Virus record (IMG/VR): IMGVR_UViG_3300022933_000008
Location: 1-49,656 of that record
From: a virus
Direction: 5' to 3' (one strand)
DNA: 49,656 bases
Positions 1 to 49,656 of this stretch are shown piece by piece; positions within the stretch are counted from its first letter, which is position 1; each line of letters begins with the position of its first letter. The notes beneath the pieces were generated by a model. The model saw nothing but the letters and a program-made list of their open reading frames with translations. It had not been told where the DNA came from and did not search any database. The translations under genes and the position numbers were made by a program.

Positions 1-684
1 GATTTTCCCGCCCCCCAAATTGGCTTTGACAAATACCTCAGTCGAGTCCCATTCAGGCACCCGGTTACGGGTCTCCACATCCGTCAGGTCAAGCGCATTG
101 AAGTCAACAAGATCACCAGTGGCGATGTCGATGACGTTGGGGCTTTCATAAGCGGGGGCTGATGGCGCCCAATCCCGCCATCGTGGTAGGTCAGTTTGGT
201 CGAACGGGTATTCTATGTCCCACTCGTACCCTTGGCTTGGAGGGAGGATGGCGTACGATCCGTCGCCTCGAAAATCGATCCCGTCAAACTTGGGCCAGTC
301 TGTCCCTCGACTGTTTGATCCTACGCGCGGCCCTCTGCGCTTACCGTCTTTGGGGTGCTCGAAATAGTGGTGAACACCCCGCTTTGTTTTTACCCGTACT
401 GGTGAGGATAAGCCTTCCTCTATAGCAAACTTATGCGCTTCCTCACTATCGCAGTCGACGATAAGTATTCCTGATAGTTCTCCTGTAACGACAGCAATTC
501 TGGCTTCAGGCCAATCCGTAAACCACTGCTCAACTTCAAGTTCCGTTGGGCGTCGTGTTTGGAATCGCTTCCACGATATATAAGGCTTTTTGTTTTGCGG
601 GTTGATCGGAATGATCGGCCAACCCAACTCAAGATACTCTCCCGCCGCGTCAAGTGCTGACGCCTCCCTCGCTATCTGAACCAT
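1..684 (-). CDS. Primase-polymerase (prim-pol) domain protein, partial, runs off left edge
   Basis: This frame stays open from an ATG at 684 to the window edge (228 codons, no stop). It matches the N-terminal domain of bifunctional DNA primase/polymerases, which make primers and extend them at phage or plasmid replication forks. Residues 67-79 read TGELSGILIVDCD, with the two metal-binding aspartates at 77 and 79. Residues 98-108 hold the T-x-x-G-x-H-H-Y-F strand (VKTKRGVHHYF), and residues 137-150 the D-x-R-G-x-G-x-Y-x-x-x-P-P-S loop. All three are hallmarks of the family and occur in the right order. A helicase domain is often fused or encoded downstream; that part would lie outside the window. 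The start overlaps the end of the HTH gene by 35 nt, so the two are probably co-transcribed leftward. Confidence 0.85.
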   Translation of the reverse strand, partial: MVQIAREASALDAAGEYLELGWPIIPINPQNKKPYISWKRFQTRRPTELEVEQWFTDWPEARIAVVTGELSGILIVDCDSEEAHKFAIEEGLSSPVRVKTKRGVHHYFEHPKDGKRRGPRVGSNSRGTDWPKFDGIDFRGDGSYAILPPSQGYEWDIEYPFDQTDLPRWRDWAPSAPAYESPNVIDIATGDLVDFNALDLTDVETRNRVPEWDSTEVFVKANLGGGKI

Positions 685-883
685 GCTCTTTGCTCTCCTG
701 TATTACGTACTTCTCGATTCGCACATGAGGGAACGCGCTCAACATTCGCTCAAGTGTTCGTAAGGTCACATTACCTGTGCGGCACCATCTATATGGGGCG
801 GTACGTGGCACGCCGATGGCTTCGGCCACAGCCCTTGCTCCACCCTGATCGCTGATTAATCGGGCCAAATCTATTCTTCGCAT
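650..883 (-). CDS. Small helix-turn-helix regulator (Cro/CI-like size)
   Basis: A 77-residue protein beginning MRRIDLARLI. The segment from about residue 14 to 45 (GGARAVAEAIGVPRTAPYRW, then an arginine-rich stretch) has the spacing of a helix-turn-helix. I chose the ATG at 883 because GGGAG lies 6 nt upstream. A longer frame to 943 would run back through the palindromes and has no better ribosome site. It is the first gene leftward from a divergent control region with two 15-bp palindromes, so it is the obvious candidate to bind them and control itself and the recombination operon. That link is inference. It is followed, with overlap, by the prim-pol gene. It could be a Cro-like early switch or a lysogeny repressor; the window has no integrase to favour lysogeny. 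Confidence 0.75.
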   Translation of the reverse strand: MRRIDLARLISDQGGARAVAEAIGVPRTAPYRWCRTGNVTLRTLERMLSAFPHVRIEKYVIQESKEHGSDSEGGVST

Positions 884-917
884 CTTAACTCCCGTCGTGA
901 TAAAAGGCGTCCCAACA

Positions 918-959
918 ACACCGGAAAGGTGTGGACAGGGCACCGGAAAGGTGTATAAT
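918..959 (+). promoter_or_regulatory. Divergent control region: sigma70-like promoter with two palindromic operators
   Basis: Two copies of a palindrome with half-sites ACACC and GGTGT around GGAAA lie at 918-932 (perfect) and 940-954 (first base of the left arm changed). Their centres are 22 bp apart, two helical turns. A promoter reading right overlaps both: TGGACA at 932-937, a 16-bp spacer, and a perfect TATAAT at 954-959. The first palindrome touches the -35 box and the second covers the spacer and the first base of the -10, so a bound protein would block RNA polymerase. The leftward promoter is less clear; TTTCCG and TTTATC with a 17-bp spacer could serve and would lie under the first palindrome. 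Confidence 0.8.
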
Positions 960-994
960 AAGCCGGACTCAACGATCAGTCAAGGGGAGTGAAA

Positions 995-1471
995 ATGTCG
1001 GGGAAAATAGTCTCGATTGCTGTTGAATCAGATGAATGGGATGAGTTTGAAGGAGCGCCTTTAAAGCCCTCCAAAGACGTTCTACCCGGAGCCGCATGGA
1101 AGCAAGCACGAGAGGATGTGCGTGCTGCGAACGAACGCCTGACAGTCGCTGAGAACGCCGTACGTGAACTATTGCCTGATGACCCAACAGTGGGGTCTAC
1201 CGAGATCGCAAAGTTGGATGGGCATATATGTGCAGTGCTTAAAACACACAGTCGGATGACGTGGGATTCCTCAAAACTCCTGACATTTATACCGGGAATT
1301 GAGGGGGCACTCAAGTTGTCAATATGTAAGGCTGAGTACGAGAAGTTGGATGATGAAGTAAAAGCCAAACTTGATACAGCACTAACACATATTCCGTACG
1401 AGAGACTTACGTTCGTTGAATTCCATAACGATATGGAAGTAGACGATTTTCTGGAGCATGAAAATGTTTAA
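995..1471 (+). CDS. Hypothetical early protein, first gene of recombination operon
   Basis: I do not recognise this 158-residue protein. It is soluble, acidic at both ends, with a helical middle (about residues 36-62, rich in Ala, Arg and Glu) and an acidic C-terminus. The ATG at 995 is preferred over an upstream GTG at 989 because GGGGAG (984-989) sits 5 nt before it. It lies 36 nt after the -10 box of the divergent promoter and overlaps the Sak4-like ATPase gene by 8 nt, so it is probably translated with the recombination proteins. A role in replication or recombination is inferred only from position. Confidence 0.8.
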   Translation: MSGKIVSIAVESDEWDEFEGAPLKPSKDVLPGAAWKQAREDVRAANERLTVAENAVRELLPDDPTVGSTEIAKLDGHICAVLKTHSRMTWDSSKLLTFIPGIEGALKLSICKAEYEKLDDEVKAKLDTALTHIPYERLTFVEFHNDMEVDDFLEHENV

Positions 1472-2285
1472 TACGAAGAAAACGAATGACACGAAGTTTA
1501 TTAAAGACAAGACCCTGCTTATGGGGCACCACGGGTGGGGTAAGACTCATCAATGCAGGCACTACGCTGAAGCGTATGGCAAGGGATTAATCCTTTCGGG
1601 AGAAGGGGGTCTCAAATCCTTGGAAGACACGGACATTGAGTACGTGGATTTCAAATCATGGGATGGAGATCACAGGCCGGAGGATGGTGTGTACTCATTC
1701 CGTGGGATAGTCAGGATGATGGGTTCCCCAGAGTTCGTGAAAGAAGGTTATCAATGGCTTGTGGTTGATAGCCTAACTGAACTGTCTGACCAGTTGATGG
1801 AACACTGCGAAGAAGAGTTCAAAGATGTGACCAATGGGTTTGTGAAGTGGGGTGAGTACAGTCGTCTGATGATCGGCGCCTTAAAGTGGCTACGGGATAT
1901 AGACATGCACATTTACATGACATGCCTAGTGTCGGAAGAGTCTGATGACAACGGTAACGTAAATTACTGGCCCCTTGTTAAGGGTAACAAAATCGCAAAG
2001 CAATTACCCGCGCTGTTCGATCACGTTTTCTGTGGCGTGCGAACTACTGATGGTGATAAGAACTCGCCAACGATAAAGCGTTTCATCATCACGGAAGAAG
2101 TTCGGGGATGGCATGGGAAGTCTCGTGATCCTCGTGGACGTTTGAAGCCGGTTGAGCCGTGTGACAACGTCGTAACCCTTTTGAAATTGATACGAGCGAC
2201 CGAAGAACAGTACGCGAAATATCGAGAAAGCCAACAACGCCGAAGTAAGCCAACGCAAATTAAAACGAAGGAGAAAGCAGCATGA
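1464..2285 (+). CDS. Sak4-like RecA-fold ATPase (phage AAA_24 type)
   Basis: A 273-residue P-loop ATPase of the kind annotated as phage nucleotide-binding protein or Sak4-like single-strand annealing ATPase. The Walker A is GHHGWGKT at residues 21-28, close to the N-terminus as in that family. A Walker B-like strand, WLVVDSLTEL, lies near residue 93. The total length is typical. Such proteins load on single-stranded DNA with a phage SSB and promote annealing. The ATG at 1464 has GGAG 7 nt upstream; the ATG at 1458 would leave only 1 nt. The gene sits between a hypothetical protein and an SSB-like gene with which it overlaps by 4 nt, the common Sak4-SSB pairing. The final 25 residues are basic and look unstructured. 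Confidence 0.82.
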   Translation: MFNTKKTNDTKFIKDKTLLMGHHGWGKTHQCRHYAEAYGKGLILSGEGGLKSLEDTDIEYVDFKSWDGDHRPEDGVYSFRGIVRMMGSPEFVKEGYQWLVVDSLTELSDQLMEHCEEEFKDVTNGFVKWGEYSRLMIGALKWLRDIDMHIYMTCLVSEESDDNGNVNYWPLVKGNKIAKQLPALFDHVFCGVRTTDGDKNSPTIKRFIITEEVRGWHGKSRDPRGRLKPVEPCDNVVTLLKLIRATEEQYAKYRESQQRRSKPTQIKTKEKAA

Positions 2286-2770
2286 ACGCATTCGCAAGTT
2301 TTTCAGACCTAGACCTATCCGCAGTAAAGGAAGCCAAAGGCATTTCAATCCTTCAGCCGGGTACGTACGATGTACGTGTCGCTAACGCTGAATGGCAAGA
2401 GATGAATAACGGTAATGGCCATCAGGTGATGGTCGAACTCCAAGCCGTAGATGGGGGTGGATCGATCCGACATTGGATTAACGTACATCACAAGACAAGT
2501 AAGATGGCTCAAGAGATTGGCCAACGCCAACTCAAGAGTTTACTGCAATTTGGTGGGCATCCTAGTCCAGACAAGCCGGGTGATATTGCCACCATTCGTG
2601 GCTTGCATGTGGGTGTGGTTGTGGGTATGTCGAAAGAGCGGCGTAACCCAAACACAGGCAAGATCATGGAAAGCCGACCAGAGGTGAAGGGGTATCGTAT
2701 GCCAGATAATGACAGCGCCCCCGTACCAGAGACGGCGGCGCCGTTCGACGATTCACTCCCAGACTTTTAA
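2282..2770 (+). CDS. SSB-like protein with acidic C-terminal tip (DUF669-type)
   Basis: A 162-residue protein with a beta-rich core and an acidic tail ending in DDSLPDF, much like the DDxIPF tip that bacterial SSB proteins use to recruit partners. The core (LQPGTYDVRVANAEW, then a loop and VMVELQAV) resembles the DUF669-type phage proteins that sit next to Sak4 ATPases. The likely role is to coat single-stranded DNA and hand it to the ATPase and exonuclease. It overlaps the ATPase stop by 4 nt (ATGA) and has AAGGAG upstream. A strong terminator follows within 10 nt of the stop, so this is the last gene of the first transcript unless read-through occurs. Confidence 0.75.
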   Translation: MNAFASFSDLDLSAVKEAKGISILQPGTYDVRVANAEWQEMNNGNGHQVMVELQAVDGGGSIRHWINVHHKTSKMAQEIGQRQLKSLLQFGGHPSPDKPGDIATIRGLHVGVVVGMSKERRNPNTGKIMESRPEVKGYRMPDNDSAPVPETAAPFDDSLPDF

Positions 2771-2780
2771 TCATAAGGAG

Positions 2781-2805
2781 AAAGGGGGGCGATGCCCCCC
2801 TTTTT
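2781..2805 (+). terminator. Rho-independent terminator after SSB-like gene
   Basis: A stem of GGGGGGC and GCCCCCC with a 3-nt GAT loop is flanked by AAA before and TTTTT after. It is strong for rightward transcripts and, because of the AAA/TTT flanks, may be partly bidirectional. It separates the ATPase/SSB pair from the winged-helix and exonuclease genes. Confidence 0.9.
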
Positions 2806-2821
2806 GCTTGAGGGTTTTATC

Positions 2822-3070
2822 ATGCTAATACAGCAAACAAGTGTGGATGCGTATAGATCAATCGGTACGTCATTATCAAGCCGGGTACTTGCGTTAATGG
2901 GTGGGCAACCGCTTACCTGTGACGAAGCGGAAATAATTCTTGGCGCAAAGCATCAATCTGTTTCGTCAACCATCCGCGCTTTAGTAAAGAAGAAGGTGCT
3001 TTCGGATACGGGTGAACGTAGGCAAACACGATCAGGGCGTATGGCAATAGTGTGGGGTGTAATACATTGA
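2822..3070 (+). CDS. Winged helix-turn-helix protein
   Basis: An 82-residue protein whose centre reads as a winged helix: CDEAEIILGAKHQSVSSTI (turn and recognition helix), then RALVKKKVLSDTG and a basic wing with QTRSGRMAIVW. This matches small phage wHTH proteins found beside replication genes. A frame reaching back to 2792 would start inside the terminator loop, so I take the ATG at 2822, with a TTGAGGG stretch 7 nt upstream. It overlaps the exonuclease start. It may regulate late versus early transcription or bind replication DNA; nothing in the window decides this. Confidence 0.75.
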   Translation: MLIQQTSVDAYRSIGTSLSSRVLALMGGQPLTCDEAEIILGAKHQSVSSTIRALVKKKVLSDTGERRQTRSGRMAIVWGVIH

Positions 3071-3870
3071 TAGCCCAAACACTTATGGACGCGCTCGAAA
3101 AGGAGGGCGATCCGATTCGGTACAAGACACGCTCCTATATAGGGGCGTCAATTATTGGTAACGACTGCACCGCTTACCTACACCTATCCATGCGTGGCTT
3201 TCCAGAGAACACACCCCCGCCAAAACTCTTGCGCATATTTAATGTAGGACACGCCCTTGAAGACATGGTCGTGGCCGACCTAAAGAAGAACGGCGGCTAT
3301 GGTGTGAGTGAGGTGGATGAATTAACGGGCGACCAATACGAGTACACAGCGTTAGGTGATCATGTCGTGTGCCATCTGGACGGGATCATTTATGTGGATG
3401 AGGAGCCGTGCGTGTTGGAAATCAAGACGATGAACAAGAGTAAGTTCAATGCGTTTGAGAAGAAGGGGGTAAAGGTTTCTCATCCGAATTACTTTGCGCA
3501 GTGCATGTTGGCTATGCACTTGAGCAAGTTGGAGAAGTCTTACCTACTCGCGATCTGTAAGGATGATTGTCGATATCATGTACAGATTATTGAGTACGAT
3601 GAGTTTGAGGTGGCGGCGCTGCGTCAGAAAATTTCCCAAGCCGTTTCGGAGCCAGAGAGGATTGCGCAGACGGATTCAGATTGGCGCTGCCGAGGATGCT
3701 TTAAGCGCACTTCATGCTGGCACCCAAGCGAGATCAAGCCCAAGCCAAGTTGTAACCTATGTGAGCATGGTATGCCTGACATGTACGGTCAGAGTAAGCA
3801 GTGGTACTGCCACCATCACGACCGGCCCGCTAAGGAGCCGTGTGATGAGTTTAAGTTATTTGTACTTTGA
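3067..3870 (+). CDS. PD-(D/E)XK exonuclease with C-terminal cysteine clusters
   Basis: A nuclease of the lambda-exonuclease/YqaJ/Cas4 superfamily. The catalytic core is D105, E118 and K120 (HLDG, then VLEIKT), followed by a Q-containing helix (FAQCMLAMHL) as in that fold. The C-terminal third holds cysteines at 208, 211 and 217 and again at 229, 232, 248 and 259, with a C-H-H-H run, suggesting bound zinc or an iron-sulphur cluster. With the upstream Sak4-like ATPase and SSB-like protein it completes a recombination set: resect, coat, anneal. The start is uncertain. TTG 3067 has GGGGT about 8 nt upstream and overlaps the previous stop, GTG 3052 has a distant site, and ATG 3085 has none. Its last codons and stop lie in a 15-bp repeat shared with the convergent giant gene. 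Confidence 0.82.
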   Translation: MIAQTLMDALEKEGDPIRYKTRSYIGASIIGNDCTAYLHLSMRGFPENTPPPKLLRIFNVGHALEDMVVADLKKNGGYGVSEVDELTGDQYEYTALGDHVVCHLDGIIYVDEEPCVLEIKTMNKSKFNAFEKKGVKVSHPNYFAQCMLAMHLSKLEKSYLLAICKDDCRYHVQIIEYDEFEVAALRQKISQAVSEPERIAQTDSDWRCRGCFKRTSCWHPSEIKPKPSCNLCEHGMPDMYGQSKQWYCHHHDRPAKEPCDEFKLFVL

Positions 3871-6800
3871 TCCGCCGTACTTTGATCCGCCGTACTTTGA
3901 TCCGCTATAGCGTCCGCTACCGGATGATTTCTCGCCACCCATTAGATCAACCATACTTTCCTTAACTGCTTTCAAGCCTCCCACGACGGGGATGCGTTGA
4001 ACAACTTCACGAGCGGCTTGCCGACCCTTACCGTTGGGGTCTCCCTCTTCACCCCATAGTAAGTTACCCAAACCACTGGCCGTGTTCCACGCGCCAATGG
4101 TTTGTCCGAATGTTGGGCCAAGCACATTACTCATTGCGCGGGAGTAGCCGTACATACCATTGTCCGCTTGCTCTACGACATTATGCAGGAGTTCGAGGTA
4201 GAGACCGAAGCCACCCATGTGCATCATGCCTTCGATATACCATCCGGCGAAGTCGTTGGGATCGCCATGAAGGTCTGGGTTGTAGCCAACGGCTTCAAGC
4301 CAAGAGATGTTCTTGCCGTGTCGATCACGGATAACCCCTTGCTCCTCGTCGCCACGCATCTGTATTGCGTCCTTAGCGGATATAGCCATAGCACCACCGG
4401 CTGGCCCCATTACCGCGAGCATAGCGAGGGGTTTATAAGAGTGCAGGTTCTTCGGGTCTTTAACAATCTCCATGATGCTGTCTTTACTCAAGCGGGCCAT
4501 CATCATGGGGAATGATTTCAACTGCCAGACCATCGCACCCGCTGGGGTCTGCGCCCATAGCGGTATGTCGTTTGTGTTGGGAGCGAAGATCGTATCGTTA
4601 GCGAACTTGATAAGCGCGTCGCGCATCTGATCGCTCTGTAGAACCAGTTCAGGATCGATGGCTTCGTCATACTGCATGCCGATATGATTTCGGTTTTTGA
4701 CTAGGCTCTCGATAGATGGAGAGTTTGGTCGAGCGTAATTGCCAAGACCATATTTCTCCAGCACCCGTTTGGCCTTCCTTCCTTGTCGGCTATTTAAGCC
4801 ATGCTTTGCGATACGCCGCTGTTCAGTCTTAAACCACTCGAAGCCAATGATGCCTGCCATTTCACGCATGGAGTCTGTCCACGGTGATAGCATGGTTGCG
4901 TTGAAGAAGGCGGTTGTGAGTTTGGAAGCATCCGCCCCGTACAGCCCGACAAGCCTGTTGTGTACATAGTTCTCGATTGACAGGCCAGAGTCGCGCATCA
5001 TTGCCCTGTAGTCAGGGTCAGATGCGTACTTGTGCATACCGCGAAGCCACGCGCCAACTTCACCAGAGCGTAGTAAGGGAATGAATGGGTCAGTTAATGA
5101 TGTAACCGTGGTGAAACTCAGCATCGTTAGCGCATTCATGTTGCGCATAAACTTAGAGATGGGGCGCATCGCTGTATGGAAATGTGAATCTCCTACAGGC
5201 TTACGCATCGCTGCCATGAGAAGGTCTTCCATGACTTTCACTTCACTCGGCGCTACTTGACCCCTTTTTGTGTGGCTCTCTAAGCCAGCAACAATGGCTT
5301 CGGCCCGGCGATCCCACTGAAACTGCTTCTTACTATCGAGCGGGAAACTAAATAGTTCTGGATTTTGCAGAATCCGATTTGCTTCGGCGATGCCTCCACG
5401 ATTCTTAATGGCGTCGATTACATCATCGATCATTTGAGTGGCAGCAAATTCGTTCTCCTTGAACGGAGCAGGAATCTGATCGGTGCGTTGCATGGTTTCC
5501 ACCTTGCCATCTACGACGCCTCTGATCGTGCGGCGTATTTCCCGTGGCTTCAACAATGCCTTAACGGCGGCCTCCTTACCTTCCTCAATGACGCGCATGT
5601 ACATAAGCGCGCCATGATTGCCTTGACCAAATCGTTTTGCAAACTCGATCTTTCTAGTGGAGCCATCCAAATACTTGGCAAGGATCGCGCCAATATCATT
5701 TTCAAGAAACTCACCAAGAGCAAACAAATCTTGCCGAAACTCTGGGCGATGCAGTTTAATCATTCGTTGATAGTCAACATGATCTAATCCCGCATCATTC
5801 TTGGTTGCGTATTGCGGGGGTATATGAGTGCCATCGTCATCGATGATATTCCTTACCATCTTCTTCGCAATTCTTCGGGCGTCCTCTATGCCGAGAGTAT
5901 CGTGACGTTCTCTTGCCTCACGTATAAAGTAATCGGAAAGTTTTTCTACGGCCCGCGCTTGATTCCTTTGTAGTGATTCCTTAGACCATATCTGAGGAAC
6001 ATAGTTTTCCTTAATGCCTGAGTGCATGATCCCGTAGTGAATCATGGCATCCTTTTCATTATTAAAAGTTTCCCTGATTCTCTGGTACGCGCGTCGTTCA
6101 GCGGCGTTAGCCAATGCTCGACCTTCTCCAGTACGAAGCGCCATGATGACTCTTAGTTCTGATGGCGTTGGCTTGGAGCGGGCACGTACATCTATTGATC
6201 GCTTGAACCAGCGTTGCACTGCATTGCCGGTGCCGGGCAGGGCATTGAGTGCGCGTACGATTGGCATGATCTTGCGGCCAATCTCGTTATCGACGCGCTC
6301 GAAGATGCCTGTGCCATTCTCTTTCTGAAGGAAGTCAGAAATAAAATTGTCGCCATATTTGCGTAAGCGGGCGGAGCCTTTACGTAGGAAATAGACCGGG
6401 CCTTTGCGGAAGCCTTCGGCAATATCTTCTGGCGATGGGCCTCCCCTGCCTCTTATTGAATCAACGAACCGGCCAACTGTACCATCTGAACTAGCCACGG
6501 TATGGGAAACACCTACTGTTGATCCGTCTCCTCCCTCTAAAATGTCACGGACTATCGGGGTGACAATCGTTTCGTTAGTTGGGTTCGGATTTAACTCAAG
6601 AACTTCTTCTTCCGTGAAGTATGGGTCATTAAGTTTCTTCGCCTTCTTAGTATCGAAGATGACGTACTCTGTATGGTTATCTCTCAAGCCACCAACTGAA
6701 CGATGCTCTCCCGTGAAACTTATGCCATCGTAGCCCATGTCAGAGAGAATCTTGTTTACTCGCACTTTTGCAGTGGCTTCGTTTGCGTTGTCTCCATTCG

Positions 6801-9800
6801 CTAGAGTTCGCCACATTGCTTTGTATAATTCGCGTCCGCGATCTACTCCTTCCCTGCCAGCCACTGCGAGAATATTTCCAGTTGCGGACATGGATATAGC
6901 ATCTCCATCCTTTGCAACACTGTTCATGAACTCAGAGATTAGCCAATTTGAGGGGTCGTTCTGCGCGCTTCTAGTGAAGTCTGCATATCGATTGCAAGAA
7001 CATGCGATTGGGGCAACCTGATCATAGTTGCGCCCGGTAACTTTTCTTAATTGGCTTGCTATACGTCCTTCAATCTCGAAGAGTTCATCTAAACCAGCAT
7101 CAGTTAGCGAGTACCAGTCGCCTTTTACTTTCGCTTCAGCAATATCTTCGCGAATAGAGGATAGGTTGGAAGCCAATGATTCCGCTTCATTTACCTTTTC
7201 AAATGGGGCTTCAGCATCGTTAAGGTGCTGTACGACAATGTCTTCAAGCGTTTTCTGATAGGGCTTGGAATGGGTAGACGCATAAACACCGCTACCAAAC
7301 TCACCTAATTCTGGGAGGAGGGCGGCTTCACCGTTGGAGCGCACAAAGTAAGGAGTTACCCCTGACGCGGTTCGCGCCATGCCTGTGCTCACGAAAGCGG
7401 CAAGGTTGCTTTTCTCTCGCGGAGTCATACCGTCGAGCAGGTCTTTCGCGTATTGGCCAGCGTATTCCTGAGATACAGAGGCGTCCTCCTTTAGGCGGAG
7501 AGATAGGTCTCTCGCCCGGACACCCCGACTCGATCCCATCGGATCAGCGTGATCAGATATTCTTGGGTGAGTTCCATACATACTTTCAAGGGAACTGATG
7601 CCATCCATCATGTATGCGACACTGGAGTTCAGGCTATCCATAGCCGATGTAACGTCTGCCAATGATTCATCTCTCACACCACGTAATGGCGCGTTCCCTT
7701 CTTTGGCGTAACTTGACCAGCGTTGGAGAAATTCTGCGTCGTCTTTGAAGTTGGTCTTGATTGCCGAAAGTTCTTCCGGTGTTAACAGGCCAGCACGCAT
7801 GGCGAATCTTGCCAACTGTACTGCGTCCTTTTCTTTAACCGCAGTGCGGACTTGATTACGGAATGACCGAAACTCCTCGTTGGAAAAATCCGCAAGGGTT
7901 TTATGTGGGGTATCTTGCAATGGCTTGCCAGCCAACTTTGCAATGTGCTCATTGGTAATCGGAGATGCCGGGTCTGTAAGCCCAGCGATATTGAAGATGC
8001 GATAAGAGACGAGGCGGGCATCTGCCGTTTTTGTTGGAGTCCGCTCTGTAATTCGAGAAAGCGTCTCTTGGATGTGGGGTCTAGCCAAAGAGGGGATGCC
8101 ATCTACGGGGGCTGTAGATGCAGAATCAGTAGTTTCACGACCTGCTATATCTACCTCAATCCTAGATACAGTTGGCTTGTCTTGGGTTCTCTTTACCTTA
8201 TTATTCGCCCTGCGAATTATCTCAGATTTGATTTGAGCGATCTCCATTCGCTCCGCTTTAGTCTTACCCGCGCCGAGTTCAGCGAGCCTGCGGATCATTT
8301 CTGGTTTCTGTGTATTGAAAAGTTCCTGTGGGATATTGACACCCTCTGCCGGTGGCTTGCCCTGTACTATACGAATCTCAATCTCTCTTGCCGCATCCTT
8401 GGCTTTGATGGGGTCGGATGTTCTGTTGGAAATAATGTCGAACAACTGATCGTTGTCCAGTTCTTTCGTGGTGTAGCCACCAGTGACTCCGTATTTTTCT
8501 TTGTTCTTCCTTAATACAGCGCCCTTCTTTTTCCCCGCTCGATTGGCTTTCTCTTTGTTAGCGGAACGATCTGTGCGTTCCCACTGAAGCCCGGTCACTT
8601 CATCACGACGTAAGCCTTGTCGGAATTGTGTGGGGATTAAGTCAATCCACCCTTTGTTTGAGGTTATACCAGCGGCTGACTGCCATCTTTGAGCGAAGAC
8701 GTACCCTAATTCTCGAAGTACATTCTCTGTGTCCGGCATATTAAATATGGCTTCAATAGCGAGACGCTCATCATCCCCCATAAATGCGGTATCGTCAGCG
8801 TCCTGCTTTGCAAGCCATCTATCCGCTTCATCCATATCAACATCTAATTTCTCGCCGCTGGCTGGATTGATTGCGTTGCCTTCCTCGTCTAGCATTATCC
8901 TGTTAGCCGCGTCAGACAAGTCTTGGACGTGCCGCCCAAAGGATTCGTAATCGACAACCTCTCCCTCATCATCGACAATATCGCCAAGGTCATCAAAGTC
9001 GAGTTCAGACCGTTCCCTGTCAACTAGAATTCTGCCGTTATCTCCCCACTGACCTTCTTTCCAGTGCGCGGTTTCGTCGAAGGGAACGACGCGCCCATCT
9101 GATCCCCATTGGCTTACCGTCTTAACTGTTGAAAGTTCGCCATCGGTTATCTCGAAAATCTTTGTGGCTAACGAGATTAGGGATCGCCTCATCGGTCGGC
9201 CAAGTTGTTTTTCGTGGCTTGAGTCGAGCAGGTTGGAGGCAAGATTACGCGCGGAAATAGATAGCCGATCTATATCGGTAGAATTTTTCGCGTCCTCTAG
9301 TTCTCTTGAGATTGTGTCAAACCCACCCATTCGCGCGAGCAATTTGTTGGCGTGACCGACGGTTAATCGATTGAATTTATATTTTTGTAAATCCTTTGCG
9401 ATTTGAGATCGAGCCGTATCAAGCATGCGGGACTTGAATTCATCAGGGAGAACTCGATCAAGAATTTCTCTGACAGCGGGGTCGATGTAATCTCTTGCTG
9501 CCGGGTCGGCTTTCATCGCATCGCCACGTATTAGCCCTGCGATCTCACCTAACTGTTTAACGGTTTGTTTCGTATTGAGCATCACAGTCTTCCACCATTT
9601 CTCATCAAGCGCGCCGGGCATGCGTCGAAGTAAGAAAGCGGTGGCGTTTTCTGCGAAATATTCATTTGGGCTGTTTGCAATATTGCCGGGAGAGAAGTCG
9701 CCCATTAGTCCACTGACATCAGCGTCTAACTGGTCGCCAGTTCTACCCCTTATTGCGTTTTCCCAGTAGTAAAGACGTTCGTTATCGGTTAAGACATTAG

Positions 9801-12800
9801 CGTATGCCCAGTGCATGATTTCGTGGGTAGTGATATGAAGGGCAGGCTTATAACCCCCCGTCAACCCCCTGTTAGTTATTGAAATATTAGCGGGAGGCGC
9901 CTTAGCAGTGAATCCGCCTTCATTCTCTGGGTTGTTATCTCTATATTTATCTCGATTAGATTCGATGCCAAGTAAGTCTGGTTTTTCTTTTAGTCTCGGA
10001 TAATTATCAGTTGTTAAATCCGCAAACGAAGGAGCAATATCATTAGTGTCGCGCGTGAGATGTTCCATAATCTCAAGCACCGCGCTTGTAGTCTTTTGAT
10101 CAGACCAGAAAAGATTTTTGATCTGGTCGTATGACTGCTGACGTGTGGCTTCTCCGTAAATAATCCCTCCGGGGAAAGCCTTATGTCTTATCCGGTAAAG
10201 ATTCGACAAGGCGAGAATGTGTTGTTTGTAATCCCCCTTAACCCACTCCCTTCCTTTAAGTCTTGGAGCGACCGCTGGCCAACTAACCTCCAATCTAGTG
10301 AGCATTTCTTCAATAGTGCGGACATCAATATGGGCTGTTGGGGTAATGCTCTTATAGAAGCGAGCCAAGTAATTAAGTGACTGTACATCCATGTCGCCAA
10401 AATCAATTATCTCGTCTTGTACATCTCGAAAATTAACAGGCTTTAGAGGTGTGTCGGATTTAGTTGGAGAAACAAACCCGCCTACTTTATACCTATCAAT
10501 AATGTGGGCGTCTTTGGGATCATCAGGAACAAAGTCCTCTATAGCCTTCTGGCTAGTGGCTCCCTTGTATTTAATGGGAACCGTGCCGGTGATCCACTCA
10601 TTCATATCGCCCTTGGCGCCGATAATGGTTGCAGCACTAGCATTACTTTGCCCCTTACTTTCAACTCGGAAGTAAGAGGTCTGAAATCCACTGGGGTTAG
10701 ATTTTCCTTGTACTGTGGGGGTACGCCTTAGTACCGCAGTTACCCTTGCATCAGGATCGAGTTCCTTTCCAACATCTGATGAGGTCTTTCTCTTTCCCTC
10801 CGCTCGGGCTTCGCGCTTTCTTTTAAAGGCTTCCCTTATCCTTTCAACACGAGAGTCAACCTGCTCGTCAGACATATCAGCGATGCGGCGTTCTATTCGT
10901 TCGTTTGATGCGACGCTATCCTCTGGCGACTCTTTGCGTGGCGATGTGGGTAGTTTGCTGAGTGTGGCTGGAGTGACCTTACCGCCACCTATATCTGAGA
11001 TCGGCTGTTTACCCTCACCACGGGCAACCAACATCTCATCAAAGTTCTCGTCCGTCCAAGTCTTCTTAGTGATGGGGTCGTACCAAAGTTTGGCTTTCCT
11101 TTTTGACCACTTTGGAGCGGTGTATACCGTGCCATCCTTACGGCTATGCTGAATAATCTCACTGGTAATCTTCTCGCCTTTTACTGCGAGAAAGGGAACC
11201 GGATCGGATGAGCCAGTGATTTCGGCTTTGGCGCGGGCAGATGAAAAGCCTTCCGTCCCGTCGTTATTCCAATCTCGACGAACATTTGTTCGAGTAGGTC
11301 GTCGCGCTCGGCCGGGAGTGATGCCAATGCCGGTGGCGATGCGGCCAGATGAGGAGCCGGGGGTTCCTTTGGTGGCTACCCTTACCTGTGCCTGTTCGAT
11401 CTCATCTTGGAGTATTCGATTTCTAATCTTCTCGAAGATGGGGTCTTGGAGTATGCCCTCACCTTTGTTCGCCTTTGCGCGACGAGAAAAATCACGCATC
11501 GCTATGATGTTAGGGACTAGATCATCAGGAACTTCCGAAAGAGGTAGTCGCGATACATCTTCAGGGATGTCAAATGTTTTGCGATAGAAGGCGCGAGTGG
11601 CTTCGATGATTCGGGTTAAGGACTCTCCCTTTGCGCCCTTAAACATGTTACGAAGTTTCTCTGACTGCTCGATGCGGGCCGCGATTGATTTGCGAACCGG
11701 GTTCTGCATTTTTCTAGGAAGTTTAGAAATCTCAGCATCAAAGTCAGGGGGTGCGGTTGTTGCAGAATCAAGTGTGTCGGTTTCCGATATTGGCTTGTAC
11801 CTTTCATCCGAAGCCAGTTTTGCTTTTAATGATTCGCCAGCCGCCTGCCAGTCGCCATCAATTTCACGATCCAGCAAGTCATCAACAGCGTCATCAATGG
11901 CTTCGTGAAGCATTGGCCGATGTTTTGGAGTGGCTGCCCAATCATCATAGTAAGCATCAGTGAATCCCAAGGCTCGGAATGACGCATCAATTTCATCAAT
12001 AAGGGTTCCTTCAAGCCCTTCAAGTGCTTCGCCTTCTTTGGATTTTTGCAACGTGGCCAGTCGATCTTCAATAGCCGCGCTTAATTCTTCCTTGCTAAGT
12101 TTGGGATCGATCCTCTCATCGGACGACTTATTTAGTTCGCGAGCGATCTTCTGTAGAGCGGCCTTACCGCCGCGAGTTACACGAAGGACGTTATAGTTTT
12201 CTACATTCCCTTCACCCCATTGGTGAATCGTGTTAGAGATGAACGGGTCTTTATCTAACGGCGCATCTTCTGGAATGGCGGGGCTTGAATCAACATCCGC
12301 GTCTGCGGGTGGAATATCAGAATCAACTGGGGCCGGATCGCCCGTGTTATCCGTCGTTGTAGGCTCCCCAATTTTGGTTTGCGCCTGTTGTTTGGAGGCT
12401 GCGGGCGATAAGGTGAGTAGCCGATCATCAATGGATTTGACGTTGTGCGCGTTAGAGTCTGCATTATTGACCGCGTCTACAAGAAGTTGCTCAAGTTCTT
12501 CTAGTTCTTCCGGTGGTAATTCCCCTGAGTTGCGTTTGGCTTCCAGCGCGCGATGAAGTCGTTTGACCTCTTGGAAGTATTCTCGCTTATTAATAAAATC
12601 TGCTGCGTCAGCGCCGTCCGCCTCTAGTGTTGTTGCGTTCTGTTGAGCGTTATGAACTTCAGCGTTGATACGGGATGGAACATCATCGTATTTAAGAGGG
12701 GCGTTTAGTTGATGGCTCGTATCGATTTTATTTGGATTAGGCTCGTGCTGTCCAAGATCGACGCGCTCATTAGCGGGCATGTTGGAGTGATCATTGGGGG

Positions 12801-13671
12801 TTATATCTCTCTTGGCGTAAGATTCAAACCATTTTGTGTTCCCCGTCTCAACGTCAACCATTGCGGCGATTTGCTCTGGCTTCCAGCCATTACGAGTTAG
12901 TCGTTCAATGGTTTTGTTTACTTGGTTTGTTGTTAATTTCGCACCAGCGGCTGCGAACAAGCCACCGAACACACCACCCGCCACTGCACCAAAGCCAGCG
13001 GCTTGGCCAACTCGTCCCATATCGACTGAATCTTGAATACCGAGTTCAACATCTGTGGCTTGGGTTCCGTACTCAAGCCCGGCTTCAATACCGCCAGAGA
13101 GAACACTCTCTCCCGCCGCTCCCTGTAAAGCGCGTTTACCTATTAGTCCAGTAGGTTTGCCAACCGCCTTTGATGCGGCATAGCCAGCGCGTGCGGCTTT
13201 AGCGCCCCAGCCAAGGGGGAGAAGGTTGGTTGGATCGGTGACTGCGGCAGTGCCCCATTCGTATAGGCCGGTTCCCCAACCCATACCGCCTTCCTCATAG
13301 AAGGATGGCATCTCGTGGTAGGCTTGGCGGAGTCGGTTGTTGGCGGAGCGGACATCCTCATCTTCAATACCAGTGGCGGTAAGGTAGCCTTGATCGCCAT
13401 TGATGGCGGAGTATGTGTTACCTAATGACCAGACCATGTCGCTGTACCAGCGATCAATGGCTTCGTCGTCATTGTTAAAGTGAACGCCGCGCGCGTTGTA
13501 GACCTTGTAGATGTCACGCAGGAGCGCGGGATTATTTCGGAAGTTCGACACATCCCCAATTGGTGAGTTCGGATCAGGGAGGTCAGGTATAACCGTGTCA
13601 GACCACTCATCCGGGGTGTATGCACCGCCCGTGAGGGTTAGGTCTTTACTTGGATCGTATTGTTTTACCAT
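3856..13671 (-). CDS. Giant polyvalent ejection-type protein with zincin and ART-like segments
   Basis: A 3,271-residue protein in the position of T7 gp16, last in the ejection-protein series, so probably injected with the DNA. The N-terminal ~240 residues include small-residue-rich hydrophobic stretches. A zinc metallopeptidase signature is clear: HEIMH at 1283-1287 and a downstream EYFAE at 1337-1341 that can give the third ligand. A second segment, about 2100-2345, looks like the ADP-ribosyltransferase-type domain of polyvalent proteins: GVYAST at 2128 and GYDGISFTG at 2313 followed by EYVIFD. The last ~700 residues resemble conserved virion tails (NALTMLSFTTVTSLTDPF). It ends in GGSKY repeats. 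I found no lytic transglycosylase and no single-subunit RNA polymerase motifs, although the length rivals the N4 virion polymerase. Zincin confidence is fair; ART is tentative. Confidence 0.88.
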   Translation of the reverse strand: MVKQYDPSKDLTLTGGAYTPDEWSDTVIPDLPDPNSPIGDVSNFRNNPALLRDIYKVYNARGVHFNNDDEAIDRWYSDMVWSLGNTYSAINGDQGYLTATGIEDEDVRSANNRLRQAYHEMPSFYEEGGMGWGTGLYEWGTAAVTDPTNLLPLGWGAKAARAGYAASKAVGKPTGLIGKRALQGAAGESVLSGGIEAGLEYGTQATDVELGIQDSVDMGRVGQAAGFGAVAGGVFGGLFAAAGAKLTTNQVNKTIERLTRNGWKPEQIAAMVDVETGNTKWFESYAKRDITPNDHSNMPANERVDLGQHEPNPNKIDTSHQLNAPLKYDDVPSRINAEVHNAQQNATTLEADGADAADFINKREYFQEVKRLHRALEAKRNSGELPPEELEELEQLLVDAVNNADSNAHNVKSIDDRLLTLSPAASKQQAQTKIGEPTTTDNTGDPAPVDSDIPPADADVDSSPAIPEDAPLDKDPFISNTIHQWGEGNVENYNVLRVTRGGKAALQKIARELNKSSDERIDPKLSKEELSAAIEDRLATLQKSKEGEALEGLEGTLIDEIDASFRALGFTDAYYDDWAATPKHRPMLHEAIDDAVDDLLDREIDGDWQAAGESLKAKLASDERYKPISETDTLDSATTAPPDFDAEISKLPRKMQNPVRKSIAARIEQSEKLRNMFKGAKGESLTRIIEATRAFYRKTFDIPEDVSRLPLSEVPDDLVPNIIAMRDFSRRAKANKGEGILQDPIFEKIRNRILQDEIEQAQVRVATKGTPGSSSGRIATGIGITPGRARRPTRTNVRRDWNNDGTEGFSSARAKAEITGSSDPVPFLAVKGEKITSEIIQHSRKDGTVYTAPKWSKRKAKLWYDPITKKTWTDENFDEMLVARGEGKQPISDIGGGKVTPATLSKLPTSPRKESPEDSVASNERIERRIADMSDEQVDSRVERIREAFKRKREARAEGKRKTSSDVGKELDPDARVTAVLRRTPTVQGKSNPSGFQTSYFRVESKGQSNASAATIIGAKGDMNEWITGTVPIKYKGATSQKAIEDFVPDDPKDAHIIDRYKVGGFVSPTKSDTPLKPVNFRDVQDEIIDFGDMDVQSLNYLARFYKSITPTAHIDVRTIEEMLTRLEVSWPAVAPRLKGREWVKGDYKQHILALSNLYRIRHKAFPGGIIYGEATRQQSYDQIKNLFWSDQKTTSAVLEIMEHLTRDTNDIAPSFADLTTDNYPRLKEKPDLLGIESNRDKYRDNNPENEGGFTAKAPPANISITNRGLTGGYKPALHITTHEIMHWAYANVLTDNERLYYWENAIRGRTGDQLDADVSGLMGDFSPGNIANSPNEYFAENATAFLLRRMPGALDEKWWKTVMLNTKQTVKQLGEIAGLIRGDAMKADPAARDYIDPAVREILDRVLPDEFKSRMLDTARSQIAKDLQKYKFNRLTVGHANKLLARMGGFDTISRELEDAKNSTDIDRLSISARNLASNLLDSSHEKQLGRPMRRSLISLATKIFEITDGELSTVKTVSQWGSDGRVVPFDETAHWKEGQWGDNGRILVDRERSELDFDDLGDIVDDEGEVVDYESFGRHVQDLSDAANRIMLDEEGNAINPASGEKLDVDMDEADRWLAKQDADDTAFMGDDERLAIEAIFNMPDTENVLRELGYVFAQRWQSAAGITSNKGWIDLIPTQFRQGLRRDEVTGLQWERTDRSANKEKANRAGKKKGAVLRKNKEKYGVTGGYTTKELDNDQLFDIISNRTSDPIKAKDAAREIEIRIVQGKPPAEGVNIPQELFNTQKPEMIRRLAELGAGKTKAERMEIAQIKSEIIRRANNKVKRTQDKPTVSRIEVDIAGRETTDSASTAPVDGIPSLARPHIQETLSRITERTPTKTADARLVSYRIFNIAGLTDPASPITNEHIAKLAGKPLQDTPHKTLADFSNEEFRSFRNQVRTAVKEKDAVQLARFAMRAGLLTPEELSAIKTNFKDDAEFLQRWSSYAKEGNAPLRGVRDESLADVTSAMDSLNSSVAYMMDGISSLESMYGTHPRISDHADPMGSSRGVRARDLSLRLKEDASVSQEYAGQYAKDLLDGMTPREKSNLAAFVSTGMARTASGVTPYFVRSNGEAALLPELGEFGSGVYASTHSKPYQKTLEDIVVQHLNDAEAPFEKVNEAESLASNLSSIREDIAEAKVKGDWYSLTDAGLDELFEIEGRIASQLRKVTGRNYDQVAPIACSCNRYADFTRSAQNDPSNWLISEFMNSVAKDGDAISMSATGNILAVAGREGVDRGRELYKAMWRTLANGDNANEATAKVRVNKILSDMGYDGISFTGEHRSVGGLRDNHTEYVIFDTKKAKKLNDPYFTEEEVLELNPNPTNETIVTPIVRDILEGGDGSTVGVSHTVASSDGTVGRFVDSIRGRGGPSPEDIAEGFRKGPVYFLRKGSARLRKYGDNFISDFLQKENGTGIFERVDNEIGRKIMPIVRALNALPGTGNAVQRWFKRSIDVRARSKPTPSELRVIMALRTGEGRALANAAERRAYQRIRETFNNEKDAMIHYGIMHSGIKENYVPQIWSKESLQRNQARAVEKLSDYFIREARERHDTLGIEDARRIAKKMVRNIIDDDGTHIPPQYATKNDAGLDHVDYQRMIKLHRPEFRQDLFALGEFLENDIGAILAKYLDGSTRKIEFAKRFGQGNHGALMYMRVIEEGKEAAVKALLKPREIRRTIRGVVDGKVETMQRTDQIPAPFKENEFAATQMIDDVIDAIKNRGGIAEANRILQNPELFSFPLDSKKQFQWDRRAEAIVAGLESHTKRGQVAPSEVKVMEDLLMAAMRKPVGDSHFHTAMRPISKFMRNMNALTMLSFTTVTSLTDPFIPLLRSGEVGAWLRGMHKYASDPDYRAMMRDSGLSIENYVHNRLVGLYGADASKLTTAFFNATMLSPWTDSMREMAGIIGFEWFKTEQRRIAKHGLNSRQGRKAKRVLEKYGLGNYARPNSPSIESLVKNRNHIGMQYDEAIDPELVLQSDQMRDALIKFANDTIFAPNTNDIPLWAQTPAGAMVWQLKSFPMMMARLSKDSIMEIVKDPKNLHSYKPLAMLAVMGPAGGAMAISAKDAIQMRGDEEQGVIRDRHGKNISWLEAVGYNPDLHGDPNDFAGWYIEGMMHMGGFGLYLELLHNVVEQADNGMYGYSRAMSNVLGPTFGQTIGAWNTASGLGNLLWGEEGDPNGKGRQAAREVVQRIPVVGGLKAVKESMVDLMGGEKSSGSGRYSGSKYGGSKYGGSKYK
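3862..3906. repeat. Three tandem 15-bp repeats spanning two convergent stop codons
   Basis: The unit GTACTTTGATCCGCC occurs three times head to tail, the last copy with a changed final base. On the minus strand it encodes the GGSKY repeats that end the giant protein. On the plus strand the first copy supplies the last two codons and TGA stop of the exonuclease. The two genes overlap tail to tail by 15 nt here. No hairpin terminator is visible between them. Confidence 0.9.
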
Positions 13672-13672
13672 G

Positions 13673-16153
13673 TTAGTCTAATCCGCCTACTGAAGTTTTT
13701 CCCAGCGGGATGTTGAAGGCGCCGAACTTCGGTTCAGACCACTCAGTAGTTAATTTAAGCCGTTGCGCAAACTTTCGCGGTTCCATGTTGTATTTTTTTG
13801 CATAGGCTAGAACCATTTGCTTACGCATATTAGGAGGCCAGTTGGCTACGCCGCCCCAAACTGGGCTAATCCCGTCTGACGTTTTTCTGATCTTCCCCTG
13901 CGAGTTAATAACTTCTTCAATCTCTCCCGCAATGCGCTCGAAGTCTTGATCAGATAGTGTCGATCCTTCTTGGGGTATGGGGGTAGTAGTCCCGCCTTGA
14001 GTATTTGAAGTAGTGGTTGGTCGTTCATCAACCGCTCTGATCTTTTCTTGAAATACCGCTAATGCCTGACGACCTTGTTCAATCGCGCTCTTATATCTAT
14101 CGTATTCATCTTTTCGCAGCGCAGGCCCATACTTATCTAAGCGGGCGGAGTCCATTTCTAGTTTGGTGTATTGGTTATGCAGGTACTGATCTAGTTGCGC
14201 AATCCTTTTAACCCTATCCTCGTGGGTCATCTCAGCACCACTCTCCTCTAGTTGGTTAAGAATTGCATAACCATTAGAGAGACTACTTCCATCCGCTTGG
14301 ACTTTCTCGTATTGAGAGATAAACCCATCCGGGTCATCCAGTAATCTCATTGCAGATCGATACATGTTCCATCTTGCGCTTTGTTTTGGGTCTAACGATG
14401 TGGTCGCAGGATGTTGTTTGAGAATATTTGCAACAGTGCTTGAAGCGGAGAGGAGATTAACGCCTTCTCCTGATAATTCGTCTTTGCGGGCTTTAACAAT
14501 CTCTATAGCCGCATTTAGTTGGCCCTTTGTTTTAATTGAGCCGTTCTGAATAAGGATGTCGACGATGCTTAACCCGTTGTCGCCTTTGTTTTTTCCGTCT
14601 GATCCTATGTTGAAATGCCGACCAGCAATGAGGCCGAGCATGTTGTCAAGACCCTCTTTCTTAACGAAATTATCTGCACCCGGAGTGATAGTAGTTTCCG
14701 CCTCGACCGTGTTGGCGAGGGTTGCTCTTATCCCATCCCCAACATTCTTACGAAGTAATGTTTCTACATCATCTAAGGTGTAGTTTTTGTTTGCTGATTT
14801 ATTTAAAGCGGTCAACCATTTATCTATAGTGCCAGCGTTGCCATCGTAGAGATCACGCAAGATGCGTGTGGGGTTTGATAACTCTTGCTGCATCGCGGTC
14901 GAGAGATACTCGCGATTTGCCTGTTCGCGAGTCGGTGCTTTCTGATCAAGAAACCCTTTTAGACGGGCTTTGAATTCATGACCCAAGGTGAGGTGCCCCA
15001 AGCCAAGAGCCTCTATCATTGCGGGCACGGTATCCACCTCTCCTGCTATCGCCCGCATATCTGCTCCGCGTGCATGAAGGATTTTCGATTCGGCCATATC
15101 TCTGGCTTTGGAAGGATCGAACCCTGCCATCCATTGCTCGACGATTTCGGGTTCGTTGGGGAATTGCCGTGATAAAACTTCTACCGCCTGTTGAGTCAAC
15201 TCGTTGTCGTTTTTTGCTACCAAGGCTCGCTCGCCGATTTGATCGTACACCCCTGTCAAAGCCTTGGTTTGTTGTTCGTAGTTAGCGACAGCATCCGCCT
15301 TCACGCCGTCCATTATGAGTTGGGCCACTTCTTGGTCGGTGACTAACTGCACATCCTCATCAAAGCCAAACTTTACTCGTATGTCGTTCCGTAATTGTGC
15401 TAATGCTGGAGAATCTTTACCGGAGTAGGCTTGAGGCTTGGCTTCGACTTCTTGCCTTACGATGTTGGCCGCCTCCTGTTGCTTCTTTGCTCTATTCTGA
15501 TCACGCTTTTGCTTGCGTGTCAGGTAGTTAAACTGCTTTGTAATTTCTGTGAAATCTAATTCAGGGTGTATCGCCGTCAATTTTTGAAGCGCCCTTTGCC
15601 CTGCCGCCTTGTGCGCCGCTTCATCTAACGGCTTCTGACCGAATGATATTGCGGCCAGTTCTTGGTCTAGTGCTTTTGTAAATAGATCATTTTTATTCTT
15701 GTTGAGGGTGATCGCATCAGTCTTTTGTTTGATTTCAAAATTTTTTCTATTCCGATCTTCTGTTACCAAATCCTGAAGATAATTTCTTCGGTAAACAGAT
15801 TGTGCGTTACTAAAAGTTTTTTGTTGGTTCTCAAAAGTTGTTTGTGTGTTCCCTCTTTGCCTAAGCGTGTAAGCACGATCCTCTTCCTTCTGATTTAATA
15901 TGTCCTGATTATTCTGATCCGCACGGTCTAATCCGCCCTTACCAAGAATTGCATCAGCGCCGCCGGGGTTAAGTTTTTTAGCAAAAGCATCGATGTCCGC
16001 TTTAGTGGCTTGGGGATTCTGGCGGATGAAATTGTTGAGCGTCGTTGCTGCGGCCGCTAACGCGGCTTGATCCTTCTTATCTTCGGCACGCCAATAATCT
16101 CCACGCTCCGCCATACCCTCGGCGAATGAACCCATGTATGCGCCTAATCCCAT
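13673..16153 (-). CDS. Ejection-type internal virion protein (gp15-like position)
   Basis: An 826-residue, almost wholly helical protein rich in Gln, Lys, Asp and Ala, with long predicted coiled segments (about residues 85-130 and 205-235). It lies directly upstream of the giant gene (1 nt apart) and downstream of a gp14-like gene, the place of the T7 gp15 core protein (747 residues). Its sequence does not show a recognisable enzyme motif. A TTTSNTQGGTTTPIPQEG stretch near residue 700 is a likely flexible linker before a compact C-terminal domain of about 110 residues. Assignment rests on order, length and composition. Confidence 0.7.
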   Translation of the reverse strand: MGLGAYMGSFAEGMAERGDYWRAEDKKDQAALAAAATTLNNFIRQNPQATKADIDAFAKKLNPGGADAILGKGGLDRADQNNQDILNQKEEDRAYTLRQRGNTQTTFENQQKTFSNAQSVYRRNYLQDLVTEDRNRKNFEIKQKTDAITLNKNKNDLFTKALDQELAAISFGQKPLDEAAHKAAGQRALQKLTAIHPELDFTEITKQFNYLTRKQKRDQNRAKKQQEAANIVRQEVEAKPQAYSGKDSPALAQLRNDIRVKFGFDEDVQLVTDQEVAQLIMDGVKADAVANYEQQTKALTGVYDQIGERALVAKNDNELTQQAVEVLSRQFPNEPEIVEQWMAGFDPSKARDMAESKILHARGADMRAIAGEVDTVPAMIEALGLGHLTLGHEFKARLKGFLDQKAPTREQANREYLSTAMQQELSNPTRILRDLYDGNAGTIDKWLTALNKSANKNYTLDDVETLLRKNVGDGIRATLANTVEAETTITPGADNFVKKEGLDNMLGLIAGRHFNIGSDGKNKGDNGLSIVDILIQNGSIKTKGQLNAAIEIVKARKDELSGEGVNLLSASSTVANILKQHPATTSLDPKQSARWNMYRSAMRLLDDPDGFISQYEKVQADGSSLSNGYAILNQLEESGAEMTHEDRVKRIAQLDQYLHNQYTKLEMDSARLDKYGPALRKDEYDRYKSAIEQGRQALAVFQEKIRAVDERPTTTSNTQGGTTTPIPQEGSTLSDQDFERIAGEIEEVINSQGKIRKTSDGISPVWGGVANWPPNMRKQMVLAYAKKYNMEPRKFAQRLKLTTEWSEPKFGAFNIPLGKTSVGGLD

Positions 16154-16159
16154 ATTTAA

Positions 16160-17635
16160 CTAACCCCAACTCCATGTATAAGGGTTTGAAGCGTCGTAAG
16201 CGCCACCGTATCCGGGGAAAGAGGAGGTTCCGCCCATGCTACCCCACGGAATATTTTTAGCGACGTCTTGAAGCCCCGCGCCTGCGGCTTGCATTCCTGT
16301 AGAGGGGTCGGCTGTTGGGCTTCGGAATGTCGAACCCATTGCGTTTAGATACCCGGTTGGGTTGTAGATGCTTCCAGCGGTGGTCTTAGTGTTTAAGCCA
16401 AGCCATTGGGCTATTGGAGATGTGCTTGGCATCATGTTGCTTGTAGCGGAGCCGATGCCTAAAGTTTGACCCAGACTACCTTGGCCCGGCATCTGATTCC
16501 AAATGGCTGATGGAAGGTTCTGGTACGCTGTGGTTGCCGTTGAGGTGCCGGGTAATCCCGTATAGATGGCAGAGCCTACGTCACGATTAAGGATGCCAGA
16601 GCCAAGTTGTGGGGCTTGGCCGTACATCCCGACCTGTGGCACTGTGGCTTGCTGGGCTTCTGACATAAGTAGGCCGCGCTTATTGAGTTCATGCGCAATG
16701 CGAGCGTCCTCGTTGGACTGGTAGTTCATGATCTCACCCATTGCGGACTGTCTGGCTTGGCCTGATAAGGAAGCCAAAGAGGTAGACATACGAGCGGCGA
16801 TTTCTGCGCGACGGGAGTTATTATCTGCGCCGTCTGTTCCTACGCCTCGGCGAATGAGGTTGGCTTCACTTTGGGAAGTAGCGGCAGTGAGCGCAGATTT
16901 CCAACCGGGCATAACGTCGGCCATGTTGCGTTCGTAAAGTCGGTTAACATCGGCTTCGCCGTAGGTCTCGCGGGATGGGATATCACCAAGAGAAGTCCGA
17001 ACCCTGTCGATTTCAGATGAGAAATCATCGATAGCGCCGAAGTAACGGTCTTGGTTTATTTTCTGTTCTGCGCGCTCCATCTCTGCTTTGCGTTGATCCG
17101 ATGCTAATTGAGATATACGCCATGATCTCTCGTCTTGCGCTTCTAATCGATTGGACTCGTGCGTCTTTTGTTCGTATTGACGTTCATTCGTAAGTTTTAA
17201 TTCAAGTGATCTTAGTTCACGTTCAGCAAATGCCCGCTCATTAGCGGCCATGTTTGAGTTCTTCATGATCTCGCGGATTTCATAGAGGCGATCCATCTGC
17301 GCCGCTTGATCCACCTTACCTTGACGCGCAATGTCGTAGTTGCGCTCTTGGAATAATTGGTCGAGGGTTTCTCTTACACGACCCTTCTCGTAATCCCGCG
17401 CGTTCATCATCATCATGTCGCGGAACCGCTGTTGGTCTTTATAGTAGCGAGAATCGTTTCGCTCTTGGGCGAGCAACTGCATGGTCAAGCCCTTGTTATC
17501 GCCCATCTGACCCATCAGATATTTGCGATACTCCTCCATTTTTGCATCGTACGCTTCCTGCGCCTTTGCCGCCTTAGATGCGCCAATTAGGCCAGCACCG
17601 GCCTGAATTACACCAGAGATAATTGCGCCCCACAT
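16160..17635 (-). CDS. Internal virion protein (gp14-like)
   Basis: A 491-residue protein beginning MWGAIISGVIQAGAGLIGAS, the short glycine/alanine hydrophobic helix followed by KAAKAQEAYDAKMEEYRKYL that is characteristic of gp14-type internal virion proteins. Residues 60-230 are charged coiled coil. The remaining half is Gly/Ser/Gln-rich and low in charge (TSLASLSGQARQSAMGEIMN, then many GS and GM pairs). gp14 of T7 forms the part of the ejection channel in the outer membrane; the same role is inferred here. It has a strong AAGGAGG ribosome site and is much longer than T7 gp14 (196 residues), mainly through the C-terminal extension. Confidence 0.72.
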   Translation of the reverse strand: MWGAIISGVIQAGAGLIGASKAAKAQEAYDAKMEEYRKYLMGQMGDNKGLTMQLLAQERNDSRYYKDQQRFRDMMMMNARDYEKGRVRETLDQLFQERNYDIARQGKVDQAAQMDRLYEIREIMKNSNMAANERAFAERELRSLELKLTNERQYEQKTHESNRLEAQDERSWRISQLASDQRKAEMERAEQKINQDRYFGAIDDFSSEIDRVRTSLGDIPSRETYGEADVNRLYERNMADVMPGWKSALTAATSQSEANLIRRGVGTDGADNNSRRAEIAARMSTSLASLSGQARQSAMGEIMNYQSNEDARIAHELNKRGLLMSEAQQATVPQVGMYGQAPQLGSGILNRDVGSAIYTGLPGTSTATTAYQNLPSAIWNQMPGQGSLGQTLGIGSATSNMMPSTSPIAQWLGLNTKTTAGSIYNPTGYLNAMGSTFRSPTADPSTGMQAAGAGLQDVAKNIPWGSMGGTSSFPGYGGAYDASNPYTWSWG

Positions 17636-17647
17636 ACTAGAACCTCC

Positions 17648-19552
17648 TTACGACATCAGTGAAGACATTAAACCCTGTGTCGTCACCGTCTCGTTATCCC
17701 TACGCTTCGAGAGTAGGTTGGCATACTCTGCCGGGGTGAGAGCACGGCCACCGAGGCCATACATAAAGGAGTTACCTTGCTGCATCCGCGCGGCTTCTTC
17801 TTCTTCTTGCTTCTTCTTGGCGGCCTGCTCTGCGGCGAAGCGCGCTTCCTCATTGCGAATGGCTTCGGAAAGGGCTGTTAGTTCATCACTGGCTTGATCG
17901 GCACCATACTTCTGCACATCTGCGTAGAGCGTGTCGTAGTTGGCTTGCATGTCGTCAAGATCGCCAGTAGTGAAAAAGCCGCCTCGCGCATCATTCAGAT
18001 AGTTTGCGGCTTGGGTTTCAAAATCATCTCGCTTGTCTTCGAGTTCACCAAGGCGGGAAGTAATATCTGAGTCGCCACCTTCATAGGCAGACATGATATC
18101 AGGCACTCGTCCGCCAGAATACATGCCGAGTTTTCCGGCATGACGATTCAGGCGTGTAGAGATGTCTCGCATCTTACGCTCTTCCCAAAGATCAAGATCG
18201 GAGAGTTCTGTTCCGTATGAGGATAGATCGGTTTCGTATTGGTCAAGTTCGCCAGAGCGTTTTGTTAGTAGATCGCTAAGGGTGTTGTCATACCCTTCAA
18301 ACTTTGGCTTTAGGCCGGAGATATTTGTGAAGTCTAGTAGGGATTCATAATTATCGATTTCACCTATCCCCTCATCAACATAATCCCGCGCTTCGTTTAT
18401 TCCACCAAGATCGTAAGTACCCATGCGCCTTAGCATGGAAGCCAATGTAGAGGACTGACCTTTGAGCATACTGTAGTCTGTCTTGATCCTGCCCTGTTCG
18501 TCTCGACGATCCTGTTGTAGATCAGCGAGGTCGAGGCCAATGTCACCTAAAGCGCCAGTGATTGGATCAAAGTTGTACTCGTCAAGAAGTTTTGAGCGAG
18601 TGCCGGTTACTTCTCGTCCCGCTGTACGAAGCAGTCTTTGTAAATCATCCATACCGGATTCATCGGCGATTGTGTATCCGCCAAGTTGACTGGCATAGTC
18701 GTCAGCATAGCCTTGGTATTTATCTTCAAGCCTATCCATGCGGGAAACTTCGTTCGATCTTGCTTGGCGTAGTCCGGCATTTCCATTCGCCCCGATAAGT
18801 TTATTTCTGGCTTTGTTTAACCCAGATTTTGACAAGTTGAAATTATAGAAACCCCTTAAGTCATTGAGGTCATTACCTAGAAAATTACTTAGTTTGCCTC
18901 TGAGCGCCGATTCTTCTCCAATAGATGTGGGGATTCCTTCCTTGTCAGCGATGGTCATCCCGGCGACGTTGCCCCACAGATCGTTTACGCCGGGACGTAA
19001 TACATCATCACGGAAAGTGTTGTACCGATTCTCTTTAGATGTCCGTTTCGACTCAGCGCGGCCAAGGGATTCTATATTGGCATTAACCCTCTCTTGGTAT
19101 GGTCTTAGGAAGGCTCCAATATCTTCGGCTTCACCAATTCTTGCGCCGCCCGTCCAATTAAGCGCGGGATTACCAGAAGAGTTACTGAAGATGTTCGAGT
19201 CGTATGTGTTGCCGCTTGTAGTTAGTAGATTGACGTTATAGTCACCTTTACTTGGGGCGCCTGAAGAATCCCATTCATACCCACCGCTATCCAGACTGCT
19301 AAGATTGGCTTCAGCGGTTCCTAACTTTTGTCCAATACTGGTCAGACTGTTATCCCTGTAAGAGAAGTCTCCCAAGTCTTGAATCTTGTTAATCGAACTG
19401 CCAAAGATTTTCCCGTAATTAGGTAGGGATGAATTATATCTCCCAACGTCTGAGTTCCACCTTTGACGAGCAGTGTTTATACGCTGGTTGTTCATCTGGT
19501 TTACTTGCGCTTGCGTATACGGGTCTTTCTTCTTTCCACCACATAATCCCAT
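17648..19552 (-). CDS. Large coiled-coil virion protein, function unknown
   Basis: A 634-residue protein I do not recognise by family. It starts MGLCGGKKKDPYTQAQ, then alternates Asn/Ser/Gly-rich stretches with helical segments containing many DL, LD and RR pairs. From about residue 565 there is a strongly charged coiled coil (EEARFAAEQAAKKKQEEEEA). No enzyme motif is seen. It lies between the GNAT gene and the gp14-like gene, so it is probably another internal or tail-tip structural protein. Spacing to its neighbours is 1 and 12 nt, consistent with one long transcript. Confidence 0.7.
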   Translation of the reverse strand: MGLCGGKKKDPYTQAQVNQMNNQRINTARQRWNSDVGRYNSSLPNYGKIFGSSINKIQDLGDFSYRDNSLTSIGQKLGTAEANLSSLDSGGYEWDSSGAPSKGDYNVNLLTTSGNTYDSNIFSNSSGNPALNWTGGARIGEAEDIGAFLRPYQERVNANIESLGRAESKRTSKENRYNTFRDDVLRPGVNDLWGNVAGMTIADKEGIPTSIGEESALRGKLSNFLGNDLNDLRGFYNFNLSKSGLNKARNKLIGANGNAGLRQARSNEVSRMDRLEDKYQGYADDYASQLGGYTIADESGMDDLQRLLRTAGREVTGTRSKLLDEYNFDPITGALGDIGLDLADLQQDRRDEQGRIKTDYSMLKGQSSTLASMLRRMGTYDLGGINEARDYVDEGIGEIDNYESLLDFTNISGLKPKFEGYDNTLSDLLTKRSGELDQYETDLSSYGTELSDLDLWEERKMRDISTRLNRHAGKLGMYSGGRVPDIMSAYEGGDSDITSRLGELEDKRDDFETQAANYLNDARGGFFTTGDLDDMQANYDTLYADVQKYGADQASDELTALSEAIRNEEARFAAEQAAKKKQEEEEAARMQQGNSFMYGLGGRALTPAEYANLLSKRRDNETVTTQGLMSSLMS

Positions 19553-19553
19553 C

Positions 19554-20054
19554 TCAATTCACCTCTTTCTCTATTCTGTAAAGCATTCCCATTTCCTTGA
19601 ACCCATGTCGGCGCATTAGATATGCGCCAAGTTTATTGTCGGTATCCTGTGCTTCTCTATCTGCCCATCCATAACTGTGGCAGAAATATATGTGCGAAGC
19701 CTTCTTGGACTTAGCCCACTTAACGTATTTTGAAATAAGCCGTGATCCATCGAGAGTGTTGCTGTAGTCGGGGTGGATAAATATGATCTGATCCATCGAC
19801 TGCTTTTCCTTACTGTAATAGGGCGACTCGATATAAGCGAGAAGCCCTCCAATCACTTTGTCATCTCGTTCTGCAACTAAAATTAAAGCATCCTGATCTA
19901 GTGCGGCAGTTTGAATCTCGGTCATCAGGGTTGAGCGGTCAAACTTTAAGTCCTTGTACGCGCTTCGTTTGTGTACGAGCGCACCAAGGTCTACAAGCGC
20001 GGTTAGATAACCCGGCTTTTGTAGGTCGTTAAAAGTGACCTGCCTAACAGACAT
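19554..20054 (-). CDS. GNAT-fold protein (T7 gp13-like)
   Basis: A 166-residue acetyltransferase-fold protein. The central part shows the GNAT pattern: LILVAERDDKVIGGLLAYI (strands 3-4), then QIIFIHPDYSNTLDGSRLIS, where the loop takes the place of the acetyl-CoA site, and the C-terminal YLMRRHGFKEMGMLYRIEKE typical of the last strand. The usual Q/R-x-x-G-x-G/A loop is degenerate (SNTLDGSR), so catalysis is doubtful. T7 gp13, in the same place upstream of gp14-16, is also a GNAT-like protein needed for assembly. The gene overlaps the fibre gene upstream by 1 nt. Confidence 0.8.
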   Translation of the reverse strand: MSVRQVTFNDLQKPGYLTALVDLGALVHKRSAYKDLKFDRSTLMTEIQTAALDQDALILVAERDDKVIGGLLAYIESPYYSKEKQSMDQIIFIHPDYSNTLDGSRLISKYVKWAKSKKASHIYFCHSYGWADREAQDTDNKLGAYLMRRHGFKEMGMLYRIEKEVN

Positions 20055-21616
20055 TACGTTACTGCGGCTATGGCTAGTGTGACTTCGAGATCAGTTGGGG
20101 TAGCGCCGCCTGTTACTTGAAAGCCAATGCTTAGGCTCGCAGTGCCAGCGTCTACGTCTATCGCTGATGTGAATGTAAGGTCACTCGTGGTTACTGAGGC
20201 GGCTCGGACGGAATCCTTTAGCACGCCACCCACCATGAGTTGTACGTTGCAAGTACCGCTCGCTGTTCGGATACTCATACCTGTTACTTGGATATGATCT
20301 TTGTACATGCGCTTTATTACATAGTCCGCGTTCGCGGTTGCGCCCGTGATTTTGTAGTAGAGGCTTTCCGTGATGAGGGTAGTGGGTAACTGCGTGTTAG
20401 GTAGTCGACCACTGGAGTCGAGGGAAGCCACGCCGTTTGATGCGCCCATGTAGGTTTTGGGAACTACGGCAGTAAGGTCTACATCGGCCCATAGGGTTGC
20501 GGTGCCGGAACCGTTGACCTGTAGGAATTGACTTGCGTTCGTTGAAGTGAAGGTCGGGATCGACTGCTCGGCAGCGGTCGAAAGCCATTGGGTGCCGTTG
20601 TAGAACTTGAGTTCGTTTGGCGTGACTGAGGTGTCAAGCCAAAGAGCGCCAGTTGCGGGAGAGGTTGGGGAGGTGCCCGCAATTGTGAGGACAGGGGTTG
20701 TCGCCAATACGGAAACAAGGCCGTACACTTTGGCTTGGGGAATCTCGCCCGATGCTATTGAGAGTTTCGTGTAATCAATCAGGCCGGTGCCGGTATCAGT
20801 GTATCTGGATTCCAACATAAGGCCGGTGATCACGGTGTCGCCTACGTTTTCTACGGTAAGGATCGAAACAGTATCTGCGGCTGGGATGGTTGATGTAAAG
20901 GTGACTGTGTTAGATGTCGGGCTGGTAGTGTAGTCGTACGAACCACCGTCACGCTGAAGCAAGCCATTTCGATAGACCTGAAGGCTGGTATCTGCGTCAT
21001 GGACAAAGGGAAAAACCGCTTGCCCTCCAGCCGGAACTACGGTGTCAGTGCGTGTATAGCCAGTGATGTCGTCAGCGCGGATTTTGTAGATCGAGACTGT
21101 GTCGCCTACTGTGAGGCCAGAGTTGAAAGTTACTGCTCCCGTACTCAATGAGCCGGTAGTGTTACTTTTAGTGTAGTCGTAAGTCGCACCTTCGCGTTGA
21201 AGAAGACCATTGTTATAGACTAGGAGTTCGTCTGTCGAAAGTTGGTAGTAATCAAATACCGTTTGGCTCGCGGTTGCTATAGAATCAGCGCGCGAATATA
21301 TGATTGGCGCACCAATGGTGCCAAGGTCTGCTCCGGGCGTGCCACGGATAGAGTCGATAGTCGCGAGTGTTATCCATCCGGTTTCGGCAGAGGTATATGT
21401 CCCTACTCGATACTGTAGGCCGGATGTGACATCAAGACGTAATTCAATAGGGCCGTCAAATACCCCATCGGCGTCGAATAAAATGGCGAGCAGTTCGCCG
21501 ACCGTCTTATTGCCGAGTTCGGCGACGTTTATGTAGCGAACAAAGTTCTCGAATTCAGTGCTGATATTGCCTGAAGTCAGGTAGTTGTTCGGATACTGTT
21601 GGCGAAGGCGGGCCAT
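20054..21616 (-). CDS. Tail fibre or knob protein with duplicated beta module
   Basis: A 520-residue beta-rich, Thr/Ser/Val-rich protein. Two tandem modules of about 80 residues begin with near-identical LLVYNNGLLQREGATYDY and LQVYRNGLLQRDGGSYDY and end in TVSIYKI / TVSILTV, a frequent fibre repeat. A segment ATGALWLDTS plus ELKFYNGTQWLST resembles the shaft module also seen in the 36060-37703 fibre. The first 50 residues (ending NVAELGNKTVGELLAILFDA) probably attach it to the tail. It lies next to the tail-tube genes, so it may be a central tail needle or knob rather than a side fibre. Confidence 0.75.
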   Translation of the reverse strand: MARLRQQYPNNYLTSGNISTEFENFVRYINVAELGNKTVGELLAILFDADGVFDGPIELRLDVTSGLQYRVGTYTSAETGWITLATIDSIRGTPGADLGTIGAPIIYSRADSIATASQTVFDYYQLSTDELLVYNNGLLQREGATYDYTKSNTTGSLSTGAVTFNSGLTVGDTVSIYKIRADDITGYTRTDTVVPAGGQAVFPFVHDADTSLQVYRNGLLQRDGGSYDYTTSPTSNTVTFTSTIPAADTVSILTVENVGDTVITGLMLESRYTDTGTGLIDYTKLSIASGEIPQAKVYGLVSVLATTPVLTIAGTSPTSPATGALWLDTSVTPNELKFYNGTQWLSTAAEQSIPTFTSTNASQFLQVNGSGTATLWADVDLTAVVPKTYMGASNGVASLDSSGRLPNTQLPTTLITESLYYKITGATANADYVIKRMYKDHIQVTGMSIRTASGTCNVQLMVGGVLKDSVRAASVTTSDLTFTSAIDVDAGTASLSIGFQVTGGATPTDLEVTLAIAAVT

Positions 21617-21620
21617 AGAG

Positions 21621-23126
21621 TTACCTCATTTTTACGATGAAGCCAACGATTCGCACCAACCCCTTCGATTTGGCTGTAATGCGAAGTCGTAAGCCTCGGA
21701 ATCTGGCGTTAAACTGTCGATGATATTGCTTGGATAATGGCACGCCAATGTATCTGTTGTCGTCCGTGTCACCACTGATCTCCATTACCCAAGATGCGAG
21801 TTGCTTGTTCTCTTCATTCATGGCCTCGACTTTTATCTCTCCGGGGCCGGATGCGATCAGAGTCAGGCTTTGTGATTCTTTCGTCCCCTCCAAATCCTTT
21901 AGCCATAGGATTGGGGTCGTAGCAGTCATCTCCGGGGCCACGGACTCGGCTTTTATCTCCTCTGGTTTGTCCACGTTGAACGCACCACCTCCTGTCCCAA
22001 CAACGAGTTGCCCCCCGTAAAAGGCTCCGCATTTGGCGTTTAGGTAGGTTCCAGTGCTCCACTTGATTCGTCCCTCCTCTGATTGGGTGTTGAGGTTCAA
22101 GGTCAGGCGCTGAGTTGTCATGCCGCCGGAAATGGGGAAATAGATGTGGTACTGCTTATTATCTCGGTCAAAGACCGCGCTGACTGTTTCAGGATCGTTT
22201 ACTTGGGCGAGAAAGGATCGGTACAGGATTTCAATCTTGTCACTCAAGGACTGACTCATGAGTAGGATGCCGTTATCTTCTGAGCGATGGACGGAATGGA
22301 CACCGGAGCGAGAGCAATACAGGAGGTCTGATCCTGCGGACTGGATCGTGTTGTGGGAGATACAGCCAATGTTGATGGAAGCCCGGTTGTCGAGAAGCCA
22401 TTTGGCTATGTCGGGATCAATGTCGTATATAAAGGTACGGTCTTCAGTGAAGATCGCCAGTTTTGTTTGCTCGAACGGAGCGATGCCTGTGATACGGCCA
22501 GCGGAACCGACGATGTTTGCGATGCTGATAGTGCCAGCGCGTAGGGCATCGGTTGAATCAATGGCTTCATCATCAGGCCAGACTTCGTGATTGTCTACGC
22601 GGGACATATAAACCTGTTGCTCTTTACCGGCCACACCAGCGGCTACCATGCGCCGTTGTACTGCGCTAAAGTAGGTGGGGCGCATGATCTCATTCATGGC
22701 GAACGATTGATTTCGTCTCCATACGATGCCGTCATAGTAAAAGGATCGTTGGAGGCGTGAGGTGAAATGCACCATCCGATTAAAACTCGTGGAGGTTACT
22801 ACCGAGTTCGAGGAATAGGCTTCCTGATCCAAGCCATTATCGTTATTTAAAAAGATGGCGCCCGCGCGTTGCTCCGCCCAGACTAATTGATCCTTATCGA
22901 GAAACTGCATGTGGGTGATAGGGTAGTTGCCGATCCGATGATGGGCTGGACTTTCACGAATAATCTGACCTTGGAAATCGCAATATGCGTTTTCCAATTT
23001 GGACATGTGCAGGGTCTTAGGGGTATCAAGAGATGTTTCATCTCTTGAAGTATCCAAGCCAGAGAAGGTTGAATAAGATACCTGTCGGGTAGGGATACCA
23101 GTTGGTGAACTGGTCTTGCTTGCCAT
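21621..23126 (-). CDS. Tail tubular protein B / stabilisation-type nozzle protein
   Basis: A 501-residue beta-rich protein without catalytic motifs. Its order, directly after the tail tubular A-like gene, and its pattern of repeated blades (AIFTEDRTFIYDID, then DLLYCSRSGVHSVHRSEDNG, then VSAVFDRDNKQYHIYFPISG) match the beta-propeller nozzle proteins of short-tailed phages, such as T7 gp12 or the P22 gp10-type stabilisation proteins. The first 60 residues (GLDTSRDETSLDTPKTLHMS) resemble the start of that family. It closes the tail and contacts the host surface. T7 gp12 is longer (794 residues). Confidence 0.78.
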   Translation of the reverse strand: MASKTSSPTGIPTRQVSYSTFSGLDTSRDETSLDTPKTLHMSKLENAYCDFQGQIIRESPAHHRIGNYPITHMQFLDKDQLVWAEQRAGAIFLNNDNGLDQEAYSSNSVVTSTSFNRMVHFTSRLQRSFYYDGIVWRRNQSFAMNEIMRPTYFSAVQRRMVAAGVAGKEQQVYMSRVDNHEVWPDDEAIDSTDALRAGTISIANIVGSAGRITGIAPFEQTKLAIFTEDRTFIYDIDPDIAKWLLDNRASINIGCISHNTIQSAGSDLLYCSRSGVHSVHRSEDNGILLMSQSLSDKIEILYRSFLAQVNDPETVSAVFDRDNKQYHIYFPISGGMTTQRLTLNLNTQSEEGRIKWSTGTYLNAKCGAFYGGQLVVGTGGGAFNVDKPEEIKAESVAPEMTATTPILWLKDLEGTKESQSLTLIASGPGEIKVEAMNEENKQLASWVMEISGDTDDNRYIGVPLSKQYHRQFNARFRGLRLRITAKSKGLVRIVGFIVKMR

Positions 23127-23127
23127 A

Positions 23128-23604
23128 TTAGGTTACGGCTTTTTCTTGGCCAGTGATGATTGACTGATTGATGGGGCTATCCATAGGACGAATCTGGAGG
23201 GCGGGGGAGCGGTTGCCTCCGCCATCTGCGGTGTTAGTGGTGTTCAGACGATTCCAAAGTTCCTGATTCAGCGTCTTGTAGTACATCATCGTAAACATCT
23301 GGGCTTTTTCAGAAGACTGTTGAATCGAATACTGGGTCAATAGGCCAGCGACCATAATATTGTCAGGCACGGGCAGGGACTCAGACACGGAAGTGTAGTA
23401 ATTCAACTGGGTATCATCCCAGTATGGATGGTTACGGACTTCATCGATGACGAGATTGGCAAACTCAATCATCATCGTCATGAGATTACCGTCTGAAGTG
23501 TCGGGGGCAAAGTCTCCAAATCGTCTCAGGGCTGAAAAGATTAGGGATTCCAGTTGTGCGTTGCCGTCTTTTATGTGCGGCGTTGAGACGCGGGTATCAG
23601 TCAT
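23128..23604 (-). CDS. Head-tail adaptor / tail tubular protein A-like
   Basis: A 158-residue protein with the pattern of T7 gp11-type adaptors: LESLIFSALRRFGDFAPDTS, an aromatic NHPYWDDTQLNYYTSVSES segment, then helices with Gln and Met. Such proteins form the 12-fold ring that joins the portal to the nozzle. The open frame extends to a TTG at 23649, but I prefer the ATG at 23604, which overlaps the upstream stop (ATGACTGA); neither has a clear ribosome site, so translation is probably coupled. The C-terminal PALQIRPMDSPINQSII is likely extended. Confidence 0.75.
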   Translation of the reverse strand: MTDTRVSTPHIKDGNAQLESLIFSALRRFGDFAPDTSDGNLMTMMIEFANLVIDEVRNHPYWDDTQLNYYTSVSESLPVPDNIMVAGLLTQYSIQQSSEKAQMFTMMYYKTLNQELWNRLNTTNTADGGGNRSPALQIRPMDSPINQSIITGQEKAVT

Positions 23605-23890
23605 GATGACGAATAATGCGTCCGACTTTGAAATGGTGATGGGCTTCAAAGCGATTCTTTTCAGACGCTATAATTTTCCACATAAGACGGCCATCATTCA
23701 TTAGGGCAGGTCGCCATCCGCCACCGGGGTATAGGACTTTAAACATTGGCTCCCGTTCTTTTGTTACGTAAGAGAACTCAATCTCAACCGAGGGTTCTGG
23801 CTCGGCATCTTTTGATGCGGCTTTTAGATCAGCCTCATTATTGAGAGCGTCTTCGGCTTTCTCTGCTGGGGATTTATCTTTGCTTGTCAT
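23597..23890 (-). CDS. Small head or connector protein, hypothetical
   Basis: A 97-residue protein starting MTSKDKSPAEKAEDALNNEA, an unstructured charged N-terminus of about 40 residues followed by a compact beta domain (VEIEFSYVTKEREPMFKVLY, then WRPALMNDGRLMWKII) and a histidine-rich end (EAHHHFKVGRIIRHHD). The ATG at 23890 has GGAG 6 nt before it; the upstream in-frame TTG at 23902 lies in the T tract of the terminator. Lying between capsid and tail-tube genes it may be a head decoration or completion protein, but I do not recognise the family. Confidence 0.7.
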   Translation of the reverse strand: MTSKDKSPAEKAEDALNNEADLKAASKDAEPEPSVEIEFSYVTKEREPMFKVLYPGGGWRPALMNDGRLMWKIIASEKNRFEAHHHFKVGRIIRHHD

Positions 23891-23900
23891 TTTGTACTCC

Positions 23901-23931
23901 AAAAAAAAGGGGGCTTTTCAGCCCCCTTTTT
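23901..23931 (-). terminator. Rho-independent terminator after capsid gene
   Basis: Read leftward, the stem is GGGGGC with GCCCCC around a TGAAAA loop, flanked by an A run before and eight T after. It sits 31 nt past the capsid stop, the same place as the major terminator after the T7 capsid gene, and would limit expression of the tail genes relative to capsid. Confidence 0.9.
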
Positions 23932-23935
23932 ACCC

Positions 23936-23958
23936 GGTTAAGGGCGAACTGTCGTCCC
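23936..23958 (-). promoter_or_regulatory. GGGACGAC post-stop element, capsid copy
   Basis: Read leftward, GGGACGAC starts 3 nt after the capsid TAA; six bases later comes CCCTTAACC. The same 8-mer, 6-nt spacer and 9-mer recur after the terminase gene (39929-39951). Function is unknown. RNA processing, a phage promoter or translation coupling are all possible. Confidence 0.5.
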
Positions 23959-23961
23959 AAA

Positions 23962-25146
23962 TTAGGCGAGGGCAGTCCAGTTTTTGACGTAGGCGTGAAC
24001 CTTATCCTGCATTAGTTCCAGACCACATTCGGTCAGGTACTCATGCTTCACCGCATCCTCGTCATTCGCCTGACGATCCCTGAGTAACTGGGTGTCGCGA
24101 TCTTTGAGGTAACGATAACGGGTGAATGGCATATCGACGATAAGCATCGAATTCTCCATTCCCGAAATCATACGGAACTGCGGGTGGACGTGGACAAGCA
24201 GGTCGCCAGCGAAGGTGTTATAACGTGTCATGGACACACCATAAGAACCTTCAACGACGGTGGGCTGCCAGCGATCCTTACCCATCTTCTGGAGATTGCT
24301 CGCAACACGGGCGCCGATAAAGGCTACCTTCTGTTTTGAGCCAAAAGCAAAGATGGTCTCGATCAGTTCACGGTCGAAGTTGTCTTCGCTGATAACACCA
24401 GACGTATACGAACCAGAGTTTCCGTCGATGACGGTCGTGATCGAGTTGAGGAGGCCACCAGTGTAACGGGTGGGCTGGGCGGTTGAACCACTGGCTTCGT
24501 GCTTCTTGCCCCAGATCATTGCACGTTCGATGTCCATCATGTGCATCCGTAGACCTTTTGTGATTACCTCGTCTTCCTTGTTTCCAGTGCGGAGATAGGT
24601 CGACTTTAAGGTGTTCGTCACTTTGAAGGCAGTTCGGAATATCTGAGTGTAGTTGGATGATACGACAGCATCGAACGACACGGCAGTCGGGCTGGTTGAG
24701 CCTTCCTGTGCCGCGAAGCCAACGATGGCGAGGTCATCATTATCGGTGATAGAGAGCGATGTGCCGCCGATGTTCCGTTCCACAGTAATTGCTGTGTTTG
24801 TGGATGAATCAGCAGAAATACGCATCACTTCGCCAGTATCGACGTTAACGATCAAAGCGCCTGCTACACAGAACTTAGCGTTCGAGTCGGAATCGACGGT
24901 TAGAGCAGTAGCGGTGGTGTTATAACCAGCAGCGAGATTGATCTTGAGGGTACGATCAGGTAATTCGTCACGAAAATTTTTGAATTCTGGATCGTCAGTG
25001 CTTTCACTATTGGCCATTGCGAGCAGGGCGTTGAACGGGGCCGAGCCATTCGGCTCCAAGAGCGTGAAAAGTTCACGATAGTTCTTGGGCCGAAAATCGA
25101 CACCGAATTCGCCACTCCCGCGCAGACCTTGAATTGGAGTTGACAT
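23962..25146 (-). CDS. Major capsid protein, SU10/DUF5309-like HK97 fold
   Basis: A 394-residue capsid protein. It starts MSTPIQGLRGSGEFGVDFRP and has the long insertion (about residues 65-150, Thr/Val/Asp-rich) and then TNTLKSTYLRTGNKEDEVI, GLRMHMMDIERAMIWGKKHE and RDTQLLRDRQANDEDAVKHE segments I associate with the DUF5309 (SU10 major capsid) family of HK97-fold proteins. It follows a scaffold gene and has a strong AAAGGAG site before the ATG. A terminator precedes it and another follows it, so it may be independently transcribed at a high level. No cleavable delta domain is seen, in keeping with a separate scaffold. Confidence 0.88.
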   Translation of the reverse strand: MSTPIQGLRGSGEFGVDFRPKNYRELFTLLEPNGSAPFNALLAMANSESTDDPEFKNFRDELPDRTLKINLAAGYNTTATALTVDSDSNAKFCVAGALIVNVDTGEVMRISADSSTNTAITVERNIGGTSLSITDNDDLAIVGFAAQEGSTSPTAVSFDAVVSSNYTQIFRTAFKVTNTLKSTYLRTGNKEDEVITKGLRMHMMDIERAMIWGKKHEASGSTAQPTRYTGGLLNSITTVIDGNSGSYTSGVISEDNFDRELIETIFAFGSKQKVAFIGARVASNLQKMGKDRWQPTVVEGSYGVSMTRYNTFAGDLLVHVHPQFRMISGMENSMLIVDMPFTRYRYLKDRDTQLLRDRQANDEDAVKHEYLTECGLELMQDKVHAYVKNWTALA

Positions 25147-25224
25147 AACTCTAGGTCTCCTTTAAGTAGGATTGGTTAAACGGTTTTGTTTGGCTCGCTA
25201 TGCGGAATATCCATCGCACCTGCG

Positions 25225-25250
25225 AAAAAAAAGAAGAGCCGTGGCGCTTC
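25225..25250 (-). terminator. Probable terminator between scaffold and capsid
   Basis: Read leftward, GAAG-C-GC pairs with GC-T-CTTC (one mismatch) around a short loop and is followed by eight T. It stands in the 145-nt gap between the scaffold stop and the capsid start. The remaining ~75 nt up to the capsid ATG must then hold a promoter or be read through; I see no confident sigma70 sites there. Confidence 0.65.
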
Positions 25251-25283
25251 GATGACTGTATTGTGAACGACTGTTTGTTTTGT

Positions 25284-25291
25284 GTCGTCCC
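25284..25291 (-). promoter_or_regulatory. GGGACGAC post-stop element, scaffold copy
   Basis: Read leftward, GGGACGAC follows the scaffold TAA with no spacer (TAAGGGACGAC). It lacks the CCCTTAACC companion of the capsid and terminase copies. Confidence 0.45.
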
Positions 25292-26302
25292 TTATACCGG
25301 CCTGTTACGTGACGACATTATCTGTTGCGCAATTCGATCAAGATCGGTTGCTCCTTCAGGTTCCGCTGAACGCTGCGCGGCAGATTCTGTTCCGGGTGAG
25401 GAGCCAATGGAGCCGGAGAAGGCTTGTCGGCGTTCTCGCTGTGCTCGCAGTTGGACTAATTCACCTTCGGAACCTAAGTTCTTGAAGTCACGCACTACGT
25501 TTACGAGTAACTGGCCGTCAAGGAAATCTTCCATTGTGTAGCCGCGATCCTCTGCGAAGTTGACGAAGTCTTGAGCCTGCTCATCTGACATACTGAAATG
25601 CTGTTGAACTCGGTCAAGGTTATTAGAGAGTTGGCGCTGCATGTTTACAGAGTTCTGCTCTTGTGAACGCTCATTGGCTTGGGCGGCGGCTTTAACCGCG
25701 CCGTCACTGTGAGCAAGGACAGCCCTTAGCATATTCTGGGTTTCCGCATTCATCGCGGCGAGAGACGCCATTGTGCCGTTTATGTCTTTGTAGCCCGGCG
25801 GAAGCGAAGCGGAGTTCTCCTCTTCCCACTGACGGAAGACATCTTGTTGGTCTATGGCTTCGGGCTGGGTATTTTCAGGGGTGGCACCTACTGCTGCTGC
25901 GCTGGCTTGTGCTACGTTCGGGGATTCGGAAATCTCCAAAATGGCTTTGGCCAGTTGGTCTGGCGTGGTTTGGTATTTGGCTTCGAGTTGCCGGATGACT
26001 TCCATTACTGGCTTGTACTGGGCGTTTTGATAATTGAGCGCCTTGTATCTGTCCATTGTGGAAGCGATCTGCTTCTCGGTTAGGTTGCGTTCACCAATTT
26101 TGAACGTCATCGCTGGAGCATCCATTGCGTCGGTTTCATCTGCCGGGCTTGCGGAAGCAATAGCGATTTCTGCCTCTGTTGGTGTGTCCTTGTCCTGTGC
26201 TTCGGCGCTTGGTGCGGCAGTTACCGGCGGGGTTGCGGGTGCTTGCGGCTCTATGCCCATTGCTTTGGATGCGAGCGCATCTACGAGTTCATCTTGTGCC
26301 AT
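25292..26302 (-). CDS. Scaffolding protein
   Basis: A 336-residue acidic, Ala/Gln/Glu-rich protein immediately upstream of the capsid gene. It shows the usual scaffold layout: a disordered Pro/Ala N-terminus (QAPATPPVTAAPSAEAQDKD), a helical centre (EKQIASTMDRYKALNYQNAQ, then LEAKYQTTPDQLAKAILEIS), a long coiled part (ERSQEQNSVNMQRQLSNNLD) and a C-terminus with Arg (DRIAQQIMSSRNRPV) that may bind capsid. It would guide procapsid assembly and then leave. It overlaps the small gene upstream by 1 nt. Confidence 0.82.
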   Translation of the reverse strand: MAQDELVDALASKAMGIEPQAPATPPVTAAPSAEAQDKDTPTEAEIAIASASPADETDAMDAPAMTFKIGERNLTEKQIASTMDRYKALNYQNAQYKPVMEVIRQLEAKYQTTPDQLAKAILEISESPNVAQASAAAVGATPENTQPEAIDQQDVFRQWEEENSASLPPGYKDINGTMASLAAMNAETQNMLRAVLAHSDGAVKAAAQANERSQEQNSVNMQRQLSNNLDRVQQHFSMSDEQAQDFVNFAEDRGYTMEDFLDGQLLVNVVRDFKNLGSEGELVQLRAQRERRQAFSGSIGSSPGTESAAQRSAEPEGATDLDRIAQQIMSSRNRPV

Positions 26303-26568
26303 TATTTGGTCTCCATATCGGCCTTGGCGGAATTAAGAGCAACCTCCCCTTCGAGTTGTGCGTACAACTTGTTGGGTAGGTCAATCAATGTACGTGAAGC
26401 CCACATGGCCCCACGCCTGAAGTCGACTTCCTTCTCGCTCATGGATGGATTATCAGCCAACTGATATGCGGCATGGAGGACTTCTTTCTCCATGATGGCT
26501 TTCACGTAGGCCCATCCTTTCCCGTTACGGAGGGAGTCAAGTGCTTTTATAGCCTGTTCAGGTTTCAT
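26302..26568 (-). CDS. Small helical protein, hypothetical
   Basis: An 88-residue helical protein (KPEQAIKALDSLRNGKGWAY at the start, KEVDFRRGAMWASRTLIDLP in the middle). I do not recognise it with certainty; proteins of this size and pattern occur upstream of scaffold genes in marine and alphaproteobacterial phages. The ATG overlaps the HNH stop (ATGA), and AGGA lies 5 nt upstream within the HNH coding end. Probably a minor head-assembly factor by position. Confidence 0.7.
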   Translation of the reverse strand: MKPEQAIKALDSLRNGKGWAYVKAIMEKEVLHAAYQLADNPSMSEKEVDFRRGAMWASRTLIDLPNKLYAQLEGEVALNSAKADMETK

Positions 26569-27020
26569 AGTCGTCCTTTTAATACGGCGTAAGAGAGCAT
26601 GAGAACTTGCTCATCTGTGTGCTCCCCTTTCGCCATGTTATAACCCCATACAACCAAGCGCGAATTGGCCTTGGTGTACCCCTTTTTCGGATCGATTCGG
26701 TCTATTGATGGTGCGAAGAAATTAGATCGTCGATCCCCATTTCCAGAAAACTCGAAACAAAGCCCTGTCGCTTCACACCGACCAGTGTTGATTTTTTCAG
26801 CAAGCCACCTTTTATCCAGTTCAAAATTCTCAAATCTCTTCCCGCGCTTTTTCGCGCCAGAGAGTAGGTGATTGGCAAAATGCCGTATGCTTCGCGTTTT
26901 GCGGTCGTGGTACAGGCTCCTGTGATAAGCGTTGTAGCATGGTCGACAGATATGCCCCCTTGACCCACCACGATTCTTGACCGTCAATGGGGTTGAGCAC
27001 TTACGGCATAGAGCCACCAT
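26565..27020 (-). CDS. HNH endonuclease with N-terminal zinc ribbon
   Basis: A 151-residue HNH nuclease of the free-standing homing type. N-terminal CRKC and CRPC pairs form a zinc ribbon. The C-terminal half has CEATGLC, then SIDRIDPKKGYTKANSRLVV and WGYNMAKGEHTDEQ, the D-R-I-D and N-x-x-L-V and N-x-x-K positions of the HNH motif. It would nick or cut a target site and spread its own gene. It is fitted into the late operon by overlaps at both ends (20 nt with the upstream gene, 4 nt downstream). GGAG is the only ribosome site and lies inside a 12-bp hairpin (27023-27071). GTG 27023 is an alternative start. Confidence 0.85.
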   Translation of the reverse strand: MVALCRKCSTPLTVKNRGGSRGHICRPCYNAYHRSLYHDRKTRSIRHFANHLLSGAKKRGKRFENFELDKRWLAEKINTGRCEATGLCFEFSGNGDRRSNFFAPSIDRIDPKKGYTKANSRLVVWGYNMAKGEHTDEQVLMLSYAVLKGRL

Positions 27021-27345
27021 CACCGTGGTCTCCGGTTGGGGGGAGTGCGGAGGGAGGGTCGGAGACCACGGGATGGGGCATAGGATCGGCGTTGAGCACC
27101 TTTATATCGCGCACCATTGCGCGTGGGATGTACCAGAAATTGCCAAAATAGTCGCCAGATTTCTCCGGGCAGTAGGTCATCGCAAGGACAACCCACTTCT
27201 GGCTCTTTTCGACAAGCAATCCATAGGTGTAGGTTGGTTCTTCTGATGGGTCAGGCACTCCCCAGCCGGATTCTGTATAGGCGTCAAGCCAACTTATCTG
27301 TACAAGGGGATAAGGATTCTTCCCAATATTCTTCCGGGTACTCAT
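27001..27345 (-). CDS. Conserved small phage protein, hypothetical
   Basis: A 114-residue protein. The segment YPLVQISWLDAYTESGW followed by YGLLVEKSQKWVVLAMTYCP, then NFWYIPRAMVRDIKVL, resembles a frequent uncharacterised phage protein family that begins with such a V-x-W-x-D-A-x-x-x-x-G-W motif. The C-terminus (PHPVVSDPPSALPPTGDHGD) is low-complexity and encodes the arms of the HNH hairpin. The ATG at 27345 overlaps the upstream ORF by 62 nt and lacks a clear ribosome site, so coupled translation is likely. Confidence 0.7.
   Translation of the reverse strand: MSTRKNIGKNPYPLVQISWLDAYTESGWGVPDPSEEPTYTYGLLVEKSQKWVVLAMTYCPEKSGDYFGNFWYIPRAMVRDIKVLNADPMPHPVVSDPPSALPPTGDHGDGGSMP
27023..27071 (-). 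promoter_or_regulatory. Hairpin that encloses the HNH ribosome site
   Basis: Perfect 12-bp arms CCGTGGTCTCCG and CGGAGACCACGG are 25 nt apart. In the leftward mRNA the 3' arm contains GGAG, the ribosome site of the HNH gene, and ends 2 nt before its ATG. Folding would shut HNH translation. The arms lie in the coding end of the upstream gene. Confidence 0.8.
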
Positions 27346-27514
27346 GTAAGAATGTTGATACCCATCCGGGTAATTCCCCTATTGTTAGATATGCAGTGTA
27401 AGCAGATTCAATCTCCTCTTCACTAGACTCACCGAAGTTGTCGACATACGCGCGCTCGAATACTTGCCATTCAGTGCAGTCGAACAAGTTGGAGATTTCA
27501 GAGATCGTCCTCAT
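27284..27514 (-). CDS. Small acidic protein, hypothetical
   Basis: A 76-residue acidic protein rich in Glu, Tyr and Trp (TEWQVFERAYVDNFGESSEE, then LPGWVSTFLHEYPEEYWEES). The composition is unlike a chance frame, and it fills an otherwise empty stretch between the GGGACGAC element and the next gene. Its ATG lies inside a 7-bp hairpin stem at 27509-27528, with no clear ribosome site. The 62-nt overlap with the following gene lowers confidence a little. Function unknown. Confidence 0.6.
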   Translation of the reverse strand: MRTISEISNLFDCTEWQVFERAYVDNFGESSEEEIESAYTAYLTIGELPGWVSTFLHEYPEEYWEESLSPCTDKLA

Positions 27515-27528
27515 GATTCACCATGAGG
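27509..27528 (-). promoter_or_regulatory. Small hairpin over a start codon
   Basis: CCTCATG and CATGAGG arms surround ATTCAC. In leftward RNA the ATG of the 76-residue gene is in one arm. Similar in spirit to the HNH hairpin but shorter. Confidence 0.5.
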
Positions 27529-27554
27529 GTATTAGGGCATGGGAAAATCCTTTA

Positions 27555-27562
27555 GTCGTCCC
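27555..27562 (-). promoter_or_regulatory. GGGACGAC post-stop element, lipoprotein copy
   Basis: Read leftward, GGGACGAC begins 3 nt after the TAA of the lipoprotein gene. The following 45 nt lead to the start-codon hairpin of the next gene. Confidence 0.45.
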
Positions 27563-27565
27563 CTT

Positions 27566-27895
27566 TTATGCGGCTTTTTTCTTACGCTCCAAGCCATTGG
27601 GGATAAGGTATCCCATAATTAGTGGGATAATTATCACTCCGGCCAATAGCCATCCACCTGTTTCAATGACTTGCCCCATTAGTGGCCAGAAGCCGGTCAC
27701 TGGTGCGTCGCATTGGCCAATTGCTTCGGCTGTCAGGAAACTGGTCGATGCTGCTCCAACTCCAGCCCCAACCGCCGCTCCTGCGGGGCCGCCGATTAAG
27801 CCGCCGACCCCGGCTGATACAGCGGCAACGCCGCCGGTTTTTAGCGCGGCGCATCCACTAAGGATGGGGAGGGCACAGATTATTGCTTTTTGCAT
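27566..27895 (-). CDS. Small lipoprotein with glycine-zipper membrane segment
   Basis: A 109-residue protein with a short lipoprotein signal and lipobox (ALPILSGC, the cysteine near residue 15), a glycine-zipper region (GVGGLIGGPAGAAVGAGVGA), and a hydrophobic C-terminal helix (WLLAGVIIIPLIMGYLI) before a basic end. The likely place is the inner face of the outer membrane or the inner membrane. In a phage late operon this suggests a lysis factor (o-spanin or holin-like) or a superinfection-exclusion lipoprotein; I cannot tell which. A GTG at 27901 is an alternative start. It overlaps the upstream gene by 16 nt. Confidence 0.7.
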   Translation of the reverse strand: MQKAIICALPILSGCAALKTGGVAAVSAGVGGLIGGPAGAAVGAGVGAASTSFLTAEAIGQCDAPVTGFWPLMGQVIETGGWLLAGVIIIPLIMGYLIPNGLERKKKAA

Positions 27896-28092
27896 TTGCA
27901 CAAACGTAAATCGTGGTGCAATTTTTTAACGTACAGGCTTACAAAGTTAGTCATGAAGAAGGGTAAGCAAGCATGGATAAAGGAGATGAAGGAAGCCCAA
28001 GCCAATCCAAAAGAGAGTTTGGCTGCGGTAAGCCAATGTTGGGAATATGGCTTCCAGCCTTTTTCAATGTGATATGGGTCAAATATTTTCAT
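27880..28092 (-). CDS. Small membrane protein, DUF6356-like
   Basis: A 70-residue protein: MKIFDPYHIEKGWKPYSQHW, then a transmembrane stretch (AAKLSFGLAWASFISFIHAC) and LPFFMTNFVSLYV. The H-x-x-x-A ... S-x-x-x-x-I-H-A-x-L-P-F-F pattern is that of the DUF6356 family of small bacterial and phage membrane proteins. The ATG overlaps the stop of a 31-codon membrane ORF (ATGA). It belongs to a run of four to five tiny membrane or exported proteins and may take part in lysis. Confidence 0.7.
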   Translation of the reverse strand: MKIFDPYHIEKGWKPYSQHWLTAAKLSFGLAWASFISFIHACLPFFMTNFVSLYVKKLHHDLRLCKCKKQ

Positions 28093-28184
28093 AGCAGTAA
28101 GATGATGATTATGGCGAGTTCGATAACGAGGATGGTGTGGTAGGCAGACCAGATGATGTCGTAATGACGTTTTAGTTTCTTCAC
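28089..28184 (-). CDS. Hidden 31-residue membrane peptide
   Basis: A GTG start at 28184, with AGGA just upstream, opens a 31-codon frame: a basic head (KKLKRHYDIIWSAYHT) and a single hydrophobic helix (ILVIELAIIIILLL). It starts 5 nt after the stop of the upstream gene and ends in an ATGA overlap with the DUF6356-like gene. The fit between neighbours on both sides and the clear membrane helix argue for a real gene. It has the size of small holins or lysis peptides. Confidence 0.65.
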   Translation of the reverse strand: MKKLKRHYDIIWSAYHTILVIELAIIIILLL

Positions 28185-28189
28185 TGTTC

Positions 28190-28429
28190 CTACGGCTTAC
28201 TCATCAGACGTTCTTCCATCTTGTCAATCCTTGAAAGCACCCGGTCTATCGCACCGTTCAATTCTGTCCTACTAACTGATTCGGTGGCTACTTGCGTAAT
28301 TCGATCATGCAAGACTTTATCTTCCTTCATCAGGTTGTCGAACAAATAAAATATACGTTTCAAAACAAAGCCAGTTATCAAAAGCATCATGCCCAGCAAC
28401 GCATCAATCAAAATTGTCACCTCCATCAT
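28190..28429 (-). CDS. Small membrane-anchored coiled-coil protein
   Basis: A 79-residue protein with one N-terminal transmembrane helix (VTILIDALLGMMLLITGFVL) followed by a charged coiled coil (LFDNLMKEDKVLHDRITQVA, then DRVLSRIDKMEERLMS). The layout resembles i-spanins or XhlA-like haemolysin/holin partners. The start ATG overlaps the upstream stop (ACATGATGG). It is a candidate lysis protein by topology and neighbourhood only. Confidence 0.72.
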   Translation of the reverse strand: MMEVTILIDALLGMMLLITGFVLKRIFYLFDNLMKEDKVLHDRITQVATESVSRTELNGAIDRVLSRIDKMEERLMSKP

Positions 28430-28794
28430 GTTTCAACCGGGAACGTTGGGTTTGGATTTAACGAGAAGGACATACCGGGATTGTCCTCGGACGATCCGCT
28501 CCACAGTATGCAAGCCTCCTCCATATCTTTATACGCCTTAGAAACGACAAAGGTTGAGGTGGTGCGTTCTTTATTGACAAATACAACGATAGTGGTTGTG
28601 TCGCTCATGTGACTCATCATCACCGGCACTTCTTGCCAGTGTTCAGCAAGCACCTCAACGACTTTAGCAAACGAATCAAAACAATTTAGGAGTAACCGCA
28701 CGGGTTGCTGATACATCCCTTCGGGCGGCTCGTTTGGATCAGCCGCCATCACTGGCGCGGCGATCAGGGCTAGGGCAAGTGCTAGTGCTTTCAT
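28426..28794 (-). CDS. Exported small protein, hypothetical
   Basis: A 122-residue protein with a classical signal peptide, MKALALALALIAAPVMAADP, cut after VMA or MAA. The mature part has a beta/alpha mix (VRLLLNCFDSFAKVVEVLAE, then TTTIVVFVNKERTTSTFVVS) and two cysteines that may pair. No known enzyme motif is visible, and it is not an obvious endolysin. It could work in the periplasm during lysis or block superinfection. Such signal-bearing proteins of ~120 residues recur in late regions of marine phages. Confidence 0.75.
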   Translation of the reverse strand: MKALALALALIAAPVMAADPNEPPEGMYQQPVRLLLNCFDSFAKVVEVLAEHWQEVPVMMSHMSDTTTIVVFVNKERTTSTFVVSKAYKDMEEACILWSGSSEDNPGMSFSLNPNPTFPVET

Positions 28795-28856
28795 TTCAAA
28801 TTCCGATAAGACACATAATCAGCGGTGTCTGGTTTAAAAGAATTGCGATTGGGCAT
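28791..28856 (-). CDS. Possible 21-residue leader ORF
   Basis: A short frame (MPNRNSFKPDTADYVSYRNL plus one more residue) fills the gap between the chaperone-like gene and the exported protein, and its stop overlaps the next ATG (AATGA). No ribosome site is seen, so it could equally be untranslated leader. Confidence 0.3.
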   Translation of the reverse strand: MPNRNSFKPDTADYVSYRNLK

Positions 28857-28866
28857 GGGAGGCACA

Positions 28867-29151
28867 CTAGATAGTGGGCCAAGCAACACTGGCTACATCG
28901 TCTGCCGTTCTCAACCCTGCTGGTAGATCACGCAATGCTTTGCGGTAGTCGCGCATACCCTCAGTCAAGGTTACGTCTTGCAGAGCGTGTAAGTCCGTAG
29001 CCGCGAGTCTGCGGTTTCTATCTTCGCGCAAACTTGCAATGGCGCGGTCAAAAGCACCCGCAGTCCATACTGCCTCCTCGGCATCTCGCGCCGCTTCTTC
29101 TTCTGGTGTGAAATCTACTCTCACACCGTTTACCATTTTGTGTCTTGCCAT
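28867..29151 (-). CDS. Tail-fibre assembly chaperone-like protein (Phage_tail_APC type)
   Basis: A 94-residue protein with the C-terminal pattern of phage tail assembly chaperones: REDRNRRLAATDLHALQDVT, then MRDYRKALRDLPAGLRT and a final VAWPTI (R-x-x-x-L-A-x-T-D, Y-R-x-A-L-R-D-x-P-A, W-P). Members help fold fibres and are usually encoded just after them, as here at the end of the adhesin array. Confidence 0.78.
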   Translation of the reverse strand: MARHKMVNGVRVDFTPEEEAARDAEEAVWTAGAFDRAIASLREDRNRRLAATDLHALQDVTLTEGMRDYRKALRDLPAGLRTADDVASVAWPTI

Positions 29152-29168
29152 TTGAATTGCTCCTAAAA

Positions 29169-29720
29169 TTAAGAAATACCGTACATCTGAATTACGCCGT
29201 CAAGGTTTCCACTGGTCATTGAAAATTGTATTGCATCCACAGCAGCGGTTACATTTACATACCCAGAAACCCAGTTTGATTCTACTGCCTCATCGTGAAT
29301 GCCTGTTCTAGCCCCAGTCATCGTTGAATAAAAGTGCTTCACGTAAGTTGTATTAGCGGGAGCGAACAAATGGAAAATACCAACACAGCATTGGTCAGCA
29401 TCATTACCCTGATCGGTGCTTAACCTAGCCGCGGCTGTTGTTAAACCACCAGCGGTATCATTACCGGTAGAATATGCGTGTGGCTCCACTGTGTCGTTCT
29501 CTTTATGCACCGCGAGAAAATGGGTGGTTATTTTTGAAGCATTGTAATTACTACCACCATCCGTACTAAAGTTCACTAGGAAATGAACATTGTCAGTAGC
29601 CGGATTTATATCCACAAAATAAAACACATACTCGTCATACGTTGAATCAATGCCACTGGTAAACGAAACACTGGCTGCACCGGATGGTGTGGCTGATGAG
29701 ATTAAAGTTAGTTTGCTCAT
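29169..29720 (-). CDS. Adhesin-array paralogue 3 (beta-sandwich structural protein)
   Basis: A 183-residue beta protein, the last of three tandem paralogues. Shared landmarks are a start with SATPSGAASVSFTSG, the line YVFYFVDINPATDNVHF, a central DADQCCVGIFHLFAPANTTY, then VKHFYSTMTGARTG and an end GYVNVTAAVDAIQFSMTSGN followed by LDGVIQMYGIS. I know of no named function; the fold is likely a jelly-roll tip or decoration. It overlaps its upstream paralogue by 4 nt. Confidence 0.72.
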   Translation of the reverse strand: MSKLTLISSATPSGAASVSFTSGIDSTYDEYVFYFVDINPATDNVHFLVNFSTDGGSNYNASKITTHFLAVHKENDTVEPHAYSTGNDTAGGLTTAAARLSTDQGNDADQCCVGIFHLFAPANTTYVKHFYSTMTGARTGIHDEAVESNWVSGYVNVTAAVDAIQFSMTSGNLDGVIQMYGIS

Positions 29721-30259
29721 CCCGCCACCAAACCGTATTGCTTTATTGTTCCGTCAAAGTTACTGCTAGACATTTTGAAGTCTATTTCTGTGATGGCGGC
29801 GGTTACGTTTATGTATCCTGCTGTGTAATAGTCCTGTGATTGAGGATTAGCGCCACCCAAAGTACAGTTTGTCCGTGCGTAAAAGTGCTTAACATAGGTT
29901 GTGCTTGCTGGATTGAAAAGGTGTAGTTCACCCGCCACACATTCGTCTGCGGCGTTACCTATGTGGTACGATAGAACTTGATAACCCGTACCCTGCGCTT
30001 GATCTTTATAAATATCGTATTCTAATACTGCGGCAGTATTATCTTCTCGATGAGTTGCTCGAAAAGTGGTAGTGGTCATAGTTTCATTGAAACCTGTTTG
30101 ACCTGACGCATTGACTTGGAATGTAAAATCCACTGTATCAGTAGCCGGATTCACATCAATAAATACGAACTTAAATATCTTGTAGCCTGTGAGGGCAGTG
30201 AACTCGACACTGCTTGCGCCTGATGCTGTGGAGGTGTTGATTAGTTTCCAATCGCTCAT
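29717..30259 (-). CDS. Adhesin-array paralogue 2 (beta-sandwich structural protein)
   Basis: A 180-residue paralogue of its two neighbours: FKFVFIDVNPATDTVDFTFQ, then DECVAGELHLFNPASTTYVK and a terminal GYINVTAAITEIDFKMSSSN with FDGTIKQYGLV. I use the ATG at 30259, which overlaps the upstream stop (ATGA), rather than the in-frame codon at 30271. The sequence between landmarks differs strongly from the copies on either side, as expected for surface loops under diversifying selection (inference). Confidence 0.72.
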   Translation of the reverse strand: MSDWKLINTSTASGASSVEFTALTGYKIFKFVFIDVNPATDTVDFTFQVNASGQTGFNETMTTTTFRATHREDNTAAVLEYDIYKDQAQGTGYQVLSYHIGNAADECVAGELHLFNPASTTYVKHFYARTNCTLGGANPQSQDYYTAGYINVTAAITEIDFKMSSSNFDGTIKQYGLVAG

Positions 30260-30849
30260 AGGACACCCCACATCTTTATGGTTCCGTCAAAGTTCCCGCT
30301 ACTCATCTTGAATTGAATGTCATCTATTGCATAACTTGCATCATTAATATATCCAGCCGCATACTGGTCTTGGGAATAGTTCGCTCCATGGAACACTTGC
30401 GATCTTGAATAAAAATGCTTTACATATGTGGTGCTAGCTGGACTAAACAAGTGCAGAATCCCAGCAGCACTTTCATCTGCACCGCCTCCCACTTGATAAG
30501 CAACTGTTTGAAAACCAGCAGCCTGCGCTTGATCGTAAGTGGCATGATACGTAAGGGCGGTATCTTGTGCGTCGATACCATGATATGCAACAAAGTAAGT
30601 AGAGGTAATAAGGCTTACGTCATAATCACCACCGGCATCATTTGTAGAATTTACTTGGAAAGTAAACTGTGTTCGATCCGTAGCAGGATTTATATTGTAA
30701 AACCCAAACACAATCTCTTTATAAGTTGTCGGTATTGTGAATGCTAACGATGCAGACGCGGATGCAACGCCAGTAGCCAACAGAATAGATGTGTCTGTTA
30801 CAACTCCAGATGATCCAAACAGGGCTACTTTGTTAGCGCCTAATGGCAT
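30256..30849 (-). CDS. Adhesin-array paralogue 1 (beta-sandwich structural protein)
   Basis: A 197-residue first copy of the triplet. It has an extra N-terminus (MPLGANKVALFGSSGVVTDT) before the shared body: KEIVFGFYNINPATDRTQFT, DESAAGILHLFSPASTTYVK, GYINDASYAIDDIQFKMSSG, then FDGTIKMWGVL. The extra start may attach it to a fibre. It begins with a TAATG overlap at the stop of the upstream fibre gene, so it may be made in fixed ratio with it. Confidence 0.72.
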   Translation of the reverse strand: MPLGANKVALFGSSGVVTDTSILLATGVASASASLAFTIPTTYKEIVFGFYNINPATDRTQFTFQVNSTNDAGGDYDVSLITSTYFVAYHGIDAQDTALTYHATYDQAQAAGFQTVAYQVGGGADESAAGILHLFSPASTTYVKHFYSRSQVFHGANYSQDQYAAGYINDASYAIDDIQFKMSSGNFDGTIKMWGVL

Positions 30850-31688
30850 TAGCCCATATCCAAGCCAGCGGCAAATCCATACCAGATAGTTCCAGCGTCA
30901 ATAGTCGTGAAGGTGATGACATCAATCCCAGCAGTCGTTAGGGTGGGTGCAGTGCCTCCAGCCCAATCTACTGCTCCGGGCCAGTTCACTGTCTGACTGC
31001 CACCGTTGGTTAGGATCAAAGTGAACGATCCACACTTACCAGTTGCGGGTGGGTTGCTGAACGTAAAGGTATTGGCTGATGTGTCTACGGTAGCCGTGAC
31101 TACATTGCCCAGCGTCAGGTCGATGTCCTGTGTGCCGCCACCAGTTGCACCGATAGCGTTGACAGATTCCGCGTAGTCCTTTATCTCTGGGCGGGTGACT
31201 AACTGATCGGCAAATATTGTCTCGCCCGACATAGTACCGCCAGCAAGAGGAAGCCTAGCGGTAATCTGCGTCTGGGCATTTGAGGCGAGCGTATTGATAT
31301 ATTGGAATTCTGTGCTTGTTACGGTTCCGTCAGCGATCTTAGTAGCGTCTATAGCCGCGCTTGCGTTTACATCTGCGTTGACGATTGCTCCATCCACTAT
31401 CTTTGCTGATGTAATCGTGTCGTCAGACGGGACTCCAACATCTTGGGTCAAGCCCATGTGAACCACTTGGACATTATTCGTGCCTGACGGGACTGTGCCA
31501 GTGAAGGTTAACGAAGTACCGGCCAGTGTGTAGGCTGAAGTGTCTTGTCTTACGCCGTCGATAAAGACGAGTAGTGCCGCCGCGTTGGGTGGGGAGTAGT
31601 CGAGGGTCACGGTCATGGCAGTGCCATCGCCATTGAAGAACTTAGATGGGTACTGCGTGAACTGGGGTTCGTTGCCGAGGTAACTCAT
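30849..31688 (-). CDS. Tail fibre protein, short
   Basis: A 279-residue fibre. The N-terminus (MSYLGNEPQFTQYPSKFFNG, then VTLDYSPPNAAALLVFIDGV) is the usual fibre start with a beta module. A shaft segment, SAKIVDGAIVNADVNASAAI plus DATKIADGTVTSTEF, shares IVNADVNASAAI with the fibre at 34755-35717. The C-terminal 100 residues (TLTTAGIDVITFTTIDAGTI, then WYGFAAGLDMG) match a common capsid-fibre end domain. No lyase or depolymerase motif is seen. Confidence 0.78.
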   Translation of the reverse strand: MSYLGNEPQFTQYPSKFFNGDGTAMTVTLDYSPPNAAALLVFIDGVRQDTSAYTLAGTSLTFTGTVPSGTNNVQVVHMGLTQDVGVPSDDTITSAKIVDGAIVNADVNASAAIDATKIADGTVTSTEFQYINTLASNAQTQITARLPLAGGTMSGETIFADQLVTRPEIKDYAESVNAIGATGGGTQDIDLTLGNVVTATVDTSANTFTFSNPPATGKCGSFTLILTNGGSQTVNWPGAVDWAGGTAPTLTTAGIDVITFTTIDAGTIWYGFAAGLDMG

Positions 31689-31697
31689 ATTGTAATC

Positions 31698-33029
31698 CTA
31701 GTAAAGCAGTGCTGCGCCATACACTCTCGTTTCTTTAGAGCCGCTGGCTTGGTTAGCGAAAGAGATTTTGAACTTAGGTGTAGTACCAGTGTTGCTTATT
31801 GTTATATCGTTAGATTCAGCGATTAAGATTCCAGCCGAGAATGTTCCACCAGCAGTTAATGGAGCGGATACATAATTTGAACCACCATCCGCAGATACTT
31901 GAGCCACAAGATCAGTATCTAAGGTAGCCGTTCCTGATTCATTTTTATAAAGAACAACGATACCCATCTTGGATACTGTTGCGTTTGCGGTTTCAGTTGT
32001 GGAGGTGTAATTCCCTGTAGCGTTAGAGGTTATATCCCCCGGCCCATTTTCTTGACTAGCAGTAATAGCAGTACCATCTGTTTCGTCTATAGACTGTAAA
32101 AGAAAACAAGTATTGGAGTCGCTAGTGAATCTTGAAGAAGGAACTGTTATAGTTGATCCTAATGCGTATCGATTTGTATTACTTAATCTGTAGTCATCGC
32201 AATGTTGCTGCTCAACACCAGACTCCGCTCCAATCATAAACCACGGCATAGCGGAGAACGCTGCTGATGTTCCCAAATCTGTGCTAGTTGTTCTTGTACC
32301 ATCGTAAAAACATTCAAGAGTATTCCCCACCCTATTTACTGCAAAATGCTTCCAAGCACTACCACTTATAGTACCTAGATTATCGCCTGTCCAACCAGTT
32401 ACATCAGGTACAGAGTTTGCTTGGTTATACCTAGCATTATAAAAAGTTGTGTAACCACCAGTGTATTTCCTAAACCCCATTACTGCTGATGGTGTAGTCG
32501 TGACAGGATCAGTATCACTCCATCTAAATAACCAATAATAATCTGTTGATGGATTAACGTAAGTCCAACCCTCTATAGTAAAGTTTGTTAGTCCAGATGC
32601 AAATGCTTGCGCGCTGTTTAACATGACATACCTAGCACTTGTTCCCGTTGTCCAGTTTATCCTTATACTAGATGATCCCCATTTAGCAAAAGCAGTGCTA
32701 TTGGTCGCATAAGTGGTAGAGAACGCCAATGGATCGGTAGTAATACTGGACACATACTCACCAGATGTATTCCTAGACACATTAGTCGTTGCGTCTATTC
32801 CTGTAGAATCTTCATACTGATCTATAAAAGCATTAGACAAATTGTGCGCTGTTTGATTGTTCTGGACAGCAGAATTAAGCGCTAGAATTGCTATATCGTT
32901 CTGCAATGGAGTTAAATCCGTTGCTGGGGCATTGCCTAACTGAGCCAAGGGAACAGAACCTGTAGATAGGTTAGAGGCATCAGACGGGTCTGGATTAACC
33001 ATCCCGCTTGTTACTTTAGTTATTGCCAT
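31698..33029 (-). CDS. Adhesin with LamG-like lectin centre
   Basis: A 443-residue protein in three parts. The N-terminal part (to about residue 90) contains TDLTPLQNDIAILALNSAVQ and IDQYEDSTGIDA, shared with the polyglycine protein upstream. The middle (about 125-330) reads as a concanavalin/LamG-like sandwich: TNFTIEGWTYVNPSTDYYWL, then WKHFAVNRVGNTLECFYDGT and DDYRLSNTNRYALG. The last ~90 residues (ADGGSNYVSAPLTAGGTFSA, ending SGSKETRVYGAALLY) are again shared. The ATG at 33029 forms TAATG with the previous stop, with GGGTGG upstream. Likely a receptor-binding protein for a sugar. Confidence 0.78.
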   Translation of the reverse strand: MAITKVTSGMVNPDPSDASNLSTGSVPLAQLGNAPATDLTPLQNDIAILALNSAVQNNQTAHNLSNAFIDQYEDSTGIDATTNVSRNTSGEYVSSITTDPLAFSTTYATNSTAFAKWGSSSIRINWTTGTSARYVMLNSAQAFASGLTNFTIEGWTYVNPSTDYYWLFRWSDTDPVTTTPSAVMGFRKYTGGYTTFYNARYNQANSVPDVTGWTGDNLGTISGSAWKHFAVNRVGNTLECFYDGTRTTSTDLGTSAAFSAMPWFMIGAESGVEQQHCDDYRLSNTNRYALGSTITVPSSRFTSDSNTCFLLQSIDETDGTAITASQENGPGDITSNATGNYTSTTETANATVSKMGIVVLYKNESGTATLDTDLVAQVSADGGSNYVSAPLTAGGTFSAGILIAESNDITISNTGTTPKFKISFANQASGSKETRVYGAALLY

Positions 33030-34450
33030 TATGACCACCCAAGGCTGACAGCCTGTATTCGTGTTTCTTTAGCCGCGCTTTGGTTATGCGTTGTAATCTT
33101 ATAGCGCATGGCTGTACCTGATGGTTGACCAGAGATGTCGAGGTCGTGAGCGGTGAGGATTGTGTGACCACCTGTATCGCCGTCATCTGTTAGCGTGAAC
33201 TGGGTGTAGGTTACACCGTTGTCACGGCTGGCCCAGCCCTTAATGTCTACGTTAATTTCTGCTGTACCCGCACCGTTGGTGTAGGTCATTACGAGATCGC
33301 CTTTAGTTGGGACTGCCTCTGCGGTTGTTGCGTTGGATACTAGAGTTAAGTCGCCGGGAACAGAGTACGAATCAAACTTTATAAGTACAGTTCCAGAACC
33401 GCCAGCGCCTGTGGAACTTCCGTTGTAATAACCTGTGCCACCGCCTGCGCCGCCTGTATTTGCGGTTCCAGTACCGGGTTGTCCGCTAGTCGTTCCAGCA
33501 GTGCCACCGCCTTGCCCTCCTGAACCGTTCGAGCCGCCACTTGTACCTGCACCGCCACCGCCACCGGAAAACCAGCCAGAATCACCTACGCTTGTACCGA
33601 ATACAGAGGAATAATCCTTACCAGCGCCACCGTTACCCCCATTATTTCCGCCAGATTGACCATTCGATCCAGCCGCTCCCGCACCACCACCACCGGCTGT
33701 TCCATCCGGGCCACTATTACCGGGGGTAGTAGCATTACCACCATTATTACCAAAACCAGTAGCCCCTCCAGAATCACCCTGATTGCCAGTACCGCCCGTC
33801 CTACTTCCGTAATCAGGAGATACACCAGCACCACCACCAGAACCACCACTCAGACCATTATCTTGAAGTCCACCACCACCACCGCCACCAACCGCAGTGC
33901 TTGTGTCGAAAACAGAGTTTGAGCCATTATTGCCGGGTGGGTTGCCGCCGGATGATACACTTGCACCACCACCTCCAACAGTAACGGTATAAGCAGTTCC
34001 TCCAGTTACGCTTCTATTAGTTTGGTAGAGTAGGCCACCAGCACCACCTCCACCACCATAACTTCCCCCCGACCCTCCACCAGCCACAACTAGCAGGTGT
34101 GTTAATGTTGTAAGCCCCGCTGGTGCAGTCCATGTTGTAGATTCAACAGTTGTAAAAGCGGTCGTGCCTCCAGCAACAGAAGTTCCACCCCAGTAATAGT
34201 TAGCGGCATCTCTTATTTCGTCACTAGATGCAGACGCATCAATACCAGTGGCATCTTGGAAATCATCAATCGTCTGATCTACCAAGTCGTACTTAGATAG
34301 CGACCCATTGGCTGCTACCTTGAATCCAAGGATGGCGATGTCTGTTTGTAATCCAGCATCGTCAAATGGTGTGACAGCATCACTCGCTAGATCAGCAGCC
34401 TTGACCTGACCAGCCGTGATATCTTCTGAGCGTATGGTTGTTCTAGTCAT
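33029..34450 (-). CDS. Adhesin with polyglycine-rich centre
   Basis: A 473-residue protein whose middle (about residues 125-355) is a glycine-rich run such as GGGSGGSYGGGGGAGGLLYQ, with insertions. Such regions fold as stacked polyglycine II helices in the receptor-binding tip gp38 of phage S16, and a similar fold is inferred. The N-terminus (DAGLQTDIAILGFKVAANGS, then IDDFQDATGIDAS) and C-terminus (KGWASRDNGVTYTQFTLTDD, ending SAAKETRIQAVSLGWS) are shared with the lectin-like protein downstream. The two genes are thus versions of one frame with different centres. It overlaps the chaperone-like gene upstream by 4 nt. Confidence 0.8.
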   Translation of the reverse strand: MTRTTIRSEDITAGQVKAADLASDAVTPFDDAGLQTDIAILGFKVAANGSLSKYDLVDQTIDDFQDATGIDASASSDEIRDAANYYWGGTSVAGGTTAFTTVESTTWTAPAGLTTLTHLLVVAGGGSGGSYGGGGGAGGLLYQTNRSVTGGTAYTVTVGGGGASVSSGGNPPGNNGSNSVFDTSTAVGGGGGGGLQDNGLSGGSGGGAGVSPDYGSRTGGTGNQGDSGGATGFGNNGGNATTPGNSGPDGTAGGGGAGAAGSNGQSGGNNGGNGGAGKDYSSVFGTSVGDSGWFSGGGGGAGTSGGSNGSGGQGGGTAGTTSGQPGTGTANTGGAGGGTGYYNGSSTGAGGSGTVLIKFDSYSVPGDLTLVSNATTAEAVPTKGDLVMTYTNGAGTAEINVDIKGWASRDNGVTYTQFTLTDDGDTGGHTILTAHDLDISGQPSGTAMRYKITTHNQSAAKETRIQAVSLGWS

Positions 34451-34752
34451 CGTGGGTATTTATCCTTTACCGCTTTAAGTTGCGCCGCCATGTCAGCGGG
34501 GAATACGCCAGCGTGGAATAGAGCGTCTAACTGATCGCCTATGGGTGGGTATTCAGGATCGCGTTTGCGTTGGTATTCAGTGGAGTCGTATTCGGCTTGC
34601 CATTCTGTGTGGGCAGTTTCAATTTCTGCTACTGATGGTTGTGGTGATGCGCTGTTCCATTGTGCAATGAATATATCGCCTCCATCATTCTGTAATGAGA
34701 AGTCTACTTCTGGCGTAAAGCCAAGTTGAATCAATCCGTTTACTGTGATCAT
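34447..34752 (-). CDS. XkdW-like small tail protein / fibre chaperone
   Basis: A 101-residue protein beginning MITVNGLIQLGFTPEVDFSL and ending YPPIGDQLDALFHAGVFPAD plus MAAQLKAVKDKYPR. The closing motif YPPIGDQLDALFH is a strong family mark of small phage proteins in fibre regions, related to XkdW. It probably helps assemble the adhesins encoded on both sides. It overlaps the next gene by 4 nt (ATGA). Confidence 0.78.
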   Translation of the reverse strand: MITVNGLIQLGFTPEVDFSLQNDGGDIFIAQWNSASPQPSVAEIETAHTEWQAEYDSTEYQRKRDPEYPPIGDQLDALFHAGVFPADMAAQLKAVKDKYPR

Positions 34753-34754
34753 TA

Positions 34755-35717
34755 TTAGACCCCCACCAGTTTGAAGCCGGACAAATATGTGTACGCAGTA
34801 AGTAGGTCGTGAGGATCAGCATTACTCTGTTTGGCATATAACTCGATGTAATCCGTTGCCGATAAATTTGCAGAGAAAGAGGAATTGAAGTACAGCGTCT
34901 TATTTGTTGTCGGACTGTATTGCAATTGAAAAGTTCCAAACTGCGATCCATTTTTATATAAACCAAGTTGAAAATATTGGTCTGTGTCAATCATCTGAAT
35001 CCCAGAACCAAAGTGAAAAATATACTTTCCTCCCTCGCCACTCGGCACGGTGAATCGGTAATTTGTGCTTGAATCGAATGCTGAGTCAGAATCCCATTCT
35101 TCCGCATCCAATTGAACCTTTGTCCACACTCCTGACGCGAGACTTTGAGTCGCGGATTTCGAGGCGTGAAAACTCGGTGTGTTGTCGCCACCAGCCTCTG
35201 CCCAACTAGAGTCGCCTCTTAGGAACGTACTAGAAGATGCAGTTCCACTTCCCATTCGCGCAGTACCTAAAGTGCCGCTTGCGATGTTAGATGCGTTGGT
35301 CGTATCCGTAGTGGCTGATGCAGCAAGGCCAGCGATCTTAGATGTCGCTATAGCCGCTGATGCGTTGACATCTGCGTTTACTATGTCGAGGGATGCGAGT
35401 TTGGTTTTGGCTATTGCGGCGGAACTTGAAACCATGTCGTTGGTTACAGAGCCTTGCGCCGGAGTTATCGTCGTGCCGATATCGTTGATGCCTATGACTT
35501 CTAACTTATCGGTTGCAATCAGAGCGGAGGTTAGCGTCAGGGTTACACCTGAAACTGAGTAAGCATCTTCGTGCTGTTTGACACCGTTGATGGTGACGAT
35601 CAGGGATTGTTCGTTGGGGGCTGTCCAAGTTAATGCGTGGGTCGCACTGGTTGAACTGGTTACATAAAAGCGTCTGATGTCAGAGGCTTTAGATTGTATG
35701 TTGCCTTTGTAGGCCAT
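34755..35717 (-). CDS. Tail fibre with C1q-like tip
   Basis: A 320-residue fibre. The N-terminal module is MAYKGNIQSKASDIRRFYVT with a beta domain (LIVTINGVKQHEDAYSVSGV). The shaft carries repeated A-A-I-A-x-x-K-I/L units (SSSAAIAKTKLASLDIVNAD, then VNASAAIATSKIAGLAAS). The last 130 residues (GDNTPSFHASKSATQSLASG, then GEGGKYIFHFGSG and DYIELYAKQSNAD) fit a C1q/TNF-like jelly-roll, a trimeric head often found at fibre tips. It overlaps the next upstream gene by 1 nt. Confidence 0.78.
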   Translation of the reverse strand: MAYKGNIQSKASDIRRFYVTSSTSATHALTWTAPNEQSLIVTINGVKQHEDAYSVSGVTLTLTSALIATDKLEVIGINDIGTTITPAQGSVTNDMVSSSAAIAKTKLASLDIVNADVNASAAIATSKIAGLAASATTDTTNASNIASGTLGTARMGSGTASSSTFLRGDSSWAEAGGDNTPSFHASKSATQSLASGVWTKVQLDAEEWDSDSAFDSSTNYRFTVPSGEGGKYIFHFGSGIQMIDTDQYFQLGLYKNGSQFGTFQLQYSPTTNKTLYFNSSFSANLSATDYIELYAKQSNADPHDLLTAYTYLSGFKLVGV

Positions 35718-36055
35718 TAGGACTGCTCCAATACGCTCAGTGCTACGTCAATGGATGAGGCGGTGTTGGACTCGACTTTAAAGATGTCGCCGGTTTCCAT
35801 TACGACCTTGCCCTCGATGAGTTCAAAGGATGCGCCAGTGGGGATGGGCAGGTCTTTAACGAGATATACGTCGTCCGCGTTCTCGCCGGTTGACGAGGCT
35901 GTGACGATCTTTACGTTCACCTTTATCTGGCTTGCAGTGATGTTTGCAAGGACAGCGCCTATTACTACGGTCGTTGTTGCGGAGGGTACGGTGTAGACAG
36001 AGGTGAGTGTTGAGCCTACAGCCGTGTCAGTTTTGAGTTTGAAAGTGTTTGCCAT
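35717..36055 (-). CDS. Small beta structural protein (decoration-like)
   Basis: A 112-residue beta protein: MANTFKLKTDTAVGSTLTSV, then TTTVVIGAVLANITASQIKV and a closing FKVESNTASSIDVALSVLEQ. This matches a common small phage protein found with fibres or as a head decoration. No catalytic residues. It stands 4 nt from the large fibre upstream and overlaps the C1q-like fibre by 1 nt. Confidence 0.72.
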   Translation of the reverse strand: MANTFKLKTDTAVGSTLTSVYTVPSATTTVVIGAVLANITASQIKVNVKIVTASSTGENADDVYLVKDLPIPTGASFELIEGKVVMETGDIFKVESNTASSIDVALSVLEQS

Positions 36056-36059
36056 TGGA

Positions 36060-37703
36060 TTATCCGAGTGCGATTGCCATTACGATTGCATCTGGAACGG
36101 CTGCAATTTGCGTGTTGATTTTCGATGCAGACCACAAATCTGTCGTCCCAGAAGCGGCGTCGTCGATCTCCCGATGCTTGGTTGTGTTGCTTAGGTGGGT
36201 CTGGATTGCGGCGTCTGCGGGTTCGTATGTTCCGGTATGGTTGTGATCGCCTGCGGAAACGGTGCCAGCGGTTGTGCCGACGCTGAGAGTTGCGGCCCCG
36301 CCCAAGCCAGAGATGTCTGTGTTGGCTAGGGAGGCTGGGATGTAGGAAGTGGAACCGGACGCGTATTTCAGGACTTGGCCGTTTGTGGCTGTAGTGCTGG
36401 ATACGTCGCCCATGTCTGTGGTGTTGAACGAGGCGAAGCCAGCGGAGGTTACGAAGGATGAGCCGTTATAGACCTTCATAGCGTCCAAAGTTGTGTCGTA
36501 CCAGAGGTCGCCGGAGTCGAGGGAGGTGGATGGCGCGGTGGCTTGGACTCTGTATTTCTCGGCGAATGAATTGACGCCGGTAATGTTTGAGGCTGTCGTG
36601 TTGACGTTGGTTATGTCTGTAGCGACGGTGGCCATGTTAGTTACGTTGGCGGCGGTGCCGAGCGTATTCATGTCAGACACGACATCTGCTGTGCCAAGGG
36701 TGTTCATGTCTGAGACTATGTCGGCAGTTGCAAGAGTGTTCATGTCTGAGACAACATCCGCCGTAGCAAGAGTGTTCATGTCTGAGACAACATCTGCTGT
36801 ACCGAGAGTGTTCATGTCCGCGACCACATCTGCTGTGGCGAGGATGTTCATGTCTGAGACGATGTCCGCCGTAGCGAGAGTGTTCATGTCTGAGACAACG
36901 TCTGCGGTGCCGAGGGTGTTCATGTCTGCCACTACGTCAGCGGTGGCCAGAGTGTTCATGTCGGCCACTACATCGGTAGTGGCGAGGATGGCCATGTCTG
37001 CGACGGCGTCGGAGGTGCCGAGGAGTCCGATCTCAGTGGCTTGGCCAGCGACAGTGGAAATGTCGGCTATGTTTGTGGCGACAGTGGCTACATCGGCTTG
37101 GGTGGCCCAATATTTTGCAGAGTAGGAAGTGCCAGTGACGTAGCCAGAGGTTTTCTCAGCCCACTCGGAAGCAAGGGTTGCGCTGGCGGAAGCGGCTGTG
37201 GCTTGGGTTGTGGCTGTGGTGGCTTGGGTGGTGGCTGTAGTGGCTGAAGTTGAGGCCGAGGTCGTGGCTGTGCTTAGTGCGGTGCCATCAAGGATTGTGG
37301 TGAACTTGGTGCCGTCCGGTGCAGCGGTCGAAGAGGTGTGCGCTTCGTCACAGATGTAGGTTCCGTTGTTATAGGTGACAACGTCCAGTTGTTCGTAGGC
37401 TGTAGATGTGGTGTGTGCGCCTTTCTGGCGGAAAATGTAAGCGGCGTCTACATCCGTCCACGAGGCTGCGGGATCGGAGAAAGTTCCCATGCGGGTTTGC
37501 AGGGAACGGGTGGATGTATTGATCTTTAGTTGGAATGAGTCGGAATCGACCAAGCCAGTTGTGGAAGACCATATATCGCCTAGTATGTCGTAGAGATTAC
37601 GGTTGTTGAACTCACAGGCTTCGAGGTATGTGTCGAGGACGTGGGTTCCAGTCTTGGATGAAGTGAAACTGATCTGTTCACTGATTGGTCTGGTGATAGC
37701 CAT
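36060..37703 (-). CDS. Major tail fibre with T7 gp17-like N-terminus position and 12-residue repeats
   Basis: A 547-residue fibre. The N-terminal 120 residues (TYLEACEFNNRNLYDILGDI, then DAAYIFRQKGAHTTSTAYEQ) likely bind the tail. Residues ~150-185 are low-complexity Ala/Thr/Ser, followed by AEKTSGYVTGTSYSAKYWA, a fibre shaft start. Then come about ten copies of a 12-residue repeat close to TADVVSDMNTLA, with hydrophobic spacing suited to a trimeric coil or triple beta helix. After a LWYDTTLDAMKVYNGSSFV module the protein ends in a collar-like domain (HNHTGTYEPADAAIQTHLSN). It is the first and longest of the adhesin array, encoded close to the portal. Confidence 0.82.
   Translation of the reverse strand: MAITRPISEQISFTSSKTGTHVLDTYLEACEFNNRNLYDILGDIWSSTTGLVDSDSFQLKINTSTRSLQTRMGTFSDPAASWTDVDAAYIFRQKGAHTTSTAYEQLDVVTYNNGTYICDEAHTSSTAAPDGTKFTTILDGTALSTATTSASTSATTATTQATTATTQATAASASATLASEWAEKTSGYVTGTSYSAKYWATQADVATVATNIADISTVAGQATEIGLLGTSDAVADMAILATTDVVADMNTLATADVVADMNTLGTADVVSDMNTLATADIVSDMNILATADVVADMNTLGTADVVSDMNTLATADVVSDMNTLATADIVSDMNTLGTADVVSDMNTLGTAANVTNMATVATDITNVNTTASNITGVNSFAEKYRVQATAPSTSLDSGDLWYDTTLDAMKVYNGSSFVTSAGFASFNTTDMGDVSSTTATNGQVLKYASGSTSYIPASLANTDISGLGGAATLSVGTTAGTVSAGDHNHTGTYEPADAAIQTHLSNTTKHREIDDAASGTTDLWSASKINTQIAAVPDAIVMAIALG
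36661..37023 (-). repeat. About ten 36-bp tandem repeats inside the major fibre gene
   Basis: The GTTCATGTC word recurs every 36 bp on the plus strand (for example near 36702, 36738, 36774 and so on). Copies differ at a few positions, mostly third codon bases and GCG/GGT choices that give A/G and V/I/S/A swaps. They encode the 12-residue shaft repeat. Their number may change by slippage or recombination. Confidence 0.85.
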
Positions 37704-38029
37704 TACTCAGTGGCTCCTTTATTGTCGTACCAGCCTTTGGATTTCATGAATCGAATGACGTGTTTTTTTGACAAGGCAATCTCGTCGTCGCTGGGGTTGT
37801 TTGCGGCGATGGCTTCGTGGGCGCGAGATAAGTCTTTCACTTCAGCGGAGAGGTTGCCAAGGCGGATGTTTATGTCATTAACAATGTCCGAGATGTCGGC
37901 TGGAGGTGCTTTGGCTTTAATGGCTTCAGCGATGTGGGTTTGGACTTCCGATGCGATGGATTGGCGTATCTTCGCGAGGAAGGCTTCTAGGTCGTCTAGT
38001 CTGGCTATGAGTTGTTTGATGTCTGGCAT
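37703..38029 (-). CDS. Small coiled-coil protein between portal and fibre
   Basis: A 108-residue helical protein: DIKQLIARLDDLEAFLAKIR at the start, SDIVNDINIRLGNLSAEVKD in the middle, and SDDEIALSKKHVIRFMKSKG near the end, which looks like a short DNA- or protein-binding helix pair. It overlaps both neighbours by 1 nt. Small coiled-coil proteins at this place occur in related podoviruses; a role in head assembly or fibre attachment is inferred from place only. Confidence 0.7.
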   Translation of the reverse strand: MPDIKQLIARLDDLEAFLAKIRQSIASEVQTHIAEAIKAKAPPADISDIVNDINIRLGNLSAEVKDLSRAHEAIAANNPSDDEIALSKKHVIRFMKSKGWYDNKGATE

Positions 38030-39912
38030 TACGCGGCTCTTATGGGTTTAAGGTTTCCTTGATCGACCTGTTGCTGGACTTGTTCATTGGACTGAACGGA
38101 TGCGCCTCGCCTCTTTTCCATCATGGCTAGTTCTTGGCTTGGGGATAAGCCTTGTTCGCGTTGTTCAGCGGAGATACGGAACTGGTCTAGGTCGGAGATG
38201 CCCATTGCGCGTATGGCTTCTTCGGCGATCTTGCCGGAGTTGTATTCCATATTGAGTCCCGTCTGGTGCATGATTTGAAGAATGGACATCCATGTTTCTG
38301 CGTTGCGGGTTGGTTCAAGGGGTAGGGTGCCGTCTACCACGAGGTAGTCGACATCACCCTGAAGGTCGTTGGAAGATTCAAAGTCGATGTAATCGTCTTC
38401 CACCATGCTTGATAGTTGGTTCGGCATATCGTAGGGGTCTACGCGGATGGAACCTTGGAAGGGAAGCGAATCTTGGATGTTGGATACCATCATGCGCACC
38501 ATAGGGCGCATGGTTGTGGCGGACATGATTCGTGACATTACGCCAAGGCGTTGAGAGCCAAGTTGGGTTAGGCGCTGGATTTCTGTGGCGGTGCGTACGT
38601 CGGGAGTTGGCATGCCTTGTTGTGCGTCAGATGCGGCGGCAGTTCTGTTCTTGAGTTCAGAGATCGCGGCGATGTCGTTCCAGTGTCCTCTTGTTACGTC
38701 AGGGACTTGGGCTATGAATACACCGTCGCCGGGATTTGTGCCCGGCATAGTTCGGACGATGCCCCACGGGTTACGGTCGATCAGATCGGGGATCGAGACT
38801 TGGGTAGGGTCTGCGAAGATCAAGTTGTTTAGAGCGGCTTGGACGTTATCAATGCGGGAGCGGAGAAGCCAAGTGGCTACGTCGTGGAGCGGGAGTAGTA
38901 GGTCGTAGAGTGATTGGCCGTAGGTCTTGTGGGAGTCGTGATAGATGCCGCCCATGACTATGGGGAACTGCTGGCCGTACGGGTTGAGTTGGCAACGGAT
39001 TACGTATTGCTCGTCAAGGATTGTTAGGAGAAGCCAAATGTTTTCGACGTTAGGCATACCAACTTCGTAGCCCGCTACGTTTACCCACAGTTCGTCAACT
39101 ACGTTTGCGTTTGAGAGTTTGATTGAGTTGTGGCGTTCATTGGCTAGTGATGGGTCAATATTCCAGCCGCGACCTTCTTCCGTGTTGTACTGGTGGCAAA
39201 GCCAACCAAGACGGGTTGCGTCTAGGCGGTTGCGGAGTCCGGGGAAGCGTTTTAGTTTTGGGTAGAGGCCGGATCGGAGTAGGTTGTTGTAGGTGACGAA
39301 GTCGGTGAAGCCAATGAAGCCCATTGATTCCCAGTCGCCCCATGAGACGCGGGGGTCTGGGAAGGTGCGGCGTGGATCGAAGTTGATGATGTTGTTATGG
39401 TTGGACTTGGAATCCCATACAATTTTGGTTGGCGCGAAGCCGTAGCGGATGGCGTCCTGCATCATTTGAGCAATGCGGGCTTCTCCTGCGGTGCGTCGCA
39501 TGTGTTGGTGGAGGACGCGTTCGAGAATCATGGAGACCTTACGGGACTCACGATTCATGCCTTCGAGTTGGAACATGGGGTTGCGGCCAGCAAGGGCGGC
39601 CATCAGGTAGGTCTGGACTGTGTCCGCGATAGCGCGGGTGTCAGTGATTACTGCCTTTTCGCGGAATTGGGTGGCAGATTCGGGGACGTATACATCGTGA
39701 GCGCGGTCGGCTTCTTTCCAGTGTGGATAGCGTTTGGATATGCGCGAGTGCGACATATCTAGGCATGCGCGAGCGAAGGATACAAGTTTCTGTTCTTCCT
39801 CATCAGAGATGAGGGGGGCAATATCCTGTAGTTCTTCGAGAGCGCGCGCGTAGGGGGACAGATCGACTATCGTATGATCTTCTGTCCCGCGTAAATCACG
39901 GTAGTCAGACAT
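38029..39912 (-). CDS. Portal protein (head-tail connector)
   Basis: A 627-residue portal of the podovirus type. It carries the usual marks: an N-terminal helical clip (EEEQKLVSFARACLDMSHSR), TDTRAIADTVQTYLMAALAG, a wing with DPRRTFPDPRVSWGDWESMG, the HDVATWLLRSRIDNVQAALN stem helix and a long C-terminal Gln/Met region (SPSQELAMMEKRRGASVQSN). It would form the 12-fold ring for DNA entry and exit. It follows the terminase gene after 40 nt, with a GGGACGAC element in the gap, and overlaps the coiled-coil gene downstream by 1 nt. Confidence 0.88.
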   Translation of the reverse strand: MSDYRDLRGTEDHTIVDLSPYARALEELQDIAPLISDEEEQKLVSFARACLDMSHSRISKRYPHWKEADRAHDVYVPESATQFREKAVITDTRAIADTVQTYLMAALAGRNPMFQLEGMNRESRKVSMILERVLHQHMRRTAGEARIAQMMQDAIRYGFAPTKIVWDSKSNHNNIINFDPRRTFPDPRVSWGDWESMGFIGFTDFVTYNNLLRSGLYPKLKRFPGLRNRLDATRLGWLCHQYNTEEGRGWNIDPSLANERHNSIKLSNANVVDELWVNVAGYEVGMPNVENIWLLLTILDEQYVIRCQLNPYGQQFPIVMGGIYHDSHKTYGQSLYDLLLPLHDVATWLLRSRIDNVQAALNNLIFADPTQVSIPDLIDRNPWGIVRTMPGTNPGDGVFIAQVPDVTRGHWNDIAAISELKNRTAAASDAQQGMPTPDVRTATEIQRLTQLGSQRLGVMSRIMSATTMRPMVRMMVSNIQDSLPFQGSIRVDPYDMPNQLSSMVEDDYIDFESSNDLQGDVDYLVVDGTLPLEPTRNAETWMSILQIMHQTGLNMEYNSGKIAEEAIRAMGISDLDQFRISAEQREQGLSPSQELAMMEKRRGASVQSNEQVQQQVDQGNLKPIRAA

Positions 39913-39928
39913 GGTTTCAATTCTCTTT

Positions 39929-39951
39929 GGTTAAGGGTCTTTTGTCGTCCC
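39929..39951 (-). promoter_or_regulatory. GGGACGAC post-stop element, terminase copy
   Basis: Read leftward: 1 nt after the terminase TAA comes GGGACGAC, 6 nt later CCCTTAACC. Same words and same spacing as the copy after the capsid gene (23936-23958). It stands before the portal ATG. Confidence 0.5.
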
Positions 39952-39952
39952 G

Positions 39953-41629
39953 TTACAAGCCCCAGCCACGCCAGTTTGTGAGGTTTGCTAGGGATGAAAA
40001 CGAGTCTCTATATTTGGAATAGTGATTGCTTAGGGAGTCATTCACGTTTATAGATACATCAAAGGAAGAGCCAACGTGCATTTTTGAGATGGCGTCTAGT
40101 AGGATGGAAAGGGAGTCAACATCATCATCGTGAGCGGAGGAAGGGAACGAGACAGTGGCGTTGATGAAATCGTCTACCCAGTGCGCGGCTTGGGGAAGCC
40201 AAACGCGACCGCCCTCGATGAGTGGGGTGACAGAGTGGGCGCGTGCGACCTTGTCGGCGTTGACTTTGTAGGGGATGACAGAGATGCCGGATTCGTTCTT
40301 GAGTTCTTGGATCAAGGATTGGCCAGAGGCTTTGTCCTCGATGTAGAAGCCGCGTAGCCCTTTGCCTCGGTATTTGGTGTTGAGTTGGATGGCTTTCTGT
40401 TTGAGTTCAGGGAAGTCGTAGCGGCCCTTTACGCGGTCGATGATGTAGATGTCGCCGTCTGTGGCTAGGCCGCCGACAAGGAAGACGGAGTAGTCAGCGG
40501 TTTCGGTTTTCTTGAAGGCGGTATCAGCGGAGATAAGTAGGGATTGAAAGTTGGTGGGCTGGATAACTTCGGGGTCGTAGAATTTCCACCAGTCTGCTTT
40601 GAAGATGTTACCGCCCTCGATGTATGGAGATTGTTGGTAAAGGGCAGCAAACTCGCGCGGATTAAGGCGTTCGATGCGGTTTAAAGAATCAAGGGGAAAG
40701 CGTTCCGGCCAAAGGGCTTGGGTGGTGGTCTCAGTGTAGTGGCGCTTTGATGGGGCGATGGTGCTGAGTTTGCCTTTAGGGATGTAGCGGGAATCTGTAG
40801 GGGGTAATCCCGCGACGGATTTCTTGATGCCGTCTTTGATTTCTAGTTTGGCTGGGAAGTTGATATGAAGCCAACGGTTCTCTGCCCAGTCCTCTGTGAG
40901 TTGGATGCGTCCACCGGGGTCGTCAGGGTGCCAGCGAGTTAGGATCATGATCTGGATTGGGTGGGCGCCATTGGATTCGGGCTGGAGCCGGGTGATTAGG
41001 GCGGAGATGTAGTAGTTCCATGCGTTGTTACGGGTGGTCATGGACTCGGCTTCTTGCCGGTTCTTGATGGGGTCGTCGACTATTAGTAGGTTGGCTGGTC
41101 GGCCAGAAGTGGTGCCGCCCATGCCTATGCCGAAGTAGGCTCCGCCGTCTTGGGTGCGCCATACGTCTGCTGCGCGAGATGATTCATCGAACGAGAAGTG
41201 CGGGAATATTTGATTGAACAGGGGTTCGTTTACTACGGAACGGACTGCGCGGCCAAAGTCAGTGGCTAGGGATGAGTTGTAGGAGGTAGACATGATGTAG
41301 CGCGATGGATTGCGCCCCATGTAATAGGCTGGGAAGAACTGGGTTGCGTACGTGGATTTAGCGTGGCGAGGCGGCATATTGATCAGAAGGTTGTAGACCG
41401 GAACGCCTTTGTGGTTATCGGCCGTGAGGGAGCCGTCTGCCTTAGTATTTCCTGTAAAGCCAGATGTGAGTTTGCGCTTCTCTAGGAGGTCGAGAGCACG
41501 CATTAGGGTGTATTGGAAATCGGGAATGTCCCACTCCGGGTGCAGGGCTTCGACAAAGCCGACAAAGGAGTCTTCGGCTTTGCGTACTTGTAGCAGGTAC
41601 TTGGCTGCGTCTTTTCGGCTTAGGTTCAT
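39953..41629 (-). CDS. terL: Terminase large subunit
   Basis: A 558-residue packaging motor. ATPase part: Walker A-like MPPRHAKST at residues 85-93, Walker B LLIVDD at 181-186, coupling motif ILTRWH at 229-234. Nuclease part: D369 (SADT), E431/D432 (IEDKASGQ) and the D-rich HDDDVDSLS near 501-505, the RNase H-like acidic set. Length is typical. Its ATG overlaps the stop of the 88-residue gene upstream (ATGA). The variant MPPRHAKST in place of a classic GxxxxGKT is usual for this branch of terminases. Confidence 0.95.
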   Translation of the reverse strand: MNLSRKDAAKYLLQVRKAEDSFVGFVEALHPEWDIPDFQYTLMRALDLLEKRKLTSGFTGNTKADGSLTADNHKGVPVYNLLINMPPRHAKSTYATQFFPAYYMGRNPSRYIMSTSYNSSLATDFGRAVRSVVNEPLFNQIFPHFSFDESSRAADVWRTQDGGAYFGIGMGGTTSGRPANLLIVDDPIKNRQEAESMTTRNNAWNYYISALITRLQPESNGAHPIQIMILTRWHPDDPGGRIQLTEDWAENRWLHINFPAKLEIKDGIKKSVAGLPPTDSRYIPKGKLSTIAPSKRHYTETTTQALWPERFPLDSLNRIERLNPREFAALYQQSPYIEGGNIFKADWWKFYDPEVIQPTNFQSLLISADTAFKKTETADYSVFLVGGLATDGDIYIIDRVKGRYDFPELKQKAIQLNTKYRGKGLRGFYIEDKASGQSLIQELKNESGISVIPYKVNADKVARAHSVTPLIEGGRVWLPQAAHWVDDFINATVSFPSSAHDDDVDSLSILLDAISKMHVGSSFDVSINVNDSLSNHYSKYRDSFSSLANLTNWRGWGL

Positions 41630-41892
41630 GAAACGTCCTTCATTGGTATGGAATCGATAACTGGGTTTGCGCCCTCATAGTCGCGGAGCGTCTTTATTCT
41701 GGTTGCGGCTAAGTCAGCGGCCTTTGTTCGGTCATGGATTGTGTCGATCATGGTGTTCATTAGGTGTTCGTAAATGGCTTTCTTACGCTTCATTGGGTCT
41801 TCTATCTCGGCAAATCTCTTCTGTTTCATAGATTCAGCAAGGTCTTTAAGGGACATCGTGCTTGAGAAGTTTTCTGGCTTGATGATTGTCAT
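41626..41892 (-). CDS. Small protein upstream of terL (possible packaging factor)
   Basis: An 88-residue basic helical protein (SLKDLAESMKQKRFAEIEDP, then IYEHLMNTMIDTIHDRTKAA, DLAATRIKTLRDYEG). It is coupled to terL by a 4-nt overlap, the usual place of a small terminase, but another gene (42757-43233) fits that family better. It could be a second packaging factor or one domain of a split small terminase. No clear ribosome site precedes the ATG. Confidence 0.68.
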   Translation of the reverse strand: MTIIKPENFSSTMSLKDLAESMKQKRFAEIEDPMKRKKAIYEHLMNTMIDTIHDRTKAADLAATRIKTLRDYEGANPVIDSIPMKDVS

Positions 41893-42032
41893 GTCTTATA
41901 TCCGTTACAGGTTATGAAAAATTGCGCTACTGCTCGTGGAGAGGGGTACGGTAACGAGGCGTCGTCGGGAACCGGGTGGCGGGTGTGCCCCCCCGCCCCC
42001 TCGCGAAAAACGCGGGTGTGCGTCGCGTCGCG
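41893..42032. other. GC-rich intergenic stretch without a supported gene
   Basis: Together with the element that follows it, this makes a 265-nt gap (41893-42157) between the 88-residue gene and the rightward cassette. It holds runs of G and C (a C7 and a C5 near 41990) and many CG steps, richer in G+C than the genes on either side. Any promoter for the rightward cassette should lie here, but I see no confident -35/-10 pair. Confidence 0.5.
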
Positions 42033-42083
42033 CTCGTGCGCGCGCATCAGGGCAAAGCCCTGATCTCTATTGGGGAGCGAATC
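42033..42083 (+). promoter_or_regulatory. Hairpin-plus-tail element, copy 1
   Basis: A leader CTCGTGCGCGCGC is followed by a perfect 8-bp hairpin (ATCAGGGC, loop AAA, GCCCTGAT) and then CTCTATTGGGGAGCGA. It lies 74 nt before a rightward gene. Copy 2 is at 43272-43322. The leader and tail are alike between copies, whereas the stems differ in sequence but keep length and pairing. Confidence 0.7.
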
Positions 42084-42157
42084 GGCAGATCGTCGGTTCC
42101 CTGCCACTCGGTCAGGACACACCGGGATCAAGCGCATAAGGCGCAAGGAGTCATGAA

Positions 42158-42628
42158 ATGACTGCAACGACAATGACCGTCCTCACGACGAAGCCCAAAA
42201 TCATCGCAACTGGTGGCCCGAAGGGAACTCAAGAACTCAACGGCCATCCCGTGCGCTCGCTCAAAGTGGGCAAGGTCACGAAGTTCGGCGTAGCCGTGAA
42301 GGGCGACCTGCACGAAATCCGGGCTGTAGGCCCGATGATCGTCACGGTTGACCTGACCACGAAGCCACTCGTGAAGGGGCGCAAGGAGTATCGCGAAGCG
42401 AGCAAGGCTTGCACCAAGGCGGACTTGGGCAAGATCGTGAAGGCGGAGAAAGCACCGAAGGTGGAGGCCGACGACGAGGCCGTGACGTTCACGGCGAAGC
42501 CGGGCAAGAAGGCGAAGCCTTCCAAGGCCGATGTGAGCCTCATGAAGCGTCTGGACGCGATGGAGAAACTCATTGCGAAGCAATCCACCGTGATCGAGAG
42601 CCTGATCGCAGGACTTGACGAGGCATAA
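42158..42628 (+). CDS. Cassette gene between the packaging genes, hypothetical
   Basis: A 156-residue basic protein: a Thr/Lys-rich start (TTMTVLTTKPKIIATGGPKG), a compact middle (PVRSLKVGKVTKFGVAVKGD, then IRAVGPMIVTVDLTTKPLVK), a charged linker (KAEKAPKVEADDEAVTFTAK) and a C-terminal coil (SLMKRLDAMEKLIAKQSTVI). I do not recognise it. AAGGAG precedes the ATG. It stands alone on the plus strand between the probable small terminase and the terL operon, with its own hairpin element and terminator, in the manner of a moron gene. The antisense frame (42128-42736) is rejected. Confidence 0.8.
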   Translation: MTATTMTVLTTKPKIIATGGPKGTQELNGHPVRSLKVGKVTKFGVAVKGDLHEIRAVGPMIVTVDLTTKPLVKGRKEYREASKACTKADLGKIVKAEKAPKVEADDEAVTFTAKPGKKAKPSKADVSLMKRLDAMEKLIAKQSTVIESLIAGLDEA

Positions 42629-42647
42629 GCGCGAGCCTCCGCAACTT

Positions 42648-42679
42648 GGGCGGCCCCTTCGGGGGTCGCCCTTTTTTTT
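42648..42679 (+). terminator. Strong TTCG-loop terminator of cassette 1
   Basis: A 10-bp stem (GGGCGGCCCC with GGGGTCGCCC, one G-U pair) closed by TTCG, followed by eight T. It ends the cassette gene before the leftward small-terminase gene is met. Confidence 0.95.
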
Positions 42680-42756
42680 GCATGGTGCGCGCGTGGCTTG
42701 GTGGCTTGCCAAGTGGGTTTGGCACGGTTTTGGCACGGTTTTGACGACAGCGAAGG

Positions 42757-43233
42757 CTAAGTCGTTGATTTTTCGTCGTCCAGAACTCCCTTGTCAGGGG
42801 ATTCTACGACCTCACCTTCGTGAATTCCCGATGCAATCGCTTCGAGTTCATCGCGTGAGAGTTTGTTTACGTCAACATGACGATGCTCAACCGTGGTGTG
42901 CGACTGCGAGAGATCGGGAACGACCTTCGCCATCAACGTACGAAACAACGCGACTTGCTGTGGAGTCCACTTGATTTCGCCTTCGGTCGCTCGGATCGCA
43001 AGCGGGAGGATGGTTTGCACCTCATCTCGTATGTATCCGCGCAACTTAGCGACATCTCGCATCGTGAGAGGAGTGCGTTCGTGCATTTTCGCAAGGGAAG
43101 ACACCGTGACTTGCTTAACTTTCTTGCGATCAGGGTCTATTTTTGCCGGAACGATCCTGTGCTTACGCTCGATTGGTTCGCGAGTGGTGTCTTCAATCAT
43201 TTCAACGCCCTTACGTTTTTGCATGATCCGCAT
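42757..43233 (-). CDS. Probable terminase small subunit
   Basis: A 158-residue protein. The middle and end (LPLAIRATEGEIKWTPQQVA, LFRTLMAKVVPDLSQSHTTV, then SRDELEAIASGIHEG) match small terminases that share the W-T-P-Q-Q-V ... L-x-K-V-x-P-D-L-S signature. It recognises the packaging site and recruits the large subunit. AAGGG precedes the ATG at 43233; 43224 is a second choice. It is unusual that a rightward gene with its own terminator lies between it and the 41626-41892/terL pair, so the two terminase genes may not share one transcript. Confidence 0.72.
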   Translation of the reverse strand: MRIMQKRKGVEMIEDTTREPIERKHRIVPAKIDPDRKKVKQVTVSSLAKMHERTPLTMRDVAKLRGYIRDEVQTILPLAIRATEGEIKWTPQQVALFRTLMAKVVPDLSQSHTTVEHRHVDVNKLSRDELEAIASGIHEGEVVESPDKGVLDDEKSTT

Positions 43234-43271
43234 TTTCCCTTTTGCGATACAGCCTGTCGTCCTTCCTGAGC

Positions 43272-43322
43272 CTCGTGTGCGCGCCTATTTCTCCGAAGGA
43301 GAAATCTCTATTGGGGAGCGAT
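43272..43322 (+). promoter_or_regulatory. Hairpin-plus-tail element, copy 2
   Basis: Leader CTCGTGTGCGCGCCT, perfect 8-bp hairpin (ATTTCTCC, loop GAA, GGAGAAAT), then CTCTATTGGGGAGCGA. It ends 38 nt before the ATG of the next rightward gene. Compared with copy 1 the stem bases are different on both sides yet still pair. Confidence 0.7.
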
Positions 43323-43360
43323 CCAACCGGATCAAATTCAACTAGCAAACGGAGTTTTAC

Positions 43361-43600
43361 ATGAGCAAATCCGAAGTCTTACGAAAACTGATCCCAGACC
43401 TCGACGACGAAGCCATTGACCTGATCTTTGCAAATTCACATATCAAGGTCACTTCGCTTTTTCCCGATGACTGGGTTGAAGGATTGATGCCTACACCTGA
43501 AATGGAGTGGGCTTTTCTAGAAATAACCGATCCTGATCGTGATCCACAGGAGGAGGAGATCGAGCCAATTGAGGATTGGGAAAACTTGGGCGAGCACTGA
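43361..43600 (+). CDS. Cassette 2 small acidic protein, hypothetical
   Basis: A 79-residue acidic protein (DDEAIDLIFANSHIKVTSLF, then EMEWAFLEITDPDRDPQEEE). No family recognised. It has the same arrangement as the 42158-42628 unit: hairpin element, one ORF, TTCG terminator. ACGGAG lies 6 nt or so before the ATG. Small acidic early proteins of phages often bind host enzymes; that is only a possibility here. Confidence 0.8.
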   Translation: MSKSEVLRKLIPDLDDEAIDLIFANSHIKVTSLFPDDWVEGLMPTPEMEWAFLEITDPDRDPQEEEIEPIEDWENLGEH

Positions 43601-43621
43601 TCGCACGCCTTTTCACCAACG

Positions 43622-43645
43622 AGCCGCCCTTCGGGGCGGCTTTTT
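43622..43645 (+). terminator. TTCG-loop terminator of cassette 2
   Basis: AGCCGCCC and GGGCGGCT arms close a TTCG loop and run into TTTT. It lies 22 nt after the stop and separates cassette 2 from the following small genes. Confidence 0.92.
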
Positions 43646-43661
43646 CATGAGGACTACTGAT

Positions 43662-43904
43662 ATGGATTTAATCCAAGACGAAGTAGATCGAGATCATGCG
43701 TCGCTAATGCAGATGTGTGAGGAAGCACCGTATCAACGTTTCACGACTGAGGACAAATACGTCCACGCGTTTCGCTGTATGGAGTTCTCCGACGATCTCG
43801 CAATCAAGTTCCTAATGGCTTGGGATGTCGCGAGAAGGGCGGGAATGGACATCGATGTCGCAGCAGATCATGTCTTAAACCAACTGCGTTTAGGGGAGCG
43901 GTAA
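43662..43904 (+). CDS. Small protein, hypothetical
   Basis: An 80-residue acidic helical protein (MDLIQDEVDRDHASLMQMCE, then YVHAFRCMEFSDDLAIKFLM). The open frame begins far upstream, inside cassette 2 and its terminator, so I use the ATG at 43662, with GAGG 8 nt before. It ends in TAATG with the next gene. Not recognised. Confidence 0.75.
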   Translation: MDLIQDEVDRDHASLMQMCEEAPYQRFTTEDKYVHAFRCMEFSDDLAIKFLMAWDVARRAGMDIDVAADHVLNQLRLGER

Positions 43905-44227
43905 TGAAATTCGTACATTGGCAAGCCAAAACCGGCAACCGTACCGCAGTTGTCGCGAAAGAGGGGCGTAAATGGATGCAGATCGTCGTGTTCGATGGCG
44001 GGAAAGGTATTCGACTTCGCAAGGTGAAGCGAACAGAGAAGCGCAACATGAGGCCCGTGTTTCAGCCAGATGGCTCTGAGTACCCGCTTGGTAAGGCAAT
44101 CGGACGGTACATGGAGTTGGCTCGCACCTATGGAATCACGAAAGGGGCGTACGACGCGTTGATTCACCCGACCACGCCATTCGCAAAGAAGTTGGGCGCG
44201 ATACAACGTGAAAGGCTGTTGGCTTGA
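43904..44227 (+). CDS. Small basic protein, hypothetical
   Basis: A 107-residue basic protein (MKFVHWQAKTGNRTAVVAKE, then KGIRLRKVKRTEKRNMRPVF, ending PFAKKLGAIQRERLLA). The Arg/Lys runs suggest nucleic-acid binding. The ATG overlaps the previous stop (TAATG), and GGGGAG lies 6 nt upstream. A long hairpin follows the stop. Confidence 0.78.
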   Translation: MKFVHWQAKTGNRTAVVAKEGRKWMQIVVFDGGKGIRLRKVKRTEKRNMRPVFQPDGSEYPLGKAIGRYMELARTYGITKGAYDALIHPTTPFAKKLGAIQRERLLA

Positions 44228-44241
44228 GGAATCCCTTAGAT

Positions 44242-44280
44242 GAACACCCCTTTCCCAGAGGGAAAGGGGATGTTCTTCTT
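44242..44280 (+). terminator. Long hairpin, probable terminator
   Basis: GAACACCCCTTTCCC pairs with GGGAAAGGGGaTGTTC (one bulged base) around AGA, followed by TTCTT. The stem is very stable, the T tract weak. It separates the 43662/43904 pair from the next operon. Confidence 0.7.
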
Positions 44281-44335
44281 ACCAACCAAAGTCGGCAAGC
44301 CAAAAGGGTCTGTCGGCTCAACCGGAGTTTGATCT

Positions 44336-44470
44336 ATGAAGTGTATTCGTGATTTGAAAACAGGGAAGGTTGTTCGTATGAACGACAAGGCGGCTCACGT
44401 ATTGGTAAGCCAGAGTAAGGCTCAGTATGTGGCAAAACACATTTGGCGTGAAGAAGGGAGAAAACGATGA
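44336..44470 (+). CDS. Hidden 44-residue protein, first gene of small-gene operon
   Basis: A 44-codon frame: MKCIRDLKTGKVVRMNDKAA, then LVSQSKAQYVAKHIWREEG. GGAG lies 8 nt before the ATG, and the stop overlaps the next ATG (ATGA). I recognise the pattern as a small phage and plasmid protein of unknown function (repeated 'TG-K-V-V-R-V-x-D-x-x-A' type). It resembles the beta/alpha tags found at starts of accessory operons. Confidence 0.75.
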   Translation: MKCIRDLKTGKVVRMNDKAAHVLVSQSKAQYVAKHIWREEGRKR

Positions 44471-44844
44471 ACATCGAAGACATTAAGCAAGCGGTTGGGA
44501 CGTTGACGGAAATTACGGGTGCTATGCAAGATCAAGATGTGCTTGTCTTGGCAGACCTTGACTGGTCGAAGTTGGGATCAGTTTTCGCAAGCGAGAAACT
44601 CGATATCACAAATGAAGTGCTTGAAACATTCTGTGAAAAATTTGGCGTCGATAACGACACTTCCTTGCAGATATTGCAGAAAGAAATCGACGACTTCGAT
44701 GTTGAACTCCATGAAGCATGGGCTGAGTTGCAGGAGTTGCGAGAAAGCGCGGAAAACTTTGACTTGAGTGAGATTAATGCTACAGCGACTGAGATTGAGT
44801 CGTTGGCCGATCAGATTCAGCGTCAAATCGAAGGTATGTCATGA
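44467..44844 (+). CDS. Acidic coiled-coil protein, hypothetical
   Basis: A 125-residue acidic protein. The first 70 residues are mixed (DVLVLADLDWSKLGSVFASE), the rest coiled coil (LQKEIDDFDVELHEAWAELQ, then INATATEIESLADQIQRQIE). Coupled on both sides by ATGA overlaps. Not recognised. Small acidic coiled coils in early phage operons sometimes act as inhibitors or mimic DNA; no direct support here. Confidence 0.78.
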   Translation: MNIEDIKQAVGTLTEITGAMQDQDVLVLADLDWSKLGSVFASEKLDITNEVLETFCEKFGVDNDTSLQILQKEIDDFDVELHEAWAELQELRESAENFDLSEINATATEIESLADQIQRQIEGMS

Positions 44845-45008
44845 GTACGGGAGAGGACTACATTGACCTGAACAACTGGATTGCAGACGAGTTCGATAGA
44901 ACTCGCAAGCGAATCAAGAATATCGAAGTGCAAATCGATCTCATGATTACGTGTCTTGAACAGTTGAAACTTGAATCACTTTCCACAATTAGGGAGGAAG
45001 GCGAATGA
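44841..45008 (+). CDS. Hidden 55-residue coiled-coil protein
   Basis: A 55-codon frame: MSTGEDYIDLNNWIADEFDR, then IKNIEVQIDLMITCLEQLKL. ATGA overlaps tie it to both neighbours, and it exactly fills the space between them, which is strong support for a gene below usual length limits. Heptad spacing of I/L/V suggests it may pair with the coiled coil of the protein encoded just before it. Confidence 0.75.
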   Translation: MSTGEDYIDLNNWIADEFDRTRKRIKNIEVQIDLMITCLEQLKLESLSTIREEGE

Positions 45009-45319
45009 GAAAGCCAGTGCGACTTGAAGAAATTCAGGACAAATTCCACACGGCCTTGCAAGGCGACCTTGAGCACGGTGTTGCTTGGATGAATGAGGAG
45101 GCATCAAGGGAATTCGCTAAACGATACCCGTTTCTTCGCGAAACTCTCAACTGGTTGATGCAACAGGAGGATAAGGGGGAGCCTTGCGAACGCGAACTCT
45201 CCCATTGCGAAGGATGGTGGTGCATCAACGACCACACCGGATGTATTTGGAACGACGGAGACAACGAGTGCAGTCATGAGGGGGAGTCGATGTCCCCCTT
45301 GGGGGGCGATGATGAGTGA
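45005..45319 (+). CDS. Small cysteine-containing protein, hypothetical
   Basis: A 104-residue protein: KPVRLEEIQDKFHTALQGDL, a helical middle, then a C-H-C-C-rich end (CERELSHCEGWWCINDHTGC, with IWNDGDNECSHEGE) with six or so cysteines and histidines that could bind zinc. GGAGG lies upstream inside the previous gene. It overlaps the next gene by 8 nt. Not recognised. Confidence 0.76.
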   Translation: MRKPVRLEEIQDKFHTALQGDLEHGVAWMNEEASREFAKRYPFLRETLNWLMQQEDKGEPCERELSHCEGWWCINDHTGCIWNDGDNECSHEGESMSPLGGDDE

Positions 45320-45698
45320 AGTTAACCATCTCAATAATCGGATCACCGCCGCGTTACATGACGACGCCAAATCACTTGATGACTTGTCGGAGGTAGACGA
45401 AGAATCATGGGAAAGAGAAGTACCTATCGTCAAGGGTATGAACCTTAGCGATTATCTGGTTGCGACTTCGTTTTACCTTTTCTTCCGAGCCGGATGCCCG
45501 GATGATTGGTGTATTCAACACATTAGTGTTGGCGAAGCCGTGATCTTCGGAGGCTACAACCGAGTCGCGTTTTATTACCGACTTAATACCGAGCCGTACT
45601 GGTACGCCCACTCCACGCACTGTAGCGAGAAGTTTCTCGATGTCATGGCACTGCAGTTTCCGTGGGTTGTGTTTCCTGCGCGGGAGGCGGACGAATGA
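45312..45698 (+). CDS. Small protein, hypothetical
   Basis: A 128-residue acidic protein (SEVNHLNNRITAALHDDAKS, then DYLVATSFYLFFRAGCPDDW and NRVAFYYRLNTEPYWYAHST). The open frame begins earlier, but GGGGGG 5 nt before 45312 marks the start. Aromatic-rich strands suggest a compact beta domain. Not recognised. It ends in an ATGA overlap. Confidence 0.75.
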   Translation: MSEVNHLNNRITAALHDDAKSLDDLSEVDEESWEREVPIVKGMNLSDYLVATSFYLFFRAGCPDDWCIQHISVGEAVIFGGYNRVAFYYRLNTEPYWYAHSTHCSEKFLDVMALQFPWVVFPAREADE

Positions 45699-45877
45699 GT
45701 AAGAAAAAGTACATTGTTCGGATCACTGCGCGCATTACTCATGACATTGAGGTTGAGGCGTACGATGAGGATGAGGCAGACACATCAGCGCATGAGGAGT
45801 TTAGTGTGCGCGAATCCCCACCGGGTGAGCGGTATGAAGAATTCACCGAGTCCATTACGGAGGTAAGCGATGAGTGA
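45695..45877 (+). CDS. Small protein, DpnD/PcfM-like pattern
   Basis: A 60-residue acidic protein: MSKKKYIVRITARITHDIEV, then EAYDEDEADTSAHEEFSVRE. The V-x-I-T-x-x-x-x-H-x-I-E-V-E-A-x-D-E-D-E-A line is the beta-beta-alpha pattern of the DpnD-PcfM family of small accessory proteins on plasmids and phages; function unknown. The start at 45695 overlaps the previous stop (ATGA). The next gene has a similar layout and may be a distant paralogue. Confidence 0.72.
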   Translation: MSKKKYIVRITARITHDIEVEAYDEDEADTSAHEEFSVRESPPGERYEEFTESITEVSDE

Positions 45878-46112
45878 CGACAAACTGTACAACCTCGTAA
45901 TTGCCAGAAAGATCACACTTGTTACCACCATTCAGATCGAGGGCACGAGCGAGGAGTCAGCGGTGGCGAGGTTCCAACACCAACTTGAATCAGGTGAGTG
46001 CAGCGCGCTCGACGACATGAGTATGTGGGGTGAGTGCGTTCACTACCAAGTCTTTAAAGGCGACCCTCATGAGGATGAGTATGAGGTTATTGATGTGGAG
46101 GTGGACGAATGA
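45870..46112 (+). CDS. Small acidic protein, hypothetical, possible paralogue of neighbour
   Basis: An 80-residue protein with the same design as its neighbour: YNLVIARKITLVTTIQIEGT, then SEESAVARFQHQLESGECSA, and an acidic end (YEVIDVEVDE). The I-x-I-E-G-T-S-E-E-S-A-V-A match to I-E-V-E-A-x-D-E-D-E-A suggests duplication. It overlaps both neighbours by 8 and 4 nt. Function unknown. Confidence 0.74.
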   Translation: MSDDKLYNLVIARKITLVTTIQIEGTSEESAVARFQHQLESGECSALDDMSMWGECVHYQVFKGDPHEDEYEVIDVEVDE

Positions 46113-46456
46113 GCAGATTCTACGGAACTGTGCAGGGGAGTCGAGGCCAAGCCACGAGATGCGGTAACAATGGCTCAGGTATTACGACTGAAGCGGCCGC
46201 GTGGGGTGGGTGTATCGAAGTTCAGGTGCATGAAGACCTTTTCGATCCGAAATGGGATCGCTTTGTAATACGTATGATGCCGTGGCAAAGCAATGGTGAT
46301 GCGATTCTAATCGCCACCGGAACTATCGGGGATAGTGATTCGATCAGGATAGAGGACACTCTACTCAAGCGCGTGATCGAACGGGAAAAGAAGGAACACC
46401 CGCTCGTTATAGAAGAAACAACCGATGACTGGGACGAGTACGAAAAGACCGGCTAA
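46109..46456 (+). CDS. Conserved MSRFYG-type small protein
   Basis: A 115-residue protein beginning MSRFYGTVQGSRGQATRCGN with ...GSGITTEAAAWGGCIEVQVH. This start is a recurring signature of an uncharacterised family common in phages and mobile elements. The second half (WDRFVIRMMPWQSNGDAILI, then EDTLLKRVIEREKKEHPLVI) is less conserved. Last gene of the ATGA-coupled operon, followed by a hairpin and a terminator. Confidence 0.82.
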   Translation: MSRFYGTVQGSRGQATRCGNNGSGITTEAAAWGGCIEVQVHEDLFDPKWDRFVIRMMPWQSNGDAILIATGTIGDSDSIRIEDTLLKRVIEREKKEHPLVIEETTDDWDEYEKTG

Positions 46457-46462
46457 TAACCA

Positions 46463-46499
46463 CCCATAACTACTACTAAGTAGTAGTAGTAGTTATGGG
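46463..46499 (+). repeat. 15-bp perfect inverted repeat with GTA repeats
   Basis: CCCATAACTACTACT and its complement flank a 7-nt loop. The arms carry ACT/AGT triplet runs, and in the plus RNA the 3' arm gives tandem TAG words. It has no T tract of its own. It could be an RNase III site, an mRNA end stabiliser or a binding site. Confidence 0.7.
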
Positions 46500-46517
46500 A
46501 GGTTAGTCCAAGGAGAT

Positions 46518-46547
46518 TGATGGGGCAACCCATTGGTCTATTTTTTT
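46518..46547 (+). terminator. Terminator with GCAA loop
   Basis: ATGGG and CCCAT arms (with outer G-U pairs) close a GCAA tetraloop; a run of seven T follows after 7 nt (46541-46547). It ends the small-gene operon just before the next promoter. Confidence 0.7.
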
Positions 46548-46556
46548 GTCCAATCA

Positions 46557-46598
46557 GGGTGTTAAGTTGACACCCAAAGCAGTACCTTGTATGGTACT
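46557..46598 (+). promoter_or_regulatory. Sigma70-like promoter covered by two different palindromes
   Basis: TTGACA (46567-46572, perfect -35), a 17-bp spacer and TATGGT (46590-46595). One palindrome, GGGTGT-7-ACACCC (46557-46575), covers the -35. A second, AGTACC-6-GGTACT (46581-46598), covers the -10. This is a clear switch for the CobS-like operon, with the ATG 31 nt downstream. Confidence 0.8.
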
Positions 46599-46628
46599 AC
46601 CATTCACATATAACACTGGGGAGTGTTT

Positions 46629-48602
46629 ATGAAATCAAGTAGGTTTGCTAAAGAAGTAAAAAATGTATGTGGTATTTCCCATTCTGCGAGTCGCCGACGA
46701 GAGTTACGTAAGATTATCGGCGAACTTGTTGAGTGGCGTTGTAGTGAAGTTGATGCGATTAAAGAGGCTATCGAGGCCATCTTTAAAGAAAGCCCGCTGT
46801 TGGGCCACAACAAAGATCAGATTCTCCTGAATCGAGCGTCGTTCCCGGCTTTACGGGATGTGTTGAGTAACAAGACGTGCAATGCGTTCTTGTCTGAGGT
46901 GTTCCGATACCAGAAATCTTATTCTCTGGAAGAGGCGGCCGACTTCGCAATCTATAACCTTAGTAACGCCATGTGTTACCCCACCGATCATGGCGTAACC
47001 AATTTCAGATCGAAAACCCAGTTCGAGATAGGTTGTCATAAAGAGTGGCCCATGAATACCGTAAACGATTTGTCTGATGCGTGCGATCCGTATATTGAAT
47101 CGTCCGGTGATTCTGAACCATCTGGTGATGGTGAAGCCAAAGTAGCAGTGGCGTTGTCGACCGGCATTAATATTTGTGATGCGTATTTCTGGAATGAGAA
47201 TGGCGCCATCCCGTTTAATGAGGTGGTTGAGATCGTAGCGGGCGCGTTGAAGTGGGATCATGTAAGCACGAAGGCTGTGTTCGCAACGATCATGAGTCGT
47301 GAAGAAAACGCCCCGACTGACTACGATGACATTACTCCAGATGACTTCACTATATCGGTAGTGAAGGGCATTCTCGTTGATGCGGGCAGTATCGAAGAGG
47401 ACGAAGCCAAAGCGGAACCGATTGAGTTTGATCTGTCGGGGCCGCTGAAGTCGTCGTTGGATGGCTTACTTAGTGCGGCCACAAGCGGCTTAATTACCGA
47501 TGCCGATCTGTTGGCAAAGTTGCTGAGTGAGGGGGCGCAAGCCAAAGAGAAAGCCAAAGAGTTGGAGGAGGCAGTCGCAAAAGCGGTGCGTCCTGCGGCC
47601 ACTAAGGTGGTATCTAAAGAGGGGGAAGAGTTGCCTGACGGCGATGTGGTGTATCGCAAGGCGTACGATGTGTTGGGGATGCGAAAGCGTCCGTCACTGA
47701 ACTTCGATGTGCCCTTCTTTGACTGGAAGACTCCGCACCCGATGGTTCCAGAGATCGATGACGACTACATCTTCCGTCCTGACCCCACGCTGAAGGCTCT
47801 TATGGGGCTTGTGAAGGGCGTTAATACCTATGCGGTGGGTCACACGGGGTCGGGTAAGACAACGCTGTTCACGCAGTTAGCGGCTCGTATGCAATGGCCT
47901 GTGATTCGAGTGAACTTTGACTCGGAAATTACACGGCTTGACCTGATTGGTCGTGATGTTCTGCGCTCCGATCCGGTGACTGGCGTGACTGTGAGCGAGT
48001 TCATTGAGGGGGTGTTACCTACTGCGATTGCGGGGCCATTCATCCTGTTGTGCGATGAGGTGGATAGGGTGAGGCCAGAGGTGAGTTACGTATTCCAGAG
48101 AGCGTTAGAGGATCAGGGGATCATGTTGAATGAGGATGGTGGCCGTCTCGTGAGTCCGCATGATTGGCATCGGATCGTGGCGACAGCCAATACGGTTGGG
48201 CAGGGTGATGAGTTTGGCTTGTATCAGGGTGCGAGGCATCAGAGTCAGGCATTTCTTGATCGGTTCACAAATTGGATTGAGATTGGGTATCTGAGCAAGA
48301 CCGATGAAACCAAGTTGTTGAAGGCAAAGGCTCCCGGCATTGATGAGGATGCGGCCAAGACGATTATGGATTACGTCACCGAGCATCGGGCCGCGTTCGT
48401 GAACGCTGAGATTCTTCAGCCAATCAGTGCTCGTGCTATTGAGCAGTTGGGTGCGCAGTACATGAGTTACAAAACTCTAATGAGTGACGCAAACAAGGCG
48501 ATGAAGTTGGCTTTCGATAGCGTGGTGTTAGTGCGAGGTAGTGCGACGGATCGTGCTGTCATGACCGGGTTGTTGGATCGTGTTCAGCGGGGTGAAGGAT
48601 GA
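46629..48602 (+). CDS. CobS/MoxR-type AAA+ ATPase with long N-terminal extension
   Basis: A 657-residue protein. Residues ~370-640 are an AAA+ module of the CobS/MoxR kind: Walker A GHTGSGKT at 404-411, then LIGRDVLRSDPVTG, Walker B FILLCDEVDR with D476 and E477, sensor-1 segment RIVATANTVGQGDE and arginine-bearing YQGARHQSQAFLDRF. CobS works with CobT to insert cobalt in B12 synthesis. Phage copies are known by sequence but often lack the rest of the pathway, and MoxR-type partners remodel complexes with a VWA protein. The first ~350 residues (RRRELRKIIGELVEWRCSEV ... acidic spacer ... EAKAEPIEFDLSGPL) are not part of CobS and are unrecognised. GGGGAG lies 5 nt before the ATG. A CobT-like gene follows. 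Confidence 0.82.
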   Translation: MKSSRFAKEVKNVCGISHSASRRRELRKIIGELVEWRCSEVDAIKEAIEAIFKESPLLGHNKDQILLNRASFPALRDVLSNKTCNAFLSEVFRYQKSYSLEEAADFAIYNLSNAMCYPTDHGVTNFRSKTQFEIGCHKEWPMNTVNDLSDACDPYIESSGDSEPSGDGEAKVAVALSTGINICDAYFWNENGAIPFNEVVEIVAGALKWDHVSTKAVFATIMSREENAPTDYDDITPDDFTISVVKGILVDAGSIEEDEAKAEPIEFDLSGPLKSSLDGLLSAATSGLITDADLLAKLLSEGAQAKEKAKELEEAVAKAVRPAATKVVSKEGEELPDGDVVYRKAYDVLGMRKRPSLNFDVPFFDWKTPHPMVPEIDDDYIFRPDPTLKALMGLVKGVNTYAVGHTGSGKTTLFTQLAARMQWPVIRVNFDSEITRLDLIGRDVLRSDPVTGVTVSEFIEGVLPTAIAGPFILLCDEVDRVRPEVSYVFQRALEDQGIMLNEDGGRLVSPHDWHRIVATANTVGQGDEFGLYQGARHQSQAFLDRFTNWIEIGYLSKTDETKLLKAKAPGIDEDAAKTIMDYVTEHRAAFVNAEILQPISARAIEQLGAQYMSYKTLMSDANKAMKLAFDSVVLVRGSATDRAVMTGLLDRVQRGEG

Positions 48603-48635
48603 GTGACAAGCCAATAACGATACGGAGGAAAGCGA

Positions 48636-49656
48636 ATGAAGTTTGATCAATTCAAAGACGAGGCCGAGGGTACGAGTCGGACGTTGGCAAGGAACTTTGG
48701 TGCGAGGGTGACGTTCGAGGGTGATGGGGCGTTTACGGATCGTAGACGAGTGAACCTTCCTATGTTGCCGGTAGGGTCTGAGTTGTCAGCGGAGCAGGTA
48801 CGGATCACGAGAGGGTATATCGATCATGAGTCGGGTGGGCATCAGCGGTTCACTGATATTGATGCGATGGAGAAGATCGTGGAGTGGTCGAAGGAGAATG
48901 GTAAGCCCGCTGTGCCGAAGATTACTAACGCGATGGAAGATGTGCGGATTGAGCCATTGCATATCCGTTCGTATCCGGGAGCCAAGAAGAATCTGGAGGC
49001 TACGGTCGAGGCTGTGTGTCGGGTGTTCATCGATGATTACATCACTGAGGGTGGTGAGAATTATGACGCTGACATCCTGACGGATCGCAAGAGGACGTTG
49101 CCGTTGGCTATTACGTGGGCTGGTCGCAAGATGGAGGGGTACGAGAGTAAGGGCTTGGATGAGTGCATCGAGATGATTGATGACGACATCTATGCGGAGG
49201 CCCAAGGTTGGGCTAAGGAAGCCATTGCGTGTAGTGATACATGGAGCGTGTTCGAGTTGGCTAAGAAGGTTAGTTCTGAAGTGTATGAGGATGAGGAGGA
49301 GGAGGAAGGCGATGGCCGGAAGCCAAAGGGCGAGGGTGATGGGCCGGGTGATGGCGGGGATGGTGAAGGTGAGGGCGAGGGTGAAGGTGAAGGTGAGGGT
49401 GAGGGTGAAGAGGGTAAGCAAACGCGTCCCAATATAGGTGATATTCGTGAGGAGGAATCGCCCAAGGGTGGTGATGATCCTGTTGAAATCAATCTCGAAG
49501 CCATTGTGAAGAAGGAGTTTGATAAAGCGGCGCAGGGTGCGCCGGACTTAGGGTTCAGAAGTCTGACTGATGCGTGGGATGTAGTGATTACAAGGAAGGG
49601 CGGACTTCATCTCGATGGGACACCTTATCAAGCCTGTACGAAGCGAGCCAAATGGA
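48636..49656 (+). CDS. CobT-like / VWA-partner protein with metal motif, partial, runs off right edge
   Basis: 340 residues are seen before the window ends. The N-terminal part has GYIDHESGGHQRFTD (H64, E65, H69) and MEDVRIEPLHIRSYPGA (E101-E106), the paired motifs of phage CobT-like proteins that sit beside MoxR/CobS-type ATPases and resemble a zincin site. Here the first motif is H-E-S-G-G-H, one residue longer than HExxH. Residues ~220-280 are acidic and low-complexity, with eight Gly-Glu repeats. A C-terminal VWA domain would be expected past the edge. GGAGG lies 7 nt before the ATG, 33 nt after the ATPase stop. A 15-codon frame fills the gap but is probably not a gene. Confidence 0.78.
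   Translation, partial: MKFDQFKDEAEGTSRTLARNFGARVTFEGDGAFTDRRRVNLPMLPVGSELSAEQVRITRGYIDHESGGHQRFTDIDAMEKIVEWSKENGKPAVPKITNAMEDVRIEPLHIRSYPGAKKNLEATVEAVCRVFIDDYITEGGENYDADILTDRKRTLPLAITWAGRKMEGYESKGLDECIEMIDDDIYAEAQGWAKEAIACSDTWSVFELAKKVSSEVYEDEEEEEGDGRKPKGEGDGPGDGGDGEGEGEGEGEGEGEGEEGKQTRPNIGDIREEESPKGGDDPVEINLEAIVKKEFDKAAQGAPDLGFRSLTDAWDVVITRKGGLHLDGTPYQACTKRAKW
49362..49409 (+). repeat. Gly-Glu hexanucleotide repeats
   Basis: Eight GGNGAR units in a row encode (Gly-Glu)8 at residues 243-258 of the CobT-like protein. The tract is prone to slippage and likely forms a flexible acidic linker, like the acidic linkers of CobT and BchD proteins. Confidence 0.85.

Follow-up and report, generated by a model that had tools for sequence, protein, structure and literature searches.

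A probable T7 gp16-class ejection protein with predicted zincin and ADP-ribosyltransferase-like domains in a marine podovirus

A single gene in the window (the whole 49,656-nucleotide stretch analyzed here, IMG/VR record IMGVR_UViG_3300022933_000008) encodes a protein of 3,271 amino acids that is probably an ejection protein of the T7 gp16 (internal virion protein D) class, from a marine podovirus of the CRP-810 type, grown into a polyvalent carrier. Judged by sequence comparison, both of its end modules are homologous to ejection proteins, and the approximately 2,000 central residues would comprise two zincins, the first intact in appearance and the second dead, followed by an ADP-ribosyltransferase (ART)-like domain. 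On this reading a T7 gp16-class ejection protein can carry enzyme domains, in an order that has not changed among proteins with only about 27% identity. The polyvalent-protein concept is already known, as part of the account by Iyer et al. 2017 (PMC5512222) sets out; what is new here is a gp16-type carrier with tandem zincins. This podovirus line, which has a cultured representative in CRP-810, a phage of Roseobacter (CHUG lineage), allows the idea to be tested.

The gene and its surroundings

The reading frame begins with ATG and has no internal stop codons (Table 1). It lies on the minus strand; the first-pass annotation had given the gene without a strand. All motifs quoted in that annotation are found at the residues given, namely HEIMH at 1283, EYFAE at 1337 and GVYAST at 2128, with GYDGISFTG beginning at 2313 and EYVIFD at 2335. 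The gene is the final one in a run of internal virion protein genes, as is that of T7 gp16, and late virion genes (terminase, portal/adaptor, major head and tail) are encoded on the same strand. The adjacent product in the gp15 slot belongs to no PHROG family and to no significant Pfam family. A megablast search against phages returned no match, and a Pfam scan of the 3,271-residue protein found no ART, peptidase, SLT or polymerase domain.

Table 1. Positions in the window of the ejection protein gene, its predicted parts and the two neighboring genes
Feature	Coordinates	Strand	Basis
Whole gene, giant internal virion (ejection) protein	3856..13671	-	ORF; 32 complete non-redundant proteins including the window's
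N-terminal module, residues 1-300	12772..13671	-	Homology (tblastn, profile) with HTVC019P-type internal virion protein D
Zincin domain 1, residues 1141-1425	9397..10251	-	Alignment A7, model, VIA, BFVD
HEIMH 1283-1287, predicted general base and first two zinc ligands	9811..9825	-	Invariant in 45/45; 31/31 in unbiased set
E1337, predicted third zinc ligand	9661..9663	-	Invariant in 45/45; within stretch aligned to PPEP/Zmp1 PEEFFAE
Degenerate second zincin, residues 1844-2027	7591..8142	-	hhalign to intact zincin-2 family
ART-PolyVal-like domain, residues 2041-2385	6517..7551	-	Model, VIA; R2111 (for His), Y2130, D2315
C-terminal carrier, T7 gp16 family-like, residues 2390-3271	3859..6504	-	hhalign to TL-2011b gp38
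826 aa, gp15 slot	13673..16153	-	Gene order alone suggests internal virion protein C
491 aa, gp14 slot	16160..17635	-	Internal virion protein B by position; similar to CRP-810 gp38

End modules related to internal virion protein D

The protein had been placed in the T7 gp16 slot by position, and that placement is now joined by homology of both end modules. Searches with the N-terminal module by tblastn matched 16 phage records, 13 of them Pelagibacter phages, and in 12 of these 13 an "internal virion protein" annotation lies beneath the match; the corresponding profile scored 147.6 bits against internal virion protein D of HTVC019P and 108.3 bits against HTVC033P gp52. The C-terminal carrier aligned to TL-2011b gp38 over 561 columns (hhalign probability 99.2, E = 1.6e-19), and phrog_342 contains both TL-2011b gp38 (701.6 bits) and T7 gp16 (1354.7 bits), the direct match between carrier and T7 gp16 being weak (hhalign probability 15.8, E = 0.0016). 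CRP-810 gp34 matches phrog_684, annotated as "virion structural protein" (E = 5e-25). Pfam searches with 46 carriers found no consistent family, with LPD39 appearing in 1 of the 46 at 0.087. The window protein differs from T7 gp16 in being 2.5 times longer, with zincin and ART-like cargo, and the N-terminal SLT lytic domain of T7 gp16 has no counterpart in the Pfam scan.

A second giant ejected protein, the virion RNA polymerase (vRNAP) gp50 of phage N4, also places an HExxH domain ahead of its large, helical C-terminal domain, as described in part of a published account (PMC12633501). The window chain might then be a vRNAP relative minus the polymerase, given its similar size, the same MPTase theme and the match of CRP-810 gp36 to phrog_2206 (virion RNA polymerase, E = 5.8e-5). 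However, the N-module profile finds no match in N4 vRNAP, where its best domain scores 3.6 bits, the carrier and zincin profiles reach hhalign probabilities of 0.1 and 1.6 against it, and N4 gp50 and the window protein have no detectable sequence homology. This kinship, raised by one PHROG match and with no profile support in N-module, carrier or zincin, was rejected as most improbable.

A fixed domain order with a divergent middle

Thirty-two complete non-redundant proteins, counting that of the window, share the order ejection N-module, zincin, ART-like region and C-terminal carrier, at a median pairwise identity of 27%. With the order fixed, there is no support for a pure exchange of cargo of the polymorphic-toxin kind. 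The ends of the protein are more conserved than the middle: in comparison with its relative L011, the window protein has 81-82 identical positions per 100 window residues in 1-200 and 66-90 in 2401-3200, and 22-44 in 901-1400. A carrier scan of genome contigs gave 173 pattern matches and 0 relatives. Sequence searches of the PDB with carrier, zincin, ART and N-module profiles returned nothing significant apart from one coiled-coil artefact, a match of the ART profile to the designed helical repeat 9r1o (5.5e-6).

The first zincin

The first-pass annotation read HEIMH and EYFAE as a zinc peptidase, and several lines of evidence support this. All 45 aligned sequences, with a mean column identity of 24%, retain H1283, E1284, H1287 and E1337, giving a gluzincin-type signature of HExxH with a downstream Glu ligand. 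This set consists of the window protein, 43 viral-contig proteins and CRP-810, four fragments ending short of the zincin having been excluded. As its members were chosen by an HE..HW pattern, the unbiased check is provided by open reading frames found through the carrier, of which the best 80 of 280 relatives were kept: HExxHW is present in all 31 non-redundant ones with over 1,400 aa of sequence upstream of the carrier. By itself an HExxH says little, since 125 of 2,000 shuffles of the window protein contain one, and elsewhere in 48 non-redundant ORFs (140,733 residues) the motif occurs only twice, once as a second zincin. At the sequence level, conservation of the motif is not due to chance. 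In alignment A7 (44 members, 285 residues), seven columns are invariant, of which the two His and two Glu account for four.

The model of zincin 1 (pLDDT 74.5) had 33 Foldseek matches in the PDB, none below E = 0.001. When Foldseek's own list was given a second look with VIA, the top seven rows were PPEP chains, the PPEP match reaching a Z of only 5.4. The Pro-Pro endopeptidases PPEP-1/Zmp1 share the third-ligand motif as well, and with sequence E > 1 the likeness is one of the same broad fold at most. In BFVD the structural matches were two polyvalent phage proteins (probabilities 1.00 and 0.99). The MPTase-PolyVal family PF18818 has no match in the window and a single one, at E = 0.074, among 44 aligned members; the putative metallopeptidase family DUF6782 likewise matches 1 of 44, at 1.2e-5.

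The degenerate second zincin and the ART-like domain

Zincins 1 and 2 are homologous to each other (hhalign probability 92.8, E = 3.9e-7). In the window the second has lost its HExxH and EEWF segment, and the region is recognized by alignment to the intact zincin-2 family (hhalign probability 98.6, E = 6.4e-16). The second zincin is intact in 15 of 44 proteins, a count that includes both of the near duplicates L001 and L014.

The ART-like segment proposed in the first-pass annotation stands as to ancestry, and the catalytic His is missing from the window's copy. Pfam ART-PolyVal (PF18760) matches 24 of 42 aligned relatives, a figure that leaves out L113, L104, L109, L099 and CRP-810, which were dropped from the 47-sequence ART set before folding; two ORFs with too little ART region had been excluded from that set. 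The window domain has no PF18760 match, and CRP-810 gp35 supports the ancestry at E = 7e-5. By these profile matches, ART-PolyVal ancestry holds for the family. The ART-PolyVal / Tox-ART-HYD2 pattern has its catalytic His in strand 1, a Tyr in strand 2 and an Asp in strand 5. R2111 of the window aligns to a His present in 35 of 47 sequences and missing in 12, and Arg occupies this position in the 5 of 47 that make up the window's lineage. Y2130 is aligned in 41 of 47, D2315 in 40 and the complete H-Y-D triad in 30; judging from the strands of the model, D2315 would be the strand-5 Asp. With the catalytic His replaced by Arg, ART activity cannot be assumed for the window protein, and the domain may have been kept as a structural component of the ejectosome, as an NAD-binding module or as a transferase of altered kind.

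The best structural match of the ART-like model (pLDDT 87.5) is a chain of the cyanophage A4 pre-ejectosome, 9k3a_B (Foldseek E = 0.10, probability 0.85; VIA Z 8.5 over 173 residues at 5.1 A), so a similar domain sits inside a phage head. MbcT (6fkg_B) gave a VIA Z of 5.5 with 123 residues aligned. From its size and residue range, A-4L ORF27 is presumably the 9k3a_B chain; its ART region matches our ART profile weakly (hhalign E = 8e-4, probability 24), and it has no Pfam ART match. This resemblance to a solved pre-ejectosome chain, together with the missing ART histidines and the dead second zincin of the window, would fit a mostly structural protein in which zincin and ART-like folds are kept as ejectosome scaffold without catalysis. 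Scaffold use, however, leaves unexplained why the few invariant columns of zincin 1 are mostly predicted catalytic or ligand residues, and we regard a purely structural role as quite improbable.

Proposed role

Under the preferred reading of a gp16-class ejection protein turned polyvalent carrier, the N-module and C-carrier would load the chain into the core of the head and later, during infection, help to build a trans-envelope channel, with the central domains entering with or before the DNA. Packaging, ejection and zinc proteolysis are steps that we infer. There is a roughly even chance that what the zincin processes is the ejected chain itself or the ejectosome. Self-processing is not universal, since N4 vRNAP, whose HExxH motif is of the same kind, reportedly enters the virion unprocessed (part of PMC5512222).

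Alternatively, the zincin, together with the ART-like domain, would strike host proteins at the start of infection, its conservation reflecting a universal host target. The polyvalent proteins described in part of PMC5512222 offer a precedent, and the neighborhood of the zincin is the most divergent between close relatives around a fixed active site, with 28-35 identical positions per 100 window residues in 1101-1400 against 66-90 in the carrier. Set against this are the lack of the ART His in the window and the presence of the zincin in all 31 informative carrier-found relatives, unlike typical swapped effectors. A zincin in every informative relative argues against a purely host-specific "disarming" of the host, as first proposed; a shared job such as chain processing is more likely than host-specific attack. 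We find a host-directed effector rather doubtful overall, and the same applies to a zincin acting mainly on a host protein. A broader and more speculative picture, which we consider unlikely, is of a widespread marine phage lineage whose gp16-type channel-forming ejection protein would serve as both syringe and payload, the universal zincin cutting the ejected chain at linkers so that its central enzymes are released inside the cell, and the ART domain of the window's lineage having changed from NAD binding through His to NAD binding through Arg.

Comparison with known systems

Like the polyvalent proteins in the sections of PMC5512222 concerned, the window protein joins a zincin-like MPTase and an ART-derived domain in one late-gene product: these disparate domains share a single ORF, and the gene is encoded beside late virion genes. 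The carriers described there are N4 vRNAP and MuF, whereas that of the window is an internal virion protein D chain; the term "T7-like" does not occur in the text of that paper.

A close comparison in a cultured phage is provided by gp36, gp35 and gp34 of CRP-810 (OR671924), which hold the same modules in the same order, including a zincin (HELAHWAY) and an ART-PolyVal-like domain (FYHGT). Unlike in the window, the modules are annotated as three ORFs rather than one, zincin 2 is intact and the ART His is present. The main text of the paper describing CRP-810 contains neither "peptidase" nor "ADP-ribosyl", and in part of that paper ORF36 (internal virion protein D) is the one product of this stretch to be named. 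We rejected the gp35/gp34 junction as evidence for a natural processing site, because a tandem duplication that is out of frame lies at this break and is absent, with the frame intact, from the close relative L014 (84-90% DNA identity; its contig starts inside gp35). The duplication may be genuine or may be a mistake of assembly.

A further arrangement is seen in Aeromonas phage phiA008 gp66, which has the same C-carrier (94.8 bits), a zincin-like HELGHAWM and a downstream DEWFADQ, and differs in bearing an SNase domain (PF00565) at its N-terminus.

Genomic setting and family architecture

The window is the entire virus record (49,656 bases), and its giant protein of 3,271 aa is encoded on the minus strand, with every motif cited by the first-pass annotation found at the residue it gave. 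Immediately upstream, neighbouring genes are spaced 1 to 12 bases apart, so the giant gene closes a tightly packed late run; it shares its strand with the terminase, portal/adaptor and major head genes.

Relatives were sought in viral contigs by three queries: the C-terminal part, the zincin and the ART-like region. With the carrier scan represented by the best 80 of its 280 relatives, the three scans gave 124 candidate ORFs, 48 of them non-redundant at 85% identity, and 32 of these 48 carry the ejection N-module and the carrier within one ORF of 2,725-3,668 aa (all counts include the window). Median pairwise identity among the 32 complete proteins is 27%. Three further islands are conserved family-wide (see table). 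In the Roseobacter phage CRP-810, a tandem duplication at the gp35/gp34 junction (L001 19880-20080) breaks the frame, which is intact there in L014, a close relative (84-90% DNA identity).

Kinship with T7 gp16

By tblastn, the N-module led to "internal virion protein D" (IVP D) of Pelagibacter phages through individually weak matches (E 3e-3 to 0.9), and also to CRP-810 gp36 (E 7e-11) and HTVC033P (E 2e-4). A 35-sequence N-module profile matched HTVC019P IVP D (147.6 bits) and HTVC033P gp52 (108.3 bits) and found neither T7 gp16 nor N4 vRNAP. The C-carrier aligns with TL-2011b gp38 over 561 columns (E 1.6e-19), and phrog_342 includes both gp38 and T7 gp16; the direct comparison to T7 gp16 is weak (E 0.0016, probability 15.8), pairing NYVPQIW with TYVPHVY. 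Thus the T7 gp16 slot proposed at first pass is backed by two homology bridges, HTVC019P IVP D and TL-2011b gp38, as well as by gene order. Unlike T7 gp16, which has an SLT domain, the giant protein has none detectable by Pfam scan.

Probable zincin modules

Residues H1283, E1284, H1287 and E1337 are without variation in 45/45 sequences, and make up four of the seven invariant columns in the 44-row alignment used for folding. The AlphaFold2 model of zincin 1 has a mean pLDDT of 74.5 and is poor in the middle. Foldseek found no match to it in the PDB; VIA-align over Foldseek's own list placed seven Pro-Pro endopeptidase (PPEP) chains first (Z 5.1-5.4), followed by an anthrax toxin assembly chain (Z 4.0) and unrelated folds (Z 3.5 or less). 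Separately, 11 of 13 sequence-profile matches were PPEP/Zmp1 (E 1.3 and above), whose PEEFFAE aligns with the stretch containing E1337, and the top two BFVD matches were proteins whose names refer to large polyvalent protein associated domains (probabilities 1.00 and 0.99). Each of these lines is weak singly; combined, and added to the residue invariance, they point to a probable zincin of uncertain exact family. The zinc peptidase suggested earlier stands as a likely fold with a predicted activity.

Of 44 proteins, 15 contain another HExxH, 604-765 residues beyond the first and followed by an EEWF or EEWY segment, in a domain homologous to zincin 1. The window aligns with this zincin-2 domain (E 6.4e-16) and has lost both the HExxH and the EEWF segment; its copy is predicted to be dead, and would for that reason not be visible from sequence reading alone.

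ART-like domain

Among 42 aligned members, 24 have a Pfam ART-PolyVal hit (best E 3e-11); the window's domain has none. The catalytic positions hold strand-1 His in 35/47 sequences, Tyr in 41/47 and Asp in 40/47 (Glu in six more), with all of H-Y-D, the ART-PolyVal active site (Iyer et al., PMC5512222), in 30/47. The window and four relatives have Arg, Tyr and Asp instead. The ART segment proposed at first pass holds as to ancestry; the window itself has Arg for His and no Pfam match. From the predicted strands, we read the Asp of GYDG as the triad Asp; the Glu of EYVIFD, formerly taken as an ART mark, is less conserved (10/47).

The model (pLDDT 87.5) best matches a cyanophage A4 pre-ejectosome chain (Z 8.5, 173 residues; Foldseek E 0.10), which we infer to be A-4L ORF27, a protein carrying HGT and GSGTYF motifs. 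The next matches are mostly coiled-coil; the ART-like MbcT scores Z 5.5.

Proposed role and relation to published work

The end modules would pack the giant protein into the head core; it would be ejected early and may contribute to channel building, with the middle of the chain reaching the periplasm or cytoplasm. Being universal, the zincin would suit a common task, for example processing; the ART-like domain, which is less conserved, would suit a host-dependent or structural role. Both processing and host targets have been proposed for polyvalent-protein zincins by Iyer et al. (PMC5512222), who also published the polyvalent-protein concept. The CRP-810 paper describes internal virion protein D as common to all subgroups; the words "peptidase" and "ADP-ribosyl" are absent from its main text. 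In our searches of openly licensed literature we recognised no description of this giant protein; the carrier type, fixed architecture, tandem zincins and His-to-Arg change are new as far as those searches show.

Other features of the window

The phrog_249 match listed below is consistent with the CRP-810 paper, which describes cobS/cobT genes in phages of the CRP-810 type.

Coordinates of the giant gene, conserved islands of its product and other features
Feature	Position	Strand	Remark
Giant-protein ORF	3856-13671	-	
Conserved island	residues 751-800		outside assigned domains
Conserved island	residues 1001-1050		outside assigned domains
Conserved island	residues 1851-1900		within degenerate zincin-2 module
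15-base unit, x2.9	3862-3905	-	GSKYG-type repeat, extreme C-terminus of giant protein
Exonuclease-like gene	3052-3870	+	convergent; 15-base overlap with giant gene end
GNAT acetyltransferase-like gene	19554-20054	-	within virion operon; phrog_1249, 2.5e-16; CRP-810 gp40 is such a gene in the equivalent position
Tandem paralogue pair	29717-30849	-	neighbouring genes, each matching phrog_14820 (E about 1e-45)
Tail-fibre-like ORF	36060-37703		
36-base repeat in tail-fibre-like ORF	36655-37004		about ten copies
Porphyrin biosynthesis match	46623-48602	+	phrog_249, 1.1e-53

Follow-up and report, generated by a model that had tools for sequence, protein, structure and literature searches.

The endonuclease I-TevI of phage T4 is a GIY-YIG enzyme. 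Hairpins that hide the ribosome-binding site are known for I-TevI and for other T4-type homing endonuclease genes, namely segB and Aeh1 mobE (PMC2988022, PMC3014915). In the long transcripts of the intron-encoded T4 genes I-TevI, I-TevII and I-TevIII, the Shine-Dalgarno (SD) sequence is sequestered (PMC2988022, PMC3014915) and translation escapes by way of late promoters; for I-TevI, the late promoter gives a transcript in which the structure lacks its 5' part (PMC2988022). Aeh1 mobE and T4 segB are free-standing phage endonuclease genes whose SD is paired in a stable predicted hairpin, and late promoters belong to their arrangement. Other T4-type genes start within the upstream gene: segC, mobA and mobC do so with overlaps of 20, 23 and 24 bp, and T4 mobE has a UAAUGA overlap for which coupling by termination and reinitiation was suggested, coupling in T4 itself having been inferred (PMC2988022). 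Coupling by RNA unfolding, in which upstream ribosomes open a hairpin over the downstream ribosome-binding site, has been established for the MS2 coat/lysis, f1 VII/IX and E. coli rpmI/rplT gene pairs (PMC12548453).

At the marine phage locus described here, a predicted hairpin over the SD and an overlap with the preceding gene were both found within one upstream reading frame. Each of these is already known alone; their presence in a single frame is a variant, and in the open-access papers searched no description was found of an endonuclease gene with this combination, conserved at the nucleotide level. The gene concerned is, like Aeh1 mobE, an HNH gene and, like mobE and segB, it has its SD paired in a stable predicted hairpin; in contrast to both, the hairpin lies wholly in the upstream frame, and no sigma-70-like promoter was found in 26400-28200. 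Sequestration of the SD in long transcripts is predicted here as for the three I-Tev genes, whereas the present gene has no intron and is proposed to escape through ribosomes that translate the gene before it. The overlap of 20-23 bp is close to those of segC, mobA and mobC, and for these genes and T4 mobE a hairpin in the upstream frame is not described in PMC2988022. The opening proposed here resembles that of the MS2, f1 and rpmI/rplT pairs, whose downstream genes, unlike the present one, are not nucleases.

The window, that is, the whole analysed stretch of 49,656 bases, is a virus record whose coat protein has Roseobacter phage CRP-810 as its nearest phage record (66%). On the minus strand, the genes are arranged in the order 111-aa gene, 76-aa gene (27284-27514), upstream gene of 114 aa (up114, 27001-27345), HNH nuclease gene (26565-27020, 151 aa counted from the ATG), 88-aa gene (26302-26568), probable scaffold gene (25292-26302, named by position) and coat gene. 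The 76-aa, up114, HNH and 88-aa genes each overlap the next: the 76-aa gene shares 62 nt with up114, up114 and the HNH gene share 20 nt from the ATG or 23 nt from the GTG, and the start of the 88-aa gene overlaps the HNH stop (ATGA). Elsewhere in the window, a 22-nt inverted repeat, 95% complementary, was seen at 46457-46505, directly after the gene at 46109-46456.

The HNH gene product gave a PHROG endonuclease match (8e-23), and no HNH model was matched in the Pfam search. Its predicted structure (pLDDT 88) had as best fold match PacI (3ldy, E 2.7e-4), an HNH restriction endonuclease with 18% identity to the phage protein, in which a Tyr is thought to act as the general base (PMC4081073). 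The residues D107, R108, Y115, N119 and N128 were invariant across ten HNH homologues, and the Asp-Arg, Tyr and Asn positions are common to the phage protein and PacI. Profile match, predicted fold of the beta-beta-alpha-metal type and HNH-type catalytic residues support the assignment of the product as a putative HNH nuclease.

The 12-bp arms claimed in the initial annotation were found to be exact: CCGTGGTCTCCG (27023-27034, plus strand) and CGGAGACCACGG (27060-27071) are complementary at every position and stand 25 nt apart. When the leftward mRNA was folded, the stem proved to be longer than claimed, with 20 bp predicted across 27013-27079, the extension consisting of GCC and CCAUC paired to GAUGG and GGC. 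According to folding and pair counts, the 5' strand of the extended hairpin (GCCCCAUCCCGUGGUCUCCG, 27060-27079, minus strand) is made of up114 codons, and the 3' strand (CGGAGACCACGGUGAUGGUGGC, 27013-27034, minus strand) carries one-base bulges at 27022 and 27016; between them lies a C-rich loop (ACCCUCCCUCCGCACUCCCCCCAAC, 27035-27059, minus strand), delimited from the alignment of three phages. The region 26990-27100 folded at -43 kcal/mol, and none of 200 shuffled sequences (-27.4 +/- 3.2; z -4.9) reached this value. Among 45 translation starts, the region of the hairpin was the most stable (-37.9 versus a mean of -15.9). The second most stable start region of the window is made by a terminator-like inverted repeat, AAAAAGGGGGCT/AGCCCCCTTTTT, at 23904-23931, between the coat gene and the following gene.

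In a shuffled window, 0.15 perfect inverted repeats of 12 bp with a loop of 3-60 would be expected, so the length of the arms is by itself only moderately unusual. When up114 was recoded synonymously with its protein kept, equal stability was obtained in 0.06% of trials (p=0.0006). From its position, the stem extension and this recoding test, a chance origin of the predicted hairpin appears unlikely. No known RNA family was matched by the element in Rfam, and a Rho-independent terminator was rejected, as the T run is missing after the stem. A second copy of the element was found neither elsewhere in the window nor at the other loci compared; in viral contigs it was present only in the two relatives discussed below (L001 and L019), and no copy was found in bacterial genomes. 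The 17-mer GGAGACCACGGTGATGG also matched two unrelated contigs (L014 and L016).

The list of HNH-frame starts gave two candidates, GTG (27023-27021) and ATG (27020-27018), together covering 27018-27023 on the minus strand, and it bore out the GGAG of the 3' arm (27030-27033, minus strand) as the sole SD-like run before them. The 2 nt to the start given in the initial annotation separate the end of the arm from the ATG; GGAG itself stands 9 nt from the ATG and 6 nt from the in-frame GTG. GGAG, GUG (27023) and AUG (27020) are all inside the predicted stem; in a 545-nt context, the probability of GGAG being unpaired was 0.00, and the AUG was likewise paired. The initial annotation had further located the hairpin in the coding end of the gene upstream, which was borne out: the up114 frame, with its stop at 27001-27003, covers both strands and hence the structure over the downstream start.

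The hairpin is carried by the last 25 codons of up114 (27081-27004, minus strand), referred to here as the tail. The tail was of low confidence in the AlphaFold model, behind a small beta-barrel core, and is probably disordered. The core (27082-27345) showed weak likeness to Hfq/Sm and SH3-like folds, with a VIA Z of about 6, which is below the trustworthy level. Members of the up114 family occur commonly in contigs of marine viruses; no match was obtained in Pfam or PHROG or in a search of genome contigs, and phage records gave a single weak match, Pelagibacter phage HTVC034P (30%). In about two dozen up114 homologues without the HNH gene, the 25-codon tail and the arms were absent. This agrees with the suggestion that relatives lacking HNH would lack the arms, but it is a weak test of it, since identity to these homologues does not exceed about 50% and they end about 10 residues past the core, so that the whole tail is missing.

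The same gene order with HNH and hairpin was found in the viral contigs L001 and L019. Protein identity to the window was 81% (up114) and 64% (HNH) in L001, and 64% and 46% in L019. At the nucleotide level, the 71-nt element was 96% identical in L001 and 86% in L019, compared with 76% and 61% for the up114 core and 61% and 52% for the HNH gene. At four-fold sites, 16/17 positions of the tail were identical in L001 against 15/33 of the core, and in L019 15/17 against 8/24; the amino acids of the tail were conserved as well. The identity of the element and of its four-fold sites argues for selection on the nucleotides, or for very local transfer. The loop differed from that of the window by one or two bases in L001 and, except for the stem-closing base, not at all in L019.

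The predicted L019 stem is 19 bp. Its CCAUC/GAUGG is replaced by CCGCC/GGCGG, i.e., two adjacent both-sided changes, together with two changes from G-C to G-U wobbles and a bulge shifted by one base. When the L019 changes were placed at random, an equally stable fold was obtained in 1.6% of trials. In L001, the 12-bp arm contains one C.A and one A.C mismatch, and the changes were unremarkable (p 0.15). Over the three sequences, the number of both-sided changes did not beat a column-shuffle control (57/500 reached the count), while slid registers gave none or one both-sided pair. Taken together, the pair changes in the three phages support a structure, short of proof. No such hairpins were seen in distant HNH homologues.

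SD and start are paired in a predicted stable hairpin in the window and in L001, which has the same two start codons (GTG and ATG); in L019, GGAG is paired and the annotated HNH start is not. This L019 start and the up114 stop overlap in UAAUGA, the arrangement of T4 mobE; the start lies 25 nt beyond GGAG-AUG, mostly unpaired and outside the stem. L019 also has, at 563-601, the sequence GGAG-AUC-AUG, where a short frame of 12 codons begins that takes in the annotated HNH start (588). Either the HNH start of L019 was relocated, or the contig carries a one-base assembly error, in which case the HNH gene would be in frame with the GGAG-AUG at 563; alternatively, by analogy, L019 may be coupled by termination and reinitiation, and its hairpin may have another role. 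A frameshift fusion from up114 to HNH was tried as well, the HNH frame being open for 28 codons upstream and CCCCCCA looking slippery. It was rejected: the HNH gene of L019 is in another frame relative to up114 and its ATG is directly preceded by a stop codon, which rules out a conserved frameshift fusion.

We consider it somewhat more probable than otherwise that the up114 tail serves as a translational gate for the HNH gene, opened by translation of up114. In free mRNA, the 20-bp hairpin would pair the HNH SD and starts and so block ribosome loading. A ribosome translating up114 would cross both strands of the hairpin and halt about 15 nt beyond the HNH AUG; in doing so it would push the 5' strand aside, so that GGAG and AUG would be exposed and a new ribosome could load. 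Alternatively, the up114 ribosome itself might reinitiate within the 20-23 nt overlap. HNH output would thus be low and tied to up114 translation. The idea that a ribosome on the upstream gene could open the hairpin held in silico in part: with a modelled ribosome in the 5' strand, the probability of GGAG being unpaired rose from 0.00 to about 0.4-0.6. The opening is only partial because C-rich stretches of the loop, the presumed partner, can still pair with GGAG. The conserved C-rich loop is the main feature that the gate model alone leaves over, and the L001 mismatches and the L019 start outside the stem count against a simple gate.

The loop bears most directly on the possibility that the element acts mainly in another way, as a protein-binding site or as an mRNA processing or stability element, with the HNH start affected incidentally. 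Near-invariance at the synonymous sites of the loop would be needless for a pure stem, and L019 retains the hairpin though its annotated HNH start is outside it. The predicted small beta barrel of the up114 core, with its Hfq/Sm and SH3-like likeness, would even allow the speculative form in which the up114 protein autoregulates the operon by binding to the loop. That likeness, however, is under the trustworthy level of the tool, the element matched no known RNA family, and in 2/3 phages the 3' strand holds exactly GGAG and both starts; we regard this explanation as unlikely. It is very unlikely that the element was conserved merely through recent local recombination, its pairing having no role in expression. 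Only three sequences are known and the phage group does recombine, as the stretch shared by L001 and its relative L022 stops abruptly at the three-gene block described below, but the exchange would have to be limited to about 70 nt between a strongly diverged up114 core and HNH gene, and the L019 differences are positioned to preserve the stem.

A hairpin arising as an accident of the amino-acid sequence, in a functional proline-rich tail, would fit the expectation for perfect 12-bp arms in shuffled windows and the conservation of the tail amino acids. Against it stand the four-fold sites, the synonymous recoding result, the location at the sole SD-like run of the next gene and the low-confidence, probably disordered tail, and we hold such an accident to be highly improbable. 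Scarcely more can be expected of an escape as in T4, in which the hairpin would silence early read-through and a late promoter near or inside the 5' strand would give a hairpin-free transcript. Such a promoter controls I-TevI, and similar setups were reported for segB and Aeh1 mobE (PMC2988022); here, the scan for the sigma-70 consensus came out empty, though a phage-specific promoter might have escaped it. The statement in the initial annotation that the gene is silenced in the same manner as I-TevI was accordingly not upheld, as the escape proposed in the gate model is upstream translation and not a late promoter.

L001 and L019 have the HNH gene, whereas it was missing from the other coat-bearing relatives compared, many of which are partial contigs. 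In L022, which lacks HNH, both neighbouring genes are missing too: L022 and L001 share a stretch of 95% identity that ends with the 111-aa gene, after which the 76-aa/up114/HNH block is missing in L022. This patchy presence is the sole pointer to a selfish nature of the HNH gene, and it is a hint.

The block is flanked by AAAGGGACGACTA, at 26568-26580 and 27553-27565 in the window (one mismatch per copy) and at 418-430 and 1398-1410 in L001 (exact). Its reading as a direct repeat left by an insertion was dropped, as GGGACGAC recurs after stop codons in these phages. On the minus strand of the window, GGGACGAC is found at 39951, 27562, 25291 and 23958, immediately or a few bases after the stop codons of the terminase-like, 111-aa, scaffold and coat genes, and it also stands behind the coat genes of relatives, including CRP-810; a similar sequence, GGACGACTATG, sits before 26568. 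GGGACGAC may serve this phage group as a promoter or as a processing signal.

A bolder extension of the gate model would be that the HNH gene moves together with a nucleotide-conserved gate of ~71 nt of its own, and that upon insertion this gate was turned into the in-frame tail of the gene before it; translation of the host gene would then be the switch of the nuclease, and the C-rich loop would be a further signal, perhaps read by the up114 protein. We consider this decidedly unlikely. As to the gate itself, a hairpin over the ribosome-binding site and a gene overlap appear to be combined in one short element that was kept while the nuclease diverged to about half identity. If the gate model is true, the locus would provide a compact and testable case, outside the T4 group, of a nuclease gene gated by the translation of its neighbour, and the conserved loop would hint at a signal beyond the simple model.

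Follow-up and report, generated by a model that had tools for sequence, protein, structure and literature searches.

A recurrent hairpin-and-linker element before early genes of CRP-810-type marine phages, with a possible role as a DNA-hairpin promoter

Results

The locus and its two copies of the element

The stretch analysed here (the window) is the 49,656-base IMG/VR virus contig IMGVR_UViG_3300022933_000008, positions 1-49,656, and is part of the genome of a CRP-810-type marine phage. Judged by terminase, the named phage nearest to it is the isolate Roseobacter phage CRP-810 (TerL identity 57%), from a family of marine phages that occurs worldwide (PMC11288001). A bifunctional primase/polymerase is among the proteins of CRP-810. 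A scan for prophages returned only one close TerL relative (53%) in bacterial genomes, on a MAG contig. The window has the family layout, that is, a leftward structural block ending in TerL and then rightward early genes, including cobS/cobT-like ones. A C-rich stretch at 41985-42002 (GGTGTGCCCCCCCGCCCCC), with counterparts between TerL and the first gene in relatives, is possibly a cos or packaging site. The two copies of the element and the units that follow them comprise these features:

42033-42045, + strand: leader of copy 1, CTCGTGCGCGCGC
42035..42046, + strand: alternating purine-pyrimidine (R/Y) tract of copy 1 (CGTGCGCGCGCA), read directly
42046..42064, + strand: hairpin H1 of copy 1, 8 bp, loop AAA, ATCAGGGC-AAA-GCCCTGAT, with arms at 42046-42053 and 42057-42064
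42065..42080, + strand: linker or tail of copy 1, CTCTATTGGGGAGCGA
42079..42099, + strand: second hairpin H2 of copy 1 (GAATCGGC-AGATC-GTCGGTTC), with G.U pairs
42158..42628, + strand: first rightward gene, unit 1, 156 aa
about 42647-42679, + strand: intrinsic terminator of unit 1, TTCG loop, from the sequence; a terminator-like stretch also in the Rfam alignment
43257..43262, + strand: TCGTCC box 5' of copy 2, conserved in relatives
from 43272, + strand: leader of copy 2, CTCGTGTGCGCGCC
43274..43284, + strand: R/Y tract of copy 2 (CGTGTGCGCGC)
43287..43305, + strand: hairpin H1 of copy 2, 8 bp, loop GAA, ATTTCTCC-GAA-GGAGAAAT, with arms at 43287-43294 and 43298-43305
43306..43321, + strand: linker or tail of copy 2, CTCTATTGGGGAGCGA, the same as in copy 1
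43320..43333, + strand: second hairpin H2 of copy 2 (GATCC-AACC-GGATC)
43361..43600, + strand: gene after copy 2, 79 aa
about 43622-43645, + strand: intrinsic terminator of unit 2, TTCG loop, read from the sequence

Direct reading of the sequence places both copies exactly where the first-pass annotation had put them and with the structure that it gave, and the TTCG-loop terminators it had described were found for both units. Its 51-nt plan holds for leader, H1 and tail, but the unit is larger, with a second hairpin, H2, which had been missed, 3' of the tail and the TCGTCC box 5' of copy 2. The 156-aa gene had no Pfam or PHROG match, relatives of the 79-aa gene were found in three close contigs only, and the 158-aa leftward ORF between the units (42757-43233), the annotation's putative small terminase gene, had no significant family match.

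The 16-nt tail occurs at two sites only in the window, even when up to 3 mismatches are allowed; shuffles gave 0.35 matches by chance, and two or more in 4 of 100. The window has 11 hairpins with at least 7 pairs and a 3-nt loop, where shuffles have 2.3, so the hairpin alone is not rare, and it is the combination of hairpin and tail, occurring twice, that is rare. A chance repeat is ruled out by the recurrence of the element in related phages. Exact tail matches in other IMG/VR records (L003-L005) came without the hairpin and were set aside as chance. Elsewhere in the window, perfect 10-bp inverted repeats with 3-nt loops stand without the linker motif at 2781-2803, 23026-23048 and 44247-44269, and at 46469-46505 a hairpin (ACTACTAC-TAA-GTAGTAGT) followed by TTATGGGAGG is perhaps a decayed relative of the element.

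Recurrence and anatomy in related phages

The first-pass annotation had taken a lack of further copies in related genomes as counting against it; many more were found, including three in the isolate CRP-810. In the TerL relatives L008-L017 (77-94% identical) the element recurs at matching sites, its stems wholly different yet still paired (ATCAGGGC, TTTGGAAC, ATTTCCAC, ATTTCCCC, ATAAGAGC, CTGCTCAGC); the orthologues of copy 1 in L008-L015 likewise have other stem letters with pairing kept. In more distant members of the family the element is shorter, e.g., GTTCC-GAA-GGAAC-TTATGGGGCGAG. A covariance model (R1) built from 16 distant copies matched CRP-810 at 57576-57648, 809-896 and 1734-1806 (E 4e-13 to 8e-9) and, on 81 family sources, gave about 29 matches below 1e-5 (seeds included) and a handful of weaker new ones. 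The same model had no match in 11 schitoviruses (N4 and 10 others), nor did a motif scan of bacterial genomes give any. The copies seen stand 5' of rightward early genes, in the same orientation as the gene after them. Loss of the stem with tail and gene kept, which the annotation had also named as counting against it, was seen in one subgroup only (L026, L034, L045, L049 and L050), where GGAACTTGATGGG and a gene stand at the equivalent site but loop and 5' arm are missing, which suggests that the element can decay or be replaced.

From 5' to 3', the element runs through an often present TCGTCC, the R/Y tract, H1, the linker and H2 to a ribosome-binding site and gene. In 36 leaders, the longest R/Y run before H1 averages 11.3, compared with 4.8 both for the genomes they come from and for leaders after shuffling, and runs of 8 or more are found in 86% of leaders against 6% of the background; since the shuffled leaders also give 4.8, the tract is not an effect of composition. 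H1 has 3-9 bp and a loop of 3 nt in 39 of 39 copies. This loop, GAA or AAA, is strand-specific, its closing pair is nearly always C-G, and the conserved GGrACTT persists even where it is unpaired. The linker consensus is TTATrGGGyGAG in most of the family (TCTATTGGGGAGC / CTCTATTGGGGAGC in the window), with a distance of 11-17 nt from the loop to the GGG, the putative start. H2 is present in all 31 folded copies (mean z -2.5), and a gene with a Shine-Dalgarno sequence always comes directly 3' of the element. About 75 nt 5' of the first-gene element, L068 and several relatives have a second hairpin (CACAATGGGGTT-AAA-AACCCCAT) with an R/Y-like leader, possibly a terminator or a related element.

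Neither copy had a match in Rfam, even at relaxed thresholds, and the element was not described in the papers searched; the CRP-810 paper mentions no promoter or hairpin. With many further copies found, the view that the element is a novel one survives.

Pairing in H1 and H2

Covariation in H1 was assessed on 27 distinct copies, anchored at the loop and without gaps. Standard pairs account for 93.3% of the inner five positions, where two-sided changes number 46 against 12.8 when shuffled and one-sided changes are absent; the covariation score is 0.872, compared with 0.186 for shuffled copies and 0.315 for the best slide. These values bear out the earlier proposal that selection acts on the pairing of H1 and not on its letters.

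When RNAfold was left to choose pairs freely, G.U pairs made up 0 of 168 in H1, 60 of 325 in the H2 region and 64 of 595 in 52 intrinsic terminators taken from these phages (15 of 260 when only the five innermost pairs are counted). The deficit in H1 gave Fisher P-values of 2e-12 and 1e-7 against H2 and terminators, respectively, and 7e-4 against the inner five pairs of terminators, values that overstate the evidence because H1 was partly found through perfect pairing and the sequences are related: many copies were first found by requiring Watson-Crick pairing, and the GC-rich apical pairs limit G.U. The loops also differ, most terminators having 4 nt and H1 always 3 nt. Because G.U pairs are absent from H1 and present in H2 and terminators, H1 appears to evolve like a DNA hairpin and H2 like an RNA one. 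The simplest reading of these sequences is that H1 is selected as DNA and H2 as RNA, in which case the transcript start would fall in the linker. The contrast of 0/168 with 11-18% G.U offers a simple way, from sequence only, to ask whether selection on a conserved hairpin acts on its DNA or its RNA form.

Two further pairings were considered and not adopted. An outer helix between TCGTCC and GGGyGA is plausible, being 86% paired, but its changes are one-sided only. Matching of stems within a genome, as expected of a trans-factor specificity, was suggestive in L009, L010, L012 and L016 and is broken by the window.

Promoter signals

No convincing consensus sigma70 promoter was seen 5' of the window copies or of the first-gene copies. 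On the cobS side of CRP-810, L059, L025, L069 and L080, a sigma70 promoter, TTGAC(T/C/G)-N17-TTATAC, has its -10 box 29-45 nt 5' of H1. At these five copies H1 is therefore transcribed, and this is the strongest counter-evidence to a DNA-hairpin promoter. In the window, a sigma70-like promoter, TTGACA-N17-TATGGT, together with an inverted repeat, GTACC...GGTAC, serves the cobS-like gene alone (46566-46625), and no copy of the element is found there. In L075, L068, L028 and CRP-810, TTTCArCAnCTTAGC is conserved 5' of the first-gene element, 17-18 nt before TCGTCC, and could be a promoter of another class, its spacing being like that of an unusual promoter. GGAACTT as an ECF-type -35 was rejected, with no matching -10 seen, as was leftward N4-like transcription, with no conserved start at the expected distance.

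Search for a polymerase

PF00940 matched none of nine family records, with N4 as positive control, so that no T7-type polymerase was found in them. A leftward ORF of 3271 aa (3856-13671, - strand), conserved across the family at about 2,870-3,550 aa, takes the place that the virion RNA polymerase has in N4, but no such enzyme was found in it by motif, by profile or by fold: virion RNA polymerase profiles gave hhalign probabilities of 2.4% or less (controls above 99%), and partial AlphaFold models (residues 1242-3271, modest confidence) had no RNA polymerase match in the PDB. Near residue 1284 the ORF carries HExxHWA, a zincin-like motif, and a stretch that reads HGT...G.G.Y may, from its motif, be an ADP-ribosyltransferase-like domain. 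Its C-terminal model weakly resembles core proteins of phage E1004, and the protein as modelled looks like an internal virion or ejection protein.

Discussion

Judged from its sequence, the element described here is a real and recurrent regulatory element of CRP-810-type phages, apparently not described before. We observed its anatomy, recurrence and covariation, the absence of G.U pairs from H1 and the R/Y tract, and tentatively favour the reading that it may be a DNA-hairpin promoter or a promoter-proximal signal for early units. Phage promoter and anti-terminator, both offered by the first-pass annotation, are kept as the leading options.

In the mechanism that we propose, phage DNA would be negatively supercoiled after entry, the R/Y tract would ease unwinding, and H1 next to it would extrude into a small DNA hairpin, with a very stable C-[G/A]AA-G triloop at its tip. 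This structure would place a polymerase, alone or together with a phage factor, on the AT-rich linker, and RNA would begin at or near the conserved GGG(y)GAG, with GGGG at 42072-42075 as the proposed start region in copy 1. The mRNA would then carry H2 as a hairpin at its 5' end.

A serious rival, not far behind, is that the element is transcribed as an RNA leader with two hairpins, because the five cobS-side copies lie downstream of consensus sigma70 promoters; we consider it possible, if on the unlikely side. Such a leader would act on host RNA polymerase (anti-termination or anti-pausing, like put of HK022) or on translation of early mRNA, with linker and hairpins read as nascent RNA. It fits the RNA-like H2, with its G.U pairs and negative mean z, the possible outer helix, the terminators that stand downstream of copies, copy b of CRP-810, which overlaps the end of gp03 inside an operon, and the precedent of put as a similar two-stem-loop element near an early promoter. 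However, an H1 free of G.U pairs and the R/Y tract speak for DNA, the outer helix changes on one side only, and the first-gene copies have no visible sigma70 promoter.

It is improbable that the element is a plain 5' untranslated region, with hairpins that only protect mRNA from decay and shared letters that are inherited and not functional contacts. The constant presence of H2 and the position directly before a gene with a Shine-Dalgarno sequence agree with such a region, but it leaves the fixed 3-nt [G/A]AA loop, the retention of unpaired GGrACTT and the R/Y tract unexplained. More improbable still is that the phage primase/polymerase reads the element as a single-stranded DNA signal in replication or priming, and that it stands before genes by happenstance: H1 behaves like DNA, its loop is strand-specific and CRP-810 has a bifunctional primase/polymerase, but the copies share the orientation of the next gene and are found before several units, with an RNA-like hairpin and the start of a gene after them. 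The end of a mobile gene cassette, also suggested at first, is scarcely credible, for although each unit is self-contained and the 156-aa unit of the window clade appears to lie on the opposite side of the 158-aa gene relative to relatives, no matching second end and no adjacent recombinase were seen in the window, and the element keeps fixed functional positions, such as that before the first gene, in diverged phages.

Comparison with known systems

In some relatives, TTATAGGG resembles the TATA-GGG start region of the familiar T7 consensus, but a conserved 17-bp upstream sequence of the T7 type is absent, as is a PF00940 polymerase from these genomes. The lambda nut site (boxB) is a small hairpin with a purine-rich loop in early units. 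The element is likewise such a hairpin in early units, but its loop has 3 nt and not 5 nt, no boxA was recognised 5' of it and no N-like protein was identified.

The put element of HK022 is about 70 nt long, with two stem-loops, directly 3' of an early promoter (PMC9378689). Compared by description, the present element is similar in its length of about 70-100 nt, its two hairpins, its place near early-unit promoters, with a sigma70 promoter upstream at the cobS-side copies only, and its occurrence in more than one copy per genome, and differs in an H1 without G.U pairs and with an R/Y tract before it. In HK022, put suppresses termination with no phage protein taking part. If the present element is a put-like RNA, it would extend anti-termination by a class found beyond the lambdoid phages.

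The best-known natural promoters that consist of a DNA hairpin itself are those of the N4 type. The early promoters of N4 are conserved inverted repeats in which the non-conserved stem bases matter for pairing only (PMC4496689). Its P1 matches the element in the order of parts, with an R/Y-rich leader, GTTGC-TTC-GCAAC (5-bp stem, 3-nt loop), TTAT, GG and then GGACA-TGT-TGTCC. An inverted repeat with a 5-7 bp stem and a 3-nt loop, by which N4 promoters are defined, is found in H1. The element also shares with them the variable stem letters, an AT-rich spacer, a putative GG start region, a hairpin at the presumed transcript start and copies 5' of early units near the genome end. In contrast, the purine at the loop centre (-11) lies on the template strand in N4 (P1 template hairpin GTTGCGAAGCAAC), whereas the loop purines of the element lie on the non-template strand, the template of a rightward transcript reading TT[C/T]. 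N4 keeps a fixed distance between loop and start; in the element this distance varies, if the GGG is taken as its start. N4 promoters depend on supercoiling and on extrusion of the hairpin. They also need the virion RNA polymerase of N4, and neither this nor another single-subunit enzyme was found in phages with the element. On these three differences, membership of the N4 class was rejected.

We regard as distinctly doubtful the broader proposition that a family of marine phages independently uses supercoil-extruded DNA hairpins as early promoters, the non-template strand being read either by host polymerase together with a phage factor or by a polymerase not yet recognised. If true, natural hairpin promoters would form two classes, that of N4 and this one. 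An N4-like element that works without a virion RNA polymerase would mean that initiation from hairpins reaches further, into phages of abundant marine bacteria, and might be the sign of a novel polymerase or factor.
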